Below, piece after piece: positions 1 to 24,189 of a DNA stretch of 24,189 bases (the first letter of the stretch is position 1; each line of letters starts with the position of its first letter). The DNA lies in the IMG/VR virus record IMGVR_UViG_3300025401_001154, positions 1 to 24,189 of that record. One strand, given 5' to 3'. Made by a program: the position numbers and the translations under genes. The DNA comes from a virus. The notes beneath the pieces were generated by a model that was given only the letters and a program-made list of their open reading frames with translations, was not told the DNA's origin and did no database searches.

Positions 1-213
1 TTATGCGTATGTAGTTTTATATACTGTACTTGCAAATTCATGAACAAGTTCATTGAACTCATTATAAATTTTCACCAAATGTCCATAAGTTTTGCTTTTT
101 TCCGTTGCAAAATCATATGCTTCTTTTTCTGATGTAAACGTTAACAGCCCTACGATCAATTCTCCATTTTCCCATCCATGGATACGTACTTTATGTGTAT
201 GCCTATTGTACAT
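1..213 (-). CDS. small hypothetical phage protein, 70 aa
   Basis: Complete frame: ATG at 211-213 and stop TAA at 1-3. GGGAAAATAAC upstream can serve as ribosome binding site and lies inside the end of the upstream glycosyltransferase gene, whose TAA ends one base before this ATG, so the two are probably translationally coupled. The protein is soluble-looking (MYNRHTHKVRIHGWENGELI...), with no membrane segment and no motif I recognise. Its function is unknown. Confidence 0.7.
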   Translation of the reverse strand: MYNRHTHKVRIHGWENGELIVGLLTFTSEKEAYDFATEKSKTYGHLVKIYNEFNELVHEFASTVYKTTYA

Positions 214-214
214 G

Positions 215-1276
215 TTATTTTCCCAACTTTTTAAATACTGATTTCCAAACTTTAGCAGTTTTACATGTGTATTTATTCAAAGACCACTGATTAAATTTAA
301 CATTCAACCATGGGTGACGGTAAACATGAGTTAGAGCATGGGCAATATCTTTACTACTATTCGGGTCTGCTTTTCCTGTCCTCAACCAAGGAATTTCACT
401 CGTCCCAATTATTGGGACTCCCTGACTGATCAGATCAGCACCTACAATATTAAAAGTTTCTGAAAAATTGCACTGCATACCAATATCCATGGATGCACAA
501 ACTTTCAGAAATTCTTCTCTTGGTGTCCATACGTGGTTAACCAGTCTATGACCACGCTCATATAAATGCGCAAACAGATGTTCTATATTACTTGCCACTG
601 GCTGACCTTGCATTTCTACGCGACCCGCATTGACATGAAAGCGTACTCTCTTACCGAGGCTTTCCGCAAAGTCTACGGCAGCAATTGCTTGCACCAGATG
701 ATTCTTGAGCGGGCGAATTGCACCAAAACAGCCTACATTAATATAATGACTTGATTGATCAATTTTCTTTGGACTTGCGTAATTTTGTGGGTAGAAATTT
801 GGAAGGTAGAGAACTTTCTCATTTACTTCTCTATCTGTCCAATGATGCATTGTTTTTAAGAAAATTTTAACTTCTCTGAACATTCTTGGTGCATTTACTG
901 AAATCAACATATTTCTGATTTTTGAGTATTCACCGATCCAGTTCATCGCAATGCCTTCACCAGCCATAAATGGCATTTCACTATGTAGACGAAGAATCCA
1001 AGTTACATCTGGATGTAGCTTTTGCAGGATTTCAAACTTACTTGGAACAACCCAGAGAGCCTCAATAATTACGTGAGTAGGTTTATGTCTGTTTACGAGA
1101 CTATCAATACAGTTATTGTCAATCGCAACTTCCATTGCAGATTCAATGCCAATATCATTAAGCATATCGCTTACAAAAGAGGCGGAGTTATATAACCCGG
1201 TGCTTAATCCAACGTGCTTACCATCGCGATCTTCATTGTAATTATCCTTACGTTTCAGGACAAATAAAACTTTCAT
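215..1276 (-). CDS. GT-B fold glycosyltransferase, family 4-like
   Basis: A 353-aa protein beginning MKVLFVLKRKDNY, the usual first strand of a GT-B glycosyltransferase. The C-terminal half has the donor-binding signature: GAIRPLKNH (about residues 185-193) followed by SETFNIVGADLISQGVPIIG (about 271-290), matching the E-x7-E region of GT1/GT4 enzymes. It probably transfers a sugar from an activated donor to phage DNA, a virion protein or a host surface glycan; the sequence does not say which. It is the first protein gene 5' of the 70-aa gene and lies directly downstream of tRNA-Ser(TGA). The start at 1276 follows GGAAACGACTGCA, giving a weak Shine-Dalgarno at normal spacing. Fold assignment is confident, substrate unknown. 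Confidence 0.75.
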   Translation of the reverse strand: MKVLFVLKRKDNYNEDRDGKHVGLSTGLYNSASFVSDMLNDIGIESAMEVAIDNNCIDSLVNRHKPTHVIIEALWVVPSKFEILQKLHPDVTWILRLHSEMPFMAGEGIAMNWIGEYSKIRNMLISVNAPRMFREVKIFLKTMHHWTDREVNEKVLYLPNFYPQNYASPKKIDQSSHYINVGCFGAIRPLKNHLVQAIAAVDFAESLGKRVRFHVNAGRVEMQGQPVASNIEHLFAHLYERGHRLVNHVWTPREEFLKVCASMDIGMQCNFSETFNIVGADLISQGVPIIGTSEIPWLRTGKADPNSSKDIAHALTHVYRHPWLNVKFNQWSLNKYTCKTAKVWKSVFKKLGK

Positions 1277-1295
1277 TGCAGTCGTTTCCTATTGA

Positions 1296-1385
<90 letters not shown>

Positions 1386-1448
1386 GTATACGTATTTAAC
1401 TGCAATAGCTGTTATCAAAATATTTTGTCTCTGAGACTCCCACCCAGA

Positions 1449-1543
1449 TTAGGGTTCAATCACCACCCCTAGTCCCCCGCAGTTGATGCACTATCACCAT
1501 GTCATTACCTACCCTCGCGACTGGGTTCATGGGTATAGGGGGC
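1449..1543. ncRNA. possible structured element in spacer
   Basis: The spacer between tRNA-Ser and the next gene contains nested inverted repeats. AGTCCCC (1471-1477) pairs with GGGGGCT (1537-1543) with one G-U, TACCC with GGGTA inside it, and TAGGG/CCCTA at 1449-1471. The 73-nt span of the outer helix is tRNA-sized, but no T-loop or anticodon arm fits on either strand. It could be a decayed tRNA or a small RNA; weak call. Confidence 0.25.
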
Positions 1544-1554
1544 TTTCGCATTCT

Positions 1555-1929
1555 TTAAACTTGTCCGAACTTTGCCTTCAGTTTTTCATATTCCTTGCGA
1601 TCATGCTCTTCTTGTTGCATCTTTTTCTCATTTTCTTGTTTAAGGCGATGATCGTATTCCAAATCAGTTTCAAGCCGATCACCGTAAACCTGATACGAGG
1701 GAGGGCAAGAACAATCATGGTAACAACCACAATCGTTAACTGCATTCAGACGAAGATCAGTAAACTCGGGATAATCTTTCTTGATTCGTTTAAGAGTATC
1801 AATCAGACTATCAATATGAGTTTCAACGTAAACTGTACGAGTTCTTGTATATGAAATAATTGACGATCCCCAGTTTGTTTCCCGAATAACAGGCTCACCA
1901 ACGGGGCAAGTAATAATTTTCTTAGTCAT
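1555..1929 (-). CDS. hypothetical phage protein with CxCxxxCxC cluster, 124 aa
   Basis: Starts ATG at 1929 with AAGGATGT as Shine-Dalgarno, only 16 nt downstream of the CCA end of the tRNA-like gene at 1946-2053, so it is probably read from the same transcript. The middle holds a Cys/His-rich patch NDCGCYHDCSCPPSY (about residues 65-79) that could bind a metal. The C-terminal third is highly charged (QENEKKMQQEEHDRKEYEK) and should form a helix or coiled coil. I do not recognise the family. Confidence 0.65.
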   Translation of the reverse strand: MTKKIITCPVGEPVIRETNWGSSIISYTRTRTVYVETHIDSLIDTLKRIKKDYPEFTDLRLNAVNDCGCYHDCSCPPSYQVYGDRLETDLEYDHRLKQENEKKMQQEEHDRKEYEKLKAKFGQV

Positions 1930-1945
1930 GATACATCCTTAAATA

Positions 1946-2053
1946 TGGTGGACGCAACTGGGTTCGAACCAGTAAGGCTTGCGCAGGACCGTCCCTATTA
2001 CATCTCGACACCCATTCGATACGTTGGCTACGACCCAACCCAATGCTACGCCC
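1946..2053 (-). tRNA. tRNA-like gene with oversized variable region; anticodon perhaps GGG (Pro)
   Basis: Encoded CCA, acceptor GGGCGTA/TGCGTCC (7 bp with two G-U), and a perfect T-arm ACTGG-TTCGAAC-CCAGT. At 105 nt plus CCA it is longer than a normal type II tRNA. TTGG/CCAA can form the D-arm, and ATCGA-ATGGGTG-TCGAG an anticodon arm with GGG, though its outermost pair is A-G. About 30 nt remain before the T-arm, including a small GGAC/GTCC hairpin. It may be an expanded variable arm or a decaying gene. Amino-acid identity is tentative. Confidence 0.5.
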
Positions 2054-2100
2054 ATTAAATTTGAAAATAATATTTTTAATTTCATTTATTATCACAAAAT

Positions 2101-2108
2101 AATAAATA
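2101..2108 (+). promoter_or_regulatory. late-type promoter AATAAATA for the plus-strand endonuclease
   Basis: TAATAAATACAAG resembles the T4 late consensus TATAAATA and points at the gene starting at 2203. ATAAATAC here can pair (one bulge) with GTTATTTAT at 2180-2188 just before the Shine-Dalgarno AGAGGAAC, so longer transcripts could mask it. Confidence 0.45.
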
Positions 2109-2181
2109 CAAGTGGTAATCAAAGAATTCCCGCTCTTTGAAACCCAGTCTATAGAGGAAAACTTAGGCTGTCCCACAAAGT

Positions 2182-2189
2182 TATTTATA
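2182..2189 (-). promoter_or_regulatory. late-type promoter TATAAATA, minus strand
   Basis: An exact T4-type late promoter octamer on the minus strand (CTATAAATAACTTTG) pointing to the tRNA-like gene at 1946-2053 and the gene at 1555-1929. No SD follows closely, so it would make a transcript that starts with the tRNA. Confidence 0.5.
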
Positions 2190-2202
2190 GAGGAACAAGC
2201 CA

Positions 2203-3021
2203 ATGGCAACAAAAAATAAAGTATGTTGTGTATTATGTAGAAAAGAAATCACAGCAAATAATATAAAAAATCACCACAACTCTAAAGTGTGTATCGCTCC
2301 CAAAATTCAGTCTGAATTTAACAAAGATAATAGTTGCATGTTCTGTGGTAAAATTTACAAAAATAAACTTGCAATCAGTAAACATCAACCATACTGTGTG
2401 CGTAACCCAAATCGCAGTGATAAACCGTTCAGAACAGCATCACCAATACATCGCACGGAAGAATATCGGGAATCACAACGCCAAATAAGACTCAAAAATA
2501 GTTACATATACGAAGATTCTGCATTTATAGAAAAACAAAGACAAAATTCATTGGCGTACTACACTGATCCGCTCGCACGAGAAAAAACTGCAAATGCCAT
2601 GCGATTAGCAGTGCTTAATAATCCAGAATCATATTCATCAAAAAATATAGGTGGCAGAGTAAAAAGTTATGTGTTTAATGGGATGACCTTCAAAGGAACA
2701 TGGGAACTCGCGTTCGCCAAATATCTGGTATCTAATAATATACCATTTATACAACCTTTATCCATACCATACATTGATGCTAATGGAAAAACTCGTCAAT
2801 ATTTCCCAGATTTTTTATTAACAGAAACAAACGAATATGTTGAAGTAAAAGGATTCATCAGAGACAAAGATTATTTCAAATGGAACGCAAGCGATAAACC
2901 ATTATTCCTTCTAATGAAAAGTGAGATAACTCAAATAAATAATGGTGATTTCAATTTAAACAATTTGTTACTGTGGAAAGATAAATTGAATTGTTTATGT
3001 GGTGGGCGAGGAGGGATTTGA
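2203..3021 (+). CDS. putative homing endonuclease: zinc fingers plus PD-(D/E)XK-like nuclease domain
   Basis: A 272-aa plus-strand gene in a minus-strand array. The first 70 residues hold two Cys/His fingers (CCVLCRKEI...HH, CMFCGKIYKNKL...HQPYC). A helical middle has the basic, Arg-rich look of mobile-intron DNA-binding linkers. Residues about 165-235 contain FKGTWELAFAKYL, then YFPDFLLTETNEYVEVKG, which fits the D...ExK core of a PD-(D/E)XK nuclease. The start is supported by AGAGGAACAAGCC-ATG. Its last 22 bases overlap the 3' end of tRNA-Met(CAT) on the other strand. It is probably a free-standing mobile endonuclease cutting in or near the tRNA array; the cleavage site is unknown. Confidence 0.7.
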   Translation: MATKNKVCCVLCRKEITANNIKNHHNSKVCIAPKIQSEFNKDNSCMFCGKIYKNKLAISKHQPYCVRNPNRSDKPFRTASPIHRTEEYRESQRQIRLKNSYIYEDSAFIEKQRQNSLAYYTDPLAREKTANAMRLAVLNNPESYSSKNIGGRVKSYVFNGMTFKGTWELAFAKYLVSNNIPFIQPLSIPYIDANGKTRQYFPDFLLTETNEYVEVKGFIRDKDYFKWNASDKPLFLLMKSEITQINNGDFNLNNLLLWKDKLNCLCGGRGGI

Positions 3022-3078
3022 ACCCCCGACCTGTCTCTTATGAGGAGATAGCTACTAACCAGACTGAGCTACTCGCCC
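3000..3078 (-). tRNA. tRNA-Met(CAT) (elongator, or Ile2 if lysidine-modified)
   Basis: CCA encoded, acceptor GGGCGAG/CTCGCCC, T-arm CGGGG-TTCAAAT-CCCTC, D-arm with GGTTAG, anticodon loop CTCATAA. A G1-C72 pair rules out the bacterial initiator type. CAU could be elongator Met or the Ile2 tRNA whose C34 becomes lysidine; the sequence alone does not settle it. Confidence 0.9.
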
Positions 3079-3088
3079 GCACTATTAT

Positions 3089-3117
3089 ACAATCTAACCA
3101 ATTGATCTACAGGAGCA
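3089..3117 (-). pseudogene. 5'-half tRNA remnant (acceptor strand and D-arm only)
   Basis: On the minus strand TGCTCCTGTAGATCAATTGG then TTAGATTG reads like the first 28 nt of a tRNA: an acceptor 5' strand, U8, and a D-arm with the GG pair. There is no anticodon arm, T-arm or CCA before tRNA-Met begins. Probably a truncated duplicate. Confidence 0.5.
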
Positions 3118-3124
3118 TTATTTT

Positions 3125-3163
3125 AAAAAGATTATGGTCTCAGAACTACCAAGACCATAATCT
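3125..3163 (-). terminator. Rho-independent terminator after the 68-aa gene
   Basis: A perfect 12-bp helix AGATTATGGTCT/AGACCATAATCT with an 11-nt loop, followed on the minus strand by TTTTTAAAATAA. It sits 14 nt beyond the stop of the gene at 3177-3383 and ahead of the tRNA remnant. Confidence 0.75.
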
Positions 3164-3176
3164 CATCAGGATTTTG

Positions 3177-3383
3177 TTATTCGCTTACCAGTTCGCGGCG
3201 AGCCTTCGTGTTATACGGAGTGAACTCGTACTTGTTCAGAATACGATTGGTATAGACCGGGACGACATTGCCATCCTTCATCTTCATGTACGTGAAGAGA
3301 CCAGCCTTGCGAACCACTTCGCCAACGAAGGGACGACCACGACCAGCAGTGCGCTTGAAAGTATACATTTCACCGATATCCAT
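3177..3383 (-). CDS. small hypothetical phage protein, 68 aa
   Basis: ATG at 3383 with TGGAGATTTACA as ribosome binding site. It forms a one-gene unit: a sigma-70 promoter at 3434-3462 upstream and a terminator at 3125-3163 downstream. The protein is basic and beta-rich (MDIGEMYTFKRTAGRGRPFVGEVVRKAG...), resembling small nucleic-acid-binding SH3-like barrels, but I cannot name a family. Confidence 0.7.
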   Translation of the reverse strand: MDIGEMYTFKRTAGRGRPFVGEVVRKAGLFTYMKMKDGNVVPVYTNRILNKYEFTPYNTKARRELVSE

Positions 3384-3433
3384 TGTAAATCTCCATTTGT
3401 TTAGCGAAGCGACATTGCCTTGCTGATGGACTC

Positions 3434-3462
3434 TTATTAATTCATTGAATGGGTGCTGTCAA
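3434..3462 (-). promoter_or_regulatory. sigma-70-type promoter
   Basis: Minus strand TTGACA (3457-3462), 17-nt spacer, TAATAA (3434-3439). Drives the 68-aa gene; the leader would be about 40 nt. Confidence 0.6.
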
Positions 3463-3504
3463 TAACTTTTTTTCGTTTTTTTCATTTTTTTTCATTTTTT
3501 ATTT

Positions 3505-3597
3505 TGGTGGGTGAGGTAGGATTCGAACCTACAATGTTTACCACACGGGACCCGATTTACAGTCGGGAGCAGAACATACCATATCTGCAACTCACCC
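3505..3597 (-). tRNA. tRNA-Tyr(GTA)
   Basis: CCA encoded, acceptor GGGTGAG/CTCACCC, anticodon arm CCCGA-CTGTAAA-TCGGG, long variable arm as in bacterial Tyr, T-arm GTAGG-TTCGAAT-CCTAC. Its first base follows the stop codon of the HNH gene with no spacer. Confidence 0.95.
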
Positions 3598-4029
3598 TTA
3601 TTTATTTTTACCACAGTAAGTGTCTGTTTGAGAATGACAATTGGGACATAACATGCGAAGATTCTCTAATTTATGATTATGAGAATTTCCATCAATGTGA
3701 TCCAAATGCATAACTAAAGGGTTGCCATTCCATTCTACGATACCGCAGTTTTGGCATTTGTTCTCAAAAATTCTTTCTTTCAGTAATCTTTTTTTTAACT
3801 TAATAGTGGGATATTGAGGATGTTTGTCCTGTAAAATATCATCGAGAATAAATTTACCATTGTTGTTGCCACCGTTTTTAAACGTTAAATTAAGTCTTTG
3901 GGCGCGCCTAAAAATTGTTATAATAGGCACGCCAAATTTAACTGCCAATCTGCCAAGATATGGATCATGATTGTACGCATCAATCAGTTCAGCATCAGTA
4001 AATTTATGTTCATTATGTTTTTGTTTCAT
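3598..4029 (-). CDS. HNH homing endonuclease
   Basis: A 143-aa free-standing endonuclease. An N-terminal helix-turn-helix (about residues 10-45, TDAELIDAYNHDPYLGRLAV) resembles the DNA-reading part of phage HNH enzymes. The HNH core with structural Cys residues is CQNCG...LVMHLDHIDGNSHNHKLENL then LCPNCHSQTD, giving the two CxxC zinc knuckles and the catalytic His in HLDH. The ATG at 4029 has AAGGAG at 8-nt spacing. The gene ends exactly at the 5' base of tRNA-Tyr. It is closely similar in layout to the HNH gene at 5027-5539. Expression is probably late only (see 4029-4056). Confidence 0.9.
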   Translation of the reverse strand: MKQKHNEHKFTDAELIDAYNHDPYLGRLAVKFGVPIITIFRRAQRLNLTFKNGGNNNGKFILDDILQDKHPQYPTIKLKKRLLKERIFENKCQNCGIVEWNGNPLVMHLDHIDGNSHNHKLENLRMLCPNCHSQTDTYCGKNK

Positions 4030-4056
4030 ATAAAAACTCCTTCAAAGTTATTTATA
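4029..4056 (-). promoter_or_regulatory. late promoter inside an SD-masking hairpin
   Basis: The minus strand carries TATAAATA (4049-4056). TATAAA-U-AACT pairs with AGTTTTTATA (10 bp, one bulged U), placing AAGGAG in the loop and the pairing arm against the ATG. Transcripts from upstream would hide the start; transcripts starting at the late promoter lack the 5' arm. Confidence 0.55.
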
Positions 4057-4167
4057 CAAAACGGTTTTCAAAACCAACAATTAACACACGTGGAGGAAGT
4101 TGAAACTCTGGATACATGATTCGCGGTCCACATATTTACAAACTATCGGCTTTACCTTCCCATTAAC

Positions 4168-4398
4168 TCACAGAAACTGCTTTAGCCATCCATCAGCAAA
4201 CTTTTGAACCTCTGGATCAGCATTTAAATAAAGTTTCATATCATTGATTGCATCAAGCGTATCCAAGATGTCGTCTTCATCAATCCCTGATTCCCGTAGA
4301 CCGTTTAGATAAGTAGTCAGTCCATCTCCTATAGATGGATTTACCTGTTGTTCTTTCACGTTCCTCTTACTAAAGTCTACAGTAATAACATTATTCAT
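4168..4398 (-). CDS. small conserved-looking phage protein, 76 aa
   Basis: ATG at 4398 with AAGGAAAAAAT upstream. The protein is acidic and helical (GIDEDDILDTLDAINDMKLY, then a C-terminal WLKQFL). There is no membrane segment or catalytic motif. About 140 nt separate its stop from the HNH gene downstream. Function unknown. Confidence 0.65.
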   Translation of the reverse strand: MNNVITVDFSKRNVKEQQVNPSIGDGLTTYLNGLRESGIDEDDILDTLDAINDMKLYLNADPEVQKFADGWLKQFL

Positions 4399-4423
4399 AT
4401 TTTTTCCTTGAATTATTATAAAA

Positions 4424-4498
4424 TGGATGCCCCTTAAGGAATCGAACCTTAATTGACGGAATCAGAATCCGCTCTCTTACCGATTAGAGGAAAGGGCA
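4424..4498 (-). tRNA. tRNA-Gln(CTG)
   Basis: CCA encoded, acceptor TGCCCTT/AGGGGCA (one G-U), anticodon arm GCGGA-TTCTGAT-TCCGT giving CUG, T-arm TAAGG-TTCGATT-CCTTA. It is a close relative of tRNA-Gln(TTG) at 17534-17607, so the two are paralogues. Confidence 0.92.
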
Positions 4499-4507
4499 AT
4501 GAATAAA

Positions 4508-4585
4508 TGGTGAAGCATGTCGGACTCGAACCGACTTTATTCCTGACTGAAAATCAGGTGACCCAACCCGTTAGCCGTATGCTCC
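4508..4585 (-). tRNA. tRNA-Glu(TTC), copy 1
   Basis: CCA encoded, acceptor GGAGCAT/ATGCTTC, anticodon arm CCTGA-TTTTCAG-TCAGG, T-arm GTCGG-TTCGAGT-CCGAC. A second Glu(TTC) gene with the same D-arm region lies at 12424-12501. Confidence 0.92.
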
Positions 4586-4601
4586 ATTATACTATCAATA
4601 T

Positions 4602-4667
4602 CCAATACACAGAAGGGTTCCGGTTTATCAGTCCGGTGGATTTTGGCCGTTCATTTCCATGTATTGA
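4602..4667 (-). ncRNA. structured spacer element, CAATACA/TGTATTG helix
   Basis: CAATACA (4603-4609) pairs with TGTATTG (4660-4666), and inside lies CCGG-N9-CCGG (4620-4636). No tRNA arms recognisable. It is the first of three structured elements in a row between tRNA-Glu and tRNA-Leu. Confidence 0.35.
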
Positions 4668-4680
4668 ATTTATTAAACCT

Positions 4681-4831
4681 GTTACGCTATTACTGCAACG
4701 TAGAGTTTGGATTTGAACCAAAACCTCCGCCCTATCTTCCCCCGAAAAGGTTATTGTCGGGCAGCGCACTACCGGATTATACTACATCTACTTTCAACGC
4801 TTGCAATCGTAGGTCGCAGTAATAGCATAAC
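4681..4831 (-). ncRNA. tRNA-like RNA enclosed in a 16-bp helix
   Basis: GTTACGCTATTACTGC (4681-4696) pairs with GCAGTAATAGCATAAC (4816-4831), 16 bp in RNA with one G-U. Inside, on the minus strand, is a tRNA-like core: short acceptor GTAGA/TCTAC, D-arm GTATAATCCGGTAGTGC, T-arm TTTGG-TTCAAAT-CCAAA. The anticodon-arm position holds CTGCC/GGCGG closing a 28-nt loop. No CCA follows the core. It looks like a recruited or decaying tRNA rather than a working one. Confidence 0.5.
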
Positions 4832-4837
4832 AAGTCT

Positions 4838-4947
4838 AAACTGATTAGAAGAAAGCTGTCCGGAATCGAACCGGCTTTCGTGCTATACCACATATCCACC
4901 ACGGACCTAGTAGCTACTATAGGTTACAGCATTCATCTAATCAGTTT
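4838..4947 (-). ncRNA. structured RNA, UUCUUC-helix family member 1, with tRNA-like core
   Basis: Closing helix: AAACTGATTAGA (4838-4849) with TCTAATCAGTTT (4936-4947), one mismatch, then GAA/TTC. The core has a T-arm GCCGG-TTCGATT-CCGGA, a 5-bp acceptor GCTGT/ACAGC, a CCTA/TAGG D-like arm and small GTG/CAC and TCC/GGA stems, but no CCA and no normal anticodon loop. Same closing-helix motif as the elements at 6924, 11987 and 12597. Confidence 0.55.
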
Positions 4948-5095
4948 GGTGCGGATGGCGGGACTCGAACCCGCACGGTCAAAAGACCACAAGATTTTAA
5001 TAGGCGAGGATTCCGGATTCGCACCGTCAGTCTTCCTGTTCTACGTTTTCACGCTTTCCTCGGTCTCGGGCGTCTACCAATTCCGCCACATCCGC
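4947..5095 (-). tRNA. tRNA-Leu(TAA) with a 62-nt insertion in the anticodon loop
   Basis: CCA encoded; acceptor GCGGATG/CATCCGC; D-arm identical to tRNA-Leu(TAG) at 11673; T-arm GCGGG-TTCGAGT-CCCGC; variable arm GGTC-TTTT-GACC. Stem CGAGA (5064-5068) pairs with TCTTG (4990-4994), but the loop is 69 nt. Removing 5001-5062 leaves CGAGA-CTTAAAA-TCTTG, a regular Leu UAA arm with U33 and A37. The insertion is closed by CGAGGA/TCCTCG and holds three hairpins. It is far shorter than a group I intron. The 5' half of the gene is also read as the C-terminus of the HNH frame. Confidence 0.7.
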
Positions 5096-5539
5096 ATTAA
5101 TTTTGGTATTCTTTCCACGATACGTGTCAGTTTTAGCATGACAGTTCGGGCATAACATTTTTAAGTTTTCCAACCTATGATCATGTGGGATTCCATTAAC
5201 GTGATCAACTTCTAATGGTATAGGATCACCTAGCCACTCAGTAAGTCCACAAGATTCACAACGATGTTCTTTAACGTGTTCTAGTAGGAGACGCTTTCTC
5301 AGCTTATTACTCTGATATTGGGGATGGTTTCCTTCCAATATTTCCACCAAAGGAATAGCTGGGTTCTTTTTTGTAGTTCCCTTCCCAGCTTGGTTTGGAT
5401 TGAATACTCCCAATCTTTTGGCATGTATCCTAAATGTACCATATTGCATTCCAAGTGAGGCGGCGGCTTTAGTAACCGAAGATGCAGTAGTCGCCGCCTC
5501 AATGATTTCTTCATCAGTTCTTTTTATTCGTGCACCCAT
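5027..5539 (-). CDS. HNH homing endonuclease reading into tRNA-Leu
   Basis: A 170-aa relative of the enzyme at 3598-4029. N-terminal helix-turn-helix (TDEEIIEAATTASSVTKAAA), then CESCG...PLEVDHVNGIPHDHRLENL and LCPNCHAKTD, with both zinc knuckles and the HNH His present. Start ATG 5539 has TTTGGAG at 8 nt. The sister protein stops after GKNK; here the frame continues from GKNTKIN through the 5' half of tRNA-Leu (ADVAELVDAR) and stops inside the tRNA insertion. The last 25 or so residues are therefore translated tRNA sequence. Either the stop was lost on insertion or the overlap is tolerated. Confidence 0.85.
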   Translation of the reverse strand: MGARIKRTDEEIIEAATTASSVTKAAASLGMQYGTFRIHAKRLGVFNPNQAGKGTTKKNPAIPLVEILEGNHPQYQSNKLRKRLLLEHVKEHRCESCGLTEWLGDPIPLEVDHVNGIPHDHRLENLKMLCPNCHAKTDTYRGKNTKINADVAELVDARDRGKRENVEQED

Positions 5540-5590
5540 TACATAGACTCCAAAGATTGTTTATCTCTCGTGTCTATTTATCTGTAATAC
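5537..5590 (-). promoter_or_regulatory. late promoter with pairing 5' arm before HNH gene
   Basis: GATAAATA (minus, 5575-5582). ATAGAC just after it can pair with GTCTAT beside the SD TTTGGAG, and ATTACA with TGTAAT, so read-through RNA would mask the start. Confidence 0.45.
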
Positions 5591-5607
5591 ACAAATACTA
5601 TTATTTT

Positions 5608-5683
5608 CCAACAATGTCAAAGAACTAGAAAGCGTTTCCACTCTCTGTCTTACCGTTATATGACATTGTTGGGGTATTGTCAA
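5608..5683 (-). promoter_or_regulatory. sigma-70 promoter within a 12-bp inverted repeat
   Basis: TTGACA (5678-5683), 17 nt, TATAAC (5655-5660) on the minus strand. CCAACAATGTCA (5608-5619) is an exact inverted copy of 5661-5672, which forms most of the spacer. A similar arrangement occurs at 12820-12897, sharing ATACCCCAA in the spacer and CTTTGACATTGTTG downstream. Confidence 0.6.
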
Positions 5684-5701
5684 GAAGTTTTTCAAACAAT
5701 T

Positions 5702-5775
5702 TGGCACGTTCTGTAGGAGTCGAACCCACGCTTGCTGGGTTGGAGCCAGCCGTGCTGCCGTAACACTTAGAACGC
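5702..5775 (-). tRNA. tRNA-Trp(CCA), copy 1
   Basis: CCA encoded, acceptor GCGTTCT/AGAACGT, anticodon arm GCTGG-CTCCAAC-CCAGC, T-arm GTGGG-TTCGACT-CCTAC, discriminator G73. A second Trp(CCA) gene is at 15779. Confidence 0.93.
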
Positions 5776-5786
5776 ATGGTATTTAA

Positions 5787-6179
5787 TCAAAAAGTGACAA
5801 CACCGGAATCAATCACAGGATGTTCATCATCTGTGCGATCAACCATAGTATAAGTAAATTTATAAGTGCCAAGTTCTTTAAGCATTTCTGCTACCGCGTC
5901 AAGAGAGAAATCTTTGCATGAATACAAATCAAATTTGTAATAAGAAGGCTCACCTGACCAAAAATGAATGGTCGAATGGCTGGTGGTAATTCCTACTATA
6001 CCAGTTACTCCTTCATTTCCTTCATCGTCACACCATACACAAATTGGGTCAATTAATACTTTCATATCAACTGCTTCAACCAAACGGCTGAACCAATCCG
6101 CAAGGAATGTAATATACTCTGCCGCTGGGGCTTCTGCTAGGTATCCTGTAACGAGGATGTGCTTGTTAACTTGTGCCAA
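5787..6179 (-). CDS. S-adenosylmethionine decarboxylase-like protein (SpeD fold)
   Basis: A 130-aa protein, the size of the prokaryotic single-domain SpeD proenzyme. Residues about 66-90 read GITTSHSTIHFWSGEP, then YYKFDLYSCKDFS. These align with the SpeD cleavage-site and active-site region (E-S-H-x-x-I-H-T-W, then D-V-F-T-C-G). The Ser-His of the self-cleavage site and the Cys are kept; the usual Glu before Ser is Thr. If active it would supply decarboxylated AdoMet for polyamine synthesis; phage homologues with altered amino-acid decarboxylase activity are also known. The start is TTG with AAAGG 9 nt upstream; an ATG just upstream is out of frame. A late promoter lies at 6223. Confidence 0.6.
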   Translation of the reverse strand: MAQVNKHILVTGYLAEAPAAEYITFLADWFSRLVEAVDMKVLIDPICVWCDDEGNEGVTGIVGITTSHSTIHFWSGEPSYYKFDLYSCKDFSLDAVAEMLKELGTYKFTYTMVDRTDDEHPVIDSGVVTF

Positions 6180-6206
6180 CTCATAAAACCTTTCTTCTCA
6201 ATTCTA

Positions 6207-6230
6207 CTGTCAGACAGTTATATATTTATC
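6207..6230 (-). promoter_or_regulatory. late promoter GATAAATA with palindrome
   Basis: GATAAATA (6223-6230 minus) followed by ACTGTC-T-GACAGT, a perfect hairpin in the 5' leader of the SpeD-like gene. Confidence 0.5.
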
Positions 6231-6238
6231 ATAAAATG

Positions 6239-6269
6239 AAAAACTACAGACACTTAGTCTGTAGTTTTT
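6239..6269 (-). terminator. bidirectional Rho-independent terminator
   Basis: AAAAACTACAGAC pairs with GTCTGTAGTTTTT (13 bp, 5-nt loop), with a T-run on either strand. It lies between tRNA-Val and the SpeD-like gene, so that gene probably relies on its own late promoter just downstream. Confidence 0.75.
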
Positions 6270-6294
6270 GCTGAATGTGGTACCTGGTGAAAGA

Positions 6295-6369
6295 TGGTAC
6301 CCGAGGCCAGGATTGAACTGACGACATTCTGCGTGTAAAGCAGACACTCTACCACTGAGTTACTCGGGC
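6295..6369 (-). tRNA. tRNA-Val(TAC)
   Basis: CCA encoded, acceptor GCCCGAG/CTCGGGT, anticodon arm TCTGC-TTTACAC-GCAGA, T-arm GTCAG-TTCAATC-CTGGC. It starts one base after the stop of the upstream HNH gene. Confidence 0.94.
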
Positions 6370-6370
6370 A

Positions 6371-6790
6371 TTAACTAATATTATGTTTGTACTCTCTCAA
6401 GTACGTGTTACGTTTAGTAATCTTTTTGTATCTTGACCCTTGACCTTTACTACCGTGATTGTCAGTCTGAGAATGACAATTGGGACATAGAAGTCTCAAG
6501 TTTGCTGGGAGATTGTTATCGCTATTTCCATCTATATGGTCAAGATGTAATGTTAATGACTTTCCGTTCCAGCTATTACCTAATCCACAGTCTTCACAAG
6601 TTTCTCTGCGCTTCTCAACTAAATATTTCTTAAGCGTAGAAGGATCAACCCCTCCACCTTCTTCAATTCTAGGAACAGTCTGCGTTTCCCACTTATGCTT
6701 ACCTTGACAAATGTTGTTACAATACTTATTATGAGTACTGCGACTCCATCTATTTTCTTTACCACATGCTAAACAATAAAATACTTTCAT
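6371..6790 (-). CDS. HNH homing endonuclease with N-terminal zinc finger
   Basis: 139 aa. The N-terminal FYCLACGKENRW...NKYCNNICQGKH is a Cys4-like finger. The HNH core is CEDCGLGNSWNGKSLTLHLDH, then IDGNSDNN and LCPNCHSQTDNHG, with the catalytic His in HLDH and paired CxxC knuckles. The C-terminus is basic. ATG 6790 has GAGGT at 5-6 nt. The stop codon lies one base before tRNA-Val. Expression is controlled by the hairpin at 6791-6824. Confidence 0.9.
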   Translation of the reverse strand: MKVFYCLACGKENRWSRSTHNKYCNNICQGKHKWETQTVPRIEEGGGVDPSTLKKYLVEKRRETCEDCGLGNSWNGKSLTLHLDHIDGNSDNNLPANLRLLCPNCHSQTDNHGSKGQGSRYKKITKRNTYLREYKHNIS

Positions 6791-6824
6791 AGTAGACCTC
6801 TACTTTATTTAGTCTAGGTCTACT
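6791..6824 (-). promoter_or_regulatory. late promoter in the loop of an SD-masking hairpin
   Basis: AGTAGACCT (6791-6799) pairs perfectly with AGGTCTACT (6816-6824). In RNA the 3' arm contains the SD GAGGT and abuts the ATG. CTAAATA, a late-type promoter, sits in the loop, so RNA starting there loses the blocking arm. Confidence 0.65.
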
Positions 6825-6837
6825 GAATTGTAATTTA

Positions 6838-6914
<77 letters not shown>

Positions 6915-6923
6915 ATTAAACTA

Positions 6924-7016
6924 TTTAGAAGAACACACTTACTGACACTACATTCTAACCTTCGATCAGCGGGAAGCCATAACCCTTACCTAATGGGTGA
7001 AGTGTGTTCATCTAAA
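6924..7016 (-). ncRNA. structured RNA, UUCUUC-helix family member 2
   Basis: TTTAGA-a-GAACACACTT (6924-6940) pairs with AAGTGTGTTC-a-TCTAAA (7000-7016): 16 bp with one mismatch, enclosing 59 nt with a GGG/CCC and a CTGA/TCAG stem. It shares the 19-mer AGTAAGTGTGTTCTTCTAA (RNA strand) with the element at 11987-12095. No tRNA arms. Confidence 0.6.
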
Positions 7017-7030
7017 AATTCTATGTTGTT

Positions 7031-7110
7031 TGGTGGAGATAGTCGGATTCGAACCGACCTGAATATCCTCGGTGCAAGCGAGGCGTCCACCCCTAGCAGA
7101 CCCTATCCCC
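7031..7110 (-). tRNA. tRNA-Ala(TGC)
   Basis: CCA encoded, acceptor GGGGATA/TATCTCC, anticodon arm CCTCG-CTTGCAC-CGAGG, T-arm GTCGG-TTCGAAT-CCGAC. Its first 8 bases contain the stop codon of the HNH gene. At 77 nt plus CCA it has a slightly large D-arm. Confidence 0.92.
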
Positions 7111-7645
7111 ATTTATCTTTTATGTATTTATCAATCTTGTCTTGTATCAAAATTTTATGTTTACTGTGCATATAATGGTGATGAGTAGGACATAAAGGAA
7201 CTAAATTCTTAGGATCGTTATCATAGTGGTTCTCATTCACGTGATGAACTGCTACTACTTTATCCTCTCCACATACCACACACTCTTTAATATGATTTCG
7301 CCAAGCAATTGTCCTATATGACAGAGAATCATCATCGTAATAATTTTTCGATTTTGCCTTACCTCCAATTGAGTTGGCACATGATCTGCTGCAAAAATAT
7401 TTTTCTTTGCTGGGGAAGCGTTTTTCACGCTCATTCACAGTAAACGTTTTATTACAGTTATCGCATACTACCTCATAATCACTAAGTTTTCCTAATTTTT
7501 CATCAATCCTAGAATTCTGTGCTTTTTTTAAATTTTTATAGGAATTATTTTTGGAAGGATTCTTGTCACAATGACGGGAATGATTCGCTTTATCAGTGTT
7601 CCTATCAAAATTAAATTCTAAGTTGCAATGCTTACAATTCCACAT
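7103..7645 (-). CDS. HNH endonuclease with two Cys-rich fingers
   Basis: About 180 aa from the preferred start MWNCKHCNLEF at 7645 (AGGAG 6 nt upstream). The frame is open to an earlier ATG at 7678, but that lies upstream of the late promoter. N-terminal finger CKHCNLEFNFDRNT...H, then CDNCNKTF...YFCSRSCANSIGG, then the HNH core CVVCGEDKVVAVHHVNENHYDNDPKN in two parts and LCPTHHHYMHSKH. The catalytic HH pair is visible. The stop codon lies within the first bases of tRNA-Ala. The cleavage site is unknown. Confidence 0.88.
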   Translation of the reverse strand: MWNCKHCNLEFNFDRNTDKANHSRHCDKNPSKNNSYKNLKKAQNSRIDEKLGKLSDYEVVCDNCNKTFTVNEREKRFPSKEKYFCSRSCANSIGGKAKSKNYYDDDSLSYRTIAWRNHIKECVVCGEDKVVAVHHVNENHYDNDPKNLVPLCPTHHHYMHSKHKILIQDKIDKYIKDKWG

Positions 7646-7647
7646 AT

Positions 7648-7670
7648 ATACTCCTATAGGAGTATTTATG
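7648..7670 (-). promoter_or_regulatory. late promoter abutting perfect 18-bp palindrome over the SD
   Basis: CATAAATA (7663-7670 minus) overlaps ATACTCCTATAGGAGTAT (7648-7665), a perfect palindrome whose 3' half is the SD AGGAG. Late transcription would start inside the 5' arm. Confidence 0.6.
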
Positions 7671-7711
7671 CTTTGCATAAAGGTGCAATTAATTATATCT
7701 CCCCATGAAAC

Positions 7712-7753
7712 TATTTATACATTGACAATAACACAGAAAAATTACTGTGTCAA
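7712..7753 (-). promoter_or_regulatory. sigma-70 promoter followed by a late promoter
   Basis: TTGACA (7748-7753), 17 nt, TATTGT (7725-7730), then TATAAATA (7712-7719). ACACAG/CTGTGT forms a hairpin in the spacer. TATAAATAGTTTCATG recurs almost exactly before the gene at 15527, but here the ATG opens only a five-codon frame. Probably feeds the HNH gene and tRNA-Ala. Confidence 0.5.
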
Positions 7754-7761
7754 GTAAAAAA

Positions 7762-7838
7762 TGGCGGTCCCGGCAGGATTCGAACCTGCACTTACCCGAT
7801 TAGAAGTCGGGGGCCTTATCCAGTTAGACGACGGAACC
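7762..7838 (-). tRNA. tRNA-Arg(TCT)
   Basis: CCA encoded, acceptor GGTTCCG/CGGGACC, anticodon arm CCCGA-CTTCTAA-TCGGG, T-arm GCAGG-TTCGAAT-CCTGC, discriminator G73. Confidence 0.95.
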
Positions 7839-7859
7839 AGTTATCTTTAACATGTCCCG

Positions 7860-7887
7860 AATATAGCACGAATAATGCTATTGTCAA
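7860..7887 (-). promoter_or_regulatory. sigma-70 promoter for tRNA-Arg
   Basis: TTGACA (7882-7887), 16 nt, TATATT (7860-7865), pointing at tRNA-Arg 22 nt downstream. Confidence 0.6.
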
Positions 7888-7901
7888 GCACTTTGTTACA
7901 T

Positions 7902-8234
7902 TTAGTTTGGAAGTTGCGATGACTGAGTGTTAAAATCTACCGTATGCGCAACGATTGCCTGTTTAAACTTATTAAATTCAATTTCAGCAGCATTGCTTGC
8001 TTCCTGAGCAGCATCAATTGCTACTTGATGCAAATCACGAGACTTAACTAGTGCGTCTTGTAACATGCCTTTGATGCGTGTTACTTCTTCATTCGCAGCA
8101 AGTGCATCTTTATGTGCCTGCTCGTAGATACTCTTGGCATCTTTGATGACAACCTGTTCGGCTTCTTGAACAGCATCATCTACTGCAGATTCTGTTTTAT
8201 TCCAGAGTGTTTCGATATTTGAAAACAATCCCAT
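7902..8234 (-). CDS. small coiled-coil phage protein, 110 aa
   Basis: ATG at 8234 with AAAGGA upstream in the 3' arm of an 18-bp hairpin. The protein is almost entirely helical with Ala/Glu/Lys heptads (AVDDAVQEAEQVVIKDAK, AANEEVTRIKGMLQDALVK), indicating a long coiled coil; the last residues are polar. Function unknown. Confidence 0.7.
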   Translation of the reverse strand: MGLFSNIETLWNKTESAVDDAVQEAEQVVIKDAKSIYEQAHKDALAANEEVTRIKGMLQDALVKSRDLHQVAIDAAQEASNAAEIEFNKFKQAIVAHTVDFNTQSSQLPN

Positions 8235-8288
8235 GTCAGTTTTCCTTTACTTATAACTTATCCATTATTTAGTAAAGGAAAACTGACA
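8234..8288 (-). promoter_or_regulatory. late promoter within an 18-bp SD-masking hairpin
   Basis: TGTCAGTTTTCCTTTACT (8234-8251) is the exact inverse of 8271-8288. The 3' arm in RNA spans the SD AAAGGA and reaches the A of ATG. ACTAAATA (8266-8273) lies at the end of the 5' arm and the start of the 19-nt loop. It is the strongest case in the window of a start hidden from read-through RNA and freed in late RNA. Confidence 0.7.
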
Positions 8289-8298
8289 CTATAAATTA

Positions 8299-8374
8299 TG
8301 GTGCCCGCACGAGGATTCGAACCCCGGACCTATTCATTACAAGTGAATTGCGCTACCAACTGTGCCATACGGGC
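8299..8374 (-). tRNA. tRNA-Thr(TGT)
   Basis: CCA encoded, acceptor GCCCGTA/TGCGGGC, anticodon arm ATTCA-CTTGTAA-TGAAT, T-arm CCGGG-TTCGAAT-CCTCG. Confidence 0.94.
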
Positions 8375-8380
8375 GAAATT

Positions 8381-8456
8381 TGGCTCCTCAGGTTGGACTC
8401 GAACCAACGACATTCGGTTTAACAGACCGATGCAACTACCACTGTGCTACTGAGGA
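8381..8456 (-). tRNA. tRNA-Asn(GTT), normal type I copy
   Basis: CCA encoded, acceptor TCCTCAG/CTGAGGA, anticodon arm TCGGT-CTGTTAA-ACCGA, T-arm GTTGG-TTCGAGT-CCAAC, G73. A second GTT gene with an expanded variable arm is at 15860. Confidence 0.95.
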
Positions 8457-8506
8457 ATGAACTCTTAGTAATATTTAATCGTGTTTAGCAGTGTCGGATT
8501 ATTTTT

Positions 8507-9073
8507 CTACACTGATAGATCAATAATCCGACTGTGCTTCGGAACACCAGAAAGTAGATACTCCATCTGACATCCGAGAATGTTGCGATTTTGGAGAATC
8601 AAATTTTCAAAGTGATTTGGGACATAAGGAATATAAAGAAGTTCCATACGGGCTTCTCTAAGTGACTTACAACCTTTCTTTTGGTTACATGGCAAACATG
8701 CAGTGACTACGTTGGACCACTCATCCTGACCACCATGGTAGCGAGGAAGAATGTGATCACGGCTAAGTTCACGGTGGTTTGCGAAATGATTACCACAATA
8801 AGCACAAATGTTACGGTCACGAGCGAACAGCGTTCGGTTCGTGAGAACGACTTTGTTGTGCTTGTTAAAATCAAATCCATGACCTTTAACAGCAATGATA
8901 CTTGCCGCTTCAAGATAACTTTGTGAACCGTCGCGACGAGTACCACCACGATACTTGGCAACTACATCACCCATAGCCCATGCCACGAGGTCCTTCGCAT
9001 AATACGAAATTGCTTCGTCGTGGGTGACCCACGTGCGAGGGACACCCGAAATGTCTAGTGCTAGTACTGCCAT
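8507..9073 (-). CDS. HNH endonuclease of the bacterial/phage type (188 aa)
   Basis: It starts MAVLALDISGVPRTWVTHDEA with AGGAG 6 nt before ATG 9073. This N-terminus is typical of a widespread ~190-aa HNH family distinct from the homing enzymes around it. The HNH core is CAYCGNHFANHRELSRDHIL, then PRYHGGQDEWSNVV and CLPCNQKKG: two CxxC knuckles, the catalytic His in RDHILP and the N of the ββα fold. Unlike the four other HNH genes it does not touch a tRNA; 50 nt separate its stop from tRNA-Asn. It may be a mobile endonuclease or act in DNA processing. Confidence 0.85.
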   Translation of the reverse strand: MAVLALDISGVPRTWVTHDEAISYYAKDLVAWAMGDVVAKYRGGTRRDGSQSYLEAASIIAVKGHGFDFNKHNKVVLTNRTLFARDRNICAYCGNHFANHRELSRDHILPRYHGGQDEWSNVVTACLPCNQKKGCKSLREARMELLYIPYVPNHFENLILQNRNILGCQMEYLLSGVPKHSRIIDLSV

Positions 9074-9107
9074 AAAAACTCCTGTTTGCTTTCTTTAGTT
9101 ATTTAGA
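9071..9107 (-). promoter_or_regulatory. late promoter with partial SD-masking hairpin
   Basis: TCTAAATA (9100-9107 minus). AAA-U-AACT (9097-9104) pairs with AGTTTTT (9074-9080) next to AGGAG, the same design as at 4029-4056. Confidence 0.45.
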
Positions 9108-9186
9108 CTGTGTTTCCTTCTTAGTCTACAATGTTTCTTTGTGCAAGCGAAATCTATAAATAGATAACAACTTTTTTGAATTTATT

Positions 9187-9271
9187 TGGTGCCTATGAGA
9201 GGACTTGAACCTCCATGACCTTTCAGTCGCCACCCCCTCAAGATGGTGTGTATGCATTCCACCACACAGGC
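9187..9271 (-). tRNA. tRNA-Leu(GAG)
   Basis: CCA encoded, acceptor GCCTGTG/CATAGGC, anticodon arm CCATC-TTGAGGG-GGTGG, type II variable arm, T-arm GGAGG-TTCAAGT-CCTCT, A73. Confidence 0.9.
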
Positions 9272-9277
9272 ATTATT

Positions 9278-9547
9278 TTAAAACTGTTCTAGAATATACT
9301 CACGAATTGCAGAAGGAGTCGTAGAAACTCCCGGATGCGTGACCAAAATACCATCATGATATACTGGCTCATTGCAACAATCACAATGTACTACAATATC
9401 AACAGATTTGTCAATCTGTTCATTAGGAATACGCTTTGTTTTGCGTGTCTCAAGATTGCGAATCTCAGTAACAGACTTACCGCGAAACCAAGAATATTCC
9501 ACGCCATTCACGTTGATAGTGCGAGAACCTTTACGCTTTTGTGTCAT
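9278..9547 (-). CDS. small hypothetical phage protein, 89 aa
   Basis: ATG 9547 with AAAGGAAAATTGAC upstream; GTCAA/TTGAC can form a small hairpin around the SD. The basic N-terminal half (MTQKRKGSRTINVNGVEYSW) is followed by a CDCCNEPVYHDG patch that could be half of a zinc site. Six nt separate its stop from tRNA-Leu(GAG). Unrecognised. Confidence 0.65.
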   Translation of the reverse strand: MTQKRKGSRTINVNGVEYSWFRGKSVTEIRNLETRKTKRIPNEQIDKSVDIVVHCDCCNEPVYHDGILVTHPGVSTTPSAIREYILEQF

Positions 9548-9581
9548 GTCAATTTTCCTTTGTTACTTGACTATTAAAAGT

Positions 9582-9637
9582 TGGTGCACCCGGAGGGACT
9601 TGAACCCCCAACCGTTCGGTAATCTGGGGATTAAATT
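9582..9637 (-). pseudogene. 3'-half tRNA (variable arm, T-arm, acceptor 3' strand, CCA)
   Basis: The minus strand ends with a perfect T-arm GGGGG-TTCAAGT-CCCTC, acceptor 3' strand CGGGTGC, A73 and CCA. Upstream are a variable hairpin CCG-AA-CGG and CCCAG, a possible 3' anticodon stem. No 5' half (GCACCCG...) exists; the sequence runs directly into the CCA of the next tRNA. It resembles the 3' half of a Leu-type tRNA, perhaps UAA. Truncated duplicate or a half gene. Confidence 0.6.
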
Positions 9638-9728
9638 TGGTGCTTCCGTCGAGACTTGAACTCGAACCAACCCCTAATCTGGGCATCCGGGATATAAATC
9701 CGGTCGTGCTACCTTACACTACAGAAGC
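9638..9728 (-). tRNA. tRNA with long variable arm, anticodon probably TAT (Ile)
   Basis: CCA encoded, acceptor GCTTCTG/CGGAAGC, D-arm GTGTAAGGTAGCAC, T-arm TCGAG-TTCAAGT-CTCGA. CCGGA-TTTATAT-CCCGG gives UAU with an A-C at the loop base. The 21-nt variable region has CCC/GGG, unexpected for Ile. It shares CCCAGATTA...GGTTGG with the half tRNA next door, suggesting partial duplication. Confidence 0.55.
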
Positions 9729-9758
9729 AAACTTGATAAGTATTAGTGAATATATTTC

Positions 9759-9832
9759 TGGTGCTGATAAGAAGAATTGAACTCCTGTCAACGGGTTACG
9801 AATCCGTAGTAATACCACTATACTATATCAGC
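9759..9832 (-). tRNA. tRNA-Thr(CGT)
   Basis: CCA encoded, acceptor GCTGATA/TATCAGC, D-arm AGTATAGTGGTATTACT, anticodon arm ACGGA-TTCGTAA-CCCGT (A-C at the base), T-arm AGGAG-TTCAATT-CTTCT. Confidence 0.85.
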
Positions 9833-9842
9833 ACGAATTGAA

Positions 9843-10050
9843 TTTGTAGTGGACCCCTTACCACAACATAAAGGGCATTATGCGGAATTTATTAGCGCCT
9901 CCGCGTATGGATAGTAAACTATCCTTTGGGTACGTAGTTGAAGTCGTTGTCAAATGGTTTTCATGTTGCGTACTCAAACCGTCATCCGTTACTGTGCTTC
10001 GCTTGGCCAACTATGACACAGTGACTCTTACTTCCTACGTCCACTACAAA
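9843..10050 (-). ncRNA. 208-nt structured RNA with 12-bp closing helix
   Basis: TTTGTAGTGGAC (9843-9854) pairs perfectly with GTCCACTACAAA (10039-10050). Inside are CCCTT/AAGGG, ATGCGGA/TCCGCGT, GGATAG-TAAA-CTATCC, GGGTACG/CGTACTC and GTTACTGTG/CACAGTGAC. A central multiway junction with five arms is the natural fold. There is no ORF and no tRNA arm. It follows tRNA-Thr(CGT) in the spacer before two plus-strand genes. Strand is inferred from the neighbouring tRNAs. Confidence 0.6.
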
Positions 10051-10060
10051 ACTTGAATTA

Positions 10061-10068
10061 GATAAATA
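10061..10068 (+). promoter_or_regulatory. late-type promoter GATAAATA, plus strand
   Basis: AGATAAATACTC stands 24 nt before the ATG at 10092, matching the T4 late consensus in 7 of 8 positions. Confidence 0.55.
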
Positions 10069-10091
10069 CTCTACTAACGAGGTAAATACCA

Positions 10092-10670
10092 ATGGATATT
10101 GATCAATTCAAAAAACTAATGATGATCTGCGAAAACCGTGATCTAAATAATCCTAATATTGAATATGAGGATGTATCACCAAGCAAGGTTATTGCAAAAC
10201 TTTATAGTTATAAGAGTCAGACATACACTAAACTCGCTCAGAAACTCCAACGGATGGAAGCACTCACTGAGGAAATGAAGCAACTCAAAGACGAAATAAA
10301 ACAACATACTAGAGAAGATGTTGCTGATTTGTTTGATGCAGAAGATGCTGCTCGTACTCGTGTCATTGAAACTGTTAGTTTCATTTTTAATCTCACCAAA
10401 GACCCTAAAGTAACAGAAACTCCAAAATACAAAGATATTCTTAATGAACTTGAACAACATCTAACACCTCAACTTATCAAAGTATTAGAAGGCATCAAAA
10501 ATCAAGAAGAAATGCTTACTAAAACTCAAAAAAGTCCTGCGTTATCGGTGAAACCAGTAACCGAAGGTGCTATTGGGAGCATTTTTGCCCGTCTCAAGCA
10601 AGCAGTCTATTCTTGGGCTAAAGGATATGACAATAAACTTGATGCTCTTAAAGCAGAAGCGAATTTATAA
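10092..10670 (+). CDS. hypothetical phage protein with coiled coil, 192 aa
   Basis: A plus-strand gene in a minus-strand region. CGAGGTAAATACC before the ATG supplies an SD. Residues about 45-75 (KLAQKLQRMEALTEEMKQLK) form a heptad coiled coil; the C-terminus (SIFARLKQAVYSWAKGYDN) is amphipathic and could touch membrane. Function unknown. It is followed after one base by the next gene (TAA-C-ATG), so the two are a coupled pair with their own late promoter. Confidence 0.7.
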   Translation: MDIDQFKKLMMICENRDLNNPNIEYEDVSPSKVIAKLYSYKSQTYTKLAQKLQRMEALTEEMKQLKDEIKQHTREDVADLFDAEDAARTRVIETVSFIFNLTKDPKVTETPKYKDILNELEQHLTPQLIKVLEGIKNQEEMLTKTQKSPALSVKPVTEGAIGSIFARLKQAVYSWAKGYDNKLDALKAEANL

Positions 10671-10671
10671 C

Positions 10672-11148
10672 ATGAACATGAGAGACCTTATTAACATAAT
10701 AGAATCAAATATTGTTGATTTTGATTCTGCAAAAAAAGACAAAGAACTGCGTGGATTTCATAAAGATTTTATGAATAAAGTCCAAACTGGCGTAAGAGGT
10801 GCCCATGCTGCGATGGCAGCAATGAACGAACAAGGACTTTTTGATGATCTTCCTGTCGGAAGTAGGATTCGTCTACCAAAAGGCGGAAGTTACAAAGTCA
10901 TTCGTCATCTTGTTACGCGTTCAAAAACTGGAAAAGAAAGCACACTTTCAGCAAATTTCCGAAAAGAACGTGGATTTGGTCCTGCCTATTTTTTACAAAC
11001 CGAAGACGGATTCTATACTCCATTGGTAATTCTCAGAAGAGAAGATACAAATGGCGACTATGAGGAAGGAAGTCATAACTTGGACAAACTTATAAACTTT
11101 GAAACTGGCGAGAAACGCTACGTAAAGTTTACTGGACCACAAAGATAA
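10672..11148 (+). CDS. hypothetical phage protein, 158 aa
   Basis: Starts at ATG 10672 (MNMRDLINIIESN) or the second ATG at 10678; both follow the previous stop within a few bases and no strong SD is seen, so coupling is likely. The frame is open further upstream, but that part overlaps the previous gene. The N-terminus is helical. From residue 55 the protein is beta-rich with PVGSRIRLPKGGSYKVIRHL, like a small nucleic-acid-binding barrel. Its stop is one base from the CCA end of tRNA-Leu(CAA) on the other strand. Confidence 0.7.
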   Translation: MNMRDLINIIESNIVDFDSAKKDKELRGFHKDFMNKVQTGVRGAHAAMAAMNEQGLFDDLPVGSRIRLPKGGSYKVIRHLVTRSKTGKESTLSANFRKERGFGPAYFLQTEDGFYTPLVILRREDTNGDYEEGSHNLDKLINFETGEKRYVKFTGPQR

Positions 11149-11149
11149 C

Positions 11150-11235
11150 TGGTGCCCCGAGAGGGACTTGAACCCCCACGCCTTTTGGGCAAGATGGTTT
11201 GAGCATCTCGCGTCTACCGATTCCACCATCGGGGC
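11150..11235 (-). tRNA. tRNA-Leu(CAA)
   Basis: CCA encoded, acceptor GCCCCGA/TCGGGGC, anticodon arm AGATG-CTCAAAC-CATCT, variable arm GCC-CAAAA-GGC, T-arm GGGGG-TTCAAGT-CCCTC. Confidence 0.94.
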
Positions 11236-11241
11236 ATTAAA

Positions 11242-11415
11242 TTAGTTACTATTAAAGTCGTTCAGAACGATAGTATTAATTACTTCACCTTCAAGAAGTA
11301 AATTAATTGTGGTCTGATCTGGATGTAGGTTATAAATATCTGACTGAATATCAAATGACATTGATAGATTGTTGCTCAGATATTCTTTAATTTGTGCTTG
11401 TAATTTTGGGTCCAT
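11242..11415 (-). CDS. 57-aa hypothetical protein with late promoter
   Basis: ATG at 11413-11415, stop 11242-11244, giving MDPKLQAQIKEYLSNNLSMS...NDFNSN. AGGAG lies 6 nt upstream, and GATAAATA at 11437-11444 on the same strand. The clear SD, promoter and hairpin support a real gene despite its size. The protein is acidic with a helical N-terminus; unrecognised. Confidence 0.6.
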   Translation of the reverse strand: MDPKLQAQIKEYLSNNLSMSFDIQSDIYNLHPDQTTINLLLEGEVINTIVLNDFNSN

Positions 11416-11416
11416 T

Positions 11417-11444
11417 ATACTCTCCTATTATGAGAGTATTTATC
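11417..11444 (-). promoter_or_regulatory. late promoter overlapping SD-masking hairpin
   Basis: GATAAATA (11437-11444) followed by ATACTCTC...GAGAGTAT (8 bp, 7-nt loop). The SD AGGAG is in the loop and 3' arm. Nearly the same layout as at 7648-7670. Confidence 0.55.
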
Positions 11445-11460
11445 GCGATATAAAATGGAT

Positions 11461-11541
11461 GAAAACGATCTGCACCGCTCGGGCTAGTCAGAATGTTTCT
11501 CGTTTTCCCTTTCACGATACTCGTGAAACGTTTTCCATAGT
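11461..11541. ncRNA. structured spacer with two helices
   Basis: GAAAACG (11461-11467) pairs with CGTTTTC (11501-11507), and TTTCACG-ATACT-CGTGAAA (11510-11528) is a perfect 7-bp hairpin followed on plus by CGTTTTCC. I see no gene in 11445-11603; the frame there is only an open stretch without an SD. The hairpin could terminate plus-strand RNA weakly. Confidence 0.35.
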
Positions 11542-11603
11542 AAAATAGCTGGATACACGTTTTTATAGAGACCGTCCCCATCCTGTGCCACAACTAACAA
11601 CCT

Positions 11604-11791
11604 GATAAGAGTTGCCTTGCGCGACATGAATCGTCTACTCTGTTCTCAAGCTAATCACACTTGAGCAAAACTTGGTACGGATGAAGGGACTCGAACCCCC
11701 ACGATGTGAATCGCCAGGACCTAAACCTGGTGCGTCTACCAATTCCGCCACATCCGCATGTTAAATATATTTACTCGCCGCAACTCTTATC
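11604..11791 (-). ncRNA. 12-bp inverted repeat enclosing tRNA-Leu(TAG)
   Basis: GATAAGAGTTGC (11604-11615) is the exact inverse of GCAACTCTTATC (11780-11791). In the RNA the helix would enclose the whole tRNA-Leu(TAG) plus a hairpin CTCAAG-N9-CTTGAG (11645-11665). It may be a processing structure of the precursor. Confidence 0.5.
11673..11757 (-). tRNA. tRNA-Leu(TAG)
   Basis: CCA encoded, acceptor GCGGATG/CATCCGT, anticodon arm CCAGG-TTTAGGT-CCTGG, type II variable arm, T-arm GGGGG-TTCGAGT-CCCTT. Its 5' 26 nt equal those of tRNA-Leu(TAA) at 4947-5095, so they are paralogues. Confidence 0.95.
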
Positions 11792-11808
11792 TCAAATAAA
11801 GTTGCTGA

Positions 11809-11871
11809 TCCTTGACACAAGGACTGCTACAGCCTTCGGGTACATAGGAGAGAATTGAGAATGTCCCCTAT
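11809..11871. ncRNA. hairpin pair in tRNA spacer
   Basis: TCCTTG-ACA-CAAGGA (11809-11823), and ATAGGAGA (11844-11851) with TCCCCTAT (11864-11871), 8 bp with one G-U in RNA. There is no coding potential between tRNA-Leu(TAG) and tRNA-Phe. Function unknown. Confidence 0.35.
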
Positions 11872-11905
11872 CACATACGGCATACTGTACACACACGAAT
11901 AGTTC

Positions 11906-11981
<76 letters not shown>

Positions 11982-11986
11982 GTTAA

Positions 11987-12095
11987 ACTTATTAGAAGAA
12001 CACACTTACTACTCTCCATGTATCAGGGTAGCTATTTCCCTAACCCACTTCATTGAGCCAGCGTCCTGTTTTTTAAATGTGTTCATCTAATAAGT
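11987..12095 (-). ncRNA. structured RNA, UUCUUC-helix family member 3
   Basis: ACTTATTAGA-a-GAACACA (11987-12004) pairs with TGTGTTC-a-TCTAATAAGT (12078-12095): 17 bp with one mismatch. Inside AGGG/CCCT. Paralogue of 6924-7016 (identical 19-mer at the 3' arm). No tRNA arms or ORF. Confidence 0.6.
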
Positions 12096-12098
12096 CTA

Positions 12099-12338
12099 TC
12101 ATATAGATAAACTTTTCAGAAATGCAAATACTTCTTCTTCGGAATGATAGATGGCATGATGAGATACCGGACGAGTTAACGCCACCTGATAATTATCACC
12201 AAACTTTCTTATTATTCCAAAACCCTCAAATCTACCATGACCCGGAGAACGATTGTTCCAGCGAGTACGATAACCATAAGGAAAAGATTTACATTCATAT
12301 GTTGCACCGAGTATTTCGGCACATTTTTCATAGAACAT
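12099..12338 (-). CDS. small hypothetical phage protein, 79 aa
   Basis: MFYEKCAEILGATYECKSFP... from ATG 12338; the upstream AAAGAAAGAAAGATA is a weak purine-rich SD. Residues 20-50 are rich in Arg/Gly/aromatics, the end is helical (SEEEVFAFLKSLSI). It lies between tRNA-Glu copy 2 and the structured RNA at 11987. No family recognised. Confidence 0.6.
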   Translation of the reverse strand: MFYEKCAEILGATYECKSFPYGYRTRWNNRSPGHGRFEGFGIIRKFGDNYQVALTRPVSHHAIYHSEEEVFAFLKSLSI

Positions 12339-12423
12339 TATCTTTCTTTCTTTAAACGGAGAGTTTCACCAGTCACTATTCCATAAAACGAATAATTACA
12401 GCCCACTCACAATGCTCTAACCT

Positions 12424-12501
12424 TGGTGACGCATGAGGGAGTCGAACCCTCTTTATGTCGGAGTGAAGTTCCGCTGACCCAACCACTTAGCCGTATGCGC
12501 C
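12424..12501 (-). tRNA. tRNA-Glu(TTC), copy 2, with C33
   Basis: CCA encoded, acceptor GGCGCAT/ATGCGTC, T-arm GAGGG-TTCGACT-CCCTC, D-arm nearly identical to Glu copy 1. Anticodon arm GCGGA-ACTTCAC-TCCGA: UUC preceded by C33 instead of the near-universal U33, and a G-A at the stem base. It may be impaired or altered. Confidence 0.75.
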
Positions 12502-12512
12502 ATTTAAACAAT

Positions 12513-12580
12513 CTTGGGAACGGTTTCAGCATAACCTGTATTCCGCCCAAGCAGTCAGTTGGCGCTCTTAGGACCAATGA
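12513..12580. ncRNA. hairpins in tRNA spacer
   Basis: CTTGGG (12513-12518) with CCCAAG (12546-12551), containing GGTT/AACC; then GTCA-g-TTGG with CCAATGAC (12553-12580). First of three structured elements in the 400-nt spacer 12502-12905, which holds no protein gene I can support. Confidence 0.35.
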
Positions 12581-12596
12581 CCAATTCTTAAACTAC

Positions 12597-12708
12597 TTTG
12601 AAGAACACTGTGGAATCGTCATTCCCTAATATTATTGGATTCGAACCAATCGCTCGCCATCACAGGCAGGAAGTCACCGATGCTTCTCAATATTCAGTAT
12701 TCATCAAA
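12597..12708 (-). ncRNA. structured RNA, UUCUUC-helix family member 4, with tRNA-like core
   Basis: TTTGA-a-GAA-c-ACTG (12597-12610) pairs with CAGT-a-TTC-a-TCAAA (12695-12708). The core on the minus strand has T-arm ATTGG-TTCGAAT-CCAAT, acceptor AATATT/AATATT, D-arm GAAG-CATCGGTGA-CTTC and a TGCC/GGCG arm with a 6-nt loop, plus a 3' hairpin GGAAT/ATTCC. No CCA. Confidence 0.55.
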
Positions 12709-12719
12709 ACAGTCTTATA

Positions 12720-12808
12720 TTTCAAGGGAGTCCTTTGAATACGGCCCATATCTCCGTACCGTAAGGTCCTAGCTCACAAAGTCTAGAGTCGCAGGAACTC
12801 CCTTGAAA
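12720..12808. ncRNA. 89-nt structured element with 15-bp closing helix
   Basis: TTTCAAGGGAGT (12720-12731) is the exact inverse of ACTCCCTTGAAA (12797-12808). CCT/AGG continues the helix past one bulged A. Inside ACGG-N9-CCGT and CTAG/CTAG. No coding potential. Orientation unknown. Confidence 0.55.
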
Positions 12809-12819
12809 CAATTTCTAAT

Positions 12820-12897
12820 CAACAATGTCAAAGAATAGAGAGTCTCTTTCGTCGCTCTCTATGAACCCACAATAGCGTGATGATTGGGGTATGTCAA
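12820..12897 (-). promoter_or_regulatory. sigma-70 promoter with conserved downstream hairpin
   Basis: TTGACA (12892-12897), 17 nt, TATTGT (12869-12874). Downstream RNA has ATAGAGAG/CTCTCTAT (8 bp) and then CTTTGACATTGTTG, the same 14-mer as at 5608-5683. It points into the structured elements at 12597-12808 and tRNA-Glu copy 2. Confidence 0.55.
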
Positions 12898-12910
12898 GCA
12901 CTATTTTTTA

Positions 12911-13351
12911 TTATTTTACAATTTTTACTTGATATCCAAGCAATGCTTCAATTTCTGCAATGGTAAGTTCTTGGACAGCGGTGGTTCTGCGTTTATGGTC
13001 TGCTTGTGTCACATGGACATCATTCAGATACCAGAACTTGGAGCCATCTGCCCGTTCAATAGCAGGTCCATCTTCGCGATGGAGTTTGTTATTCAGCCAC
13101 CATTCCTTGGTACCATCTGCACGTTCAATAGCAGGTCCATCTTCGCGATGGAGCTTGTCATTCAGATACCACCACTTGGAACCATCTGCATATTCAATGG
13201 CAGGTCCATCCTCGCGATGGAGATTGTCATTTAGATACCACCACTTGGAACCATCTGAGTATTCAGCAGCAGGTCCATCTTCGCGATGGAGTTTGTTCTT
13301 CAGATACCATTCACAACCACCTGCCCAAACGTTAACGGTATATTCAATCAT
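12911..13351 (-). CDS. LHREDGPA-repeat protein
   Basis: Preferred start ATG 13351 (MIEYTVNVWAGGCEWYLKNK) with AAGGAACATGAA upstream; the frame extends further 5' without an SD. About 146 aa with five ~23-residue repeats of the form LHREDGPAIE-ADGSK-WYLN-K, a beta-hairpin repeat related in style to MORN repeats and seen in phage and giant-virus proteins. The tail after the repeats is helical (ELTIAEIEALLGY). The repeats suggest a binding surface; function unknown. The sigma-70 promoter at 13392-13420 is its likely driver. Confidence 0.75.
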   Translation of the reverse strand: MIEYTVNVWAGGCEWYLKNKLHREDGPAAEYSDGSKWWYLNDNLHREDGPAIEYADGSKWWYLNDKLHREDGPAIERADGTKEWWLNNKLHREDGPAIERADGSKFWYLNDVHVTQADHKRRTTAVQELTIAEIEALLGYQVKIVK

Positions 13352-13391
13352 TTCATGTTCCTTTTTGGGAATGTTGCTCTCTATGAAAAGT

Positions 13392-13420
13392 GTTCTACCT
13401 ACCATATACGATAATGTCAA
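13392..13420 (-). promoter_or_regulatory. sigma-70 promoter for the repeat protein
   Basis: TTGACA (13415-13420), 17 nt, TAGAAC (13392-13397), about 35 nt before the ATG at 13351. Confidence 0.5.
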
Positions 13421-13430
13421 GCATAAAATT

Positions 13431-13808
13431 TCAGTTTAGTAAATTTTCTTTTCTGCAATATACACTTTCACTGTAATATCCATTTGACTCACCAAGGAAC
13501 CGAATATCCACATACCCCTTAAAAGTTGCGAATTTGTAAAAGGTCCAAGTATAACTTTCAGCACTACACGTGCCGGGGTCATCAAAATTGCTTTCTTCGT
13601 GGGATATCAATAACGGAAGCCCTTCAAGGTCTTCAATGTCACCAATAATTTCTTCAACACGAACGTCTTCGCAACAGTCCTGATCATGATAAAGTGTATA
13701 TCGCACTGTTTCGTTTTCAAAAATTACTTCGGTTCCAGTAGAATATACATTTTTAAATAAATGTCCAACCATTTCGGAAACATTCACGTGTGTATCATTC
13801 CATCCCAT
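13431..13808 (-). CDS. conserved phage protein, DUF7448-like, 125 aa
   Basis: Start ATG 13808 with AAAGGAAAAGTT upstream. The frame continues 31 codons further into the tRNA gene at 13829, which is not coding. The core YHDQDCCEDVRVEEIIGDIE, then DLEGLPLLISHEES and TWTFYKFATFKGYVDIRFLG and SNGYYSESV, matches a small family common in phages (I believe DUF7448). The function is unknown; the paired Cys and acidic residues might bind metal. It lies 20 nt after the tRNA CCA. Confidence 0.65.
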   Translation of the reverse strand: MGWNDTHVNVSEMVGHLFKNVYSTGTEVIFENETVRYTLYHDQDCCEDVRVEEIIGDIEDLEGLPLLISHEESNFDDPGTCSAESYTWTFYKFATFKGYVDIRFLGESNGYYSESVYCRKENLLN

Positions 13809-13828
13809 AACTTTTCCTTTGTATAATG

Positions 13829-14014
13829 TGGTGAGGGCGACCAGATTCGAACTGGCAAAGGCTGTTACTAGAGCATTACCAATAGCCGACATCAGGTTCA
13901 AAGACTGCCGCGAGTCTACAAAAAATACCCCTAGTCACTTACGAACAGTCCCGGATTTTACTCCAATCGTTCCTTACTTTAACGACGCGTATACCTTATT
14001 TCCGCTACGCCCTC
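13829..14014 (-). tRNA. tRNA gene with a ~107-nt insertion in the anticodon loop
   Basis: CCA encoded; acceptor GAGGGCG/CGCCCTC perfect; D-arm GCG-N13-CGC with GG; T-arm GCCAG-TTCGAAT-CTGGT; 5-nt variable loop CCTTT. TCGTT (13981-13985) can pair with AACAG (13862-13866) with one C-A mismatch. The 114 nt between them contain TCGTT/AACGA, GGGACTG/CAGTCTT and GGCT/AGCC stems. If the loop is rebuilt from its 3' edge the anticodon would be CUA, reading UAG. This is weak and may be chance; identity is not assigned. Confidence 0.5.
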
Positions 14015-14021
14015 ATAAACT

Positions 14022-14098
14022 TGGTGGCCCCATCGGGACTCGAACCCGGTTCTCCAGCTTGAGAGACTAGTGTCCTAACCATGTCAGACGCTGGGGCC
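14022..14098 (-). tRNA. tRNA-Glu(CTC)
   Basis: CCA encoded, acceptor GGCCCCA/TGGGGCC, anticodon arm CTAGT-CTCTCAA-GCTGG with G-U pairs, T-arm CCGGG-TTCGAGT-CCCGA. Confidence 0.9.
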
Positions 14099-14106
14099 AT
14101 TAAACT

Positions 14107-14178
14107 TGGTGGAGATGATGAGAATTGAACTCACAAAGTCCGCACTGCCAGCGCAAACCCCGTCCCAACGGCATCCCC
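14107..14178 (-). tRNA. short tRNA, probably Ala(GGC), with reduced D-arm
   Basis: CCA encoded, acceptor GGGGATG/CATCTCC, T-arm GTGAG-TTCAATT-CTCAT. The anticodon arm TTGCG-CTGGCAG-TGCGG (three G-U pairs) gives GGC. Only 72 nt; no stable D-stem can be formed in CCGTTGGGACGGGG. Either degenerate or a minimal tRNA. Confidence 0.6.
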
Positions 14179-14186
14179 GATTATTA

Positions 14187-14276
14187 TGGCGGAAACGGTG
14201 AGATTTGAACTCACGATACCTTTCGGTATGCTACATTTCGAATGTAGTGTAATAAACCAGACTCTACCACGTTTCC
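14187..14276 (-). tRNA. tRNA-Ser(CGA)
   Basis: CCA encoded, acceptor GGAAACG/CGTTTCC, anticodon arm CTACA-TTCGAAA-TGTAG, variable arm TACC-GAAA-GGTA, T-arm GTGAG-TTCAAAT-CTCAC, G73. Same anticodon stem as Ser(GGA) at 15108. Confidence 0.95.
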
Positions 14277-14454
14277 ACAATTTCCATCACGATTTGTAAA
14301 TATTTGGTAGTTTGCTGATCGTATACAGGTTTGATCATCGTTTTTTCCATCTACCTAACGTGTTGGGTGAGTGGCCGCACCTCATATGCAGTCCTCTGTA
14401 TTTTCATCCTGTCCCTCCACTTTTAAACTCGCGAGGGGATTGACTCCCCTCTTC

Positions 14455-14487
14455 CTTTGATGAATTGATGTGCAATATTCATCAAAG
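14455..14487 (-). repeat. 11-bp hairpin with the TTTGATGAA motif
   Basis: CTTTGATGAAT (14455-14465) pairs perfectly with ATTCATCAAAG (14477-14487). The 5' arm equals the 5' arm consensus of the UUCUUC-helix family but here fully paired. Upstream GAGGGG-N7-CCCCTC (14433-14451) is a second hairpin. No gene is seen in 14277-14501. Confidence 0.45.
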
Positions 14488-14501
14488 AGTATTAGTAAAA
14501 T

Positions 14502-14640
14502 TGGTGGCAGGACAACTCCTCAACCTCAATTAGACATATACAGACTCGCGAAGTCCTTCAGTACGAATGAAGTATCATTAGAACTACCTTTAAAATAAAG
14601 GGTTTAGACAATGTTAACTAGTATAGTCCAAATTCCTGCC
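14502..14640 (-). ncRNA. 139-nt RNA with tRNA acceptor stem and encoded ACCA end
   Basis: GGCAGGA/TCCTGCC is a perfect 7-bp acceptor followed by A and CCA, exactly as in the neighbouring tRNAs. The interior is not a cloverleaf: GGAC-N16-GTCT, ACC(c)TTT-N5-AAAGGT, CTTCA/TGAAG and GACT/AGTC. No TTCGA-type T-loop. Either a tRNA gene filled with foreign sequence or a novel tRNA-ended RNA. It lacks the tag frame and T-arm expected of tmRNA. Confidence 0.5.
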
Positions 14641-14694
14641 GTTTTTGGTGAAGCTATTATCATTTATTATACATTTGATCTTAATTACAAGAAT

Positions 14695-14787
14695 TTAAAA
14701 ATGATGGTCTCTGTCATAATGCATTTCGCTTAGAACAAATGGTGTTAGCATTGCCACACAAATTATTAAGCCCGTGAGAATATACAT
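14695..14787 (-). CDS. 30-aa membrane peptide
   Basis: ATG at 14785-14787, stop TAA at 14695-14697. AAAGGAG lies 6 nt before the ATG, and a TATAAATA late promoter at 14810-14817. The peptide MYILTGLIICVAMLTPFVLS followed by a short charged tail (EMHYDRDHHF) is one transmembrane helix. Candidate roles are lysis timing or superinfection exclusion; unknown. Confidence 0.55.
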   Translation of the reverse strand: MYILTGLIICVAMLTPFVLSEMHYDRDHHF

Positions 14788-14809
14788 AATAATCTCCTTT
14801 ATATTACAT

Positions 14810-14817
14810 TATTTATA
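14810..14817 (-). promoter_or_regulatory. late promoter TATAAATA
   Basis: Exact octamer on the minus strand, 23 nt before the 30-aa gene. AATAAT can pair with ATTATT on the other side of the SD, so the masking design may be used here too. Confidence 0.55.
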
Positions 14818-14866
14818 CAAAAATATCACATTTTAACAAAAGTGTAACAATTGTAATTAGCAATAA

Positions 14867-14944
14867 TGGTCTAGGTGAAGAGACTTGAACTCCCATGATG
14901 CCCTCGCCCCAAACGAGGTGGCTTACCAATTAGCCCACACCTAG
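14867..14944 (-). tRNA. tRNA-Pro(TGG), copy 2
   Basis: CCA encoded, acceptor CTAGGTG/CACCTAG, anticodon arm CCTCG-TTTGGGG-CGAGG, T-arm TGGGA-GTTCAAG-TCTC with D-arm GGGCTAATTGGTAAGCC. Confidence 0.9.
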
Positions 14945-14953
14945 ATAAAAAAT

Positions 14954-15102
14954 ATGCAGTTTAGGTGGATGGGACTCGAACCCATAAATGCCAGAGATAG
15001 TCACATACTCTGAAAAATCCGGTTTCAGGGTATCAGTGACAATTTCCCTTTAGCCAGATGTGTATACCTTTCCACCACCGGTATCTTTCGTCTAAACTGC
15101 AT
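14954..15102 (-). ncRNA. tRNA-like RNA enclosed in an 11-bp helix
   Basis: ATGCAGTTTAG (14954-14964) is the exact inverse of CTAAACTGCAT (15092-15102). Inside on the minus strand: GGTGG/CCACC as short acceptor, T-arm ATGGG-TTCGAGT-CCCAT, D-like GTG-N10-CAC, and a long hairpin of GTCAC/GTGAC stacked on ATACTCTGAAA/TTTCAGGGTAT. No CCA. Same design as 4681-4831. Confidence 0.55.
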
Positions 15103-15107
15103 AATTC

Positions 15108-15198
15108 TGGCGGAGTCGGTGGGATTCGAACCCACGGTACCCTGTTAGGGTACGCTACATTTCCAATGTAGTACCATCGGCCTCTCGGTCACGACTCC
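15108..15198 (-). tRNA. tRNA-Ser(GGA)
   Basis: CCA encoded, acceptor GGAGTCG/CGACTCC, anticodon arm CTACA-TTGGAAA-TGTAG, variable arm GTACCCT/AGGGTAC, T-arm GTGGG-TTCGAAT-CCCAC, G73. Confidence 0.95.
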
Positions 15199-15202
15199 GT
15201 TA

Positions 15203-15447
15203 TATGGCGGCTCCATTTGTTTTTCTCCGTTGTTCCTGATTATGGAAGTCAGAACCAGCATGATGGAGCCATAAGATTGGAGCCAGGAGGAGCCGTATGT
15301 TCGTCGCAGCATACGCGATGGCCCGTACCCGGCATAATAATATCTATGTCACATTGCGACGAAAACATAGATTTCAAAATGAAGCAGCGGCAACGATTCA
15401 TTCGTCACTATTTGGTGCACCAAATATTGGTGTCACTCGCCGCCATA
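15203..15447. ncRNA. 245-nt structured RNA closed by TATGGCGGC/GCCGCCATA
   Basis: TATGGCGGC (15203-15211) is the exact inverse of GCCGCCATA (15439-15447). Inside: GGCTCCAT/ATGGAGCC (15209-15270, competing with the closing helix by 3 nt), CGTATG/CATACG, ATCTATGT/ACATAGAT, GCGGC/GCCGC and the 18-nt palindrome TATTTGGTGCACCAAATA. Frames in this stretch lack an SD and cut across the helices, so I do not call a gene. It lies between tRNA-Ser(GGA) and tRNA-Val(GAC). Confidence 0.6.
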
Positions 15448-15450
15448 GAC

Positions 15451-15525
15451 TGGTGCATCCTGATGGTTTCGAACCAACGACCTTCTGCGTGTCGAGCAGA
15501 TGCGCTACCACTGCGCTAAGGATGC
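15451..15525 (-). tRNA. tRNA-Val(GAC) with C33
   Basis: CCA encoded, acceptor GCATCCT/AGGATGC, anticodon arm TCTGC-TCGACAC-GCAGA, T-arm GTTGG-TTCGAAA-CCATC. Position 33 is C, not U. It shares the arm TCTGC/GCAGA with Val(TAC). Confidence 0.85.
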
Positions 15526-15526
15526 G

Positions 15527-15748
15527 TTAGGCGCGCAAACGAAAAATAAATTTGATGATAAATCCGATGACGATACATGTAACACCTGTCACCAAAATGG
15601 CAAGTGGAATCTGATTGTGGGTTGCGAGAAAATGAACCCACAATCCCAAACCACCAAGTGCACCTGCAACTAAGATGGAGACACCAAGAATGATCAGGGC
15701 TATGCCAAGCATTCTGCCATACGGATTAATAAGATTAAAGTCTATCAT
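15527..15748 (-). CDS. small membrane protein with two TM helices, 73 aa
   Basis: Preferred start ATG 15748 (MIDFNLINPYGRM); an earlier in-frame ATG at 15763 overlaps the promoter. Two hydrophobic helices: MLGIALIILGVSILVAGALG and PLAILVTGVTCIVIGFIIKF, joined by a short loop (WVHFLATHNQI). GATAAATA lies directly before, with only GTTTC between it and ATG and no SD, so the late mRNA should be leaderless. Function unknown; it ends one base before tRNA-Val. Confidence 0.65.
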   Translation of the reverse strand: MIDFNLINPYGRMLGIALIILGVSILVAGALGGLGLWVHFLATHNQIPLAILVTGVTCIVIGFIIKFIFRLRA

Positions 15749-15753
15749 GAAAC

Positions 15754-15761
15754 TATTTATC
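15754..15761 (-). promoter_or_regulatory. late promoter GATAAATA abutting the ATG
   Basis: With T4 spacing (octamer at about -13 to -6) transcription would begin at or next to the A of ATG 15748. Confidence 0.55.
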
Positions 15762-15778
15762 ATTTAACGCACTGAATT

Positions 15779-15852
15779 TGGCGTACCCTGTAGGAGTCGA
15801 ACCCACGCTAACTGGGTTGGAACCAGTCGTGCTACCGTAACACTTAGAATAC
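15779..15852 (-). tRNA. tRNA-Trp(CCA), copy 2
   Basis: CCA encoded, acceptor GTATTCT/AGGGTAC, anticodon arm ACTGG-TTCCAAC-CCAGT, T-arm GTGGG-TTCGACT-CCTAC, G73. Diverged from copy 1 mainly in the stems, with compensating pairs, so both look functional. Confidence 0.92.
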
Positions 15853-15859
15853 ATTAAAC

Positions 15860-15950
15860 TGGCTGACTTAGCAGGACTCGAACCTGCATACCCCTTTCGG
15901 GGAATACACGGCGTTAACAGCGCCGCCTCTTACCATTAGAGTATAAGCCA
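15860..15950 (-). tRNA. tRNA-Asn(GTT) with expanded variable arm
   Basis: CCA encoded, acceptor TGGCTTA/TAAGTCA, D-arm CTCTAATGGTAAGAG, anticodon arm CGGCG-CTGTTAA-CGCCG, T-arm GCAGG-TTCGAGT-CCTGC, G73. The variable region is about 21 nt with CCCC-GAAA-GGGG, a feature of Ser/Leu/Tyr tRNAs. G73 plus a long arm resembles SerRS identity, so the charged amino acid is uncertain. Confidence 0.8.
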
Positions 15951-15955
15951 ATGAT

Positions 15956-16091
15956 ATATCAGATGTCCTTTCGGCAAAAGTCCTAGCCTCCATCTATCTT
16001 TTCACGTTTTTCAACGCACTGGCTATTCGAGGACTACTCCTTAGATGATGCATGTTATCCTAGATGCGGATTATAGCAACATTTCCGATAT
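15956..16091. ncRNA. structured spacer element
   Basis: ATATC-ag-ATGT (15956-15966) pairs with ACAT-ttcc-GATAT (16079-16091); inside AGTCCT/AGGACT. No coding potential. Weaker than the other closed elements. Confidence 0.35.
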
Positions 16092-16098
16092 TTTAAAC

Positions 16099-16199
16099 TG
16101 GTGTGAGAGGATGGATTCGAACCATCAGGCATCCGGATTTCAAACCTGCCTCGCACCGTGCGCTACGAACTGTCATTACGCGTTAGACAGTCACCTCAC
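16099..16199 (-). tRNA. tRNA-like gene with an extra hairpin; anticodon unclear
   Basis: CCA encoded, acceptor GTGAGG/CTCTCAC (last pair lost), T-arm GATGG-TTCGAAT-CCATC. Directly after the acceptor is ACTGTC-N11-GACAGT, then CGCA-CGG-TGCG, then GGCA-GG-N8-CC-gga-TGCC. The last loop TTTGAAAT could read UGA (Ser) or GAA (Phe). The 6-bp hairpin at the position 8-9 junction looks like an insertion. Confidence 0.45.
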
Positions 16200-16206
16200 A
16201 TAAAAC

Positions 16207-16273
16207 TGGGGTGATTGACGGGTATCGAGCCCGCAACTCCGGATTCACAATCCAGCATGTATCCATTAACACC
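16207..16273 (-). tRNA. tRNA-His(GTG) lacking a D-arm
   Basis: Anticodon arm CTGGA-TTGTGAA-TCCGG, T-arm GCGGG-CTCGATA-CCCGT, C73 and CCA with a G at -1, the His identity signature. Only about 10 nt lie between the acceptor strand and the anticodon arm, so no D-arm can form, and the acceptor has mismatches. Probably a decayed or minimal His tRNA. Confidence 0.65.
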
Positions 16274-16290
16274 TCAACCACCATAAAATC

Positions 16291-16367
16291 TGGTGGACCC
16301 GCTCGGACTTGAACCGAGAACTTACCGCTTAAAAGGCGGTTACTCTGACCTATTGAGTTACGGGTCC
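16291..16367 (-). tRNA. tRNA-Lys(TTT)
   Basis: CCA encoded, acceptor GGACCCG/CGGGTCC, anticodon arm ACCGC-CTTTTAA-GCGGT, T-arm CTCGG-TTCAAGT-CCGAG. Confidence 0.95.
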
Positions 16368-16464
16368 GTAAAACTCTCAATATCGGCTGCAGACTGAACT
16401 TAATCAGTCATTCTTTGGCGAGGGTTTGTTAGCCCTTCTTTAAACGTATACTACGTACCGTTTA

Positions 16465-16887
16465 TCAAATGTCAAGATGTTTTTTGGCATTCTCAATATA
16501 ATCTTTAATGCGCTTGCTACCGATAGGATTCATAGAGTGAACCGTATATTCCGGAAACTTGATGCCATTGTCTGCACAATAGTCAACAAGCCACTTAGCG
16601 CAATCATATCCGGTCTTTTCCCGACCATAGTCATAATCAGACACTTGTGCAGCAACTCCAAACAGCAACTGACCAGTGCTATTTTGTTGGCAATCCCTTA
16701 GCATATGCTGATAGTGAGCATCGGCAAGGTCATGGTCAAACGTTACAAAAACTGGAACACCATGTTGACTGATGTGGTTTACAAACTGATCGTAATTACG
16801 AACAACTTCATAGATAGCACTTGGAAGTGCAACCCATGTTACTTGTCCGGGAGAACGTTCGTCGTCAAGAAAAAGATGGTAACTCAT
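16465..16887 (-). CDS. cyclic-phosphate-processing receiver-like (cREC) protein
   Basis: 140 aa starting MSYHLFLDDERSPGQVTWVA. The LFLDDER motif, then VFVTFDHDLAD (about residues 45-56), then KTGYDCAKWLVDYC and the closing VHSMNPIGSKRIKDYI are the marks of a small receiver-like family annotated as cyclic-phosphate processing receiver domain proteins. The acidic pocket (DDE, D of FDHD) is intact. A role in phage handling of cyclic or terminal phosphates is inferred from the family name only. The sigma-70 -10 box ends 7 nt before the ATG, so the mRNA is near leaderless. Confidence 0.65.
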   Translation of the reverse strand: MSYHLFLDDERSPGQVTWVALPSAIYEVVRNYDQFVNHISQHGVPVFVTFDHDLADAHYQHMLRDCQQNSTGQLLFGVAAQVSDYDYGREKTGYDCAKWLVDYCADNGIKFPEYTVHSMNPIGSKRIKDYIENAKKHLDI

Positions 16888-16894
16888 GTCGTGT

Positions 16895-16922
16895 ACCCTA
16901 TCAGATGGTGAAACAATGTCAA
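16895..16922 (-). promoter_or_regulatory. sigma-70 promoter immediately before ATG
   Basis: TTGACA (16917-16922), 16 nt, TAGGGT (16895-16900). The predicted start site falls 1-2 nt before ATG 16887. AGGG in the -10 could act as SD only for longer read-through RNA. Confidence 0.5.
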
Positions 16923-16931
16923 GTGTTGAAA

Positions 16932-17008
16932 TGGTGCAACCAATAGGCTTCGAACCTATAACCTTCGGTTTCGTAGACCGATGCTCTATCCAGTTGAGCT
17001 ATGGCTGC
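16932..17008 (-). tRNA. tRNA-Arg(ACG)
   Basis: CCA encoded, acceptor GCAGCCA/TGGTTGC, anticodon arm TCGGT-CTACGAA-ACCGA, T-arm ATAGG-TTCGAAG-CCTAT. A34 must be converted to inosine by host TadA to read CGU/CGC/CGA. Confidence 0.94.
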
Positions 17009-17024
17009 GTTATGCGTTTGATCA

Positions 17025-17309
17025 TTAATATGAAGGTCTATAATATTCTTCACCTTCATATATTGTAATTCTATTTTTTCGTAATGCATTTTCTAGTTGT
17101 GCATGGTACCTATATCGCTGAATATTTCCCTTACCAAGATCAGCAACATATAAACCGTTAGACGATTTAAATACTTGAGCAACATTAAATCCAGTTCTGG
17201 ACGAAAATACAGCAACTATATCTTCATCAACTGACCAATCTGGAAGTTTATGTCCAAATATCATACTGTCATCATCTTTGTTCAAATTTTCAACTTCATC
17301 AATTCTCAT
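17025..17309 (-). CDS. small hypothetical phage protein, 94 aa
   Basis: MRIDEVENLNKDDDSMIFGH... from ATG 17309 with AGGGAAATGAC upstream and ATTAAATA (17333-17340) as a possible weak late promoter. Mixed alpha/beta, acidic N-terminus, basic QRYRYHAQLENALRKNR segment near the C-terminus. No family recognised. Confidence 0.65.
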   Translation of the reverse strand: MRIDEVENLNKDDDSMIFGHKLPDWSVDEDIVAVFSSRTGFNVAQVFKSSNGLYVADLGKGNIQRYRYHAQLENALRKNRITIYEGEEYYRPSY

Positions 17310-17355
17310 GTCATTTCCCTATGGATATCATGTATTTAATGAAATTTAGTAAATT

Positions 17356-17432
17356 TGGTAGTCCCTGAGGGATTCGAACCCCCGACATCCTGTTTCGAAG
17401 ACAGGCGCTCTAATCCACTGAACTAAGGGACT
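17356..17432 (-). tRNA. tRNA-Arg(TCG)
   Basis: CCA encoded, acceptor AGTCCCT/AGGGACT, anticodon arm CCTGT-CTTCGAA-ACAGG, T-arm CGGGG-TTCGAAT-CCCTC. Confidence 0.94.
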
Positions 17433-17440
17433 ATTAAAGG

Positions 17441-17516
17441 TGGTGCTGTATGACGGAATCGAACCGCCGACATCCTGATTACTAAACAGGTACTCTACCA
17501 TCTGAGTTAATACAGC
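17441..17516 (-). tRNA. tRNA-Thr(AGT)
   Basis: CCA encoded, acceptor GCTGTAT/ATACAGC, anticodon arm CCTGT-TTAGTAA-TCAGG (T-T at the loop base), T-arm GGCGG-TTCGATT-CCGTC. AGU is rare in bacterial Thr tRNAs and would need A34-to-I editing or restricted decoding. Confidence 0.85.
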
Positions 17517-17533
17517 ATTAATTAATAATAACT

Positions 17534-17607
17534 TGGATGCCCCTCAGAGACTCGAACTCCGATTGACGGATTCAAAGTCCGCTCTCTTACCATTAGAGGA
17601 AGGGGCA
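17534..17607 (-). tRNA. tRNA-Gln(TTG)
   Basis: CCA encoded, acceptor TGCCCCT/AGGGGCA, anticodon arm GCGGA-CTTTGAA-TCCGT, T-arm CGGAG-TTCGAGT-CTCTG. First tRNA of the array in the direction of transcription. Confidence 0.94.
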
Positions 17608-17622
17608 ATAAAGCCTGTATCA

Positions 17623-17630
17623 TATTTATA
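17623..17630 (-). promoter_or_regulatory. late promoter TATAAATA at the head of the tRNA array
   Basis: CTATAAATATG on the minus strand, 15 nt before tRNA-Gln(TTG). It suggests the array is also transcribed late. Confidence 0.55.
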
Positions 17631-17685
17631 GTATATCTGTTACTTGAAAACATTTTGATGTGCTGGTCTCTAATTCGCAGTAAGA

Positions 17686-17843
17686 GGGCGGATGTTTAAA
17701 TCTTGATGTTCTCAAATAATAGATATAGTTAGCCTTTTGTTTCTTGATGGAGCGAGATATGTTGTCCGGCAATTCGGACTGACCCGCTCCCCACCTTTTT
17801 TACTCTCTGTGTTACCACCACAGATTTCATCCCAGTGCCGCCC
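17686..17843. ncRNA. structured stretch ahead of the tRNA array
   Basis: GGGCGG (17686-17691) pairs with CCGCCC (17838-17843). Inside: GGAGCG/CGCTCC (17749-17790) capped by GTCCG-N6-CGGAC, and TCTGTG-N7-CACAGA. There is no plausible gene in 17610-17903. Possibly a long leader or another structured RNA. Confidence 0.4.
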
Positions 17844-17903
17844 GTTTGAGTATGTTTAAAGTGTCACTCGCAGCCTCGTTCCGCGTTACCACTGTATTCC
17901 AAT

Positions 17904-17931
17904 AAAAAACCCCGGAAATTTCTTTCCGGGG
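17904..17931 (-). terminator. strong Rho-independent terminator
   Basis: CCCCGGAAA-GAAA-TTTCCGGGG on the minus strand (9 bp, GNRA loop) followed by TTTTTTATT. It closes the transcript from the promoter at 18200-18228. Confidence 0.9.
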
Positions 17932-17968
17932 TACCTTAGATTTGATGTTTGAAGTTCCTACTTCTTTG

Positions 17969-18115
17969 TCAAACCTGTGTACCCCCGTCGCCATTTAATG
18001 ATTTAAATATATTGCGGGTGCTTGTAGGATATACTACGGGCATAGCAATCCCTGCTGTGGCTTGCGCCCAGAGTTGCTCATGCTGTTGCAGCGATATGAT
18101 ACAAGTGTTTTTCAT
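17969..18115 (-). CDS. candidate 48-aa ORF between promoter and terminator
   Basis: MKNTCIISLQQHEQLWAQAT... from ATG 18113-18115 to TGA 17969-17971. It is the only frame of note in the short unit bounded by the sigma-70 promoter (18200-18228) and the terminator (17904-17931). AGGAA lies 13 nt upstream, a poor distance; AATAAATA between them may act as late promoter. No recognised family. Confidence 0.4.
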   Translation of the reverse strand: MKNTCIISLQQHEQLWAQATAGIAMPVVYPTSTRNIFKSLNGDGGTQV

Positions 18116-18121
18116 AGTAAT

Positions 18122-18129
18122 TATTTATT
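18122..18129 (-). promoter_or_regulatory. possible late promoter AATAAATA
   Basis: GGAATAAATAATTACTATG; the start would fall a few nt before the 48-aa ORF. Confidence 0.35.
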
Positions 18130-18199
18130 CCTGTTTCAAAAAAATGCACTTTAAGGGGGTGTTTTTTGAATTTTTCCTTAAATTGCCCTTACATTCACT

Positions 18200-18228
18200 C
18201 TTATATATCATTCAAAACATGTTGTCAA
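18200..18228 (-). promoter_or_regulatory. sigma-70 promoter
   Basis: TTGACA (18223-18228), 17 nt, TATAAG (18200-18205). It lies just after the stop of the gene at 18257 and fires towards the 48-aa ORF and terminator. Confidence 0.7.
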
Positions 18229-18256
18229 TAAAAATATTCAATGAATTTTATATATC

Positions 18257-18754
18257 TTAAACAACAATCTTGGTAAACGTAGAAATTACCGCTGCAATCT
18301 TAGCGATTGCTAGAATCTGGGAATGAGAGACACCCATGCTATTCAGGTTCTTCATTCGCTCTACGATGAAGACCTTGTTCTTAAGAGCCACCGCAGCCGC
18401 AAATTCATACATAGTATATTGTGTTTCAGTTACGCCACTGTCAGAATAGTTGATGTCAGAAGTCAATCCGGACCATTCAAAGCAAGAGTTAAAAGTGTGC
18501 AGCGTGTCATTATAAGAAAAAAGAACGGCGGCTCGCTTTGCTGCTTCACGCTCATTTGTCTTGAACAAGGGACCATTCATTGAGATTTCAAACCCTAGTC
18601 CACCGTTTCCGGTTGCTACTGCTGCTGCCAATGCACACGCATGAGAATCAACCTCAGTAAGTCCGTTATCGGTGGACATTGCTTCTTCCAAATCAGCAGC
18701 AATCTCCTGTGCGTATTTGGGTATGGTTCCGCCTACCATAGTTAACCAGTTCAT
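18257..18754 (-). CDS. hypothetical phage protein, 165 aa
   Basis: MNWLTMVGGTIPKYAQEIAA... Its ATG overlaps the TGA of the upstream SGNH gene (ATGA), so translation is coupled. It is rich in Ala with several amphipathic helices (HACALAAAVATGNGGLG, EREAAKRAAVLFSY) and a hydrophobic C-terminus (ILAIAKIAAVIS). No signal peptide. Gene order suggests a link with the SGNH hydrolase; function unknown. Confidence 0.7.
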   Translation of the reverse strand: MNWLTMVGGTIPKYAQEIAADLEEAMSTDNGLTEVDSHACALAAAVATGNGGLGFEISMNGPLFKTNEREAAKRAAVLFSYNDTLHTFNSCFEWSGLTSDINYSDSGVTETQYTMYEFAAAVALKNKVFIVERMKNLNSMGVSHSQILAIAKIAAVISTFTKIVV

Positions 18755-19173
18755 AATCCTGCTTCCTTTGCGAGTTGTTTGTAACCCTTACCAGTAGGAT
18801 GATAATGATCTGCTAGTGGCTTGGGAATCGTTAGTGTGTAATCTTTGTACATTGATGCGACTGTTGACACGACTTGCTGGATTGTCAGTGCTGTTGTGCC
18901 TGACTTAGGATTGACCGCAGCAGGAATGATCCAGATGACTCGCTTGGCGTGGATTCTAGACCGTAGTTGGCTAATCTCGCCGTAAGTATCTACCGCAACG
19001 TTATCGTTTGTTCCCAAACTAATTACTACGGTATTCGCATCAAGAACAGAAGTTTTATAGTATTGGTTGACCTGTTTGCTAGTCCAGCCTACATGACCAT
19101 AATCGGCACACACATGGTGTTGCATAGCAATACCATGTGCAATACTATCTCCGATGATTAAACATTCTAGCAT
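18751..19173 (-). CDS. SGNH/GDSL-type hydrolase
   Basis: 140 aa. Block I LIIGDSIAHG carries the nucleophile Ser (residue 9), block III VVISLGTNDN supplies the oxyanion Asn, and block V ADHYHPTGKGY gives the catalytic Asp-x-x-His. All three catalytic residues are present in a minimal-length domain. The likely activity is an esterase or lipase-like deacylase on a surface polymer or lipid; the substrate is unknown. AAGGAG is separated from ATG by a stem-loop (19182-19201). It overlaps the next gene by ATGA. Confidence 0.85.
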   Translation of the reverse strand: MLECLIIGDSIAHGIAMQHHVCADYGHVGWTSKQVNQYYKTSVLDANTVVISLGTNDNVAVDTYGEISQLRSRIHAKRVIWIIPAAVNPKSGTTALTIQQVVSTVASMYKDYTLTIPKPLADHYHPTGKGYKQLAKEAGL

Positions 19174-19181
19174 ATAATAAT

Positions 19182-19208
19182 GTAGGGGACGAATCCCCTA
19201 CTCCTTTC
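19182..19208 (-). promoter_or_regulatory. hairpin between SD and start codon of the SGNH gene
   Basis: AAAGGAG, then TAGGGG-N6-CCCCTA extended by G-C, then ATTATTAT-ATG. Unfolded, the SD is about 27 nt from ATG; folded, it is about 8-9 nt, as established for T4 gene 38. Confidence 0.55.
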
Positions 19209-19212
19209 CTGT

Positions 19213-20274
19213 TTAGAATGCCAGTTGACTGTAATCAAAGTTCATTTTTGCCTTGACGCGAGTAAGAACAACTCGGGTTCCCTGATCCTCAAAGGTAAAA
19301 TTACCTTCCTTTGCATCAAGACTGATCAGGTTGTTTGGTTCAAACCGAATGGACAGATAATCAGAATCATCATTTTCAGGATCAGGATCAAATTCAACAT
19401 GAAATCCCTGTGGACGGAGAGGATTGCCATCAAATTTACGAGGATGAGCCTGAGCAATTTCCTTGCCGTTATGCATGACCTTCATTTCATATTCAGTACC
19501 ACCATCAAACTCAGGTTTTGCATTAAGCATTTCAAGGGCTTCGCTCGGAGTTTCATTGTAGCGGTTCATTTCTTCAACAAGCGCCTTAAGCATATCAAAA
19601 TTGAATTGTCCGAACAGACTTGCGATAGAAACAATCTGCTCAATATACTGCTTGTTGTTGAGGTTGTCTTCACAAAATTCACGAATGAATCCTGCATCCA
19701 GTCCCTTGAAATCAAGCATATAGAAGATACGTCCCGGACGGTTGCGCATATGAGTGTCAACCTTCCACTTGTCGTTCACAGTAAGGATATACAGCTTCTT
19801 AGAAGCAAACACCCCATCAAGGAGAGTAAGAATCTGTTCTTGGTCATCGCGATCATAAACCTTTTCAAACTCATCAAAAAGGATGATGCATGGTTGATCA
19901 ATGTCCTGCAGCAACTTGAAGAACGCATCGCCCTTCCAATCACGGTTGATGACAATAGTAGGCACACCTTGCTTGGCAAGTTGATTGGCTACATTCTTTG
20001 CAAGCATAGTCTTGCCAGAACCCTTTTCGCCGTTAAGCATCACGCCAGTCTGAGCAGGACGGGAGAAAAACGTATTGATGATGCGATCAGTGTGACGAAG
20101 GGTGTCACCATACATCTTCTTTGGAAGTTCAAAATCTTCAATCTGCTCAAGATAGAAATTTCCATGCATATCTTGCGCTACGGTGTAATTTGCGGGTGGA
20201 AGCAGTTCATGCAAATCCATAGCCTCCTTGCTGGAGACTCGGAAAGACTTGCCGGATTTCAAAAAATATGCCAT
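19213..20274 (-). CDS. AAA+ ATPase
   Basis: 353 aa. Walker A GEKGSGKT (about residues 83-90), Walker B CIILFDEFEKV (about 130-140), sensor 1 in LTVNDKW, and an arginine-finger-like RNRPGRIFY. An N-terminal ~60-residue domain and a C-terminal domain rich in Asp (EFDPDPENDDSDYLSIRFEP) flank the module. The layout resembles BCS1/VPS4-like single-module ATPases found in large phages, with unknown substrate. ATG 20274 follows AAGGGAAACATACTACA. Head of the run is shared with the PTH2-like gene upstream. Confidence 0.85.
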   Translation of the reverse strand: MAYFLKSGKSFRVSSKEAMDLHELLPPANYTVAQDMHGNFYLEQIEDFELPKKMYGDTLRHTDRIINTFFSRPAQTGVMLNGEKGSGKTMLAKNVANQLAKQGVPTIVINRDWKGDAFFKLLQDIDQPCIILFDEFEKVYDRDDQEQILTLLDGVFASKKLYILTVNDKWKVDTHMRNRPGRIFYMLDFKGLDAGFIREFCEDNLNNKQYIEQIVSIASLFGQFNFDMLKALVEEMNRYNETPSEALEMLNAKPEFDGGTEYEMKVMHNGKEIAQAHPRKFDGNPLRPQGFHVEFDPDPENDDSDYLSIRFEPNNLISLDAKEGNFTFEDQGTRVVLTRVKAKMNFDYSQLAF

Positions 20275-20299
20275 TGTAGTATGTTTCCCTTAATTAGAG

Positions 20300-20632
20300 T
20301 TAGAACTTAAGTAGATTGAAGGCGAGAAGGATATCCTTTTTGTCTTCGTCAATGGGATAAACTGCAATTGCAGTCATCTCACTATTACCAATATCTGGTT
20401 CATAAAAAACTTCAAAATTGAAGTTAAATTTATACAAGATTTTTTCAACTGCAAGCAGTGCATCAAGATTGCGAACACCAACACATACAAAGTACGTGTC
20501 ATCTGGGTCTGAATACTTTGAAGTATCTCTCCCACACTTATCTCCCAATTTGAACGCGATATGCGCGGTCTGCACAAGCTGTTGTTCGGGGCGAATATCT
20601 TGGCGGGTAAAGGTGTAAAGATATCTTTTCAT
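20300..20632 (-). CDS. PTH2-like (peptidyl-tRNA hydrolase fold) phage protein
   Basis: 110 aa. MKRYLYTFTRQDIRPEQQLV, then QTAHIAFKLG, resembles the R-Q-D-L...K-x-A-Q-x-x-H-A start of PTH2 enzymes. YFVCVGVRNLDALLAVEKIL and FYEPDIGNSEMTAIAVYPI fit the later strands (D-A-G-x-T-x-I...T-V-L-A-I-G-P). The catalytic Lys/Asp set is not fully conserved, so it may be a derived fold rather than an active hydrolase. A role in rescuing peptidyl-tRNA would suit a phage with this tRNA load. ATG overlaps the preceding TGA (ATGA). Confidence 0.5.
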   Translation of the reverse strand: MKRYLYTFTRQDIRPEQQLVQTAHIAFKLGDKCGRDTSKYSDPDDTYFVCVGVRNLDALLAVEKILYKFNFNFEVFYEPDIGNSEMTAIAVYPIDEDKKDILLAFNLLKF

Positions 20633-20925
20633 GTTGATGTTTCTTTCGGAAAAGGAGGATAAATGTACTTGGGTTTGTGATTCAGGCGGGCAAGTTTCAT
20701 TTTATCTTTCTCAATTAAACTTTCAACCAGGCGGGCAAGTTTCATTTTATCTTTCTCAATTAAACTTTCAACCTTTTTCGTGGCCTCGCTGTAAGTATAT
20801 TCAGGTTCAGTATCCCAATCTTTAAGATTGTCGAAAATACTTTTCCATACAAACACGCCCTTTTGTTCAATAGTATAGAGTCCATTCGCCTGTTCAACCA
20901 AACGATAATTGGTCAGTTTTTTCAT
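20629..20925 (-). CDS. small hypothetical protein with internal 15-residue duplication, 98 aa
   Basis: MKKLTNYRLVEQANGLYTIE... begins inside the stop of the upstream gene (ATGA) and ends in the start of the next. VESLIEKDKMKLARL occurs twice in tandem (about residues 53-82), encoded by a perfect 45-bp direct repeat. The duplicated part is a charged helix. Function unknown. Confidence 0.7.
   Translation of the reverse strand: MKKLTNYRLVEQANGLYTIEQKGVFVWKSIFDNLKDWDTEPEYTYSEATKKVESLIEKDKMKLARLVESLIEKDKMKLARLNHKPKYIYPPFPKETST
20683..20772. repeat. perfect 45-bp tandem duplication
   Basis: Copies at 20683-20727 and 20728-20772 are identical, in frame (15 codons) with no drift, so the duplication is recent or an assembly artefact. 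Confidence 0.9.
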
Positions 20926-21152
20926 AGTAGGGCTTTGCCTTTTTCAGTGAGCGTAATGGTACAAGTGACATCACTACCGATATCAATATATCCCTGCCGC
21001 CATGCTTCTTCAATAAGACCCCTATCCTGATAGACCTGTTCCCAAGCATGTAACGGAATATGGCTGTTGCTACCGTTGCGAACAAACTCACGAACATATC
21101 CCTCAGGAGTGAGGTCAAGTTCGTCTTCAAAAAGATACAGTTGTTGTGTCAT
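20922..21152 (-). CDS. small hypothetical phage protein, 76 aa
   Basis: MTQQLYLFEDELDLTPEGYV... Lead gene of the run down to 18257. Acidic N-terminus, then a winged-helix-like WEQVYQDRGLIEEAWRQGYI. No SD precedes ATG 21152; the sigma-70 -10 box ends 6 nt before it, so the message should be leaderless. Confidence 0.7.
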   Translation of the reverse strand: MTQQLYLFEDELDLTPEGYVREFVRNGSNSHIPLHAWEQVYQDRGLIEEAWRQGYIDIGSDVTCTITLTEKGKALL

Positions 21153-21158
21153 GAATTT

Positions 21159-21190
21159 CTTATATCAGGGGTTGACCATAATGTCAACCC
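21159..21190 (-). promoter_or_regulatory. strong sigma-70 promoter in a 9-bp inverted repeat
   Basis: TTGACA (21182-21187), 17 nt, TATAAG (21159-21164). The predicted +1 is the A of ATG 21152. GGGGTTGAC-N6-GTCAACCCC covers the -35 and could be an operator. Confidence 0.7.
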
Positions 21191-21206
21191 CCATTTTACT
21201 TACAAA

Positions 21207-21674
21207 TTAGAAACGAACACCGAGACCAGTTACTACATCATTGGACTTCACGCCACCAAAATCTTGATGACGGAATTCAACAGTTGTAAACACTGGACCG
21301 AGAACCTTGGTTTCCACACCGCCTGCAAAACGTGCACCATCAACATTTGTGAAATTGATATCACGATAATTTGCGTAATCAATCTTTGCGTAAGCAAGAG
21401 AAGAATTGGTTAGCTTTAGTCCAAGACGAGCGCCAACATTGATGTTGCGGCGATCAAATACATTATCTACACCAGTTTCAACTCCAACACGAAGTGGACC
21501 AAGAACCTTTACATCATATCCAACTTCTGCACCATATGTAAAGTTGGTCTGGTTTGCCGTTACATTCTGATATCCGGCGGTTGCTTCTACGCGAGGACCA
21601 GTAAAGTCACTTGCAATTGCAGGGGTAGAACTCATAGTCATTGCAGCAATTGCTGCCAAAATTACATTCTTCAT
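21207..21674 (-). CDS. outer-membrane beta-barrel protein, phage-encoded
   Basis: 155 aa. Signal peptide MKNVILAAIAAMTMSSTPAI with cleavage near AIA-SDF. The mature part alternates polar and apolar residues in about eight strands and ends GLGVRF, the aromatic C-terminus recognised by the BAM machinery. DFTGPRVEATAGYQ after the signal is characteristic of small porin-family proteins of sphingomonads and related alphaproteobacteria. It should insert in the host outer membrane; plausible roles are receptor masking, superinfection exclusion or altered permeability. Perfect -10 TATAAT, a leader hairpin and AAAGGAG indicate high expression. Probably taken from a host. Confidence 0.8.
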   Translation of the reverse strand: MKNVILAAIAAMTMSSTPAIASDFTGPRVEATAGYQNVTANQTNFTYGAEVGYDVKVLGPLRVGVETGVDNVFDRRNINVGARLGLKLTNSSLAYAKIDYANYRDINFTNVDGARFAGGVETKVLGPVFTTVEFRHQDFGGVKSNDVVTGLGVRF

Positions 21675-21700
21675 TATTTTTTCTCCTTTGGTTGCCTTTT

Positions 21701-21791
21701 GAATTCGGAAGGCTAACCTTTTCTACTCAAACCACTTGTTCTGAGTAGGAATTATAAAAACTATTATATCAGTAAATCATATAAATGTCAA
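21701..21791 (-). promoter_or_regulatory. consensus sigma-70 promoter and leader hairpin
   Basis: TTGACA (21786-21791), 17 nt, TATAAT (21763-21768), both perfect. The ~85-nt leader carries CTACTCA-N12-TGAGTAG, which may protect the mRNA 5' end. Confidence 0.85.
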
Positions 21792-21825
21792 TCTTAATTA
21801 CGGACTGATCTTTACTTGGATTTCG

Positions 21826-22041
21826 TCAAAATCGTTTAAACTTGAATGGGTCCCAACCATTCATGGAACAAGTTGTATAAGGCCAACGAATAGCCCCGAA
21901 GCTTGTATTACGCTTACCCCAATTATAACATTTTTGGCTGTTACTGAGGTCTCTGGGTTCGTTTTTGCACCTCAAGAGGGATTTTAATGGCCAATGCATA
22001 ATCTTTACGTGCTTCTCGAAGTCGTCATAACCTTTAAGCAT
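21826..22041 (-). CDS. small hypothetical phage protein, 71 aa
   Basis: MLKGYDDFEKHVKIMHWPLK... with AAGGAGAATATAGCG before ATG 22041. Basic, with several Trp and two Cys (CKNEPRDLSNSQKCYNWGK); no membrane segment. Transcribed from the promoter at 22128-22156. Unrecognised. Confidence 0.6.
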   Translation of the reverse strand: MLKGYDDFEKHVKIMHWPLKSLLRCKNEPRDLSNSQKCYNWGKRNTSFGAIRWPYTTCSMNGWDPFKFKRF

Positions 22042-22127
22042 CGCTATATTCTCCTTGTTGATTAAACAATCTTAGCATTTGCACGAACTTCGTCAAATGT
22101 GTATTCCTTGACGAGCTTGCCGTTTTC

Positions 22128-22156
22128 ATACTACACAAGATTGTCCGAACTGTCAA
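22128..22156 (-). promoter_or_regulatory. sigma-70 promoter
   Basis: TTGACA (22151-22156), 17 nt, TAGTAT (22128-22133), giving an ~80-nt leader to the gene at 21826-22041. Confidence 0.6.
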
Positions 22157-22166
22157 GAGAAAAAAA

Positions 22167-22242
22167 GATAAATAGTTGTGAGTCGCGGAACCCCCATCCC
22201 CACTCACTCTAATGCTACAAGGAGCAATCAGCATGACTATTT
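22167..22242 (+). promoter_or_regulatory. late promoter with pairing to the start region of the GIY-YIG gene
   Basis: GATAAATA (22167-22174). ATAAATAGT here is the exact inverse of ACTATTTAT that begins 2 nt after the A of ATG 22233; GTGAGT/ACTCAC pairs in between. RNA from upstream would mask the start, late RNA would not. Confidence 0.5.
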
Positions 22243-22880
22243 ATATATACAAGAAAACACATAATCAAACCGGTTTAATGTACTTAGGCAAAACAAATGC
22301 CGCTGATCCTCACAAATATAAAGGCTCTGGAAAAATCTGGATGGCACATATCAAAAAACATGGCTATGATGTTACAACCGAAATACTAAAAGAATGTAAA
22401 AATAACAACGAAGTCAAAAATTGGGGAATCTACTACAGCGAATTATGGAATATAGTAAATGCACGAGACGAGAATGGCAGAAAGATTTGGGCAAACCTTA
22501 AACAAGAAAATGGCGATGGTGGATGGGATCATGTGAATAACGATCCATCAAAATATGAACGTCCTGATTGCAGCGGAAAGAATAGCGGAATGTTTGGTAA
22601 ACAACATTCATCAGACTCTATAAAACTGATGAGTAAGAATAGATCAGGAAAGGGAACAGGAAAGCATTCTACCAGTCATATAGCAAACAGAAGAAAGAGT
22701 AGATGTAAAAAATATAAATTAATTTCCCCGACCGGCGTTGAATATTTAACAACTGATCTTAAAGAATTTTGTGAATTACATAATCTAATATATAAAACCA
22801 TATACAAACTCCCGAATCGCAAAAAGGGCAATATTGCGACTTCGGGAGCATGTTCTGGATGGCTCTGCGTTAAAGCTTAG
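22233..22880 (+). CDS. GIY-YIG homing endonuclease with NUMOD3 motif
   Basis: Start ATG 22233 with AAGGAG 8 nt upstream; an earlier in-frame ATG lacks an SD. The protein begins MTIYIYKKTHNQTGLMYLGK, the GIY-YIG core in its phage Seg-like form (Y-I-Y...Y-L-G-K). The middle has GKNSGMFGKQH, a NUMOD3 DNA-binding motif. The C-terminal KYKLISPTGVEYLTT...FCELHNLIYKTIYKL is an IENR1/NUMOD1-type helix-turn-helix. Its 3' end overlaps the stop of nadV by 11 nt, convergent. Mobile intergenic endonuclease. Confidence 0.9.
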   Translation: MTIYIYKKTHNQTGLMYLGKTNAADPHKYKGSGKIWMAHIKKHGYDVTTEILKECKNNNEVKNWGIYYSELWNIVNARDENGRKIWANLKQENGDGGWDHVNNDPSKYERPDCSGKNSGMFGKQHSSDSIKLMSKNRSGKGTGKHSTSHIANRRKSRCKKYKLISPTGVEYLTTDLKEFCELHNLIYKTIYKLPNRKKGNIATSGACSGWLCVKA

Positions 22881-24174
22881 CTCTCTTCCTGACTTCTTCA
22901 AAGGTGGTTTCATTAAACAATGAACCATTTTCAAAAACTACCTGCAAAACATCATCGGCATCGGGATACTTAGGATTCAAATTATTAATAGTTTCATAAC
23001 CATCAGTCGTCCTAACCAATTTCATCTTACCGACTTTAGATTTTTTGCCTGGGTCAGTGATCGGGTCTTTTTGAATAAAAACTTCGCGACCGTCAATCAA
23101 ACCATATGATGCCTTAAGGGCGAACTTCTGATCATCCCTGTTCACAATCTGGAGCAATGCACCGCCCTGACCAAACACCACGTTATCAGCACTGTAACCA
23201 GCCATGGTGATGGTGAAGATAATGCTGCGAATAGTCTGGTGGGTAATGCCATCACCTTGCAGAACGCGAACATTGTTTAGAACCTTATAGCCCTTGTCAT
23301 TGACAGTGTGTCCAAAGTGCTGATCAAGAATTCGCAGGCACTTGCAGACCACTTCTGCCGGATCACCGCTATCAGGACGTACCACAAGAGTAGCACCCGA
23401 ATCAAGCACATCCTGCTTGAGTTCCGTGCCCCACAGACGACATGCCTCATAGATGTCATAACTGTCCGAAACTGCCGAAACAATACCACCGGGCTTGCCG
23501 TTCTTCTTGACCATGTTGCGATACGAATCAACTTCGTTGTCGCGACCCCAACTAGTTACAGTACTGTGCTCCATCGCGGGCACTGAAAAACCAGCCATAC
23601 CTGCATCATAATACCGACGAGCAAAAAGCAGAGCCTCGACAGTGTCAGTACCCATGAAGTTGACCAGATGCGCTGCTCCGCCAATTCCAGCCGACTCCAG
23701 CGAGCTAACACCGCGAGCACCAAAATCGTGAAGCTTGAAGTCAATGCTAGCAGGGTCTCCAGTACGAATGAGAGCATCAAGAATTACCTTTTTAATTTCG
23801 CGGCTGTTAGTAGCCACAGTTGTAGGATACCAAATTGCACGAAGCAATGCGGTTTCGAGAAACGAAGTCAGCCAATAGCAGTTGGGATCAGTGTTCTCAA
23901 TCGTTGCGAGAACATTCTTGACAGGAACAACCGTGCCCTCGGGAACTGCCTTAATGCGAACAGGCAGATAGCCACCATGTTCACGCAGAATGTATTCCCA
24001 ACCTTCGCGATTGAATGGCTCACCGTGTGCAAGAATAATAGCTTCGGCTTCATCAATCATGTCTTGCGTGATTGGAGCACAAAGATATTCCTTGATAAAT
24101 GCCTGGAGTCCGAAGAACACGGTCTCATCATAGTGACCGCCGCGACTTTCAATGTAGCTATAGATGCCGGTCAC
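22870..24174 (-). CDS. nadV: nicotinamide phosphoribosyltransferase, 5'-truncated
   Basis: Converts nicotinamide and PRPP to NMN. Seen motifs: IYSYIESRGGHYDETVFFGL, FKLHDFGARGVSSLESAGIG (PRPP/nicotinamide pocket Asp), FSVPAMEHSTVTSWG with the catalytic His, VSDSYDIY, LVVRPDSGDP, LQGDGI and FGQGGALLQ, all as in NAMPT enzymes. About 434 residues are present; the usual first ~25 residues (ADSYK-x-x-HW-x-QYPPGT type) are missing because the window ends. The GTG at 24174 is only the first possible codon left. Phage nadV can rebuild host NAD+, which counters NAD-depleting defences when an NMN adenylyltransferase is also present; none is in this window. Confidence 0.9.
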   Translation of the reverse strand: MTGIYSYIESRGGHYDETVFFGLQAFIKEYLCAPITQDMIDEAEAIILAHGEPFNREGWEYILREHGGYLPVRIKAVPEGTVVPVKNVLATIENTDPNCYWLTSFLETALLRAIWYPTTVATNSREIKKVILDALIRTGDPASIDFKLHDFGARGVSSLESAGIGGAAHLVNFMGTDTVEALLFARRYYDAGMAGFSVPAMEHSTVTSWGRDNEVDSYRNMVKKNGKPGGIVSAVSDSYDIYEACRLWGTELKQDVLDSGATLVVRPDSGDPAEVVCKCLRILDQHFGHTVNDKGYKVLNNVRVLQGDGITHQTIRSIIFTITMAGYSADNVVFGQGGALLQIVNRDDQKFALKASYGLIDGREVFIQKDPITDPGKKSKVGKMKLVRTTDGYETINNLNPKYPDADDVLQVVFENGSLFNETTFEEVRKRAKL

Positions 24175-24189
24175 TATGATGAGACCGTG
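24118..24189. repeat. 22-bp perfect inverted repeat ending at the window edge
   Basis: 24118-24139 is the exact reverse complement of 24168-24189. The inner copy encodes conserved nadV residues (GHYDETV); the edge copy replaces the expected QYPPGT region. Best explained as a fold-back at a contig end. Confidence 0.85.

What the first reader, a model, noticed from the sequence alone, without database searches (positions are those of the whole stretch)
21207..21674. Phage-borne outer-membrane barrel with host-like consensus promoter
A signal-peptided, F-terminated barrel with sphingomonad-type N-terminus under a perfect sigma-70 promoter suggests early, strong remodelling of the host outer membrane, and gives a host clue.
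Basis: partly seen in the sequence, partly recalled or inferred. Interest (0 to 1): 0.6.

Follow-up and report, generated by a model that had tools for sequence, protein, structure and literature searches.

The report
Phage-encoded short-loop outer-membrane barrel
A large, probably sphingomonad-infecting phage carries a small host-derived outer-membrane barrel gene with very short surface loops, read from an ordinary phage promoter; it probably changes the surface of the infected cell, but what that achieves is untested.

Summary
Window 21207-21674 (minus strand) encodes a 155-aa protein: signal peptide, predicted 8-strand barrel (pLDDT 81), final F, PF13505 above cut-off. A 12/12 sigma-70 promoter lies upstream. 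The gene sits in a genuine phage fragment (30 tRNAs, phage NAMPT, phage ATPase).

I found a phage-specific family: about ten distinct relatives (43-74% identity) on 23 viral contigs, one of 360 kb, in at least five gene neighbourhoods. dN/dS of about 0.15 shows selection keeps the gene. In the closest relative at this site (93.5% DNA identity) the segment is replaced, so the gene is accessory.

Two corrections. The perfect promoter is not special to this gene: related phages carry 193 distinct copies against 0-4 for control patterns.

Best guess at function: remodelling of the infected cell's surface, most likely superinfection exclusion. This is inferred. Phage-encoded barrels are a known kind.

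The parts
21207..21674 (-). CDS, 155-aa outer-membrane beta-barrel: signal peptide about 1-22, eight strands, C-terminal F
   Evidence: dN/dS about 0.15
21763..21791 (-). Promoter TTGACA-N17-TATAAT, 12/12, TG before -10
   Evidence: conserved in L092/L176
21675..21762 (-). 5' leader with two predicted hairpins (z -3.1)
   Evidence: not conserved in length or sequence in L176
21683..21687 (-). Ribosome-binding site AGGAG
   Evidence: sequence
21168..21191 (-). Inverted repeat GGGGTTGACATTATGGTCAACCCC just after the CDS; no T-run on the coding strand, so not a clear terminator
   Evidence: L175 has a canonical terminator at this position
20509..22067 (.). Variable segment: no homology to the closest relative (L091/L017), whose flanks match at 93.5% and 74%
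22870..24174 (-). Upstream conserved gene: nicotinamide phosphoribosyltransferase (NAMPT)
19213..20274 (-). Downstream conserved gene: phage AAA ATPase

Best explanation
It is an accessory (moron-like) phage gene for a short-loop, sphingomonad-type 8-strand outer-membrane barrel. Host RNA polymerase with sigma-70 would transcribe it early; the Sec signal peptide would export it and the C-terminal F motif would hand it to BAM, which inserts it in the outer membrane of the infected cell. There it most likely changes the surface in the phage's favour. The form I think most likely is superinfection exclusion: a nearly loop-free barrel that takes membrane or BAM capacity, or partners with a host barrel, and so lowers adsorption by other phages that bind host barrel loops. 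Shown by computation: the gene, fold class, promoter, family, selection, accessory status and short loops. Inferred: early timing, membrane insertion, and the exclusion function.
For: PF13505 over cut-off and a predicted 8-strand barrel. Promoter shared with L176 and of a type enriched 193 to 0-4 in related phages. Purifying selection. The site holds a different gene in a relative at 93.5% DNA identity, and most other relatives have no barrel there; family members sit beside NAMPT, gp25/gp6, nrdB, glycosyltransferases or a CHASE2 cyclase. All four extracellular loops are about 10 residues in all ten phage members against medians of 14/26/21/15 in ten Sphingomonadales proteins, with periplasmic turns equal. 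The extracellular half is slightly better conserved than the periplasmic half (3% of circular shifts do as well), the reverse of the cellular set. Precedent: phage T5 makes an outer-membrane exclusion protein, Llp, that alters its receptor (PMC9586334).
Against: No experiment, expression or proteome data. No receptor or partner is known, and the host is inferred. Llp is a periplasmic lipoprotein, so it is a functional precedent only. Short loops are not unique to phages: Croceicoccus L007 is equally short and Novosphingobium RL4, the best cellular match, is shorter than most, so the loops may have been short before the phage took the gene. The reduction is large only for loops 2 and 3. No clear terminator follows the gene in the window. 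The conservation difference between barrel halves is small.
Confidence: 0.4

Rival explanations
1. Envelope support: the small barrel stabilises the outer membrane, or supplies a minor pore, during a long infection by a large phage, with no effect on adsorption.
For: Small 8-strand barrels of the OmpA/OmpX type often have structural roles (general knowledge). Large phages carry many housekeeping-type genes; this window holds NAMPT and 30 tRNAs. Strands and turns are well conserved.
Against: The gene is absent from most close relatives at this site, so it is not needed by the group. There is no OmpA peptidoglycan-binding domain (155 aa in all).
Confidence: 0.3
2. Lysis or outer-membrane disruption factor: accumulation of the barrel weakens the outer membrane and helps release.
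For: In L175 the gene is followed at once by a strong intrinsic terminator, as could suit a dose-sensitive product.
Against: The promoter type is the general one of the group's NAMPT/ATPase region. No holin, endolysin or spanin was recognised beside the members examined.
Confidence: 0.1
3. Virion or tail protein.
For: In L177 the gene lies next to gp25 and gp6-like baseplate genes.
Against: It has a Sec-type signal peptide, an outer-membrane fold and cellular barrel relatives, and other members lie away from structural genes.
Confidence: 0.05
4. Host DNA wrongly placed in a phage contig.
For: The closest annotated proteins are cellular.
Against: Four assemblies share the arrangement at 99.9-100%; the homologue follows phage NAMPT in L176 and another lies in a 360-kb phage contig; GC3 is 0.27 against 0.74-0.83 in the sphingomonad genes.
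Confidence: 0.02

Closest known systems
PF13505 OMP_b-brl, Sphingomonadales 'outer membrane beta-barrel protein' (e.g. Novosphingobium sp. RL4, P6W)
   Same: Fold, signal peptide, F-x-GPR start of strand 1, G-R-G and terminal RF motifs; 29-35% identity
   Different: Most have longer extracellular loops, and their genes have high GC3
PF24653 Phage_OMP / phrog_417 (cyanophage barrels)
   Same: Phage-encoded outer-membrane-type barrel; weak profile match (E 5e-5, 23.9 bits)
   Different: Below the curated cut-off of 27 bits; only 3 of 12 aligned members match at all
Phage barrels in BFVD (e.g. Synechococcus phage S-CBWM1 A0A3G1L3F6, Vibrio phage nt-1 R9TIU5, uncultured Caudovirales)
   Same: Similar predicted fold, phage-encoded, no function given
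   Different: About 10-20% identity; S-CBWM1 and nt-1 show no PF13505 match at E 0.001
Agrobacterium phage Rivra gp27
   Same: Phage-encoded barrel that groups with a barrel of its host's genus
   Different: Separate origin, 220 aa, long loops
T5 Llp (superinfection exclusion)
   Same: Phage-made envelope protein that acts at the outer membrane (PMC9586334)
   Different: Llp is a periplasmic lipoprotein; the window protein is a barrel with no cysteine
Loop-shortened minimal transmembrane barrel platform (PDB 2jmm)
   Same: Minimal 8-strand barrel, 22% identity in Foldseek
   Different: Man-made; here the short loops are natural

Membership tests
PF13505 OMP_b-brl | Profile score above curated cut-off over the full domain | tested here: met
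   37.9 vs 28.7 bits, residues 8-155 to profile 2-175 of 175; all 12 aligned members match at E <= 0.01
PF13505 OMP_b-brl | 8-strand barrel with C-terminal aromatic | tested here: met
   Eight predicted strands, final F155
Outer-membrane protein | Sec signal peptide and actual outer-membrane location | not testable with these tools
   Signal peptide by inspection only; location needs fractionation
PF24653 Phage_OMP | Score above curated cut-off | tested here: not met
   23.9 vs 27 bits
OmpA (PF01389 plus peptidoglycan-binding domain) | OmpA_membrane match and C-terminal OmpA domain | tested here: not met
   No PF01389 hit for the window protein at E <= 1; only 155 aa
Ail/Lom family (phage Lom) | Pfam Ail/Lom match | tested here: not met
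   No such hit; Ail appears only as a fold neighbour at 10% identity
Superinfection-exclusion proteins | Expression reduces adsorption or infection by other phages | not testable with these tools
   Needs experiment
Llp/Cor-type exclusion lipoproteins | Lipobox cysteine | tested here: not met
   No cysteine in the protein
Phage moron | Accessory gene with its own promoter and terminator in a conserved gene order | tested here: inconclusive
   Accessory and own promoter: met; terminator unclear in the window, canonical in L175, and in L176 a DUF3307 gene follows directly

The most novel reading that the evidence does not exclude
Large phages have evolved a 'bald' version of a sphingomonad outer-membrane barrel, all surface loops trimmed, as a mobile superinfection-exclusion gene that replaces or masks loop-bearing receptors. 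That would be an exclusion strategy distinct from receptor-plugging lipoproteins.
Probability: 0.18. Interest if true: 0.72.

Novelty: new member of a known kind. Interest (0 to 1): 0.45.

Why it matters
Phage-encoded outer-membrane barrels are common in sequence libraries, but in the papers I could search I found no tested function for them. This family gives a clean case: a single small gene with its own promoter, a traceable cellular source, and a consistent, testable feature (very short surface loops). It also offers a host hint for an otherwise unplaced group of large phages.

Tried and rejected
tblastn of the window protein and of L184's against named phages: no match. Two pattern scans of 84,980 bacterial and archaeal genomes: no close cellular relative; these scans only reach near relatives, so the plasmid search had to stand in for them. 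A profile scan with mixed phage and cellular proteins had no conserved stretch. A taxon-wide genome search centred on a plasmid locus was not accepted by the tool. Rfam on the L176 leader: only sub-threshold matches; that long leader is not significantly structured (z -1.2). PF13505 and PF24653 in five named T4-like or cyanophages: no match, and the PF24653 search had no positive control. PF24653 membership rejected (below cut-off). 'The promoter is special to this gene' rejected by the group-wide count. 'Recent transfer from a sphingomonad' rejected: GC3 0.27 against 0.74-0.83.

Full report
What is there. The minus strand of 21207-21674 encodes a 155-residue protein with an N-terminal signal-like segment, no cysteine, and a terminal RF. 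It matches PF13505 above the curated cut-off and PF24653 (cyanophage barrels) below it. Alignment-based AlphaFold gives eight strands at 26-38, 44-58, 61-72, 75-87, 92-104, 110-125, 128-138 and 143-154 (pLDDT 81.1, pTM 0.74). The nearest solved folds are NspA, OmpA, OmpX and Ail. The window is a 24-kb virus record with 30 tRNAs on one strand, a phage NAMPT and a phage AAA ATPase.

Is the gene real and phage-borne? Three other viral contigs carry it at 100% identity in the same arrangement. A homologue with 70% identity follows NAMPT in L092/L176. Between these two, DNA differences fall 38/24/78 on codon positions, with dN about 0.22 and dS about 1.42. A profile scan then found 24 viral contigs. 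About ten distinct proteins form the core family, with the motif DN[VI]FDR..[NG]...R.G. One lies in a 360-kb contig, about 96 kb from that phage's NAMPT. The 24th hit, L195, is more like a cellular barrel and lies outside the phage clade.

Accessory status. In most relatives that carry both genes, NAMPT is followed by a small gene (homologous to window 20300-20632, phrog_3668 'hydrolase') and the ATPase, with no barrel. The relative with the closest NAMPT after the near-identical contigs (L091/L017: 97% protein identity, 93.5% DNA identity over window 24171-22136) has no homology to window 22067-20509. It carries a 65-aa gene there instead (the same 65-aa gene is in L093). Elsewhere the barrel sits beside baseplate genes (L177), nrdB-like and SegE-like genes (L178, L184), glycosyltransferase-like genes (L182), or a CHASE2 cyclase (L180). 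So it occupies different sites in different phages. NrdB and glycosyltransferase labels are by sequence inspection.

The promoter. TTGACA-N17-TATAAT at 21791-21763 is perfect and unique in the window, against 0.033 expected. It is also perfect ahead of the L176 homologue, 318 nt before that start codon instead of 117. But across the viral loci held (about 2.7 Mb) there are 193 distinct 12/12 sites, against 0-4 for control patterns with altered spacing or scrambled hexamers. Of 192 counted with context, 189 lie on the strand of the query gene. So the promoter is functional by conservation, but it is the group's generic sigma-70 promoter. That it marks early genes is inferred from how large phages use host polymerase; it was not measured here.

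Cellular source. Of 22 plasmid records hit by tblastn at E up to 1, 18 are Sphingomonadales. In a tree of 25 proteins, ten phage members form one clade (97/99). That clade lies with eight Sphingomonadales proteins and L195 (98/98), apart from an Agrobacterium protein (99/99). Rivra, an Agrobacterium phage, groups with the Agrobacterium protein: a single positive control that phage barrels can track the host. Cautions: the cellular set was chosen by similarity to the query, comes from plasmids only, and proteins of this length give weak deep branches. GC3 of 0.27 against 0.74-0.83 in the sphingomonad genes says the acquisition is not recent.

The loops. With the predicted strands as a frame, the four extracellular regions hold 9-11, 10, 10 and 10-11 residues in all ten phage members. 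In ten Sphingomonadales proteins the medians are 14, 26, 21 and 15. The three periplasmic turns are nearly the same in both sets (about 6, 8, 7). The difference is large for loops 2 and 3 and modest for 1 and 4. Croceicoccus L007 is as short throughout and does not lie in an evident prophage, and Novosphingobium RL4 (8/17/14/12), the best cellular match, is also short. So part of the trimming may predate capture by the phage. In the phage set the extracellular half is slightly better conserved than the periplasmic half (3.44 against 3.24 bits; 3% of circular shifts do as well), the reverse of the cellular set (2.47 against 2.72). This is a modest effect. Membrane orientation is assumed from the general rule that both ends of such barrels are periplasmic.

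How it probably works. Shown: a selected, accessory, sigma-70-promoted phage gene for a minimal barrel related to Sphingomonadales proteins. Inferred: export, BAM insertion, early timing. For function I favour surface remodelling that lowers superinfection, because barrel loops are common phage receptors (established knowledge), this family has almost none, the gene is accessory, and envelope-acting exclusion proteins are known (T5 Llp, PMC9586334). Envelope support is nearly as plausible. I put 0.4 on the exclusion form and 0.9 on the structural identity.

Novelty. Phage-encoded barrels are already in Pfam, PHROGs and BFVD, so this is a new member of a known kind. The uniform short loops and the traceable origin are the new points; I did not test whether other phage barrel families share them (several BFVD neighbours of 139-157 residues might).

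Noticed in passing
L180:7851-9908 (+), 360-kb phage contig IMGVR_UViG_3300032675_000001: A phage-encoded CHASE2 sensor plus class III nucleotide cyclase (PF05226 E 4e-38, PF00211 E 1e-21) directly upstream of the barrel gene. A membrane sensor cyclase on a phage looks unusual.
   Followed up: partly
L180:6647-7840 (+): A 397-aa signal-peptided protein with repeats resembling curlin (CsgA) repeats by eye, next to the cyclase; no Pfam match.
   Followed up: partly
viral loci: Perfect TTGACA-N17-TATAAT promoters are hugely enriched in this large-phage group (193 distinct against 0-4 for controls), nearly all on one strand.
   Followed up: yes
window 22062-22130 (-) and 22212-22880 (+): A homing-endonuclease-like ORF (weak HNH/NUMOD3 matches) sits at the NAMPT stop; a 22-codon remnant of what looks like the original NAMPT C-terminus (YENGKLVKEYTFDEVRANAKIV*) lies beyond it, as if the cassette replaced the gene's end.
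   Followed up: partly
window 20683-20773: A 45-bp tandem repeat inside ORF 20629-20925 (15 aa per unit) has one copy fewer in the otherwise near-identical L002.
   Followed up: no
window 1296-17607: 30 tRNA genes on one strand, interspersed with several HNH-type ORFs.
   Followed up: no
L092:11335-11622 / L176: The barrel homologue has a leader of about 280 nt with a UUCG-capped hairpin; no Rfam family, overall fold not significant.
   Followed up: partly
window 12911-13420 (-); L194:6588-6965 and 10180-10479: Repeats of the form LHREDGPAxEYADGSKxWYLN; in L194 two such genes lie on either side of the barrel gene.
   Followed up: no
L007:1444-1932 (Croceicoccus marinus plasmid pCME4A9I): A cellular barrel with loops as short as the phage family's, beside a TIR-domain gene.
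   Followed up: partly
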